Assembly (NCBI GenBank): GCA_017396365.1
Contig: JAFQMD010000026.1
Span: forward strand, 1-64,000
From: Clostridia bacterium
Lineage (GTDB): Bacteria > Bacillota > Clostridia > Christensenellales > Borkfalkiaceae
Reading direction: 5' to 3'
Length of the DNA: 64,000 nucleotides
Part shown: positions 1-64,000 of the stretch, in pieces
Numbering within the stretch: position 1 is the first letter of the stretch
How the letters are laid out: every line of letters begins with the position of its first letter
The notes under the pieces: generated by a model
What the model saw: only the letters and a program-made list of their open reading frames with translations
Told to the model about the DNA's origin: nothing
The model's database searches: none
Translations under genes and position numbers: made by a program

Positions 1-1
1 A

Positions 2-3000
2 GGCTTTGAAGCAGGTGGCGTACTTCGCGATAGCAATGCTAACGACGCGACGATTGCAGGTTGGACGTACTACTACGCAGGCTGGGATAAAGCAAACAAT
101 AAAGCGTCTATCCAAGTTACGGAAGGTAGTTCTTTAGACGTTCTTTCAAACGTGCGTTTTGCCACCGATATAAAGCACGGCGGAGACTATTCGTTAGCGT
201 TTGATAAGAAAGCGGGTTGGATGGATTTGAAGATGGCAAGCGACTCTAATGCGTATGCGTTGTTGAAAGACGGCTTTACTTTCTGGATTTATTCTACAAC
301 TGCATTGAACGGCACGAGCGCAACGCAAATCGTTAACGGATACGAAGGAAAACTCAACGGTGGCGCGGGTATTAACGTCGATGCGAATACTTGGACGAAG
401 ATTACGATAACCGCAGACGATATCAAAGGCGCAAGTCGTTTCTTGACGCTCACCGGAAGTACCGTAGGAACGATTTATATCGACGATTTCGCCCCACTTA
501 AAACGAGCGCGATTACTTATGTCGCAGGTACGCTTGGTAAGGTGGATCAAACTACGCAATCGGTTGTAGTCGGCGAGGCTTACACGCTTGAAACGCCTAC
601 TGCATATCGTGATTTCCTCGGTTGGTACAACGGTGACGAACTCGTACCTATGACGGGAACTTGGAACGTGGACGGCGACGTAACGCTAACTGCGCGCTAT
701 GCGGATACGTTATCTTTTGACGACGGAGTATTGCCTACCTATATGACAAAGGCTGGATCAACCGAATCTCTTTCCGTTGTAGAATTAGACGGAGAAAAGG
801 TATTGAAGATTAAAGCGAACGCGGGTACATACAATCCTATAATGAACGTACCTATCGAGTTTTTGGCTTCCTTCTTCGAAGGTACGGACGTGGACCATAT
901 CGCGTTTGACGCAAAGTCGGGCTCGTCGAAAATAGCAAACTTCCGCCGTTCGACTATGAGATCGTCGGGCTGGGGATATGAACCGTATGAAGAGGATAAC
1001 GGCTTTAACGGTATTGATACTACGTATAAGACCTTCTTCTTCACGAGAGCGGACTATGATTACTGGGTAGCGAACAGCAAAACGGTGGATGCACTTATCT
1101 TTGCGCAAGGCGTGAACGGTGGCGACAGTATTTACGTAGACAATATTAGACCTGCAACACAAGAAGAATGCGAGCTTATGATGTACAGCTTCGGTAGCGG
1201 TGGCGTTCGTCAATACTCGAATTATGAATTGTTCTTCTATTCGCCGTTGACTACGATTTCAGATAGAACGTTTGGTATGCTTTTAGAAACAGGTACGTTT
1301 ACCAATATAGGTTACGTTGAAAACGGTACGGACGGCAACCGCGCGTTCCAGTTCACGAAAGCGGCGGGCAACGTACAACTTAATTTCCCTTCGGATAAAA
1401 AGGGTTACACCACGATCGTTACGAAGACTGGCTATTATGCGGTAGATATTTATATTCCTGCAGATTCCGACGCAACCTTTACTTATCATGAAAAGGCTTG
1501 GGCAGGCGCAATCGTCAATAGAGGCGCATGGAACACCTTCTATGGCAAAGGTAACAACGTCGTACAATGGACGGATACTACGGGCGGTACGTATATGATA
1601 GATAATATCCGTTCGATTTCTCAAACAGAATATGAAAACGCTTTATCTAACGTTGAACCCGTTAAAAATTGGTACAATGCCGAAGTCGGCGAAACGGACG
1701 GAGACGGAGTTGTTAACGGTATTACCTTTAACGCAAGCACGCATACGAACACATCTTCGACTATTTTACCACAACCGACCGATACGGAAGATATGTCATA
1801 TTATTATTTCGATGGCGATTACGGTTTAAACGATTTCCTCGTGTTCGATTTCACGGGTAATAACCTTCCTATTTTATCTTTCTTTAATACAGCGGTAAGC
1901 AATACGATATATAACCATGCCGAAAATGCAGACGTAAAGGGGTGGATCGTTGCTAACGGTATAACCAACAGCGACGGTACACCGCATTCTGGATGGTCGG
2001 GCGCGTATGCAAACCGTATTAACTTAATCGGACCTTATAAAATCTCATATAAGTTTGACGATAACGGTTCGGGCACGGCAACTCTTTCGCAAGTGAGAGC
2101 GGCGGTTGGTTCAAGCTCTCTAGTTACAATGGCAAAGTTAAACGGCTCTACGGATAAATACCGTATTATTGTCGGCTGGGTGGATCATCCTACTAAGGCA
2201 AACGCCATGAGTTTACGCGTGGTCGCATGGAATTTAACAATGCAAGAACTCATCGTTGACTTTACGGAAGGAGAAGTTCCCAAAGCAGACTGGACGGGTG
2301 ATATCGCTCTTTACGGTCACTTTGGTAGAACGACTGCTATCGACAAGTTATATCCCGTCGTAAGCGGTTTAGACAACGCGCTTGATTTATATACTCCCGA
2401 CACGGTAAGATATAACACTAGGTGGGAAGGCGACGATCTTATTTTAGGGGCAAGTACTTATGAAGGCACAGTAACTTCGCCAACGTCTGCTGACATGTCG
2501 TATATCGCATTTAACGGCACGTACGGTATGAACGATTTCGTAGTATTTGATTTCACGGGTGATAATATGCCTTTCGTTTCCTTCTTCAACAATAGGGTAA
2601 CGAATACTGTATTTAACAATGCGGTAGATACGAGCGTAAAAGGTTGGGTTATCGGAAACGGCTTATATCAAAACGGCGGAACGATTTACGATGAAAGTGG
2701 CGTACTTTGGAAGAGATTAGGCGTTTTTGGACCAAATAAAATTGCAAAATACGACGAAACTAAAACGGGACAATTCCGATCGGTTTGTGGCGACGCAACC
2801 AATCCTAATGAGCTGAGTATTTATAAATTGCAAAATGCAACTGACACTTATCGTGTGATTATCGGGTTAGTGTCCGCTGCGGGAAGAAATGATAAACACT
2901 TTATTCAAATAGGCGTTATCAATATGACAACGGGAGAATTGGTTTACGAACTAAATGAAAGTGAATCTTTCGTAGCGTGGACGACGGAATACACCGAAGG

Positions 3001-4693
3001 CAGTATTGCTTTGCACGGTCAGTTCGGTAAAGAAACGAGACTTGACAGAGTGATAGGTGTAGAAGAAAACACAACGCTTGACGCATTGATTGCAAAATAC
3101 GCCGTTAAAGACGCGGATTATTCGGACGAATCGGCGGTAGAACTCGACCGTTACGGCTATGCAAGTCTTTCCAACGGACAATGGCAAATTGACGGGGTTA
3201 ACCAAGTTACTAATCCAACCGATCACAGAGCGACGATTGACGCTTATAACACGTATAAAAACGCAGGATTTAATATCGTGCTTGCTCAGGATATGATAGA
3301 AGTTGACGTAGAAGAGTCAACGTGGGCGACAGAGGGTAAGAAATATATGGATTTGGCGCATCAAGCAGGACTAAAAGTTATTTTGACGGACTGGCATTTA
3401 CAAATTCTTTCTAAGCCTATTAGCGTGAGCAGTAGTGGTATTTCAAAGGCGAATAGCAGTTACGTTCCTTGGATTATTGGAACGGACGCGTCGGCAACGA
3501 CGGGGCTTGCTTGGGAATGGATGCAAATCGTTAGCAGTCAGGGCTGGACTATGGATACGACGAGATTTGCAAGTAGGGACGCTTTGGATAACTACGTTAG
3601 GTCGCAACTTGCTTTATATAAGGACCATCCTGCGTTCTACGGCGTAATGCTTGCCGACGAGCCTTCCTATCATAGCGCATACTGTTATGGTGAGATTTAT
3701 AAATCGATCAAGCGCGTTATGCCAGAGTGTTACGTGCAGTACAATTTGTGTCCTATGGAACAAGATACCGCAGCGATAGAAAGGGTTTATACAGGCGTAG
3801 CGAATAATAAAGCGACTAGCGCGCAGATTGAAACGGCTTATATATCGTACGTAGTAAAATTTCTTGACGCTTTGGGAACGGATTATATTCAGTATGACGA
3901 TTATCCGTTTAAGTCGGCTACGGACGGAATGTGGTTCTGGGAAAAGACTACGCCTTACGTCGATCCTACTTCACTTCGTAATATTCAACTTATAGCCGAA
4001 CTTGCAAAGGAACGCGGTCTTGACGTAAAGGTAGTAACGCAGTCTTGCATAATGAAGAAGGGGACAGACGGAAACGTTCTTATTCGTCAAGTAACCGAAG
4101 ACGACGCGCGTTGGCTTAACAACTATTTAATGGGTTTTGGTGTTAAGCAAATCAACTACTTTACTTACTGGCCGAAGTTTGCAAACAGTACTTCAGGCGA
4201 GTATTTTGAAGGTAACGGCTCATTCATTAACCGTGATGGTACAACTACTGATTTGTATGACTTTATGAAGACGATTATGGCGAACAATACGGCTTTTGCG
4301 CCTACGATAAGCCATTTTGATTACAACGCAAGTAAAGTCGTATCAAATTCTTATAAGTATAGCGACGACCATATCGTTTGGGGAACTATGACGAACGATT
4401 CGTTTAAGTTTGTATCTGGCGTAACAACGTCTACTGATGCTACGCTCGTGACGGAATTGTACGACAAGGATAACTATAATTATATGTATATGGTTATGAA
4501 TACGATAGATCCTTACGAGAAAAATACAAACGGTAATGACACCTTGCAAACGATTACGGTTACGTTTGACGGAACGTTTGATATGGTTTACGTGTACGAT
4601 CAAACGGGAGCGAGAACTTCTGTACAACTTATAAACAACACTTATACGGTAACTTTAACGGCAGGTCAAGCAGTCTATCTGTTGCCGTACTAA
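2..4693 (+). CDS. Giant secreted multidomain protein with C-terminal glycosidase-like TIM barrel (5' truncated)
   Basis: The frame is open from base 2, so the gene begins before the window; the GTG at 152 lies inside the protein. 1563 residues are visible. Order: beta-sandwich material; an InlB/Listeria-Bacteroides-type repeat near 515-700 (FLGWYNGDE, then LTARY); more sandwich domains; two copies of a ~250-residue module near 1780-2390 and 2450-3060 (each with 'NDF' then 'VFDFTG'); then a barrel-like domain from ~3150 to the end. The barrel has a LADEP motif (Glu codon 3659-3661), a DDYP motif and a FGVKQINYF strand. These match the barrel of the 2212-aa protein at 28539, so a glycoside-hydrolase role on the cell surface is inferred. 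No LPXTG, SLH or dockerin is present at the C-terminus. Family assignment is open. Confidence 0.8.
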   Translation, partial: GFEAGGVLRDSNANDATIAGWTYYYAGWDKANNKASIQVTEGSSLDVLSNVRFATDIKHGGDYSLAFDKKAGWMDLKMASDSNAYALLKDGFTFWIYSTTALNGTSATQIVNGYEGKLNGGAGINVDANTWTKITITADDIKGASRFLTLTGSTVGTIYIDDFAPLKTSAITYVAGTLGKVDQTTQSVVVGEAYTLETPTAYRDFLGWYNGDELVPMTGTWNVDGDVTLTARYADTLSFDDGVLPTYMTKAGSTESLSVVELDGEKVLKIKANAGTYNPIMNVPIEFLASFFEGTDVDHIAFDAKSGSSKIANFRRSTMRSSGWGYEPYEEDNGFNGIDTTYKTFFFTRADYDYWVANSKTVDALIFAQGVNGGDSIYVDNIRPATQEECELMMYSFGSGGVRQYSNYELFFYSPLTTISDRTFGMLLETGTFTNIGYVENGTDGNRAFQFTKAAGNVQLNFPSDKKGYTTIVTKTGYYAVDIYIPADSDATFTYHEKAWAGAIVNRGAWNTFYGKGNNVVQWTDTTGGTYMIDNIRSISQTEYENALSNVEPVKNWYNAEVGETDGDGVVNGITFNASTHTNTSSTILPQPTDTEDMSYYYFDGDYGLNDFLVFDFTGNNLPILSFFNTAVSNTIYNHAENADVKGWIVANGITNSDGTPHSGWSGAYANRINLIGPYKISYKFDDNGSGTATLSQVRAAVGSSSLVTMAKLNGSTDKYRIIVGWVDHPTKANAMSLRVVAWNLTMQELIVDFTEGEVPKADWTGDIALYGHFGRTTAIDKLYPVVSGLDNALDLYTPDTVRYNTRWEGDDLILGASTYEGTVTSPTSADMSYIAFNGTYGMNDFVVFDFTGDNMPFVSFFNNRVTNTVFNNAVDTSVKGWVIGNGLYQNGGTIYDESGVLWKRLGVFGPNKIAKYDETKTGQFRSVCGDATNPNELSIYKLQNATDTYRVIIGLVSAAGRNDKHFIQIGVINMTTGELVYELNESESFVAWTTEYTEGSIALHGQFGKETRLDRVIGVEENTTLDALIAKYAVKDADYSDESAVELDRYGYASLSNGQWQIDGVNQVTNPTDHRATIDAYNTYKNAGFNIVLAQDMIEVDVEESTWATEGKKYMDLAHQAGLKVILTDWHLQILSKPISVSSSGISKANSSYVPWIIGTDASATTGLAWEWMQIVSSQGWTMDTTRFASRDALDNYVRSQLALYKDHPAFYGVMLADEPSYHSAYCYGEIYKSIKRVMPECYVQYNLCPMEQDTAAIERVYTGVANNKATSAQIETAYISYVVKFLDALGTDYIQYDDYPFKSATDGMWFWEKTTPYVDPTSLRNIQLIAELAKERGLDVKVVTQSCIMKKGTDGNVLIRQVTEDDARWLNNYLMGFGVKQINYFTYWPKFANSTSGEYFEGNGSFINRDGTTTDLYDFMKTIMANNTAFAPTISHFDYNASKVVSNSYKYSDDHIVWGTMTNDSFKFVSGVTTSTDATLVTELYDKDNYNYMYMVMNTIDPYEKNTNGNDTLQTITVTFDGTFDMVYVYDQTGARTSVQLINNTYTVTLTAGQAVYLLPY

Positions 4694-4710
4694 AAACTAA
4701 AAACACTGTA

Positions 4711-4741
4711 CGCCGAGAAAGTTTTGATAAATTTCTCGGCG
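4711..4741 (+). terminator. Terminator-like hairpin after the first giant gene
   Basis: A perfect 10-bp inverted repeat (CGCCGAGAAA / TTTCTCGGCG) lies 17 nt after the stop codon. The following run is T-poor (TGTCGGTTTG), so it is a weak intrinsic terminator or an RNA 3'-end stabiliser. A second small hairpin (TTTGATT / AATCAAA) follows at 4748-4768. Confidence 0.55.
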
Positions 4742-4884
4742 TGTCGGTTTGATTGAAAACAAATCAAAATATAGAAAAACACAAAATTCCATAGCGGAAA
4801 AGCGACAACTACGGACGAAAACAATGAATTTGACATATGGGAATGGCGCAAATTTGGAAAGTGTAAATAGAGGATAGAATAATA

Positions 4885-6315
4885 ATGAAAGAGTATTTGT
4901 TACCGACTAGAGTGGTGGACGGCAATAAAATTGAACGTTCAGAAACACTTCTTCGTTCAAAAGGTTTATATGCAACTATCAACTACAACGTAGAAGATAG
5001 AAAAGACTATTTGAAAATGGAAGGTTTAGGTTCGTTTATCGTTCTTGATTTCGGTAAAGAAATGAACGGCGGAATACGTATGATTACAAATTTTATACAT
5101 AGCGACAGTTGTAAAATACGCATACGCTTTGGTGAGAGTTTAGGTGAAGTAAACGCCAATATCAAGGAAAAGAACGCCAGCAACGTTCACGGCCCTCGTG
5201 ATTTTGAAACGCTCGTTTGTACTTTTGCCGATTTTACGGTAGGTCAAATTGGTTTTCGTTTTGTGCGTATTGATCTTTTAGAAGAGAAATATATTTACTT
5301 TAAAAACATTTTTTGTGAAAACAATATTTTTTCTAAAAAGCCTATTTATACCTATCAAGGCTCTGACGAGCGCATTGCCGAGATATTCAACGTCGCAAAA
5401 CGTACGGTAGATTTATGCGCTTCGGATAAATACGTGTGGGACGGTGTAAAACGTGACAGATTGCTATGGGTTGGCGATTTAGCGCCCGAAGTTATGGCTC
5501 TCAGTTCAATATACGGAAGACTTCCTATTGTTGAACGTTCGTTGGATTTGGCTAAAAAATTAGCGCCGTTGCCTCAATTTATGAACGGTATTTATACCTA
5601 CTCTATGTGGTGGGTGATTGTTCTTGCAGATTATTACAAGACGTTTGCGTGCAAAAATTATATAAAAAAGCATATCAAGTATATGGTTGCTTTACTTGAT
5701 TTGTTTGACGGCTTGGTGGACGAAAAGGGTGATTTAAACAAAAAAATCCGCTACTTAGTTGACTGGCCCACTAAAGATTCCGTTGACGAACTTGTTGGTG
5801 TGCGCGTTATTTTCTTGATGGCGATAAACGGCGCGATTGAACTTTTGGAAACGTTCGGCTTATCTACTGAAAAAGCGTTGGCTATAAAAGAAAAATTATT
5901 AAAGCAACCGCTTATTGTAATGGAAAAAAAGCAAGTAATTGCATTGAAGTATTTTGCAATCGGCAGTCTTACGGATGAAGAATACGGAAAACTTATCGAC
6001 GGTGGAGTAAAAGGTTTTTCAACCTTTATGAGTTATTATATATTGTCCGCTATTGCTTCGAGAGACGAAGAACTTGCAATAAAACTTATGAAAGAATATT
6101 ACGGCGCTATGATAGATAGAGGCGCAACTACGTTTTGGGAAGATTTCCATATCGAGTGGTTGAAAGGTTCTGGGCGTATTGACGAGCGAGAACCTAATAA
6201 ATTAGATATTCACGGTGATTTTGGCGCGCATTGCTACGTAGGGTTTAGACACAGTCTTTGTCACGGCTGGTCCGCAGGCGTAGTCAAATTCATAAAAGAA
6301 CATTGTAAAAACTAA
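4885..6315 (+). CDS. Short GH78-like alpha-L-rhamnosidase family protein
   Basis: 476 aa with no signal peptide, so probably cytoplasmic. The centre carries the GH78 motif in divergent form, DGVKRDRLLWVGD, with the same D(+5)acid(+12)D spacing as the DCPHREKRPYTGD of the rhamnosidase at 9226, but with Asp instead of Glu at +5. The C-terminus has SLCHGWSAG, also found in the GH78-like protein at 41288. TTFWEDF holds a candidate catalytic base. The protein is much shorter than typical GH78 enzymes (700-1000 aa) and lacks the long N-terminal accessory domains. AGAGGA at 4869-4874 is the likely RBS. It sits 23 nt before the GH20-like gene, so the two are probably co-transcribed. The six-hairpin fold is a confident inference; the exact substrate (L-rhamnose or another sugar) is not. 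Confidence 0.75.
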   Translation: MKEYLLPTRVVDGNKIERSETLLRSKGLYATINYNVEDRKDYLKMEGLGSFIVLDFGKEMNGGIRMITNFIHSDSCKIRIRFGESLGEVNANIKEKNASNVHGPRDFETLVCTFADFTVGQIGFRFVRIDLLEEKYIYFKNIFCENNIFSKKPIYTYQGSDERIAEIFNVAKRTVDLCASDKYVWDGVKRDRLLWVGDLAPEVMALSSIYGRLPIVERSLDLAKKLAPLPQFMNGIYTYSMWWVIVLADYYKTFACKNYIKKHIKYMVALLDLFDGLVDEKGDLNKKIRYLVDWPTKDSVDELVGVRVIFLMAINGAIELLETFGLSTEKALAIKEKLLKQPLIVMEKKQVIALKYFAIGSLTDEEYGKLIDGGVKGFSTFMSYYILSAIASRDEELAIKLMKEYYGAMIDRGATTFWEDFHIEWLKGSGRIDEREPNKLDIHGDFGAHCYVGFRHSLCHGWSAGVVKFIKEHCKN

Positions 6316-6338
6316 TTGACGAAAAAGGAGAAAAGATT

Positions 6339-7943
6339 GTGAGTAGTGATTTTTTCGGCGTAATGTTGGATATGTCAAGAAATGCGGTAATGAAACCGCA
6401 ACAAGTAAAAGATTTTGCTAATCTTTTAAGTAAAATGGGCTATAATATGATTCAACTTTATACTGAGGACACGTATGAAGTCGAAAACGAGCCGTATTTC
6501 GGCTATTTGCGCGGTAGATATACTCACGACGAATTAAAAGATATCGTATCGTACTGCGAGAGTATCGGTGTTGAAGTAATACCTTGCGTACAAACTTTGG
6601 CGCATTTAGGACAGATTTTCCGTTGGAAACAGTATGGCGGAATTAACGACACCGGCGACATTTTGTTGGTGGGAGAAGATCGCACCTATGAATTTATTGA
6701 AAATATTTTTAAGTCGTTGCGAAAATGTTTTAAAACGCAATACGTTCACGTTGGTATGGACGAGGCTCATATGCTTGGGCTTGGAAGATATCTTGACAAA
6801 CACGGTATTGAAAATAGATTTGAAATTTTAATTAAACACTTAGATAAAGTTGTTAAAATTGCTGAGAAATATAATTTTAAGCCGATTATGTGGTCGGATA
6901 TGTTTTTTAGATTGGCAAATAACGGAGAGTATTACCCTGCCGAGCCTACTATAACGGACGAGGTCGTTAAGTTGCTTCCTAAAAATTTAGGCTTGGTGTA
7001 TTGGGATTATTATCATACAGATGAAGATTATATGGCAAAGATGATGCGTGCGCATTTAAAATCGGGAAACGAAACGTGGTTTGCAGGTGGCGCGTGGAGT
7101 TGGACTGGCTTTGCAAGTGGAAATAAATATACGTTAGAAACCATGTTGCCAGCAATGAATGCGGTTAAAAAAAGCGGAATAAAAAACGTTTTCATAACAA
7201 TGTGGGGAGATAACGGCAAAGAATGTTCTTTTTATTCTCTTTTACCTGCTTTGTTTACCGTAAGAAAGGCGTATGAGGGAGTTACGGACGAAAGTGTTAT
7301 CCGCAAAGAATTCAAAGAAATTGTCGGAGAGGACTATGATGCAATGATGGCGCTTGATATTCCAAATTACGTGGGAGGTAATCAAGATTGTAAAAAGAAT
7401 ATAGCAAAATGTATGCTATATAACGATCCGTTTATGGGCGTTTTGGATTCTACGGTAAAACAAGGCGTAGCAGATGAATACAAATCGCATGCAAAACTTT
7501 TGAAAAATTATGCAAAAGGAAGATTTTCGTATTTGTTTGAAAGCGCATCGGCGTTATGTGAATTGTTGTCCGTAAAATATGAACTTGGAAAAAGAACGCG
7601 TGAAGCGTATAAAAATAAAAATTTTGACGGTATTAAGTCTTTGATAGAAGATTATAAAAAAGCGGAAGAGTATTTAGACGTGTTTTACGAAGCGTTTAGA
7701 ACACTTTGGTTTAATGAAAACAAAGCGAACGGATTTGAAGTTCAAGACGTTCGTCTCGGTGGCTTAAAGCAAAGGCTCGTACATTGTCGTAAGCGCCTTT
7801 TAGAATACGTTAACGGCGGAATTGAGAGTATCCCAGAGTTAGAAGAAGAGTTGTTGGATTATTTTGGAAACGGAAAAGAGTATTCAAAAGACGACGCTTT
7901 CAGTTATTTATGGTCGCGCGCAGTTAGTGTAAATTGTTTATAA
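6339..7943 (+). CDS. GH20-like beta-N-acetylhexosaminidase
   Basis: 534 aa, GTG start set by AAAGGAG at 6324-6330, 8 nt upstream. The N-terminal part is a TIM barrel: FFGVMLDMSRNAV, then a strand ending QLYTEDTYE, EVIPCVQTLAHLGQ, and the paired acids in VHVGMDEAH (D141-E142). In GH20 the Asp-Glu pair orients the substrate acetamido group and donates the proton. Later AGGAWSWTGF and ITMWGDNG fit the sugar-binding Trp-rich C-terminal strands. The last ~200 residues are helical. No signal peptide is present, so it should act on imported oligosaccharides, releasing terminal hexosamine. It follows the GH78-like gene at 4885. Specificity for GlcNAc versus GalNAc, or another sugar, cannot be read from sequence. 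Confidence 0.8.
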   Translation: MSSDFFGVMLDMSRNAVMKPQQVKDFANLLSKMGYNMIQLYTEDTYEVENEPYFGYLRGRYTHDELKDIVSYCESIGVEVIPCVQTLAHLGQIFRWKQYGGINDTGDILLVGEDRTYEFIENIFKSLRKCFKTQYVHVGMDEAHMLGLGRYLDKHGIENRFEILIKHLDKVVKIAEKYNFKPIMWSDMFFRLANNGEYYPAEPTITDEVVKLLPKNLGLVYWDYYHTDEDYMAKMMRAHLKSGNETWFAGGAWSWTGFASGNKYTLETMLPAMNAVKKSGIKNVFITMWGDNGKECSFYSLLPALFTVRKAYEGVTDESVIRKEFKEIVGEDYDAMMALDIPNYVGGNQDCKKNIAKCMLYNDPFMGVLDSTVKQGVADEYKSHAKLLKNYAKGRFSYLFESASALCELLSVKYELGKRTREAYKNKNFDGIKSLIEDYKKAEEYLDVFYEAFRTLWFNENKANGFEVQDVRLGGLKQRLVHCRKRLLEYVNGGIESIPELEEELLDYFGNGKEYSKDDAFSYLWSRAVSVNCL

Positions 7944-8043
7944 AAACAAAAAATCTCGATTTATTTAAAGGCGTTTTACGGAGCGTCGTGGCTTTATAAA
8001 AAACGTCTTTGTAAGGAATTGATAAAATACTTAAATGCAAATA

Positions 8044-8080
8044 AAAAAAGTGATACGCAAAAACGGCGTATCACTTTTTT
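8044..8080. terminator. Bidirectional intrinsic terminator between GH20 gene and araC
   Basis: A perfect 15-bp inverted repeat (AAAAAAGTGATACGC / GCGTATCACTTTTTT) has a 7-nt loop, with A-run on the left and T-run on the right. It can therefore end transcription of both convergent genes. Confidence 0.85.
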
Positions 8081-8142
8081 CTTTGTCAAAAATAAGAAAT
8101 AACCCTACGACGCATAGGAGTATCGTAGGGTTAGGAATGCTT

Positions 8143-8161
8143 GATAATCAACTTATAGGCT
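8143..8161 (-). repeat. Dispersed intergenic motif, copy 1
   Basis: Reads AGCCTATAAGTTGATTATC on the minus strand and is identical over 19 nt to copy 5 at 43210-43228. It is one of six copies in the window, all in intergenic DNA. Confidence 0.75.
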
Positions 8162-8169
8162 TACTTTTG

Positions 8170-8997
8170 TTAAAAATTAAGTTGTTTTTTGCGAAATTCT
8201 AACGGAGTGCAAGAGTATTTTTGTTTAAATATTTTATTAAAATACGAAACCGACGAAAAGCCTATATCAGTACAAATTGAAAGTATCGAGTTTTTTGAAT
8301 ACGTTAACGAGTGAGCGGCAATAGTTAGCCTTTGGTCGTTAAGGTAGTCGGTTAAAGTCATGTTCATATGCCTTTTAAAAGAACGGCATATATATTCTTT
8401 ACTGTAATAAAACGGGGCTAAAATTTCGCCGAGCCCTGCTTTTATAAGGTCAACGTTATTGAGCCTTAACAGTAGGTCTTGAAACCAAGCAGGATATGAA
8501 ATAGACTCTAAATGTTGGCAAAGCAACAGTTTCGTTAAAAGTTGAACGGCTACAGCCTTTGCAGACGCTAAAATAAGGTCCGTGCGAGATAGGGGTAGGG
8601 CGTTTATATCATTTAACAATTCTTCAAAATGGTTTAGTTCGTTAATAGTTAGACTAATGCGTTTTTTATATTTATTATTGATAAAATTCTCGTATAAATC
8701 AGGCGATATAAATTGACAAACTTCTTTAAAAAAGTCTTTTTGCAAAATAATATCGCGGTGAAAGTCTTTGTTTGATTCTTCTCTTGAAAAAAAATGAGCG
8801 TCGTCAGGCTTTAAAAAGTAAATATCGCCCGTAGTAAGCGTTTCGGTGACGCCGTTTAAAGTGTGGGAAATACTGCCTTCGACCATATAAAAAATTTCAA
8901 AAAAAGTGTGGTCGTGGAAATAATGGTCCATCGTATTCGTTAATTTTGAAGCGAGTGGAACTTGTTGCGTCGTCCACAAATCGAGTAAATGTATCAT
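8170..8997 (-). CDS. AraC-family transcriptional regulator (cupin sensor + HTH)
   Basis: 275 aa. The N-terminal half is a cupin-type sugar-sensing fold (HDHTFFEIFYMVEGS..., TTGDIYFLKPDDAHFF). The C-terminal ~100 residues form the two-helix-turn-helix AraC domain, ending SICTDIGFSSVSYFNKIFK and CTPLEFRKKQ. The start at 8997 is preceded by AAGGTGAT. It is transcribed divergently from the GH78 gene at 9226 and has a consensus promoter in the shared 228-bp region. It most likely controls the downstream catabolic run (9226-25649) in response to a liberated sugar. The direct repeat GTTCGTATAA at 9107-9135 is a candidate binding site. The inducer is unknown. Confidence 0.9.
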   Translation of the reverse strand: MIHLLDLWTTQQVPLASKLTNTMDHYFHDHTFFEIFYMVEGSISHTLNGVTETLTTGDIYFLKPDDAHFFSREESNKDFHRDIILQKDFFKEVCQFISPDLYENFINNKYKKRISLTINELNHFEELLNDINALPLSRTDLILASAKAVAVQLLTKLLLCQHLESISYPAWFQDLLLRLNNVDLIKAGLGEILAPFYYSKEYICRSFKRHMNMTLTDYLNDQRLTIAAHSLTYSKNSILSICTDIGFSSVSYFNKIFKQKYSCTPLEFRKKQLNF

Positions 8998-9015
8998 ATT
9001 ATCACCTTGGAATTG

Positions 9016-9044
9016 ATTATAACACGCCTATATCTTCGTGTCAA
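9016..9044 (-). promoter_or_regulatory. Sigma-A promoter for the AraC gene
   Basis: On the minus strand, TTGACA (9044-9039) is separated by exactly 17 bp from TATAAT (9021-9016). This is a full-consensus vegetative promoter, 18 bp from the start codon region. Confidence 0.85.
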
Positions 9045-9106
9045 TAAAAAATAAAACAAAAAGTCAATACAGAGCAAATTATAATCAACAAAGCGATAGA
9101 AAAACC

Positions 9107-9137
9107 GTTCGTATAATGTTAAAATGTTCGTATAACG
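9107..9137 (+). promoter_or_regulatory. Candidate AraC operator: direct repeat in the divergent region
   Basis: GTTCGTATAATG at 9107-9118 is repeated as GTTCGTATAACG at 9126-9137, 19 bp apart centre to centre (about two helical turns) and in the same orientation. Spaced direct half-sites upstream of the target promoter are typical of AraC-family activators. Binding is inferred from position and form only. Confidence 0.55.
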
Positions 9138-9225
9138 ATAATGGATTGGTATGCAAATCGGTTGCGTATAGCGCGGTTTTGCGTAGAAAGTCGCGTTCTA
9201 TTTAAAATGAAGATATAAGAGAAAT

Positions 9226-11586
9226 ATGCAAAGTAATTATTCTATGAATAAAAAGGGCAATAATCAACAAAATTGCCCGTTATACGCTAAATGGATAACT
9301 TACCCGAAAGCGTGTGAAAACACTTTAAAGTTTAAAAAAGAGTTTTCAAGCGAAGGGGTAATATCGGCAACGCTTGAAATATGTGGATTGGGATTTTTCA
9401 ATGTTTATGTCAACGGAAAGCAAGTTGACGAAAGGTATTTTATGCCAGCCTTTACCGATTACGCTAAGAGAGATTTATACAAAAATAAGGATTTCTTAAT
9501 CGGAAAAAAACAAAGGGTGTTCGTTCACGTTTACGACGTTACCGACTTTTTGCGTGGGAAAGACGAGTTGAGCGTGACGGTTGGAAACGGGTATTATCAC
9601 AACGAAGATCGGCCCGAAGAGCCGTTCGTTTCTTACGGAGATAAAAAATTATTCTTCGTTTTGAGATTGTCGTATAGAGATAGAGAAGACGTGGTTGTAA
9701 GCGACGAAACGGTTTTAGTAAAGCGACTCCCTGCTGTTTCAGGACTGTATAACGGCGAATACGTTGATTTTTCGGCTAAAGAAGAAGATTACGTAAACGC
9801 AGTTTGTTCGCAAGCGACGGTTGGCGAATTGGTAAAGATAGACGCAAAAGACGCTATAGCGGACGCCGTTGGTAAAATTCTTTACCCTAAATCCGTTAAA
9901 AAAATCGCAAACGGCGTTTTATACGATTTTGGCATAAATCATTCCGGCGGAATAGTTTGTAAGGTAAAAGGCGAAAAGGGTAGAAAACTCGTTATAAAAT
10001 ACGCCGAAGTTTTATACGAAAACGGCGAGCCGAATTTTGAAACGGGGCGTTGGTGCGCTTACGACGATAAGGGCGCGCTTATAAGGCTCGTAGATCAGTC
10101 GGGCACGTACGTTTTAAGCGGCGGCAAAGACGAGATAAAGCCTTCGTTTAGTTGGGCTTGTTATCGCTACGCTTTTATCGAAGATGCCGACGGAATTGAA
10201 ATAAGCGACGTCAAGTCGTATTTTATTTATACTGACGTTGAAAACTCCAACTCGTTTGTTTGCGACAACGAAATATTTAACGAAATACACGAAAAGACTC
10301 GTCGAACGATACTTTGCAACATGCACGCAGGTATTTTATCCGACTGTCCGCATAGAGAAAAGAGACCTTATACGGGCGACATTGGAATAGTTAGCGAAAT
10401 GCTTTTATACGACTTAAACGCAGAGCCGTTTTTAAACAAGTGGTTAGGCGATATATTAAATTCGCAAACGGACGACGGGTTTATTCCTTACACCGTGCCT
10501 TATATGGGAGGCGGAGGCGGTTACGCGTGGAGTAACGTAATTGCAACTTTGCCGATAATTTTATATCGTACGACGGGCAAGGTTGAATACGTTGAGAAAA
10601 GTTATTTAGCCTTAACCAAATGGATTGATTACTGCAAAAGGCGTTCCGTAGATAATATTTTACGTACGAGCACGGGGCAAACTTGGTGCTTAGGCGATTG
10701 GCTTGCGCCTGAAATTACCGAATTTAATATTCCGTTTATGAGCACGCTTTGCTATCATCAAGCCGTATCTTCGGCGCTATATATAGCAAACGTATTGGAC
10801 AATGGAGATCAAGAAAAGTGGGCGAAGTTAAAAAACGATATTGCTCAAGCCTTAAACGACGAGTTTTTCGATAGAGAAAAAGTTACGTATTGTAGGGGTA
10901 TTCAAGGCGAAAACGTACTACCGCTTGCATACGGAATAGTTCCGAAAGAGTACGAGGAAAAACTTAAAGAAAAGGTGCGTTATACTTACGTCGTTAAAAA
11001 CGGTGGGCATATAGATACGGGCATAGTCGCAACGCCTATCGTTTTGGAATATCTTACCGAAAACGGAATGGCGGACGTTGCGTTTAGCATTATGACAAAG
11101 ACCGATTACCCGTCGTTTGCGTATATGTTAGACGGCGAAACGACGCTTAGCGAACATTGGTCGAAAAAGTGGCCGGACTACCATATAGGTAATTCCGACG
11201 TAATAGTAAAGGGCGGTGGACACTTATCCCATTGTCATCCTATGTTTGGTAGCGTCGTCGCATGGCTTTACAAAAGAGTTGCAGGCATAGATTTGTCAAA
11301 CGTAAACCAAGGCGTAGTTAAGTTTACTCCAAGGTTTACTAAGTTTTTAAAATCAGCGTCGGCAAACGTAGAAACGTCATTTGGTAAGGTAAGTATAAAA
11401 TGGAACGTAGATAAGACGTTTTGCGCCGAAATTTGTGTTCCGAGCGGGCTTAGCGGTGTGTTTGAACTTGAAACGGACAGAGTTTTGACAATTGAAACGG
11501 CCGAAAAGGGCAGTTTTACTATCGCGCCGAACGACGGTGTAGTTAAAGTTTTGATTTCCAACGGAAATTACCGTATAAAAGCATAG
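9226..11586 (+). CDS. Alpha-L-rhamnosidase, GH78
   Basis: 786 aa, near the usual GH78 length. The N-terminal sandwich has the family pattern (YAKWIT, LGFFNVYVNGKQVDE, FTDYAKRDLYK, NGYYH). The (alpha/alpha)6 catalytic domain contains DCPHREKRPYTGD with D373, E378 and D385, which match the substrate-binding and catalytic acids of characterised bacterial rhamnosidases. E643 in TTLSEHW is the likely general base. A C-terminal sandwich follows (VVKFTPRFTKFL). No signal peptide is seen, so it should cleave terminal alpha-L-rhamnose from imported oligosaccharides. It is the first gene after the divergent AraC promoter region and lies 9 nt before the GH2 gene. The RBS is weak (AAGAGA). A downstream ATG at 9244 has no better RBS. 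Confidence 0.92.
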   Translation: MQSNYSMNKKGNNQQNCPLYAKWITYPKACENTLKFKKEFSSEGVISATLEICGLGFFNVYVNGKQVDERYFMPAFTDYAKRDLYKNKDFLIGKKQRVFVHVYDVTDFLRGKDELSVTVGNGYYHNEDRPEEPFVSYGDKKLFFVLRLSYRDREDVVVSDETVLVKRLPAVSGLYNGEYVDFSAKEEDYVNAVCSQATVGELVKIDAKDAIADAVGKILYPKSVKKIANGVLYDFGINHSGGIVCKVKGEKGRKLVIKYAEVLYENGEPNFETGRWCAYDDKGALIRLVDQSGTYVLSGGKDEIKPSFSWACYRYAFIEDADGIEISDVKSYFIYTDVENSNSFVCDNEIFNEIHEKTRRTILCNMHAGILSDCPHREKRPYTGDIGIVSEMLLYDLNAEPFLNKWLGDILNSQTDDGFIPYTVPYMGGGGGYAWSNVIATLPIILYRTTGKVEYVEKSYLALTKWIDYCKRRSVDNILRTSTGQTWCLGDWLAPEITEFNIPFMSTLCYHQAVSSALYIANVLDNGDQEKWAKLKNDIAQALNDEFFDREKVTYCRGIQGENVLPLAYGIVPKEYEEKLKEKVRYTYVVKNGGHIDTGIVATPIVLEYLTENGMADVAFSIMTKTDYPSFAYMLDGETTLSEHWSKKWPDYHIGNSDVIVKGGGHLSHCHPMFGSVVAWLYKRVAGIDLSNVNQGVVKFTPRFTKFLKSASANVETSFGKVSIKWNVDKTFCAEICVPSGLSGVFELETDRVLTIETAEKGSFTIAPNDGVVKVLISNGNYRIKA

Positions 11587-11595
11587 AGAAACATT

Positions 11596-14013
11596 ATGAA
11601 AAGATATGACATTTTAAAATGGACGTTAAAAGGGGAAAACGTTTCGCCATTGCAAGTATCCGTACCGAGCGACGTTACTGACGAATTATTTAAAGCGGGG
11701 CTTATAAGCGATCCGCTTTTCGGTAAAAATCCCGACGGGCTTACTTGGATAGCCAACGGCGTTTGGATTTATGAGAGCGTTTTTGACTTACCAAAGGAAA
11801 TTTGCGGTAAAAAGCGTATAAATCTTTGTTTTGACGGCGTCGATACTTTGGCGGAAATTACTTTAAACGGAGTAGAAATTGGAAAAACTGACAATATGTT
11901 TTTGCAATACTCCTACGGCGTTAAGGATATTTTAAAAGAAAAGGATAACGTGTTGCAAGTTAAGTTTTTATCCGCAACCGAAGATATTCGCAAAAAAAAC
12001 GACGGAAAAAATTACAGGGCTTTGTTTACTCAAGATAGGCTTTGGATACGCAAGGCGCAATGCCATTGGGGTTGGGACTGGGCTCCCTGTTTGCCAGGTA
12101 TAGGCATTTGGTTGCCCGTATATTTACAAGCGGACGACGGCGTTTTGATAAATCACGTAAAAGTGAGTAGCGACGTGCAAGGAAACGTAAGTTTTTTCGT
12201 TACGCTTTACAACAACGGCAACCATCTTTTTGAGAACGAAGACGAAAAATATAAAATAAAAATTGAAATAGATGGACGAAAGGTTTATCACACCGTCAGC
12301 GGTTTGATAAACGTTATTAACGTCAAGATTGAAAATCCTAAACTTTGGTGGCCGAACGGCTACGGAGAGCAAAATCTTTATCCGTACTCGGTAGAACTTG
12401 AAAAAGACGGAAATAAAGTAGATGAAAAGGGTGGCGAGATAGGAATAAGGCAAATACTTTTAGAACAAAAGCCTATCGACCAAAACAGAATAGGTTTTGC
12501 CGTTAAAGTAAACGGAAGAAAAATCTTTTGCAAGGGTTCTAACTGGGTGCCTATCTCTTCAATGACGGGAGCGATAGAAGACTCGTCCTATCAAACTCTT
12601 TTACAAAGCGCAAAAGATTGCAACTACAATATGCTCAGAGTTTGGGGCGGTGGAGTTTACGAAAAAGATATTTTTTATAATCTTTGCGATAGACTCGGCA
12701 TTATGGTTTGGCAAGATTTTATGTTTTCTTGCTCTGCAATCCCAGCGCATATAAGCGACGTAAAGGATAGTTTTTTAAAAGAGGCGGAATATCAAATCAA
12801 ACGTTTGCAAAACCATCCGTCGATTGTTCTTTGGTGTGGTGGAAACGAATATATGCCACACGTTAACGGTTCGTTTTATACCGAGGGAAATTATTTAATT
12901 AGAGTAATTCTACGCGGACTTTGCTCGGAACTTGACGGGGATAGGGTTTACGTTCATAATTCACCCGTAGGTCTTGACGACGACGAGTGGCACTTTACAA
13001 ACGGTGACGCTCATCTATCGTGTATGGATGAAGTGTTTAATAAAGAAAAAATAAACAGTTTTAGACGAGTTATATCTTCTAGAACTAGTAATTTTATATC
13101 AGAAAGCGCTCATTTAGGACCTACGAGACTTAGGAGCATACGAAAGTTTATACCAAAAGAAGAAATTTGGCCAACGGGAGACAGTTGGGAATATCACTTC
13201 TTAAAAAATCCGTATTCACCCATAAAAGCGACTTGTTTGGATAAAGAAAAGTTCTTTGCGAGTCAACTTTTCGGCGATTACGATACGGTGGAAGGATTTT
13301 TGAAAAAAGCAATGTTAGCCCACGCTGAATTTATGCGCGCGGAAATGGATTTTGCAAGATCAACGCCTTATTGCCGTGGGTTTATGAACTGGATGTATAA
13401 CGATATATGGGGTTGCGGAACTTGGTCGGTTATAGACTACTACGGCGAGAAAAAACCCGTTTATTACGCAATGAAACGCTGTTTTGCGCCCGTGTATATA
13501 CCCGTGTGCGAGATGCAATCGGGTATAAGAGCGTCGGTTGTGAACGATACTAAAACTATGTTGGACGGCGAACTTATATGTAAAAGCAAGACGCTTGACG
13601 GCGAAGTTTTAAGCGAGAAAAAGTTTTGCGTTTCAGTTGAAAAAGACGGTGTTTTTAGCGTTGACTTAGAAAATAGCGATTGCGACTATACTTCTTTTGA
13701 ATATTACGCGGACGGCAAATCACTTGCAAAAACCATTTATTTTCCTAAACTTTGGAAAGATAAGAAATTCGTTACGAATATTAAGTGGGACGTCGTGGAA
13801 AAAGACGAAAACACCTATCTCGTTACGGTTAAGGCAAACGATTTTGCAAGGTCTGTATTTATAGACTTAAAAGACAATGACGGCGTAAGTTATTCGGATA
13901 ACTTTTTCGATATGGAAAAGGGAGATTGCGTAGTCGTTACGGTAAAGTCTAAAAAGAAACTTGAAAAGGACGATTTTAGCGTTAAGACCTTTGCCGACGA
14001 GTGGGAAGATTGA
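11596..14013 (+). CDS. Beta-mannosidase, GH2
   Basis: 805 aa with the complete GH2 beta-mannosidase layout: N-terminal jelly roll (FDGVDTLAEITLNG), the mannosidase-type QCHWGWDWAP segment, Ig-like domain ending PKLWWPNGYGEQ, and a TIM barrel with FCKGSNWVP, LRVWGGGVYE and LWCGGNEY. E418 (GGNEY) is the expected acid/base and E503 (FISESAH) the expected nucleophile. The QCHWGWDW and WGGG signatures separate it from beta-galactosidases. It lacks a signal peptide, so it should act inside the cell, releasing beta-linked mannose from oligosaccharide ends. It follows the rhamnosidase by 9 nt and clearly belongs to the same unit. Mannose-specificity is inferred from family motifs. Confidence 0.9.
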   Translation: MKRYDILKWTLKGENVSPLQVSVPSDVTDELFKAGLISDPLFGKNPDGLTWIANGVWIYESVFDLPKEICGKKRINLCFDGVDTLAEITLNGVEIGKTDNMFLQYSYGVKDILKEKDNVLQVKFLSATEDIRKKNDGKNYRALFTQDRLWIRKAQCHWGWDWAPCLPGIGIWLPVYLQADDGVLINHVKVSSDVQGNVSFFVTLYNNGNHLFENEDEKYKIKIEIDGRKVYHTVSGLINVINVKIENPKLWWPNGYGEQNLYPYSVELEKDGNKVDEKGGEIGIRQILLEQKPIDQNRIGFAVKVNGRKIFCKGSNWVPISSMTGAIEDSSYQTLLQSAKDCNYNMLRVWGGGVYEKDIFYNLCDRLGIMVWQDFMFSCSAIPAHISDVKDSFLKEAEYQIKRLQNHPSIVLWCGGNEYMPHVNGSFYTEGNYLIRVILRGLCSELDGDRVYVHNSPVGLDDDEWHFTNGDAHLSCMDEVFNKEKINSFRRVISSRTSNFISESAHLGPTRLRSIRKFIPKEEIWPTGDSWEYHFLKNPYSPIKATCLDKEKFFASQLFGDYDTVEGFLKKAMLAHAEFMRAEMDFARSTPYCRGFMNWMYNDIWGCGTWSVIDYYGEKKPVYYAMKRCFAPVYIPVCEMQSGIRASVVNDTKTMLDGELICKSKTLDGEVLSEKKFCVSVEKDGVFSVDLENSDCDYTSFEYYADGKSLAKTIYFPKLWKDKKFVTNIKWDVVEKDENTYLVTVKANDFARSVFIDLKDNDGVSYSDNFFDMEKGDCVVVTVKSKKKLEKDDFSVKTFADEWED

Positions 14014-14037
14014 TTTGCAATTTATTCAAGTTAAAAT

Positions 14038-14064
14038 TTGACGCGGTTAGCGTTGAAATATAAT
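14038..14064 (+). promoter_or_regulatory. Possible internal promoter before the transporter genes
   Basis: TTGACG (14038-14043) and TATAAT (14059-14064) precede the solute-binding protein gene. The 15-bp spacer is shorter than ideal, so this is a tentative call. It would allow separate expression of the transport block. Confidence 0.4.
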
Positions 14065-14095
14065 AAAAATTTAGAGTAAGACGAAAAGGAGTTTT

Positions 14096-15736
14096 ATGAT
14101 GAAAAAATTTATCAGCATATTGTTGGCTTTTGGTATGGCGGTTGCGTGTTTTGGAGCAACGTCTTGCAAAAAGAAGAAAGAGAGCACTTCTAATGAAATG
14201 GGTAGCCCTGAGGGAAAAACCGTTATCAAGGTTGCGTCGTATAACGGCGGTTTAGGTTTAGGTTGGTTAGAAGACGCTGCCGTCCGTTTTGTAAAACAAT
14301 ACGGAGATCAGTCTTTTGAAGAAGGTAAACACGGCGTTTATATTGACGTTGTTGAAGCCCAAGCAGGCGATATGCTCGCTACGAAGTCTTTAAACGAAGA
14401 CCTTTATTTAACTGAATCTGTTGACTATTACTATATGCAATCGCAAGGTAAATTTGCCGATATATCCGACGTTGTAACGGGCGATCTTTCGTCTGTTGGC
14501 GAAAGCGGAAAGTCAATCTTTGGCAAAATGGATAAGTCAATGAGCGACTTTTTAAAGGCTAAAGACGGAAATTATTACGCTATTCCTTTCTACGACGGTT
14601 TCTACGGATTTATTTACGACGTAGATATGTTTGAAGGCAAGGGTTGGTTTTTTGACGAGAGCGGAAAGTTTACCAAAACTGACAAATCTAAGGGTATCGA
14701 CGGCGTTAAGGGTACTTACGACGACGGTATGCCAAAGACTTACGCGCAATTTAATACGTTGGTAAGTAAAATTCGTGACGACCAAGATGAAATTACTCCT
14801 TTCGTTTACGGTGGCTCTGACAACGAGCAGTATTTTATTGAAGCCCTTTCTAACTTCTGGGCAAACTATGAAGGTAAAGAAGATATGCAACGCAACTGGA
14901 CTCTTAGCGGTGAAACCGATTTGATTACGGGTTGGAACGGCTCGACTCCTATTATTCAAAAGAAAGCCATTAGCGAAAGCAACCGTTTTGACTTGCAAAA
15001 ACAAGTAGGTAAATATCACGCTCTTAGATTTATGAGAGAAGTAGTTACGGGCAACGGCGAAAATTATACCGACGCTTCTAACTACAAAGCGGCTCAATTA
15101 AAACTTATTCAAAGTTATCTCGACGGCGATACTCAACCTGGCGCTGTTGCAATGATTATTGACGGTTCGTGGTTTGAAAACGAAGCGGAATTGACGGGTT
15201 CGTTTAATTCCGTAGCCGACCTTGATTTTAGAGAAGGTATCGAAGACAAAGATTACAAAACTACGAGAAGATTTGCGTTTATGCCTATACCTATGGTTGA
15301 CGAAACTTGCTCTACGAAACAAACGTTAATTTCTTCAAACGAGACGTTCTGCTTTATAAACGCCGCAACTTCGGGAGGAAAATTAAAGGTTGCAAAAGAA
15401 TTTTTAAAATTCTTGCATACCGACGTGGAACTTGCGACGTTCACTAAGTTGACTTCAATTACTCGTCCATATACTTATACGATTTCTGAAGCCGACCAAA
15501 AGCAAATGACTTATTTTGGTAAGTCGTTGATGCAAATGAAAACGAGCGCTGATATCGTATATCCGTATTCTGACAATCTTACCTATATAGCAAACTGTAC
15601 TCAAATGAGATTGGAATCTTGGGCTTGGACGTCTAAATTTGGAACTCAACCCGTAACCAACCCGTTCAGTCAATTTAGATTAAACAAAGATTTAACTGCT
15701 AAAGATTATTTCGACGGTTTATATAAAGCGTACTAA
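14096..15736 (+). CDS. ABC transporter sugar-binding lipoprotein, block 1
   Basis: 546 aa. A lipoprotein signal peptide ends GATSC followed by four lysines, so the mature protein is lipid-anchored outside the membrane. The remainder fits a large (LplA-like) family-1 extracellular solute-binding protein, with hinge segments such as YYAIPFYDGFYGFIYD and GAVAMIIDGSWFENE. Two adjacent ATGs exist: AAGGAG at 14086-14091 is 4 nt from the first and 7 nt from the second (14099), so the second is the better start. Two permeases follow, and a hairpin in the 84-nt gap may give the binding protein higher expression. A paralogue lies at 45692 in the same gene order. The ligand is probably an oligosaccharide. 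Confidence 0.9.
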   Translation: MMKKFISILLAFGMAVACFGATSCKKKKESTSNEMGSPEGKTVIKVASYNGGLGLGWLEDAAVRFVKQYGDQSFEEGKHGVYIDVVEAQAGDMLATKSLNEDLYLTESVDYYYMQSQGKFADISDVVTGDLSSVGESGKSIFGKMDKSMSDFLKAKDGNYYAIPFYDGFYGFIYDVDMFEGKGWFFDESGKFTKTDKSKGIDGVKGTYDDGMPKTYAQFNTLVSKIRDDQDEITPFVYGGSDNEQYFIEALSNFWANYEGKEDMQRNWTLSGETDLITGWNGSTPIIQKKAISESNRFDLQKQVGKYHALRFMREVVTGNGENYTDASNYKAAQLKLIQSYLDGDTQPGAVAMIIDGSWFENEAELTGSFNSVADLDFREGIEDKDYKTTRRFAFMPIPMVDETCSTKQTLISSNETFCFINAATSGGKLKVAKEFLKFLHTDVELATFTKLTSITRPYTYTISEADQKQMTYFGKSLMQMKTSADIVYPYSDNLTYIANCTQMRLESWAWTSKFGTQPVTNPFSQFRLNKDLTAKDYFDGLYKAY

Positions 15737-15768
15737 TTAGATTTTAAATCACGCGATAACAAGCAAAA

Positions 15769-15798
15769 AACCAAACTCGGCGCAAATCGAGTTGGGTT
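15769..15798 (+). other. Hairpin between binding-protein and permease genes
   Basis: Arms AACCAAACTCG (15769-15779) and CGAGTTGGGTT (15788-15798) pair with a single mismatch around an 8-nt loop. There is no T-run after it, so it is better read as an mRNA stabiliser or partial attenuator that keeps binding-protein levels above permease levels than as a terminator. Confidence 0.55.
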
Positions 15799-15820
15799 AT
15801 AAATTACTTAGGAGCAAACA

Positions 15821-16777
15821 ATGGTTGAAAACAGCGAAGCAACTGTAAATAACGATTTGAAAACGCCAAAGCGAAAATTCGTCGTCAATAAGAAAAAGAT
15901 TTTCTACTACGGATTGATGATAATTCCGATAGCTCAGTTTTGCCTTTTTTATATCGGCGTCAATTTTCAAAGTATATTGTTAGCGTTTCAGGAGTACGAC
16001 GCCATAAACGGTAAGTTCGTCTTTATAAAAGGGGATATTTTTAGAAATTTTAGGGATGTTTTCGTTAAGTATTCCGTGCAAAACAATATCCTTCCTCCCG
16101 CTATGAAAAACTCTCTCATACTGTGGTTTTTTACGGCAATATTTGGGACTTTGGTCGCAATATTTTTCTCATACTTTATTTTCAAGAGTAAAAAGTTGGG
16201 AAGATTTTATAGATTTATCCTATTTTTACCGTCAATACTTCCAGGCGTTTTGCTTGCAAATATTTTTGAATGCGTATCAAGAGACGTTTTGCCTCTTTTA
16301 TTCGGTTGGAAAAATATGCTTGCAAGTAGCGATCCGATGACCGTATTTAACACGGTGATGATATATTCTATATTTTTGAGTTTTGGAACTCAAGTTCTGC
16401 TTTATAGCAACGCTATGGAGCAGGTGTCCCCTGCAGTTTTAGAGGCGGCGCAACTTGACGGCGTTAACAATATGGGAGAATTGTTTTTAGTCGTTCTTCC
16501 CGGTATTATGGGTACGGTTTCTACCTTTATGATAGCAACCGTTGCGGGCGCGTTTGCCAATCAAGCAAATTTATATACTTTCTACGGTGAGTGGATAGCG
16601 ACTAATTTGCCTAATGCAAATACCATAGGATATTATATGTTCGTTATAGTTCAAAACGGCGGTTCGTACGGTAAGGCGTTTTACGGCTTTGCAAGCGCTT
16701 TAGGTCTTTGCTGTACGGTCGTTGCCATTATTCCAACAATCTTGCTTAGAAGATTTAGTAAAAAGTTCGAGGATTAA
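15821..16777 (+). CDS. ABC sugar transporter permease (LplB/MalF type), block 1
   Basis: 318 aa with six predicted membrane segments (first IFYYGLMIIPIAQFCLFY, last near LGLCCTVVAIIPTILL). The cytoplasmic EAA loop appears as LEAAQLDGVNNMGELFLVVLP, the site that contacts the ATPase. TAGGAG is a good RBS upstream of the ATG at 15821. It pairs with the permease that starts 4 nt downstream. No ATPase gene is nearby, as is usual for Firmicutes carbohydrate importers that share an MsmK-like ATPase. Confidence 0.92.
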   Translation: MVENSEATVNNDLKTPKRKFVVNKKKIFYYGLMIIPIAQFCLFYIGVNFQSILLAFQEYDAINGKFVFIKGDIFRNFRDVFVKYSVQNNILPPAMKNSLILWFFTAIFGTLVAIFFSYFIFKSKKLGRFYRFILFLPSILPGVLLANIFECVSRDVLPLLFGWKNMLASSDPMTVFNTVMIYSIFLSFGTQVLLYSNAMEQVSPAVLEAAQLDGVNNMGELFLVVLPGIMGTVSTFMIATVAGAFANQANLYTFYGEWIATNLPNANTIGYYMFVIVQNGGSYGKAFYGFASALGLCCTVVAIIPTILLRRFSKKFED

Positions 16778-16781
16778 GCGT

Positions 16782-17714
16782 ATGATTAAAGTTGTAGAAA
16801 ATAAAAAGCGCAAGCATTTAAGCGCTACTTTGATAATTTTATGCGTAATCCTTGCAATATACACGGTCATTTTAATAGTTCCGCTCCTTTGGGCGTTATA
16901 CACTTCCTTCGTTGATTATAAAATTTACGATTTTGGAACGGTAAGAAAAGACCTATATATGTTGTTGGGCTTTCAACGCTTAAAAGACGGCTCGTTTAAG
17001 TCTTGGTTTACTATACAAAATATAGTAACGGCGTTTACCGATTTTAAAGTTGATATGGCAGGCGGTGTACATATTACAGAAATGTTCTTATATTCCGTGC
17101 TCTATTCGGGCGGATGCGCGATAATTGCTACCATCGTACCTTGCGTTATGGCGTATCTCGTAGCGAGATTTAACTATGTTTTCGGAAAAATAGTATACGC
17201 CGTAGTGTTGGTAACTATGGCTATTCCTATCGTCGGCGCGTTGCCGTCCGAAATTAAAATGATAGACAACTTAGGACTGACGGATTCGCTGTTTGCTCTA
17301 TTCGTGTTAAAGGCAAACTTTTTAGGAATTTATTTCTTGGTTTTCCACGCTCAGTTTAAGGGTATTCCAAAAGATTATACCGAGGCGGCGGAATTAGACG
17401 GCGCGTCCGATTTTAAGGTAATGTTAGGTATAATCTTCCCTATTTCAATCGGAACTATAACCACGGTAATGTTGCTTAACTTCATTTCGTTTTGGAACGA
17501 TTATCAAATACCTATGATTTACTGGCCGTCTCATCCCGTAATGGCTTACGGTATGTATTATTTCGTAAGATATAAACATGGTCAAGAGGGACAGGGAAGT
17601 ACGCCTGTAAGCGTTGCGGCTATGATTATGGTTGCAATTCCCATTTTGATTTTGTTTGCATTTTTTAATAAGAAAATTATGTCCAATATGTCCATAGGAG
17701 GTGTAAAAGGTTAA
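16782..17714 (+). CDS. ABC sugar transporter permease (MalG type), block 1
   Basis: 310 aa from the ATG at 16782. An in-frame TTG 60 nt earlier would overlap the upstream gene and has no RBS, whereas GAGG lies 9 nt before this ATG. The EAA loop is visible as TEAAELDGASDFKVMLGIIFP, followed by FWNDYQIPMIYW, typical of the second permease of CUT1 importers. Six membrane segments are apparent. The stop codon overlaps the next start by 1 nt (TAATG), so the following surface protein is translationally coupled. The paralogue is at 48326. Confidence 0.9.
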   Translation: MIKVVENKKRKHLSATLIILCVILAIYTVILIVPLLWALYTSFVDYKIYDFGTVRKDLYMLLGFQRLKDGSFKSWFTIQNIVTAFTDFKVDMAGGVHITEMFLYSVLYSGGCAIIATIVPCVMAYLVARFNYVFGKIVYAVVLVTMAIPIVGALPSEIKMIDNLGLTDSLFALFVLKANFLGIYFLVFHAQFKGIPKDYTEAAELDGASDFKVMLGIIFPISIGTITTVMLLNFISFWNDYQIPMIYWPSHPVMAYGMYYFVRYKHGQEGQGSTPVSVAAMIMVAIPILILFAFFNKKIMSNMSIGGVKG

Positions 17715-20700
17715 TGAAAACTAATAGCAAATCTTTTATTAGAAAACTTTGCCACGTATTAGTTGTATCAATCGTTTGTTCTCTTGTGAGCGTTGGTTTG
17801 GTTGTAAGGGGTGAAGTTACGACGGGGCTTAGCGCTCCTTTCGTTGAAAGCGTTAGAATAGGCACTGTAGTACAAATTCCCGATTACTACGTAGATAAGG
17901 GTGGTAAATCGGTAAAGGCGACGGCAAACGTTATAACTCCTAACGGAAGAGTTTTTGCAGGCTCAAAGTTTACTGCCGACGAAGGCGGTAGATACGTGGT
18001 TGAATACGTAGTTGACAGCGCGGTTGTTCATACTGAAGACTGCATTGCGGTTATGGGCGCTACCGATATGTTTTCCGTAAACGCTCTCGCCTCTATCGGC
18101 GGCATTGCAGACTATAAGTATTTGCCTGCTGGCAGTGGTTTTAAAGGCGTAGCGGTCAACGTAAACGCAGGTTCTACGGTAACTTTCAATCGAGAAATAG
18201 ATATGGAGAGTTTTACCAAAGACGAAGTGTTTTTCGAGGCTACGGTAGAGCCTAAAGTTCAAGGCGAAGCCGACTTTAAACAAATGGTAATAACCTTGTC
18301 CGACCCAAGCGACAGTTCGACGTATTTTAGAATTAAGATAAGCGACGGGCACGCGGACGGAGGCACGCCAAAGCACGTAATATTTGTAAACGGAGCGGCA
18401 AACGGTCAGACTGCGGGCGGTTATAACTACGACGGAGGCCACGTGGTTTGGCAAGAAAAAGACATTTACGGCACGTCTGCTTACAGTAGTTTTAGAGCCG
18501 AATTAGCCCATGACGGATATTCTGATTATTCGATAAAACTTTATTACGATTCAAGTGAAAAGGCTTTATATATTCCACGTCGAGGCGAAATGAGTTTAAT
18601 AGTTGACTTTGACGACCCCGTTGTATTCGGCGGTAACGCTTGGAGCGGATTTGAAAGCGGAAAGGCAATTATGTCGGTATCTTTTACCGAAGTTGAAGGT
18701 AATGGAGGAAGGGTAATATTTAATCAAATTGCAGGTATTTCGTTGCAACAAGATTTGATAGAAGATACCGTTGCGCCAGAAATTACAATAGATTTAGGAA
18801 AGCAAGAAAAAGCGCCGAATTCGTTAATCGGTACGCAATATAAAGTGTTCCCTTGTTTAGTATACGATTTCTTTGACAGCAACGTAAAAGTAGAAACTAA
18901 AGTAGTATATGAAAATTTGTTTACGGGTAGCAAGAGCGACGTTTTAATAACGAACGGAACTTTCAAGACTGACAAGTTGGGAAAATATACTATAAAATAT
19001 ACTGCAATAGACTATTCGGGCAATAAAACGGAAAAGGAAATTTCTTTTGAATGTATTGCAAAGGCTGAAAAAATAGTCTTAACTCAAGTTCCGTCTGATT
19101 TTACGGCAACTGTTTTCGACGAGGTAAAAGTAACCGACGTAAGCCTTATTAGAGCGTACGGCGGAAACGGAAACTTGGATATTACCGTAAAGGTAGTAGA
19201 TTGCGATGGCGAAGAAGTTGAAATAGTAGAATCTTCGTTTATTCCTAAAAAATTAGGAGAATATCGCATTTTATATACTGCAACCGACTATTACGGCGAA
19301 AGCGCGACGGTAGCGGTGAAGGTAAACGTTACCGCTCAAGAAAAAACTATGTTCTTAAACGGTATTTTAATGCCGAACGTTCTCGTTGCAGATTTTGAAT
19401 ATACTATTCCTATGGTCTATGCGAAGGCTTGTTCACAAGGTGAGATTATCGACTGTGAAATAGAGTATCGCGTAAACGGAGTTAAAATTGACGCGTCTCG
19501 CAAGTTTAAGGCGGACGGAAGCGTTAAAGACACTAAAATTGAATGTCTTGCCCTTGCAAAAGACGGAACGGTTTTAGATACAACTAGTAAAGACGTTTTA
19601 GTTATAGACGGAAAAGGCGGTAAGGACCAAACTGCATATTTTTGCAATTACGATGGAAAAATGACCGTAGAAGAAACTATGAATAGTATAGATTTGATAG
19701 CAAGCGCAGATACTTACGCTGAATTTGCTAACAAACTCAACGCTTATACTTTTTCTCTCGGCTTAAATTATTTGTTTGAAGAATGTAACTTTGAGTCGTT
19801 TAACGTAACGCTTTCAGACGTAAACGACGATAGCGTTAGCCTTACTTTTAAATTTGAAATAAGCGAAAATGGAGTGAAAATCACGTCTCCTTACGGAGAT
19901 CAAACGGAATTTCCAAGCTCAAACGGATATTTTAAATTTAATTTCAACTCGCAAAGCGGAATAGTAACAGACGCAAACAATTTGTCGGTAACCTTTGCCG
20001 ATAAGGACGACTTGGGAAGACCGTTTACCGGTTTTACGGATGGCATTTACGTTAAATTTGCCTTTAGGGAAGTCTTTGCGGAAAGTAAAATATCACTTTC
20101 GCTTTTGAATAATCAAAGTCTTGGTTTTCGTAGTGAATTTGAAGAAGATATACGCGACGTAAAAGGCCCTGAAATAGTAGTATTAGGCGATTTACCGGTA
20201 AGAGCGCCGCTTGGTACGGAAATTACCGTTTACTCGGCTATTGCGTACGACGTTTTAAGTCAATCGTTAGCGCCGACTGTTCAAGTTCAATCTCCGTCTG
20301 GTAAAGTGGTCGTTGCTCAGAAACTTGCAGACCGTGATTTTACTTTAAAATTAGACGAGGTTGGAACTTATAGAATTATTTACGTGGCTTACGATACGGC
20401 GACTATTTCGGGAGAAACAGAAGGCAATCGTACGAGACTTGGACAGATTGTTACCGTTTACGATTCGGTTGCTCCTACTATGCAGGTTGAATTTTCGGAT
20501 ATGGAAAAAACTGTTGGCGACGTTATTACCTTACCTACGGTTTCGGCAACCGACGATTCTAAAGTCGCTTATTACGACGTTTTCCTTACTCTTCCAACTA
20601 GTGAAGTAAGAATGCTTTTGCATGGTGAAAACGGAAACGAAACGTCTTATCTTGACGAAAAAGACGACAATTATCCGCCGTCGTTTAAGGTCTCTAAAAA

Positions 20701-20803
20701 TCAATTTAAATTAGAGATGAAAGGAAAATACGTGCTTACGATTATGGCGTACGACGACAACTATAACTTAGTTATGAAAACGTTTACTATAACTGTAAAA
20801 TAA
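17714..20803 (+). CDS. Large secreted Ig-like/beta-sandwich protein coupled to transporter 1
   Basis: 1029 aa, no recognised enzymatic family. An N-terminal hydrophobic segment (CHVLVVSIVCSLVSVGLVV) is a signal peptide or anchor. Visible layout: a short sandwich (30-115), a LamG-like region (about 115-345), Ig/HYR-like domains starting after DTVAPEITI (350-545, with GKYTIKYTAIDYSGN and GEYRILYTATDYYGE), a second LamG-like region (about 630-800), and two further Ig-like domains (KGPEIVVLGDLPVRAP..., SVAPTMQVEF...). It overlaps the permease stop codon by 1 nt and precedes a DUF4838 lipoprotein by 9 nt. A full-length paralogue with the same ends and the same neighbours is at 49319. A surface glycan-binding role that feeds the importer is inferred. 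Confidence 0.7.
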   Translation: MKTNSKSFIRKLCHVLVVSIVCSLVSVGLVVRGEVTTGLSAPFVESVRIGTVVQIPDYYVDKGGKSVKATANVITPNGRVFAGSKFTADEGGRYVVEYVVDSAVVHTEDCIAVMGATDMFSVNALASIGGIADYKYLPAGSGFKGVAVNVNAGSTVTFNREIDMESFTKDEVFFEATVEPKVQGEADFKQMVITLSDPSDSSTYFRIKISDGHADGGTPKHVIFVNGAANGQTAGGYNYDGGHVVWQEKDIYGTSAYSSFRAELAHDGYSDYSIKLYYDSSEKALYIPRRGEMSLIVDFDDPVVFGGNAWSGFESGKAIMSVSFTEVEGNGGRVIFNQIAGISLQQDLIEDTVAPEITIDLGKQEKAPNSLIGTQYKVFPCLVYDFFDSNVKVETKVVYENLFTGSKSDVLITNGTFKTDKLGKYTIKYTAIDYSGNKTEKEISFECIAKAEKIVLTQVPSDFTATVFDEVKVTDVSLIRAYGGNGNLDITVKVVDCDGEEVEIVESSFIPKKLGEYRILYTATDYYGESATVAVKVNVTAQEKTMFLNGILMPNVLVADFEYTIPMVYAKACSQGEIIDCEIEYRVNGVKIDASRKFKADGSVKDTKIECLALAKDGTVLDTTSKDVLVIDGKGGKDQTAYFCNYDGKMTVEETMNSIDLIASADTYAEFANKLNAYTFSLGLNYLFEECNFESFNVTLSDVNDDSVSLTFKFEISENGVKITSPYGDQTEFPSSNGYFKFNFNSQSGIVTDANNLSVTFADKDDLGRPFTGFTDGIYVKFAFREVFAESKISLSLLNNQSLGFRSEFEEDIRDVKGPEIVVLGDLPVRAPLGTEITVYSAIAYDVLSQSLAPTVQVQSPSGKVVVAQKLADRDFTLKLDEVGTYRIIYVAYDTATISGETEGNRTRLGQIVTVYDSVAPTMQVEFSDMEKTVGDVITLPTVSATDDSKVAYYDVFLTLPTSEVRMLLHGENGNETSYLDEKDDNYPPSFKVSKNQFKLEMKGKYVLTIMAYDDNYNLVMKTFTITVK

Positions 20804-20812
20804 GGGGGTTTT

Positions 20813-22759
20813 ATGAAAAAATTTAAGATTTTATCATTTGTTCTCGCCTTATTACTTATCGTTTCTTCGGCTATGGGATGTAAGAAGAACGACGAATCGG
20901 GCGACGGTAAAAAAACTTACGAAAAGTCTGGATATTTACTCGTTGATCACGGTATTAGCGAATACGTAGTATTGCTCTCTAAAAACCCGTTAGAAAACGA
21001 GTTTATAGCGGCAAACGAGTTGGTTTATTTTTTAGAAGAGTCAACTAGCGCAAAACTTTCAATCGTAAAAGAAGATTCTTATACGGTTACGGATAAGACT
21101 TCTATAATAAGTATAGGTAATACTGCGTACGCTGAAAATAAAGGCGTAAAAACCGACGGAACGTTGGATAGGAGCGGATACGTTATGCGTACGGTTGACA
21201 ACCAGTTGTTTATTCGTTCGGACGGGGACGGGCTCGGCTGTGTTTACGCCGTTTACGACTTGTTAGAAACTGCGATAGGTTATCGTTACTATTATACCGA
21301 CGAGATTTATTACGAAGAAAAGCAAACCGTAGATTTGTATAAATACGATATCGTAGCAGATCCCGATTACGATTTTAGAGCAATTTCAACGTGGGACGCC
21401 TTTTTAAATGCAAACGAAGACTATTTGCGTAGAACGCGTACGTTTAGAAAGGACGAAAACTGGGCGTTCGGCGGACAAATGCACGTTCAGTTAAGTCACG
21501 ACGGCAGTGGCGCTATAAATAAGGATTTATGGTATGAAAAACATAAGTTCGGAACAGTAAAAGCCGACGGAACTCCAGATCATTGGTTTTCTGAAACGGG
21601 CGTTCAACTCTGTTGGACTGCTGGCGAAGAAATGTACAGACAAGCCGCTGAAGATATCTACGTAAGAATTAAAAACGAACCGACTAAAACTTATTTTGGC
21701 GTAGGTCAAGCCGACGTAACGCTGTTTTGTAACTGTGACCGTTGTAAAACTGCAAAAGCCGAATGGGCGTTAAACGACGCAGGTTTACAAATGCAATTTA
21801 TCAATAACGTTGCAAAATACGTAAACGAATGGGTGGAAAGAGATTTTAAAGGACGCGAAATAAGGCTCGTAGTATTTGCTTATTACGCAACCGAAACACC
21901 GCCGGTAAAACAAGGCGAAAACGGTAAATGGGTGCCGTATAGCGATAAGGTTGTTCCTGCGGCAGACAATATCGACTTCTATTTTGCGCCTATCTATACC
22001 GATTATTCTAAAACTCTTACAGACGTAGAAAATCAAGAAGTTTATCAAAATCTTTTAAAGTGGAAAGACTTTTTAGACGGTAGAAAAAACGATTTCCTTT
22101 TATATACTTACGACACGAATTTCCACCATTTCTTCTATAATTTTAACAATTTTAATACGTTTAGAGAGCAAGCCGCTAAATACTCTGAAATAGGCGTTGA
22201 CTATATACACAGTCAAGGCGCAAATACGACGAATCAGCCGACTTTCCAAGAAATGCGCTACTTTGTCGAATCTCAAATTCTTTGGGATACTTCAAAAAAT
22301 TACGACGATCTCGTAAACGAATTTATAACTCATTTCTATAAGGATGCAAAAGAAGAAATACGCTTGTATTATGACTTAACGCGTTTGCGTTACGAGCAGG
22401 CGTCGGTTTTAAACGGCGTTTCGTATAATAGCGGTATTTATTCAAATATAGGCGACAGTAAAATTTGGACGAGTGGCGTCGTAGATCAGTTTGACGAGAT
22501 ATTTAAAAAGGCATACTCAAAGATTGAGCATTATAAAACGGACGATCCAAAGACTTACGATAAGTTATTTAACCGAATAAAAGAACTTGAACTTACTTTA
22601 ACGTTCACAAAATTAAAGAATTATTCGGCTAATTATACGCAAAAAGAAGTGAGCGCCTTAGTTGACGAATTTAATTTCTACGTTTATAAATTTGATATAA
22701 ACAAGGAAAAAGAGGGTGGAGAACCTACCGTTGGGCTTTTCGACAATTTAAAGAAATAA
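20813..22759 (+). CDS. DUF4838-family lipoprotein, block 1
   Basis: 648 aa. The signal peptide ends SSAMGCKKND, so it is a predicted lipoprotein. The N-terminal third resembles the accessory domain of alpha-glucuronidase-type enzymes (NEFIAANELVYFLEE, then ISIGNTAYAE and GYVMRTVDNQLFIRSDG). The remainder is DUF4838-like: YDFRAISTWDA, a paired-Cys CNCDRC segment, and YTYDTNFHHFFYNFN. DUF4838 proteins are found in polysaccharide loci and are thought to be carbohydrate-active; their chemistry is not established. AAGGGGG is the RBS. It is the fifth gene of the transport block, and the equivalent position of block 2 (52423) also holds a DUF4838 protein. Confidence 0.8.
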   Translation: MKKFKILSFVLALLLIVSSAMGCKKNDESGDGKKTYEKSGYLLVDHGISEYVVLLSKNPLENEFIAANELVYFLEESTSAKLSIVKEDSYTVTDKTSIISIGNTAYAENKGVKTDGTLDRSGYVMRTVDNQLFIRSDGDGLGCVYAVYDLLETAIGYRYYYTDEIYYEEKQTVDLYKYDIVADPDYDFRAISTWDAFLNANEDYLRRTRTFRKDENWAFGGQMHVQLSHDGSGAINKDLWYEKHKFGTVKADGTPDHWFSETGVQLCWTAGEEMYRQAAEDIYVRIKNEPTKTYFGVGQADVTLFCNCDRCKTAKAEWALNDAGLQMQFINNVAKYVNEWVERDFKGREIRLVVFAYYATETPPVKQGENGKWVPYSDKVVPAADNIDFYFAPIYTDYSKTLTDVENQEVYQNLLKWKDFLDGRKNDFLLYTYDTNFHHFFYNFNNFNTFREQAAKYSEIGVDYIHSQGANTTNQPTFQEMRYFVESQILWDTSKNYDDLVNEFITHFYKDAKEEIRLYYDLTRLRYEQASVLNGVSYNSGIYSNIGDSKIWTSGVVDQFDEIFKKAYSKIEHYKTDDPKTYDKLFNRIKELELTLTFTKLKNYSANYTQKEVSALVDEFNFYVYKFDINKEKEGGEPTVGLFDNLKK

Positions 22760-22838
22760 TCGAAAAAGCCTTACTTGGCGATAGTGGGTAATTTTAAATT
22801 TCCTACAATCGAAGAATATAAAAAATAAAGAGAATATT

Positions 22839-25649
22839 ATGAAAAAGAAACTTATTCTTATAATCGTTTCGGTTTGCGTTGCGCTTGGAGCGATTGTCGG
22901 TACGGTGTTAATTATTGCAAATAAAAATAACGAAGACGTTTCTTCGCCACCGATAGAATTTGCGCAAAGTCAAATCGAGATGCTTGTCGGCGAAAACAAG
23001 CAACTGACAATAAATAATTTAGAAAAGAAGGAAACCCTTACTTTTACGACTAATGATGAAAAAGTAGTCGTCGTTAACGAAAACGGGGAGATACAGGCAA
23101 AAGGCGTTGGCTCGGCTGTCGTAAAGGTGGTCAGTAGCAAAGGCCGTTCGGGGCTCGTGTACGTTATCGTGTACGATCCCGAAAACTATCCCGTTCCGTT
23201 CGTATCTATAAAGCACGGCGATATCAATCTGTTCGTTGGCGACGAGTTCCCTATAGAATATACTCATACTTATTTGGGTAAAACGATTGAGGGGACTGTT
23301 ACGATAACTAGCGGAAACGAAAGCGTTGCAACGGTTAGTAATCAAACCGTGCGCGCCGTTGGAAAAGGCGAAACGACCGTGCTTATATCGGTTTCGTCGT
23401 CTTACGGAATAGCAAGTAAATCTATTAAAGTAGTCGTAAAAGAAAAAGAAATGGAGTTTTATCCGTCGTTTTTAGGAAAAGATATATACGTCGGAAATCC
23501 CATTGACCTTGCGTTATTCGTCAATGAAAACGGTACGGTAAAGACTGTTGACGGCGCTGAATTTTCTGTTTCAGATACTGAAATCGCAACCGTTGAAAGT
23601 GGAAAGTTAGTTCCAAAAAACGGTGGTGATACCGAAATTGCAGTATCGTTTGAATACGGCGGAAAAAATTATCAAAAAGAATTGCCTATTCACGTTTACG
23701 GCCCACACACTTGTAAGTTTACCTATATTGACGAAAGCGTTGATTATAGCATTGAAGCAACTTACGGCGATTTAGTTTATTTAGAACTTGAAAATCCAAT
23801 CGGAAATCCTGAAAATAATAAACCTATTAAGGCTTGGTACGTAGATGGCGAAAAGGTAACCGACGAATATTTCATCATGCCAGATAAAGACGTTGAAGTT
23901 TCGGTTAGGTTTATTGGAGAGACTGAGGATAACTTTGAAAGCAGTTTTAAAGGCGGCTTTTTGCTAAATAACCTTTCCGCATCAATTAAGTATATAAACG
24001 AGCCTTTTGAAGACGGTAAGGGCAACGTTTCCGATATGGACGGCTACGTTAGATTTTTCACGGAAAGTTACGGCTCTTCGATTTTCACTTTTGACGAGCC
24101 TGTCACCGTAAATGATTATGCATACGTTAGCATAAGACTTTACGCAACCGATGATTCACCGCTACTTTATTTTGGTACGCCGAGCGAACTTAAATGGCCT
24201 GAGGATCAAACGTCTGCGGAATACGCTATCAAAAAAGCCGAAAAGAAATACGAGGCAAGTCCTTGCGGTTCAAACAGCGGAGACGTTCCGTGCTTGCAGT
24301 TTGCAAGTGGAGAATGGGTTGTTTTAGAACTTCCGCTCAACGCATTTGCAAACGTGGGCGAAGTATTAAGCGGTATTTCGATATGTTCAGCGTCAATAGC
24401 CAAAGAAGGTAAGTACGAAAAGGGCGGAGAAGTCTTGATTGACTATATCTCTGTAAATTACGGGCTTAGAGGCTCAGATATCGGTTATTTGGATAGGGCT
24501 CAACTTAACCTAGTTCTTTCAAAAGAAAACGGTAGTAGAGAGCAAGCCGACGCAATAGGCGAATATCACCGTTTTTCACTTGGTTTAACCGAAGAGCAAA
24601 GAAATTCTCAAGAGCATATTCAAAACGTAAATATAATTCGCAATCTCATTGCAAATTCGTTTACAAAAACGACGAGTTACGCTAACGATCCTACGGTAAC
24701 GGGCTCTGGCGTTCACGATGCTGGAAATAACAAAAACGGAGCGACAGGATATCATACTAATTATAAAACGACTTACGATACCTTCCACGTAGCGCAATTT
24801 AACGCTAACACTTTCGACGGAAAGATAACTTTAGGAAAGTTTAATTTTAGCGCGTGTGAAGAGGCGTATTTCGGATTATATGCAAACTCTACGGGAAACG
24901 GCTCTATAAATATTTTAGGTCAAGAATTTAATTTTGATAATTCTAAGGAGCATTTCTTTAAAGTTTTAATTAAAAACGGAACGCTTACGGTAACTGACGA
25001 CAGTAAGGATGATAAAGACGGCGGGGTAGCCGTAATTACCGTAAATCTTTCTTCCGGCGTTTTAAACGGCTTAGAAAACTTGTCGATTGACTTTGCTTTC
25101 GACGCTTGGTCGCAAGCGGAAATTACCGAAATGCGCGTTACTCAAAGCAGTGTCGTTGCAATGATGAAACACGAGCCGACGGTCAGTGGAGCAACTTATA
25201 AAGGCAGTCAAGCAATAGTTGGTATGGCTAACGTACACCCTAACTACAACACCGAATACCAAAACTACTATATGACGCAATTTGCAAGTGGTTCGTTCGA
25301 CGGAACGTTTACGTTAAGCAATATCAATTTCAATTCTGCAACTGAAGTAAGTTTCGGTTTGTTTATGATTACGTCTACTAACGGCGAACTTAGTATATTC
25401 GGCCAAAAGTTTACTTTCGATAATTCTAAAGAACATTACTTTAAAGTCGTAATTAAAAACGGCGTTTTAACAGTAACGGACGATAGTAAGAATAATTCTA
25501 ACGGTGGAGCGACCGTTATTACGGTGGCTTTATCAAGCGAAATTTTAAGCGGAGAAACTGCGCTTAGTATAGATTTCAACTTTACCGCTTGGTCGCAAGT
25601 AGAGATGACCGACGTTTATTACACGTTAACACAAAGCGATATTATTTAG
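22839..25649 (+). CDS. Membrane-anchored Big_2/beta-sandwich surface protein
   Basis: 936 aa. An uncleaved-looking N-terminal hydrophobic segment (LILIIVSVCVALGAIVGTVLII) anchors or exports it. Residues ~38-225 contain Big_2 Ig-like domains (INLFVGDEFPIEY, SVATVSNQTVRAVGKGETTV). A further Ig domain and a 'KAWYVDGEKVTDEY' InlB-like unit follow, then a carbohydrate-binding-like sandwich (about 365-550). A short helical linker (ADAIGEYHRFSLGLTEEQR) precedes two ~150-residue sandwich modules near the C-terminus, each with FDNSKEH(F/Y)FKV, LTVTDDSK and FxAWSQ. The same linker and module occur in the proteins at 28539 and 35553. It is the last gene before the terminator at 25652. A glycan-binding surface role is inferred. 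Confidence 0.7.
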   Translation: MKKKLILIIVSVCVALGAIVGTVLIIANKNNEDVSSPPIEFAQSQIEMLVGENKQLTINNLEKKETLTFTTNDEKVVVVNENGEIQAKGVGSAVVKVVSSKGRSGLVYVIVYDPENYPVPFVSIKHGDINLFVGDEFPIEYTHTYLGKTIEGTVTITSGNESVATVSNQTVRAVGKGETTVLISVSSSYGIASKSIKVVVKEKEMEFYPSFLGKDIYVGNPIDLALFVNENGTVKTVDGAEFSVSDTEIATVESGKLVPKNGGDTEIAVSFEYGGKNYQKELPIHVYGPHTCKFTYIDESVDYSIEATYGDLVYLELENPIGNPENNKPIKAWYVDGEKVTDEYFIMPDKDVEVSVRFIGETEDNFESSFKGGFLLNNLSASIKYINEPFEDGKGNVSDMDGYVRFFTESYGSSIFTFDEPVTVNDYAYVSIRLYATDDSPLLYFGTPSELKWPEDQTSAEYAIKKAEKKYEASPCGSNSGDVPCLQFASGEWVVLELPLNAFANVGEVLSGISICSASIAKEGKYEKGGEVLIDYISVNYGLRGSDIGYLDRAQLNLVLSKENGSREQADAIGEYHRFSLGLTEEQRNSQEHIQNVNIIRNLIANSFTKTTSYANDPTVTGSGVHDAGNNKNGATGYHTNYKTTYDTFHVAQFNANTFDGKITLGKFNFSACEEAYFGLYANSTGNGSINILGQEFNFDNSKEHFFKVLIKNGTLTVTDDSKDDKDGGVAVITVNLSSGVLNGLENLSIDFAFDAWSQAEITEMRVTQSSVVAMMKHEPTVSGATYKGSQAIVGMANVHPNYNTEYQNYYMTQFASGSFDGTFTLSNINFNSATEVSFGLFMITSTNGELSIFGQKFTFDNSKEHYFKVVIKNGVLTVTDDSKNNSNGGATVITVALSSEILSGETALSIDFNFTAWSQVEMTDVYYTLTQSDII

Positions 25650-25651
25650 TT

Positions 25652-25683
25652 AAAAACGACCGCTTGAAAAAGTGGTCGTTTTT
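25652..25683 (+). terminator. Intrinsic terminator of the region B gene run
   Basis: A 14-bp stem with one G-U pair (AAAAACGACCGCTT / AAGTGGTCGTTTTT), 4-nt loop and a T-run, directly after the stop codon at 25649. Confidence 0.9.
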
Positions 25684-25691
25684 TTAAAGTC

Positions 25692-25710
25692 GGCGTATAA
25701 GTCGTTTATT
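25692..25710 (+). repeat. Dispersed intergenic motif, copy 2
   Basis: Reads GGCGTATAAGTCGTTTATT, the most divergent of the six copies. It lies 9 nt after the terminator and is inverted relative to copy 3, 156 bp outer span. Confidence 0.6.
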
Positions 25711-25828
25711 TGCGTATTTGACTAAATTTAATGCTTACAAATTACAAACGTAATGGTAAAACTATAAGTAGGTTAAAGTAATTATAAATCAAAATTGAAA
25801 GAGTGCGCTTGTAAGCGTATTTTGGTGA

Positions 25829-25847
25829 AATAATCGACTTATAGGCG
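25829..25847 (-). repeat. Dispersed intergenic motif, copy 3
   Basis: Minus strand reads CGCCTATAAGTCGATTATT. With copy 2 it forms an inverted pair bounding 25692-25847. Confidence 0.7.
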
Positions 25848-25944
25848 TGGTTTTATTGCGTTTAAGATAAACTCCTATCGTTTAAAAAGTCAAAAAAAGT
25901 CGCGTTTGGGGCAAAAAACGGTGTTAAGTAAAAGATGTTATTCC

Positions 25945-25973
25945 TTGACAAATTAGTAGTTATAAAATATAAT
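25945..25973 (+). promoter_or_regulatory. Consensus sigma-A promoter of the GH127 gene
   Basis: TTGACA (25945-25950), a 17-bp spacer and TATAAT (25968-25973), both boxes perfect. The start codon lies 71 bp further on. A promoter this strong suggests high expression or control by a repressor. Confidence 0.9.
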
Positions 25974-26044
25974 ATAGAATGACGTATAGTGATTAACTTT
26001 GCATTATAAAAAGTTTGTACAAAGTAAATTTCAAGGAGAGACTA

Positions 26045-27817
26045 ATGAATAGCAGAATTCAAGGTGTGGAAATTAAAACGAACGGGCTTATGAGCGGCGC
26101 TGTAAATTTTGTTATAGATAATCAATTAAAAAATCGAGTTAGTTGGCAAAAGGCGGTTGAAGTGTTTTCAACCCGTGAAGATTCGTTAGACGAATTTTGG
26201 CGCGGAGAATTTTTCGGCAAGCAAATGCGTGGCGCGTCGCTTATTTGCGAATATTCAAAGGATCAAGAACTATATGAAATTTTAACCGATACAGTTTTAG
26301 ATTTGCTTTCTCGTCAAGACGAGTTGGGTAGATTTTCAACCTATACCGTAGAAAAAGAGTTTAACGGATGGGATATGTGGAGTAGAAAATACGTGCTTGT
26401 AGGAATGCTCCATTATTTGAGAATATGCAAAGACGAAAGTCTTAAAAATAGAATTATCGACGCTTGCAAAAGGCATTTAGACTATATCGTATCTAAGATA
26501 GGTAAAGGCGAGGGTAAAATTGAAATTACTGCTACTTCGTGTTGGTGGGGTTGCGTAAATTCTTGCACTATTTTAGAGCCAACCATTGAAATTTATAAAT
26601 TGACGAAAGAAAAGAGATATCTTGATTTTGCCGAGTACATAATTTCGACGGGTGGTTGTAGCGATTGTAATTTGGTTGACCTTGCGTTAAATAGCGACCT
26701 TTATCCTTATCAATACCCCGTAACTAAAGCGTACGAAATGATGTCTTTTTACGAAGGGTTAGTTGCTTATTACGAAGTTACGGGCGAGAAAAAATATTTA
26801 AGCGCGGTCGAGCGTTTTATGGATTTGGTTGAAAAGTCCGACGTAACCATTATCGGTTGTTCGGGATGTACGCACGAGTTGTTTGATAACTCAGCCGTTA
26901 TGCAAACCGAATATCGCGAAAATATCATGCAAGAAACTTGCGTTACGGTAACTTGGATGAGAGTAAATAGAAGGCTCTTTGAATTGACGGGCGAAGCAAA
27001 ATATATGAATCGCTTTGAAATTTCCGGTTTAAACGCCTTATACGGTAGTTTAAATACCGAAATGAACAAGCAAATGAGTATGTTTACAAAAGAGTACGTT
27101 GACGCAGGCGCTTTTGACAGTTACAGTCCTTTATATATGAATACTCGCGGTCGTGGGCTTGGCGGATATTGCGCTTTTGCAAGCGGTGGTTATAACGGTT
27201 GTTGTTTGGCAATCGGCGCGTGCGGAATAGCGCTTATGCCACTTAGCGCTGTTATGCAAAACGACGAAAAAGTGTTTATTAACTTAATGTTTGATGGCGA
27301 AGTCGTTGTAAAAGATAAAGACGGTAAGAGCGTTGCAATTACCTTAAGCAGTAAATATCCTGCAAACGGAAAAGCAAAAATTACCGTAAACGACGATTGC
27401 GTATTAGATTTAAATATAAGAAAACCTGCATGGTGCGAAAACATGACGGTAAACGGCAAAGAAGTAACGGGCGATTATTGTGTTTTGAATAAGCGTTTTA
27501 GCGCGGGCGAAAGCGTTGACGTAAATATGGAAATGGCTTTAAAAACGCACTTACTAAACGGAAAAGTTGCATTTACTTACGGTCCTTTGACTTTGGCTAC
27601 CGACGAGCAAAAGAGCCAAAGAGAACTTAGAAAACCCGTTATAATCGAAAACGGTTTTAACTGTCAAGAAAAGCAAGCCGAAAAGGGAGAAATCGTGCGT
27701 TTTGAGTGCGATTTTGGCGACGGCGACATTCTCGTTTTGACGGACTATCAGTCTTGTGGTAAAAAATGGCTTTCGGATAAGCCGTATATGACCGTTTGGT
27801 TTAACGGAAAGAAATAA
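26045..27817 (+). CDS. GH127/GH146-type beta-L-arabinofuranosidase
   Basis: 590 aa from the ATG at 26045, placed 6 nt after AAGGAG (26033-26038); an in-frame TTG at 26015 lies before that RBS and is rejected. The (alpha/alpha)6 barrel carries the zinc-binding set of this family: E297 and C299 in QETC, and the adjacent C386-C387 in NGCC. In characterised HypBA1-type enzymes one of the paired cysteines is the nucleophile, held by Zn2+. An N-terminal WRGEFFGKQMRG segment and C-terminal beta-sandwich (LNIRKPAWCENMTVNG) also fit. No signal peptide is present, so it should remove terminal beta-L-arabinofuranose in the cytoplasm. It is a single-gene unit with its own promoter and terminator, lying between two larger catabolic units. 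Confidence 0.9.
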   Translation: MNSRIQGVEIKTNGLMSGAVNFVIDNQLKNRVSWQKAVEVFSTREDSLDEFWRGEFFGKQMRGASLICEYSKDQELYEILTDTVLDLLSRQDELGRFSTYTVEKEFNGWDMWSRKYVLVGMLHYLRICKDESLKNRIIDACKRHLDYIVSKIGKGEGKIEITATSCWWGCVNSCTILEPTIEIYKLTKEKRYLDFAEYIISTGGCSDCNLVDLALNSDLYPYQYPVTKAYEMMSFYEGLVAYYEVTGEKKYLSAVERFMDLVEKSDVTIIGCSGCTHELFDNSAVMQTEYRENIMQETCVTVTWMRVNRRLFELTGEAKYMNRFEISGLNALYGSLNTEMNKQMSMFTKEYVDAGAFDSYSPLYMNTRGRGLGGYCAFASGGYNGCCLAIGACGIALMPLSAVMQNDEKVFINLMFDGEVVVKDKDGKSVAITLSSKYPANGKAKITVNDDCVLDLNIRKPAWCENMTVNGKEVTGDYCVLNKRFSAGESVDVNMEMALKTHLLNGKVAFTYGPLTLATDEQKSQRELRKPVIIENGFNCQEKQAEKGEIVRFECDFGDGDILVLTDYQSCGKKWLSDKPYMTVWFNGKK

Positions 27818-27837
27818 AATTAAAATAGAAATTATTT

Positions 27838-27869
27838 AAAAAAGAGGTGCAAAACAGCGCCTCTTTTTT
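27838..27869 (+). terminator. Intrinsic terminator of the GH127 gene
   Basis: A 13-bp stem with one wobble pair (AAAAAAGAGGTGC / GCGCCTCTTTTTT), 6-nt loop and T-run, 20 nt after the stop codon. Confidence 0.9.
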
Positions 27870-27880
27870 TTGTTTAAGTC

Positions 27881-27899
27881 GCCGTATAAGTCGATTATC
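27881..27899 (+). repeat. Dispersed intergenic motif, copy 4
   Basis: GCCGTATAAGTCGATTATC, 11 nt after the GH127 terminator. Like copy 2, it follows a terminator closely. Confidence 0.7.
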
Positions 27900-28399
27900 T
27901 GCAAAAGTAAGAGTAAATTCCAGAATGACAATGAAAATAGAGAGCGTAGGGGGGGATTCACCTCCCTAAATTTGTATATTCTATCGTGGCAGAGCCACTT
28001 AAAAAGGCAGTGGAAAAAAACGAGTAAAAAATATTCCAAAATGGCAAACTTAATTTTCAAAAAATGATTGCCAAGGCGTTTGTTTTGAACGCAACGTGTA
28101 ATTGTAAATTACAAAAAGATAATATTTTTACTCAAAAATGTCAATAGCGAGCATAATTTGAGCAATATTCGTGTAGAAAATTGTGTTTTTTAGTGGTATT
28201 ATATTTTTAATATAATATCAGAGCCCATGTAACTTTTCTCAGCCAAGAAAAATTTTTTAAATTTTGACAATGCGCGCCTTTCTTTCGTTTTTTAGCGAAA
28301 GAAATCGGTTATTAGAGAAAATCGTTGTCTTTACTTTGTAAAAGGGGATTTTAAGGCGAATGAGTTATAAAAAATTACGTAACTTAAGGAGGTTACTTA
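27900..28399. other. Long non-coding leader before the micropeptide-giant unit
   Basis: Open frames here (for example 27870-28067) have no RBS or family likeness. The stretch holds an imperfect palindrome at 27947-27968 (GTAGGG...CTCCCTA type), an AT-rich block around 28195-28220 that could contain a promoter but lacks a convincing -35 box, and a perfect 9-bp hairpin (TTTCTTTCG / CGAAAGAAA, 28279-28304) about 95 nt before the next start codon. Confidence 0.5.
27947..27968. repeat. G/C-rich palindromic intergenic element
   Basis: TAGGGGGG and CCTCCCTA can pair in an otherwise AT-rich region. It starts with the same GTAGGGG-type edge as the palindromes at 38861 and 60532, so it may be a diverged member of that class. 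Confidence 0.4.
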
Positions 28400-28525
28400 A
28401 TGTTTAAGATGTTTTATTTAGAGCCGCTGGTAGAGATTATCAGCATGATGGATGACGTTATTAGGACGTCAACTGAAGACGACCCGTACAACGATTGGGA
28501 AGACCCAAACGTAAAGGGTAATTAA
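28400..28525 (+). CDS. Acidic micropeptide preceding a giant secreted protein (copy 1)
   Basis: 41 aa, preceded by the strong RBS AAGGAGG (28386-28392) and ending 13 nt before the 2212-aa gene, which has its own GGGAGG site. The N-terminus is MFKMFYLEPLVEII, then a central DDVIRTS, then a very acidic tail with DDPYNDWED. There is no signal peptide or membrane segment. It aligns in order and spacing with the 36-aa peptide at 54541 (YLxPxxEVI, DVI, S, DxDW), which sits in the same position before another giant. I know of no described function. The form (short conserved N-terminal block, conserved DVI, variable acidic end) recalls peptide precursors, but no modifying enzyme or protease gene is in the window. 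Confidence 0.75.
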   Translation: MFKMFYLEPLVEIISMMDDVIRTSTEDDPYNDWEDPNVKGN

Positions 28526-28538
28526 GGGAGGCAAGAGT

Positions 28539-31500
28539 ATGAAAAGAATTAGAAAAATCCTACTGACAGTCTTTTCTTTCGTGTTCGTCCTTGCGCTCGG
28601 CTTAAGCTTTGCCGTTAGTGGCAACAAAAAAGTAAAAGCAGCCGTAACCGAAACTGAAATTCAGATAAACTACGTTGTAATAGAACCGAGTAGAACTGTC
28701 GGCTCGTACGTAGGAACTTATACTTTTGTTACGAATTTTGCTGATACGACGACATGGACTGAACAAGCGTATCAAACCTGCGTTTATTTCAACGGACAAA
28801 GAATTCCCGCGTTGGCAAACAACGGATATTTTTACGTTGAACGCAGTTCGTACGATTGTGCTGTTGGGGAAACGTTTTTACTTGAAATCCCTGCAGGTAC
28901 GTATTATCAATCTAATGCAGTCGTTGCGAACGACGTTATCGTATCCTGCACTAAGACAGGTGATACGAGTTTTAGTTACGTATCAAAGGCGCAATCAATC
29001 AGTGAAACCCCTTATTCTATTGAATTAAATAAGTTGGATTGGGCGTTAAGTGCTAATACAAGCGCGAGCGCTATGTACGTTACCATTTTAGACCCGAACA
29101 AAACTATTAAGAGTGGTCTCGATGAAGACGACTGGGTAAACGACGCGCGATATACGTCTATGAATGCAGTTAAGGTAAACGGTGAGATTATTAATGCGGT
29201 CGTGAGAAAGGTATATGCAGATAATGGCACAGGTTGGGAAAACGCGTACGTTGAGTTCTCTAAAGCTGTAAACGACGGCGACGTAGTAACGTTTGACGGT
29301 TGGTTTACAAACGCCACGTACGGCTCTTTCAAAATTGAAAAAACCGAATTCGTTTACAATGGTGGACAATGGACGGAAGAAATGGATATTTACCATTTCG
29401 ATAGTTCTACCATAACGGATAGCAATCCTCAAAATGGTTTCTATCTTTCAATGGTGCCTAACCATATTCCCGTAAGTTCAACTATTAACGGATGGAAGTT
29501 TACTACTAAACCGATTTCGACAAATTTGACGGGTTTGTATAACGGCGTTCAAAAAAATATTTATTTTAATAAGTATTCTGCAACCGACTGGTACGTTTCT
29601 TTAAGTGGTAATGGAATTACGGCAGTCGCAGGCGACGTAGTAACGTTTGGCGGTGTATTTTCTTGTTTAGAAACAACCGAAGAAGACGCCCCAATTAAAA
29701 CTCACTTCATAAAATTAGACAATCAAACGTTTAGTTTCGACGGAAGTAAATGGACGGAAGTTACACCTACGATAGAAATATCTGCTCCGGGAAGTATGTA
29801 CGAAGATTATTTCGTAGTTGCCCCTGGACAAGATAGTAGCGAAGTAACTGCAACTGCGTCTAACGGCTATCCAGTTACGATTAACTTTGGCGACGCTGTT
29901 AAAGGCGGTAAGTTCGTCCTTCGCGAAGGTGAAAGTGTTTCTGAATATATCGCATATTTTAGCGTGTCGGACGAAAACGGCACAGTTTATACAAAGCGTA
30001 TGACAGTTCGCGTATGCTTTGAAGATTTCGTCATGGAAGAGGGCGCGGCAGTCCGCGTTGCAAACGATGATGTAAACGGCTTGAGATTTTCGGCGGAAAT
30101 GTCTGCAACGACTTACGAAAACTTAAGCGCGCAAGGCGCAACCTTTGGTATTGTTATCGTTCCTAGAGACTATATAACCGACGGTTACGACCTTACTTCA
30201 AGCAATCTTTTCGGCGTGCAAGCAAAATATAGCGCAAATGCTACGGTAGGCGTAAGTCAAGCCGTTCGTAGAATGCTTTTAATTGACAATCTTACGCCAA
30301 GAGACGTTGACGGTGACGGAAAGTACGAAATTCGCGGTGCAATTACCCAGATACTTCCGAGCAACTTAACCCGTGAATTCGTAGGCGTTGCTTACGTATG
30401 TGTAAACGGCGAATATATCGTAGCGTCTTACTACGCAAACGATATCGAAAACAACGCTCGTTCTATATATTACGTATCTCAAAGAGCCATTGAAGAGGGC
30501 GATAAAAACGCAAGCAAGGTACAAACCAAGTACATAGACGGGTACGCTACTTACCTTGAAGAAGCAGGCAAAACTTACAACGTAACTTATACCGTAAGAT
30601 ATATAAAAACGAGAAAGGGTACGGTTGAGGTAATTGAAGAAACTCACACCGCTCCGCTTAACGAAATAGTAACGGTTGAGGCAGAAGACTATTCGTCGGA
30701 CAATTACGCTTTAACGACGGGTGTTTCTTCGGTAACTACCGTGCTTTACGCAAATAAAGAAAACGTAATTGAATTCCGTTATAAAGACGTATCTTTGCCA
30801 GATCTTGATAAAACCGCATGGCACCACCCTAAACTTGACGCTACCAATAATTATGATAACGACACTAACGAAGCCATTGCTAAAACTATGGCAGAGGCTG
30901 GCTTTACGTCGGTTATGCTTAACGGACACAATGACGTTGGTGATATTTATTTGAGCAGTGAAGCAAACATAGAAGTAATGAAGAGCATTATAAATACGTT
31001 CTGGAAGTACGGCGGTATTAAAACTTACGTAAGCGGTAAAAACTCAGGCAGTAACGCTGAATTTGTAAAGTTGGAAGATTATGTAAGACTTCAAGAGCAA
31101 ATGAAAACGCTTTTAGAGTGCGAAGGCTTTGGCGGTTTCTTTGCTTGGGACGAACCTACTCCTACTACTGATGCGATGAACCGTTTAGCAGAGTATGCGC
31201 AGTTCTTTGACGGTTTGTACGGTAATGAAGCACTCTTTATGGTTAACTTATATCCGTCTTATTATGCTAGTTGGTCTTCTGGCGACTATACTTCTTATTC
31301 AGACTATATCAAGGCTTATTGCGATATAGTTCTTCCAGAAATCGTAAACGGAACTAAGTATCTTTCTATGGACTCTTATCCCGTAAATGCGAGCGGAGAG
31401 TTAGATCAATCGTTTATGTACGACTTAGCAGTGCTCAAGCACTACGCTAAAACTTACGGCGCTCAAGCAAACGCAATTTTACAAGGTTGTGGTTGGACGA

Positions 31501-34500
31501 GTGGCGACAAAAACGAAGTGCCAACCGAGGCAGAATATCGTATGATGCTTTACACGGCGCTTGCTTTTGGTATGGACTCGGTAGGTTGGTGGGGTTATTC
31601 TCCTGAAAGTGAAAACCCGAACGTTATTCTTCCAGGTCAAACCCCTGTTAATATTGACGGCTCTACAAATAGTGCTTACGACGCAATTAAAAACGTAAAT
31701 ACCGAAATTGCAAACTTCGGTTCGCTTTACAAAACTTATACTTGGCAAGGCGTAATTATGAGTTCGCCAAGTAAAGGTGGTTGGCTTGGGATTGGTAAAG
31801 ACGCGCAATACGAAGCGTTTAATAAGGTAAAGAGCGACGGTTTATTATCTAGTTATATGCTTTCTGCAAGCAATACTAATTCGTTCTCGAATATTAGCGG
31901 TTCGGGTAGTAACTACGTAGTTGGCGTTATGAAAGACGCTAATAATAACGAAGCGTTTACGGTTGTAAACTATTCCGCTCCAACGGATAACAAAACCCTT
32001 ACGATTACCTTTACGCCTGAAGTAAACGGCGAATACGTAATTTACACTGCGAACGGCTCTCAAACGGTTACGATGACTACGAGCGGTTATGCGCTTACTC
32101 TCGCTCCTGGCGAAGGCGCGTTTATCGCATCTAACGACACTACGCATACCGTAACGTTTAAAAACTACGACGGTTCTGTTAACTATACGACTACTTGCAA
32201 GAAAGGCGAAACTCCTGAATACGCTGGAGAAACTCCTGTACATCCAAACGGTTTCGAGTTTATCGGATGGGATCCAGCGCTTGGCCCGATATCGAGCGAT
32301 ATGGTTTACGAGCCAATATTTGACGAAAAGTTTACTATTACGTTTAAAAACTATAACGGACTCGTTATAGAAGAGCATCAATTAAGAAAGGGTGAAACGC
32401 CCGTATTTGGCGGTGCAACTCCTGTAAGAGACGGTTACGAATTTATCGGTTGGGCTCCTGAAATTACAAAGGTAACGGGAGACGCTGTTTATACGGCTCA
32501 ATTTAAAGAAAATCCGACCGTAACTTTCGTAAACTACGACGGAACTTTTGCTGAAAAATCTGAAAAATATGCAAAGGGTGCAACTGTAGATTATAAGCCT
32601 ACGCTTGACGGATACGTCTTCAACGGATGGACTTTACAAGACGGTAGCGAATTTGTAAACGACGGCATAGACGGCGACGTAACTCTCGTTGCTAACTGGT
32701 ATAAGACCGTAAGCGAAGAAAAGAGTGTTCTTTCCGCTGCTGACTTAAAAGAAAGTGTTACACTTGAACCTAATCGCGGTTATAAAGAAGAAGACGCTAC
32801 GGCAAATCCAAATGCCGGTTGGTATTTTGACTCTGACTATCACGGAGTAACTGGCGCAGGTGGAACTGCTGAAAATCAGTTTGCAAACTGGGTAAAATTT
32901 ACTCTCACTTACGACGGCGGAGCAGGAACAAATGCAACCGGTAGAGAAACCTACCTTATTCTTCCTGCAATTAACTATAAGTTATATTCAAAAGTAGATT
33001 TTGCATATGCAAACAACACAACTTGTATTAAAGCGCTTACTATTTATGGAATTGAAGTTTCTCAACATGGTGGTAACCACAAACTTATCAGTATCGTTAC
33101 GGATGAAAACGGAACCAAACTTTACTTCCGTGAAATAAATTCTGTGGAAGGTGACGTAACCGCTAATGCGGAAGCAGTAGTTGAACTTCCAGAAAGCGTT
33201 GCAAACGGTAGCGAAGGACTTAGATTAAATATTACTGTTGGCGGATGGTTTAAATTTGCCGTTACTGAATTCCACTTAACGAAAAGAGCAATAGACTATA
33301 TGTCTGAAATTAAGGGCGCTCTTGCGGATATCGAAAGCGATTCTAATAATACCGACGCATTTAACAAGTATCTTGAATTTGAGCAGTATATGACCGAATA
33401 CGAAAGAGCAAATATCGAACTTTCGGAAAACTTTATAAACTTGCTTGATAACAAACTTTTAGATGCAGTAATAAATGCCCAAGCAGGTAGCGCAGAGCAA
33501 GCGTCTGCAATTGAAGATTATCGCGATTTCCACAATAGTTTAACTACTGACGAGCAAACCGACACACACAAGATTAACGTTGCTTTGGTTAACAACGTTG
33601 TTTATAAAAACTTCTACGAACTCGGCGCAGAGCAAATTCTCGAAAACGATCCTGTCGTAGATACGTCTAATGGTGCGCAAGACAGTGGCGAGCGTATTCA
33701 AACGGGTTATGGCGGACATAACACCAACTATAATACCACGTACGAAACCTACGTTCACTTGATTCAATTTGCATCTGGAGATTATGACGGAACTGTTACG
33801 TTGCCTGCAATAGATTATAATTCTTACGCAGAATCATACTTTGGCTTGTATGCTATCGTTTCGGATAGTAATACAAGTGGCATAAGTGAAGGTGTGATTA
33901 CTATCAACGGCAAATCGTTTACGTTTGACCATACTAAAGGTCACAACTTTAAAGTAATTATTAGTAGTGGCGTACTTTGGATGGTTGACGATAGTAAGAA
34001 TAACGCTGACGGTGGCGCTGTAGTATTAAATGCAGTCCTTCCAGAAAACGTAGCAAACGGTACGACTGGTCTTGTAATTGACTTTAAGTTTGACGACTGG
34101 GCAAAAGCAGAAGTTACTGAAATGCGCGTAACTCCGTTTGCAACAACCGAAACTACTTTTGATAACGTTCCAAGCGGTTGGTCAACTAACGGCGCAAATA
34201 CAACAAAATTTGTAAGCGAATACACCTCTGCAAAGCAAAATACGTTTAATAACGCGCCATACGACGGAGCTGCCACGCTTCCTGCATTTAACTATAATGA
34301 ATATAAAGAAGTTTACTTTGGTATTTTCGCAGTTTCAGCCGCAACAAGTTGGGAACCTTACGTCGGTGAAAATGGTATTATCACTATCTATGGAGAAAGT
34401 TATAATAACGTTGATCCAAGAAATGGCTCATACTATTTCAAGGCTGTTATCAGTAAGGGTGTTTTAAAGTTGATATGTGAAAAAATAAACGATAATAACC

Positions 34501-35177
34501 CAACGTATCCAAACGAAACAGTTCTTGAAGTTAATCTTCCAGAAAACGTTGCAAACGGTACTACAGGATTAGTAATAGACTTTAATTTCGGCGCTTGGGC
34601 ACAAGCAGAAATTACTAATATGATTGCGACTAAAGTATCACAAACGATTACTACGAGTGAAATTACAAATCAGCCGTCTGCTACTGGATGTAAGCAAAAC
34701 GGCGTAGCTCCAAACGATAAAATAGTTAAGTTGGATTCGTTTGTAAGTTCTTATTCTCAATCTTACTGGACACTTTTTAGAACTGCTGAGAATAACAATT
34801 TTGACGGAGTAGTATCATTTGCAAATGTTAATTATAACGATTACGATGAAGTCTATTTCGGTATGTATCTTTTGTTAGACGCTGAATCATGGGATCCATT
34901 AGCACATCAAACGGCAGTGATAACTATAAACGGTCAATCTTGGACTATAACAAGTAATACGCAGGAATATTGGTATAAAGTGAAAGTGTCTAATGGTATT
35001 TTAACCGTTGTAACTGATCAAGATGGAAACTCGGGACAAAAAGTATTAGAAGTTGCGCTTTCAGCAAGCGTACTTGACGGAACTGAAGCGTTGTCAATTA
35101 GTTTCAACTTTAGCGCTTACGCAGAAATGCAAACAACCGAAATGCACACTACTAATTGGGTTGACGCGATTGCGTAA
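28539..35177 (+). CDS. Giant secreted multidomain protein with glycosidase-like barrel and InlB repeats
   Basis: 2212 aa, RBS GGGAGG. Residues 1-35 are a signal peptide ending KVKAA. Layout: three related ~125-residue beta-sandwich units (about 38-415); an Ig-like unit; the 'GLRF' module (about 510-690, NGLRFSAEMS, YYVSQRAIEEGDKN) shared with the giant at 54664; a TIM-barrel-like domain (about 757-1130) with FFAWDEP (E872), SMDSYP and LAFGMDSVGWWGYSP; three InlB/Listeria-Bacteroides repeats (about 1202-1388, EFIGWDPALG, EFIGWAPEI, FNGWTL); a sandwich, a helical linker (SAIEDYRDFHNSLTTDE) and three more sandwich modules to the end. No cell-wall anchor is visible. A surface glycosidase and glycan-binding role is inferred. 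Its last ~500 bp are nearly identical to the end of the next gene. Confidence 0.85.
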   Translation: MKRIRKILLTVFSFVFVLALGLSFAVSGNKKVKAAVTETEIQINYVVIEPSRTVGSYVGTYTFVTNFADTTTWTEQAYQTCVYFNGQRIPALANNGYFYVERSSYDCAVGETFLLEIPAGTYYQSNAVVANDVIVSCTKTGDTSFSYVSKAQSISETPYSIELNKLDWALSANTSASAMYVTILDPNKTIKSGLDEDDWVNDARYTSMNAVKVNGEIINAVVRKVYADNGTGWENAYVEFSKAVNDGDVVTFDGWFTNATYGSFKIEKTEFVYNGGQWTEEMDIYHFDSSTITDSNPQNGFYLSMVPNHIPVSSTINGWKFTTKPISTNLTGLYNGVQKNIYFNKYSATDWYVSLSGNGITAVAGDVVTFGGVFSCLETTEEDAPIKTHFIKLDNQTFSFDGSKWTEVTPTIEISAPGSMYEDYFVVAPGQDSSEVTATASNGYPVTINFGDAVKGGKFVLREGESVSEYIAYFSVSDENGTVYTKRMTVRVCFEDFVMEEGAAVRVANDDVNGLRFSAEMSATTYENLSAQGATFGIVIVPRDYITDGYDLTSSNLFGVQAKYSANATVGVSQAVRRMLLIDNLTPRDVDGDGKYEIRGAITQILPSNLTREFVGVAYVCVNGEYIVASYYANDIENNARSIYYVSQRAIEEGDKNASKVQTKYIDGYATYLEEAGKTYNVTYTVRYIKTRKGTVEVIEETHTAPLNEIVTVEAEDYSSDNYALTTGVSSVTTVLYANKENVIEFRYKDVSLPDLDKTAWHHPKLDATNNYDNDTNEAIAKTMAEAGFTSVMLNGHNDVGDIYLSSEANIEVMKSIINTFWKYGGIKTYVSGKNSGSNAEFVKLEDYVRLQEQMKTLLECEGFGGFFAWDEPTPTTDAMNRLAEYAQFFDGLYGNEALFMVNLYPSYYASWSSGDYTSYSDYIKAYCDIVLPEIVNGTKYLSMDSYPVNASGELDQSFMYDLAVLKHYAKTYGAQANAILQGCGWTSGDKNEVPTEAEYRMMLYTALAFGMDSVGWWGYSPESENPNVILPGQTPVNIDGSTNSAYDAIKNVNTEIANFGSLYKTYTWQGVIMSSPSKGGWLGIGKDAQYEAFNKVKSDGLLSSYMLSASNTNSFSNISGSGSNYVVGVMKDANNNEAFTVVNYSAPTDNKTLTITFTPEVNGEYVIYTANGSQTVTMTTSGYALTLAPGEGAFIASNDTTHTVTFKNYDGSVNYTTTCKKGETPEYAGETPVHPNGFEFIGWDPALGPISSDMVYEPIFDEKFTITFKNYNGLVIEEHQLRKGETPVFGGATPVRDGYEFIGWAPEITKVTGDAVYTAQFKENPTVTFVNYDGTFAEKSEKYAKGATVDYKPTLDGYVFNGWTLQDGSEFVNDGIDGDVTLVANWYKTVSEEKSVLSAADLKESVTLEPNRGYKEEDATANPNAGWYFDSDYHGVTGAGGTAENQFANWVKFTLTYDGGAGTNATGRETYLILPAINYKLYSKVDFAYANNTTCIKALTIYGIEVSQHGGNHKLISIVTDENGTKLYFREINSVEGDVTANAEAVVELPESVANGSEGLRLNITVGGWFKFAVTEFHLTKRAIDYMSEIKGALADIESDSNNTDAFNKYLEFEQYMTEYERANIELSENFINLLDNKLLDAVINAQAGSAEQASAIEDYRDFHNSLTTDEQTDTHKINVALVNNVVYKNFYELGAEQILENDPVVDTSNGAQDSGERIQTGYGGHNTNYNTTYETYVHLIQFASGDYDGTVTLPAIDYNSYAESYFGLYAIVSDSNTSGISEGVITINGKSFTFDHTKGHNFKVIISSGVLWMVDDSKNNADGGAVVLNAVLPENVANGTTGLVIDFKFDDWAKAEVTEMRVTPFATTETTFDNVPSGWSTNGANTTKFVSEYTSAKQNTFNNAPYDGAATLPAFNYNEYKEVYFGIFAVSAATSWEPYVGENGIITIYGESYNNVDPRNGSYYFKAVISKGVLKLICEKINDNNPTYPNETVLEVNLPENVANGTTGLVIDFNFGAWAQAEITNMIATKVSQTITTSEITNQPSATGCKQNGVAPNDKIVKLDSFVSSYSQSYWTLFRTAENNNFDGVVSFANVNYNDYDEVYFGMYLLLDAESWDPLAHQTAVITINGQSWTITSNTQEYWYKVKVSNGILTVVTDQDGNSGQKVLEVALSASVLDGTEALSISFNFSAYAEMQTTEMHTTNWVDAIA
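34681..35146 (+). repeat. Near-identical coding repeat, copy 1 (partner 38101-38566)
   Basis: Line-by-line comparison gives 13 mismatches in 466 bp against 38101-38566 at a fixed offset of 3420 bp, in frame in both genes. It encodes the last sandwich module of each protein. Similarity falls off sharply upstream, indicating recent duplication or gene conversion. Confidence 0.9.
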
Positions 35178-35207
35178 AAACAAAGCAGTAAAATGATTTA
35201 ACAAATA

Positions 35208-35242
35208 GTCAAGCGCTCTTGCAAAGAGTAGGGGCGCTTGAC
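35208..35242 (+). terminator. Terminator-like nested hairpin after the 2212-aa gene
   Basis: Outer arms GTCAAGCGC (35208-35216) and GCGCTTGAC (35234-35242) enclose a small CTCTT/AAGAG stem. AAGTGTTTTTT follows, giving a moderate T-run. Confidence 0.75.
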
Positions 35243-35552
35243 AAGTGTTTTTTAAAAAAATTTTGGCAATTAAAGTTAAATTTTATCAATCACTTAGGTA
35301 AGTTAAGCCTTCTCCTTGAGGAGAAGGTGTCCAAAGGCGACGGATGAGGTGGAAAAAAGAGAGTGGATTTAATAAGGTCGGTATGAAAGCCGTAGATTGA
35401 AGACACCTTGCTACCGAACTGCGTTGGAGACTATCTATAGGGTAAAGCCGTATAGAAAATTTGTTCACGCAAATCCCACAACGACAAAGATAGTCTTTCT
35501 ATTGTTAATAAGATTTATAAAATCTTAAAAATATATGTAAAGGAGAAAATTT
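35243..35552. other. Structured intergenic leader before the InlB lipoprotein
   Basis: No gene is seen. It contains the CCTTCTCC...GGAGAAGG palindrome (35308-35327) with its GGCGACGGATGAGG tail, and a 9-bp inverted repeat AGACTATCT (35428-35436) / AGATAGTCT (35488-35496) spaced by 51 nt. No T-box, purine or other riboswitch signature was recognised. Confidence 0.5.
35308..35327. repeat. CCTTCTCC palindromic intergenic element
   Basis: Perfect 8-bp arms CCTTCTCC / GGAGAAGG around TTGA, followed by AAGGCGACGGATGAGG. This unit has the look of widespread small intergenic palindromes seen in many Clostridia genomes; only one copy is in this window. Confidence 0.6.
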
Positions 35553-38500
35553 ATGATGAAATTCATTAAAGCAACATTAAAGATATTGCTCGTAGTATGT
35601 TTTAGCATTTGCGCAATGTCTTTAGCTTTAGCGTGTGATCCTTCAAGCGAATCAAACTCGCCGAAGACCTACACGGTAACCTTTGACGCAAACGGCGGTA
35701 GCGCAGTTGATAGCGCAACCGTAAACGAAGGCGAAAAGGTAGAAAAGCCTGCTGACCCAACAAAAGAACATTATTCTTTTGACGGTTGGTTAAACGGCGA
35801 AACCGCTTGGGACTTTGGAAGCGACGTGGTTAACGCTGATCTTACTTTAAAGGCAAAGTGGACGGCTAAAACTTATTCGGTGGTATTCGTTGACTTTGCG
35901 AGTGAAGAGACTACGCTTACTTATACGGTTGAAAACGCAAGTGACTTTGTTCTTCCTGCTGTTCCAACCGCTCCAGCTGGCTACGAAAACGCAAGATGGA
36001 ACAAAGAATTAGAAGATATTTTAGTATATTCTGAAACTCCTGTTCGCGTTGAAGCAGTAGCAGACGGAGTTCAATGTTTAGTTACGTTGCTTAACGAAGA
36101 CGATAGCGAATTCGATTCGTTTACCGTCGCTTACGGCGATTTAATAGAAGCGCCAAGCGTAAACCCAAGCAAAGATTATTATAATTTTGCAGGCTGGTTT
36201 AACGGCGCTGACGCATGGGATTTTGCAAATGACGTTGTAAATAGCGAATTGACTTTAAAGGCTCAATTTACTGCTAAAGAATATCCAGTAGTATTCGTTG
36301 ATTTTGCAGGCGGAGAAACCACGCTTACTTATACGGTTGAAAACGCAAGTGAATTTGCTCTTCCTAGTGTTCCTACCGCTCCAGAAGGTAAGGAAAACGC
36401 AAGATGGAACAAAGAATTAGAAGATATTTTAGTATATTCTGAAACTCCTGTTCGCGTTGAAGCAGTAGCAGACGTTATCGTTTTATCAGTAGAGTTAGTT
36501 CAAGTTGACGGCTCTGCAATTGACGAAGTAGAAGTCAACTATGGCGAAACTTTAAACGCTATTGAAATTATGCCTAAATTAGACGGCTATATTTTCAAGT
36601 ACTGGACTTTAAACGGCGAAGAGTTCGATTTTGCTACTCCTGTTAAATCTGAAATTTCTCTCGTTGCTAACTGGTATAAACTAGACGAAACTTTTACAAA
36701 ATCTGTAATTTTCTCTGCAGAAGACGTTAAAGAAAACGCAACGACGTCAACGGAATGCAGTAGTATGAATATTCTTGATAACGTAGGTTGGTACTATGAT
36801 ACTGATTATATAGATTACAATTTACCAGGTGGTTCTGTAGAAAAGGGTACGCTTTTAGCTAAGGTTGCTCAATTCGTATTTGATAAAGCCACAGGAACAG
36901 TAACTGTTGAATTACCTAAAATAAATTATAAGTTATATTCAAAAGTAGATTTTGGTTTCATGATGGCGGCAGAAAACGGTCTTACTAGTGTGAGTGTTAA
37001 CGGAGTTTCTGTTCCTCACTATGATTATAGAACTGTAAGTGTAGTTACGAACGGAGACGTTACGACTGCTAGGTTGTATTACACAATGAAGGATTCAACT
37101 AATAGTGAATATCTTCCTGTAGATATTCCTCTTAGCCAAGCTGTTATTTATGGATTAGAGGGTATAAAGTTGTCGTTTGCGACAGAGGGTTACGCTTGGA
37201 TAAAAATATCTCAAATCCACGGAACTACGAATATAATTGATTATATGCCTGAAATTAAAAGCGCGCTTGCTGATATCGAAAGCAATCCTGACGACGCAGA
37301 CGCAGTAAGAAAATACTTAGACGCTGTACGTTATATGAACGAATACGACAGAGTAGCGGTTGAAAGACTTTTATACGTTACAGTTGCAGTCGATAATTTC
37401 CTTGTAAATGCAGTTGTAAACGCTCAGTTAGGTTCTGCTGCTCAAGTTTCGGCAATCGAAGAATATCGCGCATTCCATAACAGCCTTAGCGCAGACGAAA
37501 AAGAAACTGAAGAACATAAGGCAAACGTTGCAAGAGTAAACGCTGTAATAGTAATTCCTCAAACTTCAGCAATTAACGCTGTAAAATCAATTGAATCAAG
37601 CGCAAGCAACTACTCTAATGTAGTAATAAATAGCAATAGTAAATTTGCAGATTCTACAAAGTATCCATACACAACTTTCTCTTATTCAAACGGCAATACT
37701 GAAAGCGCTACGTTTACGTTAAACCCAATCAATTTCTCTGCTTACGAAGAAGTTTACTTTGGTATTGCTCACGCTATGACCTATAGTGAAGGTGGTAGTA
37801 TGACAATTGCGGGACAAACGTTCAACATTACTAAGTTGGGCGGATATACGTATCGTATGAAAGCAACTGTTAAAAACGGTGTGTTAACCGTAACGGATGA
37901 TGGTTCGCAGTCGGCTGATATGGTGGTTGAACCATACTTTATACAAGTTACTTTAAGTGAAAACGTATTAAACGGTTCAGAAAGTTTAGTTATTGAATTT
38001 GCTACTGGTGACAGTTACTCTTGGCTTGAAGTTACTAATATGATTGCGACTAAAATGGTACAACAGATTTCTACGAGTAAAATCGCAAATCAGCCGTCTG
38101 CTACTGGATGTAAGCAAAACGGCGTAACTCCAAACGATAAAATAGTTAAGTTGGATTCGTTTGTAAGTTCTTATTCTCAATCTTACTGGACACTTTTTAG
38201 AACTGCTGAGAATAACAATTTTGACGGAGTAGTATCATTTGCAAAGGTTAATTATAACGATTACGAAGAAGTCTATTTCGGTATGTATCTTTTGTTAGAC
38301 GCTGAAGCATGGGATCCATTAGCACATCAAACGGCAGTGATAACTATAAACGGTCAATCTTGGACTATAACAAGTAATCCGCAGGAATACTGGTATAAAG
38401 TGAAAGTGTCTAATGGTGTTTTAACCGTTGTAACTGATAAAGATGGAAACTTGGGACAAAAAGTATTAGAAGTTGAGCTTTCAACAAGCGTACTTAACGG

Positions 38501-38597
38501 AACTGAAGCATTGTCAATTAGTTTCAACTTTAGCGCTTACGCAGAAATGCAAACAACCGAAATGCAAGCGTCAAATTTTGTTGATTTTATCGTATAG
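35553..38597 (+). CDS. InlB-repeat surface lipoprotein with C-terminal sandwich modules
   Basis: 1014 aa. AAAGGAG lies 7 nt before the ATG. The signal peptide ends LALACDPSS, a lipobox. Three to four InlB/Listeria-Bacteroides repeats follow (TYTVTFDANGGSAV, HYSFDGWLNGE, YYNFAGWFNG, YIFKYWTLNGE). Two of them form a 136-residue tandem unit containing an 82-bp perfect DNA repeat. From about residue 385 it matches the C-terminal third of the 2212-aa protein: sandwich with INYKLYSKVDF, helical linker (SAIEEYRAFHNSLSADE) and two sandwich modules. It probably anchors glycan-binding modules at the membrane. It has no catalytic domain that I can recognise. Its 3' end shares the near-identical segment with 34681-35146. 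Confidence 0.75.
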   Translation: MMKFIKATLKILLVVCFSICAMSLALACDPSSESNSPKTYTVTFDANGGSAVDSATVNEGEKVEKPADPTKEHYSFDGWLNGETAWDFGSDVVNADLTLKAKWTAKTYSVVFVDFASEETTLTYTVENASDFVLPAVPTAPAGYENARWNKELEDILVYSETPVRVEAVADGVQCLVTLLNEDDSEFDSFTVAYGDLIEAPSVNPSKDYYNFAGWFNGADAWDFANDVVNSELTLKAQFTAKEYPVVFVDFAGGETTLTYTVENASEFALPSVPTAPEGKENARWNKELEDILVYSETPVRVEAVADVIVLSVELVQVDGSAIDEVEVNYGETLNAIEIMPKLDGYIFKYWTLNGEEFDFATPVKSEISLVANWYKLDETFTKSVIFSAEDVKENATTSTECSSMNILDNVGWYYDTDYIDYNLPGGSVEKGTLLAKVAQFVFDKATGTVTVELPKINYKLYSKVDFGFMMAAENGLTSVSVNGVSVPHYDYRTVSVVTNGDVTTARLYYTMKDSTNSEYLPVDIPLSQAVIYGLEGIKLSFATEGYAWIKISQIHGTTNIIDYMPEIKSALADIESNPDDADAVRKYLDAVRYMNEYDRVAVERLLYVTVAVDNFLVNAVVNAQLGSAAQVSAIEEYRAFHNSLSADEKETEEHKANVARVNAVIVIPQTSAINAVKSIESSASNYSNVVINSNSKFADSTKYPYTTFSYSNGNTESATFTLNPINFSAYEEVYFGIAHAMTYSEGGSMTIAGQTFNITKLGGYTYRMKATVKNGVLTVTDDGSQSADMVVEPYFIQVTLSENVLNGSESLVIEFATGDSYSWLEVTNMIATKMVQQISTSKIANQPSATGCKQNGVTPNDKIVKLDSFVSSYSQSYWTLFRTAENNNFDGVVSFAKVNYNDYEEVYFGMYLLLDAEAWDPLAHQTAVITINGQSWTITSNPQEYWYKVKVSNGVLTVVTDKDGNLGQKVLEVELSTSVLNGTEALSISFNFSAYAEMQTTEMQASNFVDFIV
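35985..36066 (+). repeat. 82-bp perfect direct repeat, copy 1 (partner 36393-36474)
   Basis: The 82-bp segment is identical to 36393-36474, 408 bp (136 codons) apart and in frame. It encodes ENARWNKELEDILVYSE and following residues of the InlB tandem unit. Confidence 0.9.
36393..36474 (+). repeat. 82-bp perfect direct repeat, copy 2
   Basis: Identical to 35985-36066. Absence of even silent differences points to recent tandem duplication or conversion. Confidence 0.9.
38101..38566 (+). repeat. Near-identical coding repeat, copy 2 (partner 34681-35146)
   Basis: See the partner entry. Homology begins about 20-90 bp upstream with more mismatches and stops abruptly after 38566, where the last ~10 codons differ. 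Confidence 0.9.
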
Positions 38598-38786
38598 TTT
38601 ATTAAAACTAAGTAAAATTTCTTAACTAATTAAACCTTATGGAAACGGGGTAAATCCACGAAATTTACCTCGTACCGTAAAATTTTAATCGTTATTGAAT
38701 ACGTAACAAGCGAGATATATTCGCTCGTAGAAATAACCGAGGCGTACGCGATAGTAAGCATTGAGCCTGTTATTTAAAAATAAAAT

Positions 38787-38822
38787 AAAAAATGTGGAAA
38801 TACGTTTATTTCCGCATTTTTT
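38787..38822 (+). terminator. Intrinsic terminator of region D
   Basis: A 16-bp stem with one wobble (AAAAAATGTGGAAATA / TATTTCCGCATTTTTT), 4-nt loop and T-run. It lies 190 nt after the 1014-aa gene. Confidence 0.85.
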
Positions 38823-38860
38823 AAATTTTAGAATAACAATATAATAAACTATAAAAATAC

Positions 38861-38887
38861 CGTAGGGGAGGGGCTTGCCCCTCCCTT
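38861..38887. repeat. 27-bp palindromic element, copy 1
   Basis: Arms GGGAGGGGC / GCCCCTCCC around TT, with a CGTAG edge. The full 27 bp is the exact reverse complement of 60532-60558. It is much more G/C-rich than its surroundings. Confidence 0.85.
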
Positions 38888-38921
38888 AAGTTATAAAAAT
38901 TATAAAAATTTTAATATATAA

Positions 38922-38950
38922 TTGCAAAATACAGAGTATTTTGTTAAAAT
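38922..38950 (+). promoter_or_regulatory. Promoter for the GH28 gene cluster
   Basis: TTGCAA (38922-38927), 17-bp spacer, TAAAAT (38945-38950). The start codon at 38997 follows after 46 bp. Confidence 0.6.
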
Positions 38951-38996
38951 AGTTTTATAAAATTATTTTGGGGTTTTATAACGCTTTAATTTAATT

Positions 38997-40259
38997 ATGA
39001 CAAATGATTTAAGAGAAAAATTTCCCGATGGAACGCCGATTGACGAGTGGTTTTATCACGCTGAAATTCCAACGCTATCAAGTCTTGGAAAGCAGTATTT
39101 AGCAACCGACTACGGCGTTTTATCGGACGGAAAAGTTCAAACTGAAAAATTGCAAAAATTGATAGACGACGTATCTTGCTCAGGCGGTGGGGTTATCGTG
39201 ATTCCCAAAGGCGTTTTCTATTCGGGCGCGCTGTTTTTTAAAAAAGGCGTAAATCTTTACGTTGAAGAAGGTGGCGTTTTAATGGGTAGCGACGATATTT
39301 CCGATTATCCCGTTTGCCAAACGAGAATTGAAGGCGAGTGTTGTAATTACTATCCCGCGCTTATCAACGCCGACTCTTTAGACGGGTTTATAATGTGTGG
39401 AAAAGGCGTTATTGACGGTAACGGCTTGCGCTCTTGGAAAGCCTTTTGGAATAGACGTAAATGGAATCCGTCTTGCACGAACAAAGACGAGCAAAGGGCA
39501 AGGCTTTTATTCCTTTCAAACTGCAATAACGCGCTTATAGCGGGACTTACTTTACAAAATTCTCAGTTTTGGACAACTCATATATACAAGTGTAAACGCG
39601 TTAAATTCATAGGCTTAAAAATAGTTTCTCCAAGCCAACCTATTCCGTCCCCAAGCACGGACGCCATTGATATTGACGTTTGCTCGGAAGTTTTGGTAAA
39701 AAACTGTTATATGGCGGTAAACGACGACGGCGTAGTTTTAAAAGGCGGTAAAGGACCGTGGGCAGACCAAAGCGAAGACAACGGTATAAACGAGCGCATT
39801 TTGGTTGAAGATTGCGAATACGGTTTTTGTCACAGCGCTATAACTTGCGGTTCGGAGTCGGTTCATAACAAAAACGTTTTAGTCCGTAGGATAAAACTTA
39901 ACAAAATTTGGCAACTTATGCATTTTAAACTCCGTCCCGACACTCCGCAAACTTACGAGTATATTACGGTTGAAAACGCGCAAGGTGAACTTACGGGCAG
40001 TTTTATAAATATCAACCCGTGGACTCAGTTTTTTGACTTAAAGGGTAGGACGGATAAGCCTGTTTCAACCGTTAGAAACATAACTGTAAAAAACTGTAAC
40101 TGCACTTGCGAGGCGTTTTTCAACGTTTCAAAGAGTAAAGATTACAATTTGTACGATTTTATACTCAAAGATATAGACGTAAAGACTACAAGCGACTACA
40201 ACGGATACGATTCCGTGCAGAATTTAATTACTAATAATTTAAAGGTGGAAAAAATATAA
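38997..40259 (+). CDS. GH28 polygalacturonase-family glycosidase
   Basis: 420 aa, no signal peptide. The right-handed beta-helix begins with the usual DYGVLSDG and SGGGVIVIPKGVF and SGALFFKKGVNLYVEEGGVLMGS. Four GH28 sites are present in slightly altered form: STDAID (D222; NTD in classical enzymes), NDDG (D243, D244), FCHSA (H279; GHG) and RIK (298-300). The altered NTD and GHG sites suggest exo-action or specificity for rhamnogalacturonan-type rather than plain homogalacturonan, which is an inference. The stop codon overlaps the esterase start by 1 nt. A cytoplasmic place implies action on imported GalA-containing oligosaccharides. No clear RBS was found upstream of the ATG; the promoter at 38922 is close. 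Confidence 0.85.
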   Translation: MTNDLREKFPDGTPIDEWFYHAEIPTLSSLGKQYLATDYGVLSDGKVQTEKLQKLIDDVSCSGGGVIVIPKGVFYSGALFFKKGVNLYVEEGGVLMGSDDISDYPVCQTRIEGECCNYYPALINADSLDGFIMCGKGVIDGNGLRSWKAFWNRRKWNPSCTNKDEQRARLLFLSNCNNALIAGLTLQNSQFWTTHIYKCKRVKFIGLKIVSPSQPIPSPSTDAIDIDVCSEVLVKNCYMAVNDDGVVLKGGKGPWADQSEDNGINERILVEDCEYGFCHSAITCGSESVHNKNVLVRRIKLNKIWQLMHFKLRPDTPQTYEYITVENAQGELTGSFININPWTQFFDLKGRTDKPVSTVRNITVKNCNCTCEAFFNVSKSKDYNLYDFILKDIDVKTTSDYNGYDSVQNLITNNLKVEKI

Positions 40260-41287
40260 TGAAAAGCATAAATATCGATACCTTACACGAAGACCTTTTA
40301 AAAAAAGACCGCCTACTTTCCTTTGATGAAAGCAAAGATTATCAATCTTGGAAGAAACAAATTAAAGAAAAATATATCGAACTTTTAGGGCTTGACGAAA
40401 TTGCTAAAAACGCATGCGAAATTAAAGTTGAAGTTCAAGAAACTGTAGAAACAGACGAATATACGAGATATCAATACGTTTTTGAGAGTGAAAAGGGGTG
40501 TAAAGTTCCTTGTTATTTACTTATTCCAAAAGACGGCAAGGAAAAACATCCCGTTTGCATTTGTTTGCAAGGGCACACTACGGGTTTTCACATTTCAATC
40601 GGCGAGAAAAAGTACGACGAGGACGAAATTTCTCTTCAAACGAGTACTTTTGCGCTCGACGCTGTAAAAAACGGTTACGCGGCGCTTGCTATCGAACAGC
40701 GCGGAATGGGTATTAGAACTACTCCGCGCCAAGATAGAGGTCGCGCGCTTACTTGCGGATGTTATCACACGTCAATGACGGCTCTTTTGCTCGGTAGAAC
40801 GATAATCGGCGAAAGAGTATGGGACGTTTCAAAATCAATAGACAGTTTGGCTTATTTTGAAGATAAATTAAACTTAGACGATATAGTTTTAATCGGTACG
40901 TCGGGCGGTGGAACTGCTACATACTATTCTGCGTGCTACGACCAAAGAATTAAGATTGCCGTGCCGACTTGCGCCGTTTGTTCGTTTGATAAGAGCATAA
41001 GCGATTTGTGGCATTGTAGTTGTAATTATGTTCCCGGTATTGCTAAATATTTTGACATGGGCGAACTTGCAACCTTAATTGCGCCGAGAAAACTCTTAGT
41101 TTGCGTTGGCGAAAAAGACCCGATATTCTATTTGGAAGGCAGTAAGGAAGTTTATTCGGTTATAGAAAAAATTTACAAAAAGGAAAACGCTGAAAATAAC
41201 TGTCGTTTTGTAATTTATCCTAATAGACCGCATTATTTTGACAAGGAAATTACCTTTGATAGTTTAAAGGAAATAAGGGAAATTTAA
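40259..41287 (+). CDS. Alpha/beta-hydrolase carbohydrate esterase (acetyl- or methyl-esterase)
   Basis: 342 aa, no signal peptide. Alpha/beta-hydrolase fold with CYLLIPKDGKEKHPVCICLQGHT, the nucleophile elbow GTSGGG (S215), D287 in GEKDPIF and H325 in RPHYF as the likely triad. IEQRGMGIR and RALTCGCYHTS fit the acetyl-xylan-esterase / pectin-esterase-like families (CE7/CE19-type), which open with an ~80-residue helical N-terminus as here. It is translationally coupled to the GH28 gene (TAATG) and is followed with no gap by a GH78 gene, so removal of acetyl or methyl groups from pectin fragments is likely. The exact group removed is not known. Confidence 0.75.
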   Translation: MKSINIDTLHEDLLKKDRLLSFDESKDYQSWKKQIKEKYIELLGLDEIAKNACEIKVEVQETVETDEYTRYQYVFESEKGCKVPCYLLIPKDGKEKHPVCICLQGHTTGFHISIGEKKYDEDEISLQTSTFALDAVKNGYAALAIEQRGMGIRTTPRQDRGRALTCGCYHTSMTALLLGRTIIGERVWDVSKSIDSLAYFEDKLNLDDIVLIGTSGGGTATYYSACYDQRIKIAVPTCAVCSFDKSISDLWHCSCNYVPGIAKYFDMGELATLIAPRKLLVCVGEKDPIFYLEGSKEVYSVIEKIYKKENAENNCRFVIYPNRPHYFDKEITFDSLKEIREI

Positions 41288-43207
41288 ATGAAAGTTTTTG
41301 ATAAAGCAAAATGGATTTGGGTGGATAAAAGCCCCTTAGCCGACAGTTACGGGGAGTTTTTTACAACTTTTAATTACCAAGACGGAGAAGTCGTATGCAA
41401 TATTTCTTGCGATAGCGATTACGTTTTATTCGTAAACGGAAAGGTCATTGCGAGTAATCAATACGGCGACTTCGAGTGGTATAAAATTTATGACACCTTA
41501 GATATAACCGAATTTTTAAAAAAGGGCGAAAACACGCTTGCAGTTTTGGTTTGGTACTTTGGTGAGAACAGTCAAAGATATAAAAAGGCAGATGCAGGGC
41601 TTATATTTGAAGTCGTTTCAAACGGCGAAGTTTTGGCGCAAAGTCAAAAAAGCGTTGTTTCAAGATATAGCAAAACCTATAAAAACGGATTGAAAAAACT
41701 TATAACGAGGCAACTGGGTTTTAGTTTTTTATACGATTCAACCAAAGAAGACGATTGGCAAACGACGGGAAACGGCTTTATAGACAGCGCAGAAATTGAT
41801 AAAAAATGCCAGTTTTATAAGCGTCCTATTGAAAAACAAATACTTTTGCCTAAGGCAAAAATGCAGGTTTTAAAAGCCGAAAATAACTATTATCTTATAG
41901 ATTTAGGCGAAGAAATCGTCGGTTTACCCACCCTTTCGTTAAAAACTGAAAAACAGCAAAAAATTAGAGTTGACTGGGGCGAAGATTTGTTTGAGGGGCA
42001 CGTTCGCAGAATAATCTACGACCGCGATTTCAGTTTTGATTATATTGCAAAGAGCGGTAAAAACGACTATACCAACTATATGCTTAGAATTAGTTGTAGG
42101 TATTTGGAAATTTATTCGGAAGATAAAATTGAACTCGAATATCTCGGCGTAATTCCTCAGGTTTACTCAGTAGAAGAAAAGCCTTACGAGTTGTCTAATC
42201 CGCTCGACCAAAAGATTTACGATTTGTCAGTAAACACCTTAAAAAAGTGTATGATGGAGCATTACGTCGATACTCCTTGGCGTGAGCAATGCCTTTACGC
42301 ATACGATTCTCGAAATCAAATTTTATGCGGGTATTACGCTTTTGAAAATGGCAATATCGACTACGTTAAAGCAAATTTAAAACTAATTGGCGAAGATAGA
42401 CGAGACGACGGTTTGTTGTCTGTTTGTTACCCTTGTGGAAACGATTTAACCATCCCGTCTTTTTCGCTTTACTATATTTTAGCGCTTAAAGAATACTTAG
42501 ACCATACGGGCGATAAAGGCTTGATAATCGACTTATACGCGAAGATTTCAAGTATAATAAGCACTTTTATCGGCAATATGGAAAACGGTTTGGTATGCAA
42601 ATTCGGCTTAGCCAACAACTGGAATTTCTACGACTGGACTGATTATTTAGCGAGTGAAATTTCCATAAAAGCAGATAAAATTCCCGATAGCGCAATTAAT
42701 AGTTTATTTATTATCGCTTTAAAGTGCTTAAAAGAGATAGATAAAAAACTCGGTTATAATTTTAAGTACGACGACTTATTAAACGAGTGTGTCGTTAAAA
42801 CTAAAAAGGCGTTTTTTGTTGAAGAGAAAGGCTTGTTTGAATTACATAGTGGCAAAGGCGAATTTACAGTTTTAGCCAACTCTCTTGCAATACTTGCAGG
42901 CGTCGTATCAAAAAGTGAAAGCGAGCGCATTTGTCAAGCAATAACAGGCGGCGAAATTTTAGACTGTACTCTCAGTATGAAAATTTTAAAATATCAAGCG
43001 TTGCTTTTATCTAACGAAGAGAAATGGGCAAGATGGATAATAGACGAAATTCGCAAAGAATATTCGATTATGATAGGTAGCGGATGTTCGTGCGTATGGG
43101 AAACTATTGATGGAGCAAAGGCGTTTGAAAACGCTGGAAGTCTATGCCACGGATGGAGCGCAGTACCCGTTTATATGTATCACGTGTTAAAAGATTATTT
43201 AAAATAA
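41288..43207 (+). CDS. GH78-like alpha-L-rhamnosidase
   Basis: 639 aa, start codon directly after the esterase stop. N-terminal sandwich: AKWIWVDKSPLADSYGEF, DSDYVLFVNGKVIAS. The (alpha/alpha)6 domain has DTPWREQCLYAYD, which keeps D, E and D at positions 0, +5 and +12 as in the GH78 enzyme at 9226. CVWETIDG provides a likely base, and SLCHGWSA is shared with the protein at 4885. It lacks a signal peptide and the C-terminal sandwich is short or absent. With the GH28 and esterase genes it forms a compact cytoplasmic set for rhamnogalacturonan fragments. Sugar specificity is inferred from family only. Confidence 0.82.
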   Translation: MKVFDKAKWIWVDKSPLADSYGEFFTTFNYQDGEVVCNISCDSDYVLFVNGKVIASNQYGDFEWYKIYDTLDITEFLKKGENTLAVLVWYFGENSQRYKKADAGLIFEVVSNGEVLAQSQKSVVSRYSKTYKNGLKKLITRQLGFSFLYDSTKEDDWQTTGNGFIDSAEIDKKCQFYKRPIEKQILLPKAKMQVLKAENNYYLIDLGEEIVGLPTLSLKTEKQQKIRVDWGEDLFEGHVRRIIYDRDFSFDYIAKSGKNDYTNYMLRISCRYLEIYSEDKIELEYLGVIPQVYSVEEKPYELSNPLDQKIYDLSVNTLKKCMMEHYVDTPWREQCLYAYDSRNQILCGYYAFENGNIDYVKANLKLIGEDRRDDGLLSVCYPCGNDLTIPSFSLYYILALKEYLDHTGDKGLIIDLYAKISSIISTFIGNMENGLVCKFGLANNWNFYDWTDYLASEISIKADKIPDSAINSLFIIALKCLKEIDKKLGYNFKYDDLLNECVVKTKKAFFVEEKGLFELHSGKGEFTVLANSLAILAGVVSKSESERICQAITGGEILDCTLSMKILKYQALLLSNEEKWARWIIDEIRKEYSIMIGSGCSCVWETIDGAKAFENAGSLCHGWSAVPVYMYHVLKDYLK

Positions 43208-43209
43208 AT

Positions 43210-43228
43210 TAGCCTATAAGTTGATTAT
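43210..43228 (+). repeat. Dispersed intergenic motif, copy 5
   Basis: AGCCTATAAGTTGATTATC starts 2 nt after the GH78 stop codon and is identical over 19 nt to copy 1 about 35 kb away. It lies just before the amidohydrolase gene. Confidence 0.75.
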
Positions 43229-43263
43229 CGGCAATTTTGATTGAAATTTTGGGGTTTTACGAT

Positions 43264-44340
43264 ATGGAAAACGTTTACGATTTTCACGTTCATTATACCT
43301 TTGACGTGCCTTTAAAAGAAAAGGTTGAAATTTTTAAAGAAGAGTTTAAAGTAACTAAAACTGAAAAATATTGCTTTTTATCTCTTCCGCATCACGCCCA
43401 CGGCGACGAAGTTAAGTTTGACGCAACTCAAAACGTGGTGGGGTTGTTTTTAAAAAAGACCTTTTCGCCTAACGCGTACGCTTTTGCAGGACTTGAACAT
43501 CCTACTGCAATTTACGATAAGAAAAAGGTCGGGGAAGATTTTTTAAATCAAGCGAAAACTTATATGGCGGTTGGATTTGACGGAATAAAAATGCTTGAAG
43601 GTTATCCGTCTATCGTAAGAAACTGGAATTTAGGAGTTGACGACTGTGTTTACGATAGGTTTTACGCCTATATGGAAGAGAATGGTTTTCCTATCGTAAT
43701 GCATATTGCAAATCCTACTGAAAACTGGGATATTTCCAAAGCGAGCGCAAACGCGATAAAGGAAGGTAGAGTTTACGACGAGACTTATCCGACGAAAAAA
43801 GAGTTGATAGGTCAAGTGTTTAACGTTTTAAAAAAGTTTCCAAAATTAAAACTGACTCTTGCGCACTTTGGATTTTTAAGCGACGATATCAAAAGAGCCG
43901 AAGAATTTTTGTCTTATCAAAGCACTTCTTTTGACGTAACTCCCGGTGGAGAACAACTTATAAAAATGAGTAAAAACTGGGATTTGTGGCTAAATTTTTG
44001 GCAAAAGAATTTGGATAGAATTATTTACGGAACTGATTTTTACGCCTTTCCAAAAGACGAAAAGTGGCAAGAAAACTTTTTGAGAAGACCGTCGTTTATC
44101 CGTTGTTTTTTTGAAACGAATGAAATGCACTCGTACGTTGACGGCGATTTTAAAGGCGTTTTGCTCAGCCAAAAAATGAGAGAGAAAATTTATCGTGAAA
44201 ACTTTATAAAAATACTTGGAGAGCCTAAAAAAATATCAATTGAATTTTTAATTGACGTAGCGAGCGAATTATTGCGTTCAAATAATATAAAAAGCGATAT
44301 TTTAATAGCAGACTTAAAGTATATTTTAGAAAACCTATAA
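43264..44340 (+). CDS. Amidohydrolase-2 family metal-dependent hydrolase
   Basis: 358 aa from the ATG at 43264, preceded by GGGG; the in-frame TTG at 43237 lies upstream of that site and is rejected. The TIM barrel shows the metal-binding pattern of the family: HxH in YDFHVHY, a Lys in GIKMLEG, His in VMHIA and LAHFG, and Asp in YGTDF. Family members include sugar-lactonases and decarboxylases. Next to rhamnosidases, an L-rhamnono-lactonase-like or other sugar-acid step is possible but unproven. It is bounded by inverted copies 5 and 6 of the dispersed motif and may be transcribed with the upstream genes. Confidence 0.8.
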   Translation: MENVYDFHVHYTFDVPLKEKVEIFKEEFKVTKTEKYCFLSLPHHAHGDEVKFDATQNVVGLFLKKTFSPNAYAFAGLEHPTAIYDKKKVGEDFLNQAKTYMAVGFDGIKMLEGYPSIVRNWNLGVDDCVYDRFYAYMEENGFPIVMHIANPTENWDISKASANAIKEGRVYDETYPTKKELIGQVFNVLKKFPKLKLTLAHFGFLSDDIKRAEEFLSYQSTSFDVTPGGEQLIKMSKNWDLWLNFWQKNLDRIIYGTDFYAFPKDEKWQENFLRRPSFIRCFFETNEMHSYVDGDFKGVLLSQKMREKIYRENFIKILGEPKKISIEFLIDVASELLRSNNIKSDILIADLKYILENL

Positions 44341-44354
44341 AACAAAAAAAGACT

Positions 44355-44373
44355 AATAATCGACTTATAGATA
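44355..44373 (-). repeat. Dispersed intergenic motif, copy 6
   Basis: Minus strand reads TATCTATAAGTCGATTATT, 14 nt after the amidohydrolase stop codon and inverted relative to copy 5. Confidence 0.7.
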
Positions 44374-44396
44374 GGTTTTTACTTAAAATAATAGAT

Positions 44397-44434
44397 AAAA
44401 GCGCCTGCCTTTACGCATAAAGACGGACGCTTTT
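44397..44434 (+). terminator. Imperfect terminator after the amidohydrolase gene
   Basis: Outer arms AAAAGCG / CGCTTTTT with an inner CTTT/AAAG stem. Two mismatches lie between them, but a T-run follows, so termination is plausible. Confidence 0.6.
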
Positions 44435-44529
44435 TATATTCTATTTTTAAAATTTTACCGCTTTGGATAAATTTTTCAATTTGTAAAAAAAAACATACAA
44501 ACGCCCATAAAAAAGTAAAAATTTACAAC

Positions 44530-44558
44530 TTGCTTTTTATGAAAAAATGTGGTATTAT
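44530..44558 (+). promoter_or_regulatory. Promoter of the second AraC gene
   Basis: TTGCTT (44530-44535), 17-bp spacer, TATTAT (44553-44558). A perfect 12-bp palindrome CGCAAATTTGCG (44580-44591) lies about 22 bp downstream of the -10 box and could be a site of autoregulation. Confidence 0.65.
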
Positions 44559-44636
44559 AGTATTGCTAAGGAGTTAATACGCAAATTTGCGAAAACTACT
44601 GCGCAAAAATAACGTTACGGCGGATGGGGGCTCAAA

Positions 44637-45482
44637 GTGTTACATTATAAGGCTGACGAAGAATTTCAAAGCGACGCAATGGTCGCCATTAAAAAAATTG
44701 ACGACAATCGCGACGAGCAAATTCACAATCACGATTTTGTCGAAATAGTTTACGTAACGGAAGGCGAAGGAAAGCACAGCGTAAACGGCGAAGAGTTTAG
44801 CGTTAAAGCGGGCGACTTGTTATTTTTAAATTACGGTTGCACGCACGCGTTTACCGTAACCGATAAAATGATTGCCTACAACTTGATGGTAAGGGTAGAT
44901 TATTTTACCAAAAACATGATAAAAGACGACAATCTTTTTTACATGCTTGCTTTAACTTCATTTGAAAAGATACAACACGAATTAAACGATAAAAGTCCGC
45001 TCGTTTCCTTTGACTACAACGAGAGAGCGGATATAGTAAATTTGTTTAAAAATATCGAAGACGAACTTTCTAAAAACGAACTTGGCAAATCTTGGATTTT
45101 AGACTCGTATATAAACGTTATTTTATGTAAAGTTTTCCGTAAAATTTTCGTTAAAGACGACAATAAAGACAACCGTATTCCACAAGAAATTTTGGATTAT
45201 ATTAACCAGCATTTCAACGAGAAAATTTCGCTTAAAGAACTTTCGCAAAGATGTTTTTACAATCCTGCGTATTTTAGTAGGCTTTTTAAAAAGGCTTTTA
45301 ATATGGGTTTTACCGACTACGTTATGGACGTTAGATTAAGGCAATGTTGCGAATTGTTAAAAAGTAGCGATTATACCATAGAAAAGATAATTGAAGAGTG
45401 TGGTTTTTCGGATAGAAACACTTTTTACGAAAGGTTTAAAAACAAATACGGATGTACTCCGAGCGAGTATAGAAACAGGTGA
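44637..45482 (+). CDS. AraC-family transcriptional regulator of transport block 2
   Basis: 281 aa, GTG start after a GGGGG run. The N-terminal cupin domain is clear (HNHDFVEIVYVTEGEGKHSV, then VKAGDLLFLNYGCTHAF). The C-terminal AraC HTH domain holds ISLKELSQRCFYNPAYFSRL and IEECGFSDRNTFYERFKNK, ending CTPSEYRNR. It precedes the second transporter block and points the same way, separated by a terminator and a new promoter. By analogy with the first AraC gene it probably activates that block. The inducer is unknown. Confidence 0.9.
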   Translation: MLHYKADEEFQSDAMVAIKKIDDNRDEQIHNHDFVEIVYVTEGEGKHSVNGEEFSVKAGDLLFLNYGCTHAFTVTDKMIAYNLMVRVDYFTKNMIKDDNLFYMLALTSFEKIQHELNDKSPLVSFDYNERADIVNLFKNIEDELSKNELGKSWILDSYINVILCKVFRKIFVKDDNKDNRIPQEILDYINQHFNEKISLKELSQRCFYNPAYFSRLFKKAFNMGFTDYVMDVRLRQCCELLKSSDYTIEKIIEECGFSDRNTFYERFKNKYGCTPSEYRNR

Positions 45483-45552
45483 GGTGAGCGCGCTTACAAA
45501 ACGCGTTGACTAAGGTAATAATTTACTAAATAAATTTTAATAAAATTTAAAG

Positions 45553-45584
45553 ACTCGAAACTTTTTTAGGTTTCGGGTTTTTTT
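45553..45584 (+). terminator. Terminator of the second AraC gene
   Basis: Arms ACTCGAAAC (45553-45561) and GTTTCGGGT (45570-45578) pair with one wobble; a run of T follows to 45584. Confidence 0.85.
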
Positions 45585-45593
45585 ATGTCAAAA

Positions 45594-45670
45594 TACCATA
45601 CTAAAAAGTGGAGTTTAGTATAAATATCCTATTGATAAATTTTCTAAAAATATGGTATAATTTTACCATA
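45594..45670 (+). promoter_or_regulatory. Promoter and operators of transport block 2
   Basis: TTGATA (45632-45637) and TATAAT (45656-45661) with an 18-bp spacer. A perfect palindrome TATGGTA-N6-TACCATA (45651-45670) covers the -10 box. A third TACCATA half-site is at 45594-45600, and a second inverted repeat ATACTAAA-N8-TTTAGTAT is at 45598-45621. The layout suggests repression at the -10 box with a second site upstream. Confidence 0.7.
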
Positions 45671-45691
45671 AATATATCTTGGGAGGTTTTT

Positions 45692-47380
45692 ATGAAAAAA
45701 TTTCTTACAAAAATGCTTTGCTCATTACTACTCGTAGCGGTTGCTTTTTCGACTTTTGCTTGTAAAAAAGACCCTAATAAAAACAAGGCAACCCTTTACG
45801 TTTACAGTTTTACCAGTGGTTTTGGTTCTGAGTGGCTTACTGAACTTATCAGTGATTACGAGGCTTTGCACGCAAACGATAAGATAGGCGGAAAGACAGG
45901 TATTCACGTTCAACCTACTACGCTCAACTCAGACGTTGGCGGTGGAGAAATGAAAGGTAGAGATGAAGTCGTTTACTTTTTGGAGCAACAAGACTACTCA
46001 AGTTTGATTGACGGTGGATATATTGCAGACATAACGAGCGTGGTTACGGGCGCAAACCCGTACGATGCTGACGGCGTAACACTTGAAAGCAAGATGTTCG
46101 ACGAACAAAAGAATTACCTTGGAAGAAAGGACTCTGAAGGTAAAGTTCATTACTACGCATATCCGCACTATTTGACAAACTTCGGTATCGTTTACGACGT
46201 CGATAGATTTGACGAACAGGGCTATTATCTTATGAAAAATTATAACTTGGCAAACGGTCTTTCCAACTGTTTCTTAGGGAAAACGGGTAAAGCAGACGGA
46301 TTGCCAAAGACTGACGGACCTGACCAAACTCCGAACACGAGCGACGACGGACTTCCAACCACTTACGAAGAATTCTTTATGCTTTGCGACTACATTGCAA
46401 ACGTAGGTGGCGATAATCCGCTCGTTTGGAGTGGCGCGCACAGACATTCTTACTTGGCGCACTTTATCAACGCTCTTGCAACCGATTTTGAAGGAAAAGA
46501 GCAAATGCGCCTTAACTACACCTTTGACGGAACTGCTAAAAACCTCGGTAATGTTGTTGGCGGTAAATTCCAGTTTGATACAACCGATACGGTAATCGAC
46601 GGAACTAACGGCGCGGAACTTGCTCGTCAAGCAGGTAAATATTACGCAATTAAGTTCTACGACGATTTATATGCAAAACCGTATATCAAAAACGACGCTA
46701 ACGACCTTACTCTCTTCAGTTCAAATTACGACCATTTAACTGCTCAAGAAGATTTCTTAAAGAGAGGAGAAAATAGAAACGCTATGCTTTTAGACGGTTC
46801 TTGGTGGGAAATGGAAGCAACCGGCGTGTTTGACGATTTAGCAAGCGTAAGCGACGCTTATTCAAAAGAGAATAAAAATCTCGGATGGATGCCTCTTCCA
46901 AAGGTTACTTCAGACCAAGTAGGAAGTAAGCAAACGGTTTACGATATTTATTATCCTTTATGTATGATAAAGAGTATGCCGACTGACAGTTGGGAATATA
47001 AGTATGCCGTAGACTTCGTTCAATTTGCAAACAGCCAAGAACAACTTGCGCAATTTACTCAAATTACCAGCGCTGTAAAATCTCTTAAATACGATTTGTC
47101 GGGCGACCAACAAAAAGCGCTTACTCCATACGGTAAATCTTATTATAACTATATCAAAAAAGCGGAAATCGTTTTCCCATACGATAACAACGTTTTATTT
47201 AATAACAATCAATTAAAATTCCAGTCGTTATCAACAGACGGCAAGGTTAGTCCGCTTTATAATAGCGGAGATAGTAGAGGACTTATCGAGGCTATCGAAA
47301 AGGGCGTTTCTGCTGAAACCCATTTTGGTGGAATGTACACGTACTTCAATTCTCAAGATTATTGGAAAAGCGTTAAATAA
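45692..47380 (+). CDS. ABC transporter sugar-binding lipoprotein, block 2
   Basis: 562 aa from the ATG at 45692, 7 nt after GGGAGG. An in-frame GTG at 45608 would start upstream of the promoter and is rejected. The lipobox is STFACKKD. The large family-1 solute-binding fold is evident (ATLYVYSFTSGFGSEWLTEL, NAMLLDGSWWEME, PKTDGPDQTPNTSDDGLP, which may be a Ca-binding loop). It is paralogous to the binding protein at 14096, with matching C-terminal features (PYGKSYYNYIKKAEIVFPYD versus YFGKSLMQMKTSADIVYPYS). It is likely the specificity subunit of the second oligosaccharide importer. Confidence 0.9.
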   Translation: MKKFLTKMLCSLLLVAVAFSTFACKKDPNKNKATLYVYSFTSGFGSEWLTELISDYEALHANDKIGGKTGIHVQPTTLNSDVGGGEMKGRDEVVYFLEQQDYSSLIDGGYIADITSVVTGANPYDADGVTLESKMFDEQKNYLGRKDSEGKVHYYAYPHYLTNFGIVYDVDRFDEQGYYLMKNYNLANGLSNCFLGKTGKADGLPKTDGPDQTPNTSDDGLPTTYEEFFMLCDYIANVGGDNPLVWSGAHRHSYLAHFINALATDFEGKEQMRLNYTFDGTAKNLGNVVGGKFQFDTTDTVIDGTNGAELARQAGKYYAIKFYDDLYAKPYIKNDANDLTLFSSNYDHLTAQEDFLKRGENRNAMLLDGSWWEMEATGVFDDLASVSDAYSKENKNLGWMPLPKVTSDQVGSKQTVYDIYYPLCMIKSMPTDSWEYKYAVDFVQFANSQEQLAQFTQITSAVKSLKYDLSGDQQKALTPYGKSYYNYIKKAEIVFPYDNNVLFNNNQLKFQSLSTDGKVSPLYNSGDSRGLIEAIEKGVSAETHFGGMYTYFNSQDYWKSVK

Positions 47381-47400
47381 ATTTAAAAATTAAGGAACTT

Positions 47401-48315
47401 ATGACTAATATTAGCGGTGTAAAGTTAAATAAAAAAGCACAGACCATGGATAAGGGCGCAAAGATTTTTTACGCCATTTTGATGGCTTTGCCCGTTTTAC
47501 AGTTTGTGCTTTTCTACATTGTTGTGAATTTTCAATCTTTCGGCTTTGCCTTTATGGATACGGTAGAAACGACGGATAATAAAATCGTTTGGTTTTTCTC
47601 TTTAAAAAACATTACTGATTGGTTTACCGACCCGTATAAAGTAAAAGATTTATTAAATGCAACGAAAATGTCTCTTTTGTATTATGGAGTAACTCTTTGC
47701 GTAAGTATTCCGCTCGGGCTACTTTTTGCTTACTACGTATTCAAAAAGATGCCGTTTGCAGGAATGTTTAGGATATTTTTATTTATTCCTTCGATAATTC
47801 CTGCTGCTGCGTTTGTTTTAACGTTTAAATACGTATTAAACGAAGTTACGCCTATACTTTTCGGCTCAAACGCGTTGAGATTTGATACTCATCCGCTTTT
47901 TTGGATTATCTTTTACAATTTATACGTCGGCTTTGGTACGTCCGTGCTAATGTACGCAAACAAGATGTTTGATATTTCTCCCGAAGTAATCGAAGCGGGC
48001 AAACTCGACGGCGCTATCGGAATAAAAGAGTTTTGGCATATAGTTTTGCCACTTACTTTCCCAACTCTTTCGGTATTTTTGGTTACTGGTGTTGCTACGA
48101 TTTTCGTAAATCAATATAACGTGTTGATGTTTAACGTCAGCGCGGAATTCGATTCGCTTGGGAAATATCTCTACGACTTGGCGTTTGAAGCCACTAAATC
48201 TGAAAGAAACGTTCCACCTGCGGCGGGACTCGGTTTAATACTAACCGTAATTGCAATTCCGCTTACTTTCGGCGTGAAATACTTGTTGGACAAATATGGT
48301 CCGTCTGAAGACTAA
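47401..48315 (+). CDS. ABC sugar transporter permease (LplB/MalF type), block 2
   Basis: 304 aa with six membrane segments (FYAILMALPVLQFVLFYIVV first, LGLILTVIAIPLTFGV last). The EAA loop reads IEAGKLDGAIGIKEFWHIVLP. AAGGAA precedes the ATG. It lies 20 nt after the binding-protein gene without the hairpin seen in block 1. Confidence 0.92.
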   Translation: MTNISGVKLNKKAQTMDKGAKIFYAILMALPVLQFVLFYIVVNFQSFGFAFMDTVETTDNKIVWFFSLKNITDWFTDPYKVKDLLNATKMSLLYYGVTLCVSIPLGLLFAYYVFKKMPFAGMFRIFLFIPSIIPAAAFVLTFKYVLNEVTPILFGSNALRFDTHPLFWIIFYNLYVGFGTSVLMYANKMFDISPEVIEAGKLDGAIGIKEFWHIVLPLTFPTLSVFLVTGVATIFVNQYNVLMFNVSAEFDSLGKYLYDLAFEATKSERNVPPAAGLGLILTVIAIPLTFGVKYLLDKYGPSED

Positions 48316-48325
48316 GGGGGTAGGT

Positions 48326-49237
48326 ATGACTAAAAATCAAAATACGGTTAAAATAAAAAATAAACTTTCACCCCTTACGATAACGTTACTTACCGTACTC
48401 GTGGTTTACGTTGTCTTTATGCTCGCGCTCTTTTTGTGGGCGTTAGTTACCGCGAGTAAAAAATATTCGGGCGATTATTCTTCTATCGATCCGACTGTTC
48501 CAAACAATATAATTGGACTTCCTAAGGAATTTTACTTCTTTAAAAACGTGTCCAAACTCAACCAAGGCTTTGCGGATTTTACGCTTATCGAAATGGCAAT
48601 CAACACCATTTTGTATTCCTTTGGCTGTTCGTTTTTAAAAGTAGTTGTTACATGCCTTGTGGCATACCTTTGCGCAAGATACGAAAACTGGTTTTCAAAA
48701 ATCGTCTATACTACGGTAATCGTAACTATGATAATACCGGTAGTAGGAAATCAGGCGGCGGAAATTCAACTTGCTGAAACACTCGGACTTCGCAATCAAA
48801 TTTGGGGTATGTGGATTATGAGAGCAAATTTCCTTGGGATGTACTTTCTCGTTTTCTATTCGGTGTTTAAAACCATGCCGAAAGGCTATTACGAAGCGGC
48901 TAAAATCGACGGCGCAAACGATATGCAAGTCATGATAAAAGTCGCGCTCCCACTCATTAAATATACCTTTTTATCAATATTCTTGATTCTATTTATCGAA
49001 TATTGGAACGACTATCTTATTCCAAACTTATATCTTCCTAAATATAAGACGTTGTCTCTTGCTCTTTATCATCAGTCAACGGGGCAAGAATTAAACGCTC
49101 AGTTTAAAAGGGAAATGAGCAGAGTTCCCGCTTTAATGGCGTCGGTAATAGTAATTACCGTACCCGTAATCGTACTTTTCTGCATTTTCAGTAAAAGGCT
49201 TATGGGCAATTTGTCCGTCGGCGATTTAAAAGGATAA
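48326..49237 (+). CDS. ABC sugar transporter permease (MalG type), block 2
   Basis: 303 aa from the ATG at 48326, after AAGGGGG and 10 nt behind the upstream stop. The in-frame ATG at 48296 lies inside the upstream gene and before the RBS. The EAA loop is YEAAKIDGANDMQVMIKVALP, followed by EYWNDYLIPNLYLP. It is the paralogue of 16782-17714. Confidence 0.9.
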   Translation: MTKNQNTVKIKNKLSPLTITLLTVLVVYVVFMLALFLWALVTASKKYSGDYSSIDPTVPNNIIGLPKEFYFFKNVSKLNQGFADFTLIEMAINTILYSFGCSFLKVVVTCLVAYLCARYENWFSKIVYTTVIVTMIIPVVGNQAAEIQLAETLGLRNQIWGMWIMRANFLGMYFLVFYSVFKTMPKGYYEAAKIDGANDMQVMIKVALPLIKYTFLSIFLILFIEYWNDYLIPNLYLPKYKTLSLALYHQSTGQELNAQFKREMSRVPALMASVIVITVPVIVLFCIFSKRLMGNLSVGDLKG

Positions 49238-49318
49238 GATTCAATTTAGCAAAAACTCGCTTTTAGCGATTTAATTAAAAATTTAGGCTATGCAAACCAT
49301 AGTTCAAGGAGAAATTAA

Positions 49319-52300
49319 ATGACAAATTTAAAGAGAAAAAGCAAATATATTTTTGTTTTTATTCTTTTAATATGCGTTAGTATTCCTTTGATTTTCGTAG
49401 GGACGAAAGGGCTTGTAAACGCTGAGCCAAGCGTAAGCGTATCAAAAGAAATAAGTCAAGGTTACGCTTTTGGCGACGAGTTTACAGTTCCCGATTGTAC
49501 GTTCACGGTAGGGGGAGAGAGTAAAAAGGGCGAACACTCTTTGCGCTTTCCAGACGGAAGGTACGAAACTGAGAACGTTACGACCTTAAATCAAAGCGGA
49601 AATTACCTTTTAAAATACGTTGCTACGATAGGTAAAAAAGTTTACACCAAAGAATACGCTTTTAAAGTAGGTAGCAAGTTGGCGACTTATAACAACGAAA
49701 AGACGACTATAAGTTACGGCAAGACTACTCATTTAGGGGCAAATTCTACGGGACTTAACGTAAAAATTGCAAACGGAGATTCTATTACTTTCGGGCACGT
49801 TTTCGATATGACCGAACTTACTTCGGCTACTAAAATCATAGAAGGGTTCGTAGTTCCCGAAGTTCAAAGAAAAGCCGATTTTGCAAGAATGGTATTTACG
49901 TTTACCGACGTAAACGACCCGTCGGTGCAGTTGGTGTATTACGGCAATTTCCACGACGACGTAAATTCTTACGGATTGACGTTTTTTACCGCCGCCGGTA
50001 ACGGTCAAGTTCAAACGGGGCTTGAGTACGCGGGTAAATTGCACTCGGGTTCAACTCTTGGATGTTTAGTTCCGCACAGTTTTATGGCGGTTGATACGGG
50101 ACTATATTACGGCGCTTATTCGCACACGTCAAATCCGGTAGTAGATTGCGCTCCCGACGCTAAACTTTTCTGCATAAGTTACGATTATCAAAGAAATCAA
50201 GCGTGGGCAGGCGGAAAAATCATTTCCGACCTTGACGATAATAATTATTACAGCACTTTATGGTTTGGGTTCCCAAGTGGGAAGGCAAAACTTACCGTAA
50301 GCGCGCTTAACTATAACGGAACACATGCAAATATGTGTTTTACGAGTATTTTAGGTATCGACTTGTCGGCTGAAAGTTTCGTTGATGAAAACGCGCCTGA
50401 AATAACTGTAAATACCGAATATGAAGAAATGCCAACGGCAATCGTCGGCGGAACTTATCCCGTACCTACGGCGAGCGCGCTCGACGAAGAAAACGGAGAA
50501 TGCAAGGTAGGCGTTTCGGTTTGGTATGAATACGCAAATGAAAATAAAAAGTCTATAGATATCAAAAACGGTAGATTTAAAGTTGAAAAAGTTGGAACTT
50601 ACGCGATAGTTTACGAATCTGTTGACCATAGCGGAAACGTCGCTCGCAAGATTTTATGGATAAGAGCAACCCTTTCCCAAAACGTTGAAAAACTAAGCGT
50701 AGAGATTGAGTCGGGTTATTCGACCGAAATAGAAGTAGGAACTGTTCAAAATATTCCAAACGTAACGGTATCTGGCGGTAGCGGAAAAGTTACCACGGCG
50801 TTTACCCTTGCAAACGGAAATGAAAAATTCACGGTAGAAAACGGCGAGTTTATATTAGAAAAAGCAGGCGAGTGGACGCTTACTTGTACGGCAAGCGACT
50901 ACGTTGGAAGTGTTGCGGTTTCAACCCTTAAGTTGACTGCAGTGACTAAAAATAGACCTGTTATAGTAAGCGAGCCTAATTTGCCTATCGCATACGTTTC
51001 GGGCGGAACGTACCGTCTGCCACAACTTAGCGCATACGATTATACTTCGGGCGAAAAGGTTGAAAAAGTTTGTTCGGTAGAAGTTTCGTACGGCTCGGCA
51101 AGTCCTACCACCGTAAAATCGGGCGAAGAATTTACTCCTACCGTAACCGAGAGCGGTGATAAGGTAAAACTCAATTACGTTTGCGACGGTGTTTCGCTTT
51201 ATCAACGTGAAATCCCAGTAATAATCGTTTTCGATAGGGAAGAAATAGGCGATACGGGTAATTTTAGACAAGTAGTCGCTACCGATAAGTATTTCTTTAC
51301 CGAAAATAACGTTTCGATAGTAAATAGAGAGAATTTAGGCGGAAATCAAGGTATTAAATTTACTACAAACGAAGAAATAGAAAGCGCTAAAGTTTCGTTT
51401 ATTAACGCTCAACTTGCAAATTCTTTCTCTCTCAGTTTCTTTACCATTCCAAACGAATCTAAGTTTGACGGCGTTGCAATAACTATTACCGACAGTTTAG
51501 ATAAGGACGTCTCGATAAAAGTTCTTCTTTTAAAAGACGACGGACAAACCAAGTTGGTAGTCGGCGATACTCAAATTGCTTTGCTCTTTGATTTCGACGG
51601 CTCGTTTAGCGCAAGTTACAGCGTTGGCTTTAATAATGGTAAAGTCGTAGTAAATTCTGCTACTTCAATTACAGTTACTAAAACTCAAAGTGGAAATGCG
51701 TTTGACGGTTTCCCAAGCGGAAAGGTTTACTTTGATATTGAAATGATAAACGCTGAAAGTGGCGCGTCGCTATTTTTAAATGAAATTTCTAGAGTTAAAG
51801 TAGCAAACAATCAAGACAACACCGCGCCTTACGTTACAACTTACGATACCGTTAGCACAAGCGCGCTTAAAGATAGCGTTTACGTTGTTCAAAAAGTAGT
51901 TGCGTGCGACGTTTTGTGTCCTAACGTTCAAAGTTTCTTGACGGTTAAACGTCCCGACGGAACGATTGCAAAGAGCAAGGACGGAATAGAACTTAAAAAC
52001 GTTGACGCAAGCGTTGATTACGAAATAGTTATGGACGCTTACGGTAAATATAGCGTAACCGTTGAAACCACCGAATTAAACTGGAGATATTCAAACGTTT
52101 CGTATTTTGAATACGCAGTTGAAGTAGTTGACGGCGATGCTCCGATTATAGAATTTAAAGGCAAGTTTAAGGATACGTTAAGGGTTGGAAATACGCTTAC
52201 TATTCCTAAATTTGAAGTTACGGACGGACACTCTGCGCAAGATAAGATAGCCGTAATGATAGTTATAACTAATCCAAAAGGCATGCCGATTTATTTGTAC

Positions 52301-52414
52301 GATAACGAAAGGTCAATCGTTTGCGAATATAAAGGCGAGTATAAAATTTGCATTTACGCGTACGACGAGGCGGGTAATCTTGCCGTGTTTGAAACGACGG
52401 TAACCGTCAAGTAG
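49319..52414 (+). CDS. Large secreted Ig-like/beta-sandwich protein coupled to transporter 2
   Basis: 1031 aa, RBS AAGGAG. The signal peptide includes YIFVFILLICVSIPLIFVG. The layout parallels the 1029-aa protein at 17714: an initial sandwich, a LamG-like region with KADFARMVFTFTDVNDPS (KADF is also in the paralogue), then Ig-like domains (DENAPEITV, GTYAIVYESVDHSGNVARK), a second LamG-like region and two closing Ig-like domains (DNTAPYVTTYD, GDAPIIEF). No catalytic motif is visible. The steady linkage of this size class to the two permeases and a DUF4838 gene in both blocks suggests a surface glycan-capture subunit of the import system. Confidence 0.7.
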   Translation: MTNLKRKSKYIFVFILLICVSIPLIFVGTKGLVNAEPSVSVSKEISQGYAFGDEFTVPDCTFTVGGESKKGEHSLRFPDGRYETENVTTLNQSGNYLLKYVATIGKKVYTKEYAFKVGSKLATYNNEKTTISYGKTTHLGANSTGLNVKIANGDSITFGHVFDMTELTSATKIIEGFVVPEVQRKADFARMVFTFTDVNDPSVQLVYYGNFHDDVNSYGLTFFTAAGNGQVQTGLEYAGKLHSGSTLGCLVPHSFMAVDTGLYYGAYSHTSNPVVDCAPDAKLFCISYDYQRNQAWAGGKIISDLDDNNYYSTLWFGFPSGKAKLTVSALNYNGTHANMCFTSILGIDLSAESFVDENAPEITVNTEYEEMPTAIVGGTYPVPTASALDEENGECKVGVSVWYEYANENKKSIDIKNGRFKVEKVGTYAIVYESVDHSGNVARKILWIRATLSQNVEKLSVEIESGYSTEIEVGTVQNIPNVTVSGGSGKVTTAFTLANGNEKFTVENGEFILEKAGEWTLTCTASDYVGSVAVSTLKLTAVTKNRPVIVSEPNLPIAYVSGGTYRLPQLSAYDYTSGEKVEKVCSVEVSYGSASPTTVKSGEEFTPTVTESGDKVKLNYVCDGVSLYQREIPVIIVFDREEIGDTGNFRQVVATDKYFFTENNVSIVNRENLGGNQGIKFTTNEEIESAKVSFINAQLANSFSLSFFTIPNESKFDGVAITITDSLDKDVSIKVLLLKDDGQTKLVVGDTQIALLFDFDGSFSASYSVGFNNGKVVVNSATSITVTKTQSGNAFDGFPSGKVYFDIEMINAESGASLFLNEISRVKVANNQDNTAPYVTTYDTVSTSALKDSVYVVQKVVACDVLCPNVQSFLTVKRPDGTIAKSKDGIELKNVDASVDYEIVMDAYGKYSVTVETTELNWRYSNVSYFEYAVEVVDGDAPIIEFKGKFKDTLRVGNTLTIPKFEVTDGHSAQDKIAVMIVITNPKGMPIYLYDNERSIVCEYKGEYKICIYAYDEAGNLAVFETTVTVK

Positions 52415-52422
52415 AGGTGAAT

Positions 52423-54519
52423 ATGAAATTGACTAAGAAAAAACTTTTAATATTGATTTCTATTTGCGTTAGCGTAGCGCTCGTTTTATCTGGCGTTTTA
52501 ACTTGGGTTTTGATAGCAAATGGAGATAAGAGCGACAAGGTAAACGATTATAAAATACACCAAATCGAAGGAACTATTCATAAGGTAAACGTACAAGAGA
52601 GCGACGTTCCGTTTATAAAAAACGACGCTACTAATTATAAAATTTACCTTGACCAAAGCGACGAAAAACTTAAAACGCAAATCGTTAAATCTGCAAATTT
52701 CGTCGTCGAACAAATTTTAAAGGCAACGGGTGTTGAAATTTCGACGGAAGAAAAACTTCCAACCACTTTAAGCGATAAAGACTACGCTATAATTTACGGA
52801 AACAGAGATTTCTTTACTTCGGTAGGGTTGACAATGCCAACCGACGATATCTCGACGGTGGGATATTATATAAAGAGCAAGGGAAATCTCGTGTTTATCG
52901 AGGCAAACGGTGGCGATGGTTACAGAATGGGCGGATTAGCGTTTTTAAGAGAAGTAATCGGCTACGATATGATTTCGGAAGACTGTGTTATTTACGGTAG
53001 AAACCCCGAAACGATGCCTACTATGGATATAGTAGAACGCCCTGACTTTGATTATAGACAAATTTCAAACTATTACACGAGCGTTGAAATTTACGGTATG
53101 GGTATGCACTCGCATACGGATATTTGGATACCCGTAAACGGATGGGATATGCATAACACCTTGTATTATATTGACCCCGATATTTATTATGCGGAACACC
53201 CTGAATGGTATAGAGCGGATAAACAGCAAGTTTGTTATACTGCTCACGGCGTTAAGGAAGAATACGACGCAATGCTACTTGCAGTTTTTGAAGTTGTAAA
53301 AAAGCGTATGGAAGAACTTCCAGAAATAGAAAATATGTCTTTCTCTGCGATGGACGGAACGGGTATAGACTCTTGTTATTGTGAGAATTGTACTATTTAC
53401 CACTCTTTATACGGAACGCCTGCATCTACTTGTATTTACTTTATGAATGATTTAAACGCTTTAGTTCAATCGTATATAAAGCAGAGCAGTAATCCCGATA
53501 GAGTAATGAACTTAGTATTCTTCGCTTATCACGATGCAGAGCCTGCGCCTGTTGAAAGACAAAAATATACGGATGCAAACGGAAAGGAAACTTGGACTGA
53601 CCCCATTGCAAATTCTAACGGCGAATACCAACCGCTAAGGCGTTATAAAATGGACGCTCAAACGAGACAATTTGTAAAAGACGGTAGCGGGAACTACGTG
53701 TATGAAACCGACGCAAAAGGAAACCCAGTTTATTTAACTTGCGACGAGCACGTATATCCGTGGCTTGCTCCTATATATTCAAAATTTACTAAATCTTTTT
53801 ATGAAGAAGAAAACGCTTCTTACGCAAACAACGTGTCTTCTTGGCAAGCGGTGGCAAGTAACGTTTACGTTTGGATTTACGGCACGAACTTTAAGTATTA
53901 TTTGTATCCATATAACACTTGGAGTCCCGTTGTAGAAACCTATCGTTTTTTGAAAGAACGCGGTGTAAAATACGTTTGGAACCAAGCGCAAGAAAGAAAT
54001 ATGTCAACGGCATTTACCGATTTAAAAGACTATATCGACTCTAAGTTTTTGTTTGACGTAAACGCCGATTACGGTAAGGTTATAGATACTTATTTTGACA
54101 ACTATTATAAAGAGGCGTCAGAGCCTATGCGCAAGATGTTTGAACTTATTCAAGCGCAAAGCGCGTATTTAGAAAAGACAATACCTACGATTTCGGGCGG
54201 TATTTACGACGATATAGGTAGCCCTGAGTTTTGGCCGAGATTGCTTTTAGAACAACTTAATTCTTATATTGAACAATCGTATAAAGCAGTTGAAAAATAT
54301 AAGGTAACAGATCCAAAACTTTACAACGATTTGATAAAGAGAATTAAAAAGGAAAGTATTTTTCCTCGTTACGTAATTTGTACGTATTATGAAGATTCTT
54401 ATCCTAACATTTACGAACTTAGAAAAGCATTTAAAAACGATTGGGTAGAATTAGGTTTTTCAGTTTATAAAGAAACGGACGGCGATATGCAGTCAGTATT
54501 CACATCTTGGGGAGTATAG
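52423..54519 (+). CDS. DUF4838-family membrane-anchored protein, block 2
   Basis: 698 aa from the ATG at 52423 (GAGGTGA just upstream; the GTG at 52417 is part of that site). The N-terminal hydrophobic segment LLILISICVSVALVLSGVLT serves as signal or anchor. A GH67N-like accessory domain follows (SANFVVEQILKATGVEIS, YAIIYGNRDFF, VFIEANGGDGYRMGGLAFL), then the DUF4838 region with DMHNTLYYIDPDIYYAEHPE, the paired-Cys CYCENC and NVYVWIYGTNFKYYLYPYN. It aligns along its length with the C-terminal 600 residues of the giant at 54664. Carbohydrate-active function is likely; reaction unknown. Confidence 0.8.
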   Translation: MKLTKKKLLILISICVSVALVLSGVLTWVLIANGDKSDKVNDYKIHQIEGTIHKVNVQESDVPFIKNDATNYKIYLDQSDEKLKTQIVKSANFVVEQILKATGVEISTEEKLPTTLSDKDYAIIYGNRDFFTSVGLTMPTDDISTVGYYIKSKGNLVFIEANGGDGYRMGGLAFLREVIGYDMISEDCVIYGRNPETMPTMDIVERPDFDYRQISNYYTSVEIYGMGMHSHTDIWIPVNGWDMHNTLYYIDPDIYYAEHPEWYRADKQQVCYTAHGVKEEYDAMLLAVFEVVKKRMEELPEIENMSFSAMDGTGIDSCYCENCTIYHSLYGTPASTCIYFMNDLNALVQSYIKQSSNPDRVMNLVFFAYHDAEPAPVERQKYTDANGKETWTDPIANSNGEYQPLRRYKMDAQTRQFVKDGSGNYVYETDAKGNPVYLTCDEHVYPWLAPIYSKFTKSFYEEENASYANNVSSWQAVASNVYVWIYGTNFKYYLYPYNTWSPVVETYRFLKERGVKYVWNQAQERNMSTAFTDLKDYIDSKFLFDVNADYGKVIDTYFDNYYKEASEPMRKMFELIQAQSAYLEKTIPTISGGIYDDIGSPEFWPRLLLEQLNSYIEQSYKAVEKYKVTDPKLYNDLIKRIKKESIFPRYVICTYYEDSYPNIYELRKAFKNDWVELGFSVYKETDGDMQSVFTSWGV

Positions 54520-54540
54520 GAGAAGGTAAGGAGAAAATTT

Positions 54541-54651
54541 ATGAAAAATTATTTGAAACCGATTATGGAAGTAATCAACTTGCAAACTGAATGCGACGTC
54601 ATAACGATGTCGGTTGGCGACAACGATTATGACGACAAAGACTGGGAATAA
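54541..54651 (+). CDS. Acidic micropeptide preceding a giant secreted protein (copy 2)
   Basis: 36 aa. AAGGAG lies 9 nt upstream; the stop codon is 12 nt before the giant gene. The N-terminus is MKNYLKPIMEVINLQ, followed by CDVITMS and an acidic tail DYDDKDWE. It shares the order KxxYLxP..E(V/I)I, DVI, S and a D-rich end with a Trp with the 41-aa peptide at 28400. It has one Cys, unlike copy 1. No signal peptide is present. Function unknown; the conserved position before a secreted giant suggests a functional link (peptide precursor, translational leader, or partner). Confidence 0.75.
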   Translation: MKNYLKPIMEVINLQTECDVITMSVGDNDYDDKDWE

Positions 54652-54663
54652 GAAGGTGATAAA

Positions 54664-57600
54664 ATGAAAAGAAGTATTGTTAAAAACACGTTAATTTGGA
54701 TTTTATCGGCATTTTTATTCATTTCCGTTTTAGGCTTTACGTATTTTAGCGCAAACGGTGGCATAAAAGTTTTTGCAACGTCTTCAATTCCTACGGGAAC
54801 TTTTGAAATAGAAAACGGTACGTCGCTTAAACTCGGTAATAAAAACGGACTTAGATTTATCGTTAAGATGGACGAAGAAATGAGGAACTTCGTTAGAAAT
54901 AACGATGACGTTTCTATGGGCTTTTTTATAGCGCCAAAGTCTGTAATATTGCAATACGAGGGTAAGTATTGCGAGAATAATTCCAAGTTTGTCGGCGGGG
55001 ATATCAACGAAAATAAGATTTATCAACCTGAAGGCGAAACGCAATATTATTACACCAACGGATGTATAGTAAACGTTAAACCTACAAATTTTGAAAAAGA
55101 TTTCGTTGCTGTTGCTTACGTAAAATATGGCGAGGAGGAAGTTCGTTATACCACTTACAACGATTCGGCTCACGGAAACTTATACGAAGTTGTAAACTAC
55201 TGGATGTTAAACGGCTACGCTAACGAAATAATTGAAAGCAAAACTGAATATGGCGAAAGCGTTTACGTAAAAACTGAAAACAACGGCGGTTGGTACGGCT
55301 CAGAACAATTCCCTATCATAGTTGAAACAACCGAGCAGTATGCAAATTTAGTTGGATTAGCAGACACGGAAAACGAAAACGATTACCTTGACGTTAGCGA
55401 TTTTACGGTTATTGTAAAAGATAGCGTAAATATGTCGGGTTCGTTTGCTGAAACTAATAAGCCAACAATTATAAACGAAAGCCTTTTTAACGTTAATAAA
55501 CTTATATCGTTGCTTCCAGAGTCTGTTACTATGCCTGATGCAATCACTCACGTTGCAAGAATTAAAGACGCTGAAAAGGCTTACAACGCATTAACTGACG
55601 AGTTAAAAGCGCAAGTTGTAGGCGTTGAAAAACTTGCAAGTTTAGTTGATTCAGTCGAGGGTTACGATAGAATTTATAAACACGACGCTGACGACGGAAA
55701 CGTAATAGCAAGCCAAGTGCCAAGCGGATATTCTTCTACTATAGGTGGCACAGCAACCACTCGTCAAGATAATCAACACGGCAACGTTTTAACTGTAAAA
55801 TCTGATACTGACGGCAAGGCTGCATTACTTTTTGAAAATTTCCCTGATTTAAGTAATTACGGTAAAGTTTATTTTTACGTACGCGCAATCGGAGCATCTT
55901 GTGACCTTTATCTTTCCGACGGTACGGAAAACGAGGGTTGGGGAAAAAATTGGAAAAACACTTGGAGTTTGTCTGGACTTTGGTTAAACGACGGTAATTG
56001 GGGACTTATGTCTTTTGATTTGTCAGAATCTTTTAATGACGCAAACGGAAATCCTATTGCGGTAAGAGATATTTTTAGTGGAGACTCGTTAATGATAGGT
56101 CTTCGCACAAACGTAGCAGGCGTTACCTTAGAAATCTCTGACATTTATGCAACTGAGTATATTGGCGATAGAACAGGACTTACCTTTGGTACGTTTGCCG
56201 ATTCGGGAGAAACAAACGAATATGGTACTGTTTACAATTTAACTCAAGGTTGGAGTAGTGAAAAGGATTTAGGTGTAATCAATCAAGGCGTTATGAGAAG
56301 TTCTTTAAAAACAGGACATAATGCGTTACGCTTCTATATGTATAATCCAAACGAGTCGGACGTAACTTTCTACCTTTCTGAAAATACAACTTGGGCGATA
56401 ACTGACGTTACAACCTTAAAGGCAAAGGCGTGGACGGAAGTGGAAATTTCTCGTGAAATGATAATATCTAACGATAATTATTTAACTTATCTTTGCGTAT
56501 CATCAGGAGCAAACACGAGCGGATGGCAAATTTCACCTATTTATTCGTGTTATATTCCAGAGAGCAAGAGGGAGGTAGAAAGTTTCTTTGGTGTTTGCAC
56601 AGATACAGGAACAACAAACGGAAATGGAAAAGTTTACAATATTGCCCAAGAATCGTATTATGTATCTGCGAATATCACTAACGGTTTAGGAACACTCACA
56701 ACGGGCGAGCTTGCAAACGCATTGCCATCGGGTTACGAATTCTTCTATTTCTGGATGTATAACCCGACAGACATGACTTATAATTTCCACTTAGCAGGTG
56801 ACGTAAGCGGAACTTGGACTAATACGCCTACTTCAACTAAGAGTTTAACGCCAAATGCTTGGACTAAGGTTGGTATATCTGCTGAGGATATAGAACTCAA
56901 TAAGAGCGGTCAATGGCACGTATATATTACTGGTGGCGATGGAGCAGGAGCTACTAAATCTGGCTGGCAAATTTCACCTATTTATGCAGGTCCTGACATA
57001 GTAGAAGAAGTTGATGAAGGTTATCTCGACCATGCGGACGTTAAAGAAACAATTAAACTTATAAATGCAATTCCTGAAAACGTTACGTTAGACGATGTAT
57101 TGGCGATTGAAACTGCAGAAAATGCGTATAATACTCTTGCCGATAGCCAAAAGTCGCAAGTTACAAATTATAGCAAGTTGACTTCGGCAAAGAATACTAT
57201 TACAAATATTGAAAAGGCAAATAGCGTTATTAAACTTATCGGCGTTTTAGACGTAAAAGCAGTTGACGAAGACTCTGTTACAAGGGCAAGAGAAGCTTAC
57301 AACGCTCTTACTGACGAACAAAAAGCGCTCGTTACAAACTACGATATTTTAGAAGAATGTGAAAACGTTCTCTCTGCCGATAGCGAAAGACAGGCAAGAA
57401 TTAACAACGTTATTACATTGATTAAAAATCTTCCAGATTCCGTTGTAATGCCTGACAACCTTGTATTTGTTACGAGAATTGAAAACGCAAATAACGCGTA
57501 TAACGCTCTTTCAAATGACGAACAACAAGAAGTTACAAATTACGCTAAACTTCGTACTTTAGTAAACGCTATAAAAGGTTACGAAACTATTCACGTTCAG

Positions 57601-60483
57601 TCAGTTGATAGCGTAAACGTTATTCCGTCATATCTTCCTGGTGGATATTCTTCTACAACAGGCGGAACTGCAAGTATGGGTTATGACGGTTACTATGGAG
57701 ATTATTTACAAGTTACTTCAACTGCAGGTGGAAATGCTGCAATTCAGTATATTAACTTCCCAGACGTAAGCGCTTACGAAAAACTCTACTTTAATATAAG
57801 AATAGTAGGCGATTCAGGTCACGTGTACGTTTCCGACGGAACGAGCAATGGCGGTTGGGGAGACTATTACAACAATAACTGGTATGCAGATGGATATTAT
57901 GCAAATGACGGCAACTGGATTCAAAAAGAATTTGATTTGACAAGTAATTTTAAAGATTCAAATGGTAATTATACAGTTTCCGTATTGAAAACGTTTGCGT
58001 CAAATTGGGCTCTCGGTATTAGAGGAGAAAAAAAAGCAACTGGAATTTCGTTTGCGATTACAAATATAATCGGTTATAAACCTGACCTTGGAGAGCAAAC
58101 GGAGCTTACCTTTGGTAATTTTACCGATTCCGGCGAGACTAATACGAACGGAACTGTTTATAACTTAACTCGTGGTTGGGAGAAAAATGAAGAAAAAGAA
58201 AACACAACCGACTTTGGTGCGTTTAATATTGGAATAATGCGTTCTGGATTAAGTGAAAATCATGATTCGTTACGTTTCTTCATTTATAACCCAAACAGTT
58301 CTGACTTACAGTTTTACGTTACGGAAAATGAAACGTGGGTAAGAACTGACGTTACAACGCTAACTGCTAATAAGTGGACGGAAGTAGTTCTTTCATCGGA
58401 TATCATAAATTCTAACGACAACTATTTAACGTACATTTGTGTAGAATCGGGGGCGCAAACGAGCGGATGGCAAATTTCACCTATTTACTCGTTCTCTACG
58501 GGAGACGCAATAGATAAAGTTCAAGCCCGTATCAACGCGCTAAATACTCAAACGCCTAACGATTATCAAGTGGAGTTGGCTCGTACGGCATTTGAAGCGC
58601 TTACAGAAAATCAAAAGGCGTTAATTGACGTAACCAACTTAAAAACTTGTGAAGAAGCCCTTTACGGCTCGACGACAGAGTTTACCTTTATAGAAAACGG
58701 CGCAACGAAATATAAAATTTATTACGAATCTACGGCTTCATCGGCAGTTAATTTCTTAGTAGAGCAAATTGAAAATGCAACGGGTGTAACGCTTGATACG
58801 TTTATGGTCGAACCGCAAAATCTTTCTAACTATCGCCATGCAATAGTCGTAGGATGGCAAGGTAGATATGAAGACTGTTTGGAAATTTCTTACGACACAA
58901 CTCGTCGAGCAGGATATGCAGTTAAATCTAACGGTAGAACTGTGTTTATCCAAGCGCACAGCGCGGACGGATACCGTTTGGCAATTATCAAGTTCTTAAA
59001 CGAAGTTTTAGGCTACGATATGCTTTCGGACGATTGCGTAGTTTATTCAAAAGACGGCTCTACCGTAAACGGAAGATTTAGTATCACCGGCGCTCCGTTT
59101 GACTATCGTCAAAAGCAAACTTATATGACCGAAAGCGAAGTTTACGGTATGGGCTTACAGACAAGCGCAGATATTTGGGTGCCAGGTCCTGTTGTTAAAA
59201 ATGCAGAAGGTAAAAATATTCAAATGGATATGCATAACACGACGCATTATCTTCCTACCGCAACCTATCAATCGGCTCATCCGTCTTGGTATTTCACGTT
59301 TACGGACTCGTATGGCGAATCAAGGACTGATATTTGTCCTACCGCAGGTGGAAACGCAACTGAATTTAACGCAATGGTTGACGCCTTAGCAAGCGGAATG
59401 CTCGCTCAAATCAATAGTGACGTAGAACAGAGTGAAAATATTTGTCTTTCTATTATGGATAGTGGAGATCCTGAAAGTGCAAATCCTTGTAAGTGTTCTC
59501 GTTGTCAGTTGTATGCAAGCGTTTACGGCAACGCAGGCTTTAGCGCGGCGTGGATAGAACTTATGAACGCCGTTAACGCTAAAGTAAGAGAAAGTCTTCC
59601 ACAAGGCAAAGTTGTAAATATTGCTTTCCTTGCTTACCGTTTGACGATAAACGCGCCTGTAAACGACGATTTAACGCTTATGAAACGTTACGACTTTAGT
59701 TCGGGTAGCGCAGTTGAAACTGGCGAATACCTTAAGTGTGACGAAGGTGTAACCGCTTGGGTAGCGCCGATTAGCGCGTTGTACGCTGAAAACTTTAATT
59801 TTGCAGACAATGCAGACGAATTGTTAAATATCAAAAAATGGCTTAAACTTTCCGATAGCGTTTATATTTGGCTCTACGGTACAAACTTTAAATATTATAT
59901 GTATCCTTATAATTCGTGGAAAGCGTCTGCCGAAAACTATAAGATTTTATACGATTTAGGCGTTAAGGCGGTTTGGAGTCAAAGTAACGAAACTGAAGCG
60001 ACTGCATTTAGCGATTTAAAGGGCTATATCGACTCTAAGTTTATGATTGACGTAAATGCGGATTACAAAACCGTATTAGATAGTTACTTTACAAATTACT
60101 TTGGAGTAGCAGGCGAAACAATGCGCGCAATGTTCGATGCAATCGTTGCAAACTGCGATTCAATCGAAGAAAATAATAGCGGTTTAGGTCGTGGTATTTA
60201 CGACGAACTTGAAAAAACGACTGGAAGTTGGATCTTTGAAAAAACCACGTCTTGTTGGACTAAAAGCGTATTGCAAGAGTTGGTAGATTTTTGTAACGCG
60301 GCAAAAGATCTCGTAAACGCCGACACTTCGCTTAGTGACGAGCAAAAGACTGCAATCTTAAATAGAATTACTAAGGAAAGTCTTTTCCCAAGATACGTTC
60401 TTAAAGACGTTTATAGTGTTGCTGACGATACTTTGCAGTCAGATTGTGAAAGACTTGGCGTTACTGAGACGAAGGAAACTTAA
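54664..60483 (+). CDS. Giant secreted protein with GLRF module and C-terminal DUF4838 domain
   Basis: 1939 aa, RBS AAGGTGAT. Signal peptide 1-38 (LIWILSAFLFISVLGFTYF...). Layout: 'GLRF' module (about 40-190, NGLRFIVKMDEEMR, VAVAYVKYGEE), a helical linker, a ~165-residue sandwich (GYSSTIGGTATT), two ~140-residue sandwich units (FADSGETNEYGTVYNLT, GVCTDTGTTNGNGKVYN), three helical linkers with FIVAR-like LTDEQKALVTNY repeats, a second copy of each sandwich type (GYSSTTGGTASM; FTDSGETNTNGTVYNLT), a further linker, then DUF4838 from about residue 1335 (DMHNTTHYLP, CKCSRC, SVYIWLYGTNFKYYMYPYN). The last part is a close relative of the protein encoded just upstream at 52423. No wall anchor is seen. 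A surface polysaccharide-binding and processing role is inferred. Confidence 0.85.
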   Translation: MKRSIVKNTLIWILSAFLFISVLGFTYFSANGGIKVFATSSIPTGTFEIENGTSLKLGNKNGLRFIVKMDEEMRNFVRNNDDVSMGFFIAPKSVILQYEGKYCENNSKFVGGDINENKIYQPEGETQYYYTNGCIVNVKPTNFEKDFVAVAYVKYGEEEVRYTTYNDSAHGNLYEVVNYWMLNGYANEIIESKTEYGESVYVKTENNGGWYGSEQFPIIVETTEQYANLVGLADTENENDYLDVSDFTVIVKDSVNMSGSFAETNKPTIINESLFNVNKLISLLPESVTMPDAITHVARIKDAEKAYNALTDELKAQVVGVEKLASLVDSVEGYDRIYKHDADDGNVIASQVPSGYSSTIGGTATTRQDNQHGNVLTVKSDTDGKAALLFENFPDLSNYGKVYFYVRAIGASCDLYLSDGTENEGWGKNWKNTWSLSGLWLNDGNWGLMSFDLSESFNDANGNPIAVRDIFSGDSLMIGLRTNVAGVTLEISDIYATEYIGDRTGLTFGTFADSGETNEYGTVYNLTQGWSSEKDLGVINQGVMRSSLKTGHNALRFYMYNPNESDVTFYLSENTTWAITDVTTLKAKAWTEVEISREMIISNDNYLTYLCVSSGANTSGWQISPIYSCYIPESKREVESFFGVCTDTGTTNGNGKVYNIAQESYYVSANITNGLGTLTTGELANALPSGYEFFYFWMYNPTDMTYNFHLAGDVSGTWTNTPTSTKSLTPNAWTKVGISAEDIELNKSGQWHVYITGGDGAGATKSGWQISPIYAGPDIVEEVDEGYLDHADVKETIKLINAIPENVTLDDVLAIETAENAYNTLADSQKSQVTNYSKLTSAKNTITNIEKANSVIKLIGVLDVKAVDEDSVTRAREAYNALTDEQKALVTNYDILEECENVLSADSERQARINNVITLIKNLPDSVVMPDNLVFVTRIENANNAYNALSNDEQQEVTNYAKLRTLVNAIKGYETIHVQSVDSVNVIPSYLPGGYSSTTGGTASMGYDGYYGDYLQVTSTAGGNAAIQYINFPDVSAYEKLYFNIRIVGDSGHVYVSDGTSNGGWGDYYNNNWYADGYYANDGNWIQKEFDLTSNFKDSNGNYTVSVLKTFASNWALGIRGEKKATGISFAITNIIGYKPDLGEQTELTFGNFTDSGETNTNGTVYNLTRGWEKNEEKENTTDFGAFNIGIMRSGLSENHDSLRFFIYNPNSSDLQFYVTENETWVRTDVTTLTANKWTEVVLSSDIINSNDNYLTYICVESGAQTSGWQISPIYSFSTGDAIDKVQARINALNTQTPNDYQVELARTAFEALTENQKALIDVTNLKTCEEALYGSTTEFTFIENGATKYKIYYESTASSAVNFLVEQIENATGVTLDTFMVEPQNLSNYRHAIVVGWQGRYEDCLEISYDTTRRAGYAVKSNGRTVFIQAHSADGYRLAIIKFLNEVLGYDMLSDDCVVYSKDGSTVNGRFSITGAPFDYRQKQTYMTESEVYGMGLQTSADIWVPGPVVKNAEGKNIQMDMHNTTHYLPTATYQSAHPSWYFTFTDSYGESRTDICPTAGGNATEFNAMVDALASGMLAQINSDVEQSENICLSIMDSGDPESANPCKCSRCQLYASVYGNAGFSAAWIELMNAVNAKVRESLPQGKVVNIAFLAYRLTINAPVNDDLTLMKRYDFSSGSAVETGEYLKCDEGVTAWVAPISALYAENFNFADNADELLNIKKWLKLSDSVYIWLYGTNFKYYMYPYNSWKASAENYKILYDLGVKAVWSQSNETEATAFSDLKGYIDSKFMIDVNADYKTVLDSYFTNYFGVAGETMRAMFDAIVANCDSIEENNSGLGRGIYDELEKTTGSWIFEKTTSCWTKSVLQELVDFCNAAKDLVNADTSLSDEQKTAILNRITKESLFPRYVLKDVYSVADDTLQSDCERLGVTETKET

Positions 60484-60625
60484 GGTTTAATTAGACATTT
60501 AAAAAGATAGGTTTTAAATCGTAGTATATAAAAGGGAGGGGCAAGCCCCTCCCCTACGAAGAAGTAGTAGTGTATAAATTTATTCTAAATAAAAACCAAA
60601 AAATTATATATTAAAAGAGATTTAT
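60484..60625. other. Short intergenic region with palindromic element
   Basis: Contains copy 2 of the 27-bp palindrome (60532-60558) and then an AT-rich stretch to the next RBS (AAAAGAGA). No coding sequence is seen. Confidence 0.6.
60532..60558. repeat. 27-bp palindromic element, copy 2
   Basis: Exact reverse complement of 38861-38887. Arms GGGAGGGGC / GCCCCTCCC. It may also work as a transcript-end hairpin for the giant gene. Confidence 0.85.
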
Positions 60626-63517
60626 ATGAAGATTAAATTTTTAATTTTGGCGCTCGTATTGTCGCTTGCATGCGCTTTTGGATTTGCGTGTAAAAAACCG
60701 TCGTCCGAAAGCACGTCGGACTCTGCGTCAGAATCAAATAACTTAAAAGCGGACGTAACTATTTCCGTAAACCAAAACTGTATAGTTTTAGGCGTGGGGG
60801 ACGAATACGTTTTAACCGCCCAAGCCGACGGCGCTGAAAATGCCGAATTTACGTGGGTTTTCGACGGAGATAGCGCAACGGACGTCGTTTCGCTTTTGCC
60901 CGACGGCAATTCCGTAAAAGTTAAGGGTGAAAAAATCGGTCAAACTAAACTCGTTGCTTTGCTTTCGTACGGCGAGCATACTTATTATGAAAGCGTATCG
61001 GTAACCGTTTCACAAGGCGGAGACGTAGTTTTAGTTCCAAGCGCAAACGTGGGTTTTGGCGACGACGGATACTTAGTAAGCCTTTCGACTTTAGATACCG
61101 AAACGGACGATATTTCTCTCGTTTTAGGCGTAACTGCCTATAAAAATAACAAAGTTGCGACTATTAGTTCTTTCACTTGGAAGAGTTTAGACGATACAGT
61201 TGCAAATTTCAACGGAAATACGGTTTATTCCGTAGGCGAAGGCTCGACTACGATTGTCGGCGAGTTTGTAATTTCAAACAAAACTTATCAATTAGAGATA
61301 GCCGTTGAAGTTTACAGACCGCAAATTAGTTTGGACGAGCACTTTGTAGTCGAAATTGAAAACTTGTCCTCGCTTTCACTTAGTAACGATGCTCAAATTA
61401 AGGGCGAGTATAAAAGCGTTTGTTACGACGGACAATCCGTAGGCGATTACGACCAAATTTCAAGCGAGATAAATTTAGATAAAGATAAACTCCCGAAAGA
61501 GTCTAAGGCGTTGGGTGACGGAAAGGTAATTACCTTAGAAACTACTAAGGCAAGTTATTTGATAGACGTAGATATATATACTAAAATCTTGACAACTAAA
61601 GAAGATTTCGACGGTTTTTACGTTTACGCAAAGAGCGCAAATCCTAACCCTGCTATTTGGGACGGTTATTTCGTCTTAGGTAACGATATCGCCTATAACG
61701 GCTTGTTTAAATCTAAAATTGCAGACTTAGATTCTCTTTGGTCAGCAGTTGAAGGTTTGTGGTCAAACGGCGGTCTTTACGGCTTTAAGGGTGTTTTAGA
61801 CGGAAAGGGATATTGCATAGACGGTTTAAGCGTTGGCGACGGAACTTCAATGAATAGTATTTTCGGCGTTTTGCATATAGAAGGCGTTGTTAAAAATATT
61901 TCCTTTACAAACGCAAGCGTTGCGGCAAACAGTTCGCTCGTTTGCGCAGCAGGTGGCGGTAGTATTGAAAACGTTTACGTTGAATATTCGTCTATGGGTT
62001 TAGGGACTCAACACTTAGAAGCCGACGGCGAAACTATAAACAATCACAGCGCAACTTTCTTCGGTTTTAAAGAGCCTACGCCGACTGCAAATATTACCAA
62101 CTGCGTTATAGACGTTTTAAACGCGGATTTTAATCCCGACGCATCAATCAAAATCGTAGGTAGTTACGACGGTGTCGCAATCAAAAACGTTTTCGTAATA
62201 GGTGGAACGGAAGAACTCAGAGAAAAATCAAACGCGACTCTTTCTTTTGAATCGGTGTATGATTTCGTTGGCGATCCAAACGCGCAAAGCAGATACAAAA
62301 AATTCGATGGTGAGTTTTGGTCTCACGCTACGAACGTTGCAATTTCAAATAACGTTTTTGAAAAGGTTAAAAATTTGGGCGTAAACTTTACCAAAGAGAT
62401 TGAAAATATTGTAAAGGGAACGGCTTATAAATTTACCGTTGATAATAAATACGTCGAAATTTCAACCCAAAATACAAACGTTTCAATAAAAGGTGGAGTA
62501 GTTTCTATTCTCGATAGCGCAGAAAAAGACGAGCGAATTGAAATAGTTGCAACGTCACTCTTTAATAAAAATATTAGCACTACTACAGATTTTAAAGTAA
62601 AGGAATTAGACCTTTCAAATTTCGTTGATTTAACGGACAAAGAAGACGTTGTTTATTACGATACGACAGAGAAAAAAGTTTACGAGGCGAAGTTAAGCGA
62701 GGATATAGGCGAAACTTTATATTACGTAAACGAAGATTTTTCTGCGGTTACCTTTAATAGAGTTGGCGAAACTCAAAAAGCGATTTTTGCCGTTTGCTCG
62801 GATAAAATTTACAAAGTAAACTGTAAGAGCGTGACTAAGGTTATTTCTAAAAAAGAAGATTTGCATTACGTTCGTAGAAATTACACTTTAAGTGGCGGTC
62901 AATACGATGGCAAAATTTTAGGCGAATTCGTAATGGTAAACGATATCGACGCCACGGGCTTGGTTTTAGCAAATACCGGTATTTACTTTGAAAACGCAAG
63001 GGGCTTTTGCGGAAGTTTCGACGGCTTAGGATACACAATTTCTAATTTGACCTTAGGCGAAGGTGGACTTTTCGGCAACTTGGGAACTAACGCCACTGTT
63101 AAAAACGTAAAATTTACAAACGTAAATCTTTCAAGCGGAACTTACACGGCTTTGCTTGCAAACAGTATTTTCAACGCGACGATTGAAAACGTTACCGCTC
63201 ATTTTTCAAATTACGTACAAGGCGCGCTTCCAAGAGAATGTAGCGGACTACTGTTTTGGGAAATGAGTTGGGATAGCGCGTTTATAAACGTTACTTTGGA
63301 TATATCTGACTTATCGCAAGACGTTGACCGCATAGCCGATTTAACTTATAGCGCAAAAACTGCGCTTGCAAGCCTAAAATCTACTTACGATAACTTTGTA
63401 GTTATTAAAAAAGACGGCGCAAAAGATCCAAAGTTTGCCTACGAAAACGGCTGGGATTCCGAATATCAAGAAGTTGATATGGTAAGCGGAATAGAAATTG
63501 TTATAAATAACGGTTAA
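60626..63517 (+). CDS. Surface lipoprotein with Ig-like and GLUG-type beta-helix segments
   Basis: 963 aa. The lipobox is FGFACKKP, followed by a Ser-rich spacer. Residues ~45-230 contain two Ig-like domains of the Big type (CIVLGVGDEYVLTAQADG, TVYSVGEGSTTIVGEF). Two GLUG-like regions follow: FKGVLDGKGYCIDGLSVGDG with FGVLHIEGVVKNISFTN, and FCGSFDGLGYTISNLTLGEG with GLFGNLGTNATVKNVKFTN. Such repeats form solenoid or beta-helix binding or adhesive folds in secreted Firmicutes proteins. No catalytic site is recognised. It lies after the giant gene and 4 nt before the truncated lipoprotein gene, suggesting one unit with it. Confidence 0.7.
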   Translation: MKIKFLILALVLSLACAFGFACKKPSSESTSDSASESNNLKADVTISVNQNCIVLGVGDEYVLTAQADGAENAEFTWVFDGDSATDVVSLLPDGNSVKVKGEKIGQTKLVALLSYGEHTYYESVSVTVSQGGDVVLVPSANVGFGDDGYLVSLSTLDTETDDISLVLGVTAYKNNKVATISSFTWKSLDDTVANFNGNTVYSVGEGSTTIVGEFVISNKTYQLEIAVEVYRPQISLDEHFVVEIENLSSLSLSNDAQIKGEYKSVCYDGQSVGDYDQISSEINLDKDKLPKESKALGDGKVITLETTKASYLIDVDIYTKILTTKEDFDGFYVYAKSANPNPAIWDGYFVLGNDIAYNGLFKSKIADLDSLWSAVEGLWSNGGLYGFKGVLDGKGYCIDGLSVGDGTSMNSIFGVLHIEGVVKNISFTNASVAANSSLVCAAGGGSIENVYVEYSSMGLGTQHLEADGETINNHSATFFGFKEPTPTANITNCVIDVLNADFNPDASIKIVGSYDGVAIKNVFVIGGTEELREKSNATLSFESVYDFVGDPNAQSRYKKFDGEFWSHATNVAISNNVFEKVKNLGVNFTKEIENIVKGTAYKFTVDNKYVEISTQNTNVSIKGGVVSILDSAEKDERIEIVATSLFNKNISTTTDFKVKELDLSNFVDLTDKEDVVYYDTTEKKVYEAKLSEDIGETLYYVNEDFSAVTFNRVGETQKAIFAVCSDKIYKVNCKSVTKVISKKEDLHYVRRNYTLSGGQYDGKILGEFVMVNDIDATGLVLANTGIYFENARGFCGSFDGLGYTISNLTLGEGGLFGNLGTNATVKNVKFTNVNLSSGTYTALLANSIFNATIENVTAHFSNYVQGALPRECSGLLFWEMSWDSAFINVTLDISDLSQDVDRIADLTYSAKTALASLKSTYDNFVVIKKDGAKDPKFAYENGWDSEYQEVDMVSGIEIVINNG

Positions 63518-63521
63518 AAAT

Positions 63522-64000
63522 ATGAAAAAAATAATTATATCAATTTGTTTAATTTTCGCGTGTCTTTTGGGCGTTGGATGTGGGGAAGGTAGTAGTCAAA
63601 GTTCTTCGCACAGATTTGCTCTCGTTCCCCAAAAGCAAGCAACTTGCGCTCAAAAGGGCAACGTGGAACATTATAAATGTTTAGATTGCGGAAAACTCTT
63701 TGACTTAAACAAAAAGCAAATAACGTCCGTTGAAACGGATATTTGCTTAGATAATCACGAGTCGGAAGTTTATTTGGCGGTAAAAACTCAACCGCAAAAA
63801 CTTTTATATAGCGCGGGTGAAAGTTTTGACACAAACGGTCTTGAAATTGTAAAAAAATGCGATAGTTGTAACGGAAAAATCGTTGATAACGGACTTATAG
63901 CCTTTTCTTATCAAAATCAAGGCGCTAATTGCTTTAGCCAAGCGGACACAAAAATTATCGCTACGGTTGACGGTTTAACTATTGATATAACCATTAGTTT
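63522..64000 (+). CDS. Surface lipoprotein, 3' truncated by the window end
   Basis: 159 codons are visible with no stop. The ATG is 4 nt after the upstream stop, with no strong RBS, so translation is probably coupled. The signal peptide ends LLGVGCGEG, a lipobox. The next segment, ATCAQKGNVEHYKCLDCGKLF, is a Cys-containing repeat unit of a type common in Clostridia surface proteins (ATC..GN.E.Y.C..CGK.F). A Big_3-like Ig unit follows (LLYSAGESFDTNGLEI) with another Cys pair (KCDSC). Function unknown; a surface binding role is likely. Confidence 0.8.
   Translation, partial: MKKIIISICLIFACLLGVGCGEGSSQSSSHRFALVPQKQATCAQKGNVEHYKCLDCGKLFDLNKKQITSVETDICLDNHESEVYLAVKTQPQKLLYSAGESFDTNGLEIVKKCDSCNGKIVDNGLIAFSYQNQGANCFSQADTKIIATVDGLTIDITIS

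Follow-up and report, generated by a model that had tools for sequence, protein, structure and literature searches.

What is the role of a 36-codon open reading frame that stands immediately ahead of a gene for a giant secreted protein? The question arises from a window of 64,000 nt (the whole stretch of DNA analysed here), in which the frame runs from an ATG at 54541 to a stop that ends at 54651 and, read directly, is translated as MKNYLKPIMEVINLQTECDVITMSVGDNDYDDKDWE; this frame, the other genes placed below by coordinates in the window and the GLRF modules of the giants lie on the forward strand. An AAGGAG Shine-Dalgarno sequence precedes it (54529-54534), and 12 nt separate its stop from the ATG of a 1939-residue frame (54664-60483) whose product has a signal peptide, a GLRF module and a C-terminal DUF4838 domain. 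This arrangement had been described in a sequence-only reading of the window, and its coordinates were confirmed. On the other side, a 700-residue DUF4838 protein (52417-54519) ends 21 nt upstream of the peptide gene. A 41-residue peptide, MFKMFYLEPLVEIISMMDDVIRTSTEDDPYNDWEDPNVKGN (28400-28525), lies 13 nt ahead of the frame for another secreted protein, of 2212 residues (28539-35177). The region from 43237 to 60483 resembles a glycan-use locus, with an amidohydrolase-like protein, an AraC-type regulator, a sugar-type ABC transporter (a binding protein and two permeases), two DUF4838 proteins and a 1031-residue secreted protein.

The sequence-only reading had taken the two peptides to be related. 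Pairwise, in a search of one genome, their similarity is not significant (E 0.18). An alignment of four copies recovered eleven family members in the same genome and many in its relatives, and an alignment of 35 peptides gave 14 matches in the genome that carries the window, 13 of them with E ≤ 2.5e-8. The weakest copy (C13:110769), checked by hand, reads MTYVSPVIEIIVVDNENIIRTSPEVGDLWPWL and lies 28 nt ahead of a 553-residue signal-peptide protein with a GIRF motif. The kinship of the 36- and 41-residue peptides is borne out at the level of this family, where it is far beyond chance; the supposed second micropeptide is indeed a member, but one of 14 copies rather than the second of two. Scans of Pfam and NCBIfam found no family that covers the two window peptides and left the precursors of 36-41 residues unmatched, and a search of the PDB with the peptide alignment gave no match.

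The 35 aligned peptides have the consensus KKxYxxPxxEVIxxxxxDVIxTS, after which comes an acidic tail that varies. The tyrosine is invariant, and a serine follows it in every peptide at a distance of +18 (15 peptides), +19 (17) or +20 (3), with threonine directly before that serine in 23 of the 35. Every tail holds 3 to 6 excess acidic residues plus Trp or Phe. In eight orthologous pairs the pooled pS was 0.564 and the pooled pN 0.139, so these peptides are under strong purifying selection, and the 36-residue peptide is therefore the product of a translated, constrained gene. A chance open reading frame was accordingly rejected on selection and family size. Since pN is below pS in head and tail alike, the tail is locus-specific and kept at its locus; tails diverge far more among paralogues than among orthologues. 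The divergent tail seen at first thus holds between paralogues, but not between orthologues, where the tail is constrained. The cysteine that had been remarked on in the 36-residue copy is present and is also retained in both orthologues, as CDVI in L048 and CDTL in L079, and is a feature of the sub-family to which this peptide belongs. The order of the 700-residue DUF4838 gene and the peptide gene is likewise kept at these two loci (genomes G003 and G001).

Family members do not lie at random genomic places. All 14 precursors in the genome of the window are within about 30 nt of a secreted-protein gene. The 13 strong copies share the strand of a signal-peptide protein at -14 to +19 nt, eight on its 5' and five on its 3' side, and the partner exceeds 1000 residues in 11 of the 13; such proteins account for 3 of 69 background genes, counted in a few stretches only. 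The signal-peptide test was crude and lenient, and 29 of the 69 background genes pass it. When related genomes were included, a script found a same-strand partner within -29 to +53 nt for 42 of 44 copies, many of which are orthologous and hence not independent; for a few partners of 3' copies the start is truncated or a signal went unrecognised. Two copies were left unpaired by the script: one (L067) proved by hand to stand 2 nt before a 1711-residue protein that the signal filter had missed, and the other (L054) adjoins an RRE gene of the kind discussed below. With the two genes directly next to each other, co-production of a peptide and its partner is probable. Near-identical peptides, MKKYEEPELEIVSFEVEDxTNFG..., were observed in a different family of the order (G268 and G191; loci L161, L162 and L165), where they closely follow, on the 3' side, surface-type proteins of very large size and lie near an apparent site-specific recombinase.

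A short frame so placed could be a regulatory upstream frame or a translational-coupling leader for the giant, as the gap of 4-13 nt in many copies and the presence of a Shine-Dalgarno sequence might suggest. The position of the copies speaks against this: 29 of the script-paired copies lie 5' of the partner, but 13 lie 3' of it, and on these the regulatory reading was rejected. The amino-acid level selection in head and tail and the conservation of the head across unrelated partners and families also count against it, and we regard it as extremely improbable. The link to GLRF giants proposed at the outset is upheld as adjacency, though about one third of the copies follow their partner instead of preceding it.

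The GLRF module itself spans about 165 positions (GAxVR...GLRFxxEM...RSIYxVA) and is common to the giant secreted proteins; it occupies 54778-55215 in the gene of the 1939-residue protein and 30000-30503 in that of the 2212-residue protein (profile A7), and in these two giants it falls under no Pfam or NCBIfam family. A G[LIV]RF motif occurs in 12 of 13 partners in the genome of the window. Profile A7 found 11 places there, every one a peptide partner; as the profile was built from 11 partners, the informative part of this result is that it turned up no further gene. Beyond this genome the tie is looser and the module is not obligatory. GLRF genes in G260 are closely preceded by peptides that were newly recognised (L187, L188), but no peptide was detectable beside five GLRF genes of G019 (L178-L180), none was found with those of G117 and G212, where no RRE was detected, and some peptides pair with secreted proteins that have no GLRF module. 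G019 does have an RRE and a kinase.

A candidate set of proteins that would act on such peptides was found in two places. PF05402 has exactly one match in the genome of the window (G000), an 88-residue protein on contig C3 (L099:8844-9107, minus strand; E 1.2e-14) that is a stand-alone PqqD-type RRE, a component of the linear polyphosphorylated peptide (LPP) RiPPs described in 2026 from the lpp cluster of Paenibacillus alginolyticus (PMC13381572). Its gene is close to genes resembling gidA and dnaA. The predicted model (pLDDT 93.6) is similar to TbiB1 in complex with a lasso leader (Z 12.1, rmsd 2.4, 83 residues aligned) and to TfuB1 (Z 11.2); its closest structures in the PDB are lasso B1 proteins, and the RRE profile also matches LppB (9x8z, 8e-7). 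Asn33, Asp70 and Phe74 of LppB hold the leader (PMC13381572); with the LppB numbering positioned by means of the residues named in that paper, they align with N35, D72 and F76 of the C3 protein. The near relatives of this RRE come from four uncultured Clostridia, including samples from roe deer caecum and sheep colon.

Contig C9 encodes, in a row, a 237-residue kinase, a 149-residue S24/S26 protease and an MsbA-like ABC exporter. The kinase model (pLDDT 92.7) matches HprK/P and PEPCK (1jb1: Z 11.9, rmsd 2.9, 123 residues aligned), and the protein is predicted to be an HprK-like kinase of HprK/PEPCK fold, of the kind found in LPP systems. In the peptidase Ser26, His65 and Asp80 are invariant; its match to TIGR02228 (E 2.8e-10) scores 40.3 bits, under the cut-off of 51.85, and it also matches SipW (1.9e-5). 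The exporter (L131:9359-11002), directly after the peptidase, is MsbA-like, again as in LPP; its best family is TIGR02203 (E 3e-73, below the cut-off of that family). An NTP_transf_5 protein (PF14907) gave no match in this genome, which is 91% complete, and is present in many relatives. The machinery is thus split between two distant loci, on C3 and C9, and the precursors are scattered. Kinase, protease and exporter genes are likewise grouped in five further genomes of the genus (L132-L136), and kinase and protease in L141; at seven loci (L106, L107, L108, L110, L111, L114 and L116) the RRE gene lies between kinase and protease, and L108, L111 and L116, which come from genomes of the same genus label, have the genes for kinase, RRE and peptidase side by side.

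These components raise the question of a lasso peptide. Its precursor would combine a YxxP leader with a Thr ahead of the core and be read by the RRE, a lasso cyclase and a B2 protease of transglutaminase-like type. The family does carry a Y-x-x-P leader, threonine precedes the conserved serine in most members, and the RRE has the structural neighbours just named; moreover, paeninodin-like lasso peptides share a discrete RRE, an HprK-like kinase, an NTP transferase and a [Y/W]xxP leader. Against this, Transglut_core3 (the B2 protease, PF13471) has no match in the genome of the window, and what relatives yield are for the most part weak matches in long frames; the linked protease is of S24/S26 type instead; and no asparagine-synthetase-like macrolactam cyclase (the PF00733 kind) was recognised in the RRE and kinase loci examined. 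We consider a lasso precursor very improbable.

The peptides and these enzymes occur together. Among 297 genomes of the order, a stand-alone RRE, defined by a match to PF05402 with E no worse than about 3e-8, is present in 18 of 20 peptide-positive genomes and in 12 of 277 others (Fisher 5e-19); the threshold excludes weaker hits that lie in frames some 450-520 residues long. Counted by genus, the level at which alone the counts allow for phylogeny, the figures are 12 of 14 against 8 of 103 (1.3e-9). The two peptide-positive genomes without an RRE are G041, whose peptide match is interrupted by a stop and probably spurious, and G034, which has real-looking, convincing peptides. The kinase was found in 27 genomes, 17 of the 20 peptide-positive ones among them.

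Physical linkage points the same way. At nine loci in eight genomes, L054 and L160 included, a peptide lies less than 2 kb from a stand-alone RRE. In L157 and L158 the peptide, MEKYEALEMEV(I/V)RFEAEDVIC..., heads a cluster that continues with kinase, RRE, protease, ABC exporter and a further protein, which in L157 is an NTP_transf_5 protein. A precursor inside an enzyme cluster, which is missing from the genome of the window, is thus found for the same peptide family, and these clusters tie the family directly to the machinery. Together with the co-occurrence they support the leader and core architecture, one of two options that the sequence-only reading had offered. In L156 (G102:C35) two family peptides lie beside an RRE-like protein and an apparent C39-type peptidase-exporter; here the same head may feed another export route. 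In L169 (G120:C31) two peptides were seen with a 475-residue protein and an RRE, the latter within 0.3 kb of the nearer peptide.

These results also bear on a rival reading, akin to the other option, a partner with a fixed docking end: the peptide would undergo no RiPP chemistry and, unmodified, dock on the giant or help in its secretion, with the RRE link accidental or reflecting a chaperone role. It would account for the one-to-one pairing with secreted genes and for the coincidence of GLRF genes and peptides in the genome of the window. It does not readily account for the co-occurrence with RRE and kinase or for peptides inside full clusters, nor for GLRF genes without peptides and peptides with partners that lack the module. 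We judge it improbable.

The trans-acting machinery points to the identity of the peptide, which is quite likely a RiPP precursor of LPP type, processed by the split machinery, with one precursor for each secreted partner. Its head resembles the Tyr-based, RRE-bound leader motif of LPP, which reads YxxPxVLxHQxIxFETxxS, with the tyrosine at -16 and a phosphorylated serine at +3, a spacing of +18 (PMC13381572). Against this reading stand the proline at Y+3, which is present in only 20 of 35 peptides, the different leader end, the RRE not detected in G034, the NTP_transf_5 protein without a match in the genome of the window and the sub-threshold TIGR02228 score of the peptidase. From the alignment and the LPP spacing, residues 1-21 of the window peptide (54541-54603, with Tyr4, Pro7 and CDVI) are the predicted leader, TMSVGDNDYDDKDWE (54604-54648) is the predicted core, and Ser24 (54610-54612) is the predicted modification site. 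The N-terminal leader (Y-x-x-P/I/V-x-x-E-V-I) would dock on the stand-alone RRE from C3; the HprK-like kinase would phosphorylate the conserved serine of the xTS motif; the S24/S26 (SpI-like) protease would cut the leader near DVI|xTS, judging by the LPP spacing; and the MsbA-like transporter would export the short, very acidic core with its aromatic residues. A single enzyme set, common to all the family peptides of this genome, probably tags, trims and exports them, and this suggests that every secreted partner is produced along with a modified peptide of its own.

Our guess is that, once exported, the peptide works on or with the giant outside the cell, in its attachment or activation or by signalling that the giant is in production. 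More specifically, and as a doubtful proposal, the phosphorylated peptide might be a dedicated partner of the adjacent secreted protein, binding or joined to it, perhaps through the GLRF module, and setting its location or activity. If this is true, giant surface proteins are served as a whole set by a single RiPP machinery. No role is known for LPP and paeninodin peptides (PMC13381572), and a precursor beside each large secreted protein, some of them with the glycan-related DUF4838, offers a testable hint at the function of LPP-like peptides. Since the precursors are scattered and the enzymes split, cluster-based genome mining would probably miss such a system.

Within the literature covered, the search for such a system led to the LPP work alone (PMC13381572). 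The kinase and RRE also match the SynChlorMet cassette (ScmC and ScmD; TIGR04249 and TIGR04248), weakly (E about 1e-3) and far below the family cut-offs. The LPP core set consists of LppK, LppB, LppS and LppD, with LppN as the NTP_transf_5 protein (PMC13381572). Shared with it are the stand-alone PqqD-type RRE, the HprK-like kinase, a putative SpI-like peptidase, the MsbA-like exporter and, in relatives, NTP_transf_5, as well as the Tyr-based RRE motif and a Tyr-Ser distance of +18 to +20 here against +18. In contrast, the leader ends in xxxEDVI rather than HQxIxFET, so the full motif is absent; at least 14 precursors are scattered in one genome, whereas LPP clusters hold 1-3; each precursor is paired with a secreted, mostly giant protein; the machinery occupies two loci; and the hosts are uncultured ruminant-gut Clostridia. 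Because the NTP transferase, the full leader motif and an in-cluster precursor are lacking here, we set the system apart as a variant of LPP rather than a member. In the prochlorosins, the precursors are not known to be paired one by one with secreted-protein genes. They differ further in their lanthipeptide chemistry, carried out by ProcM, but they likewise have many precursors per shared enzyme and are the nearest precedent (PMC10783134).
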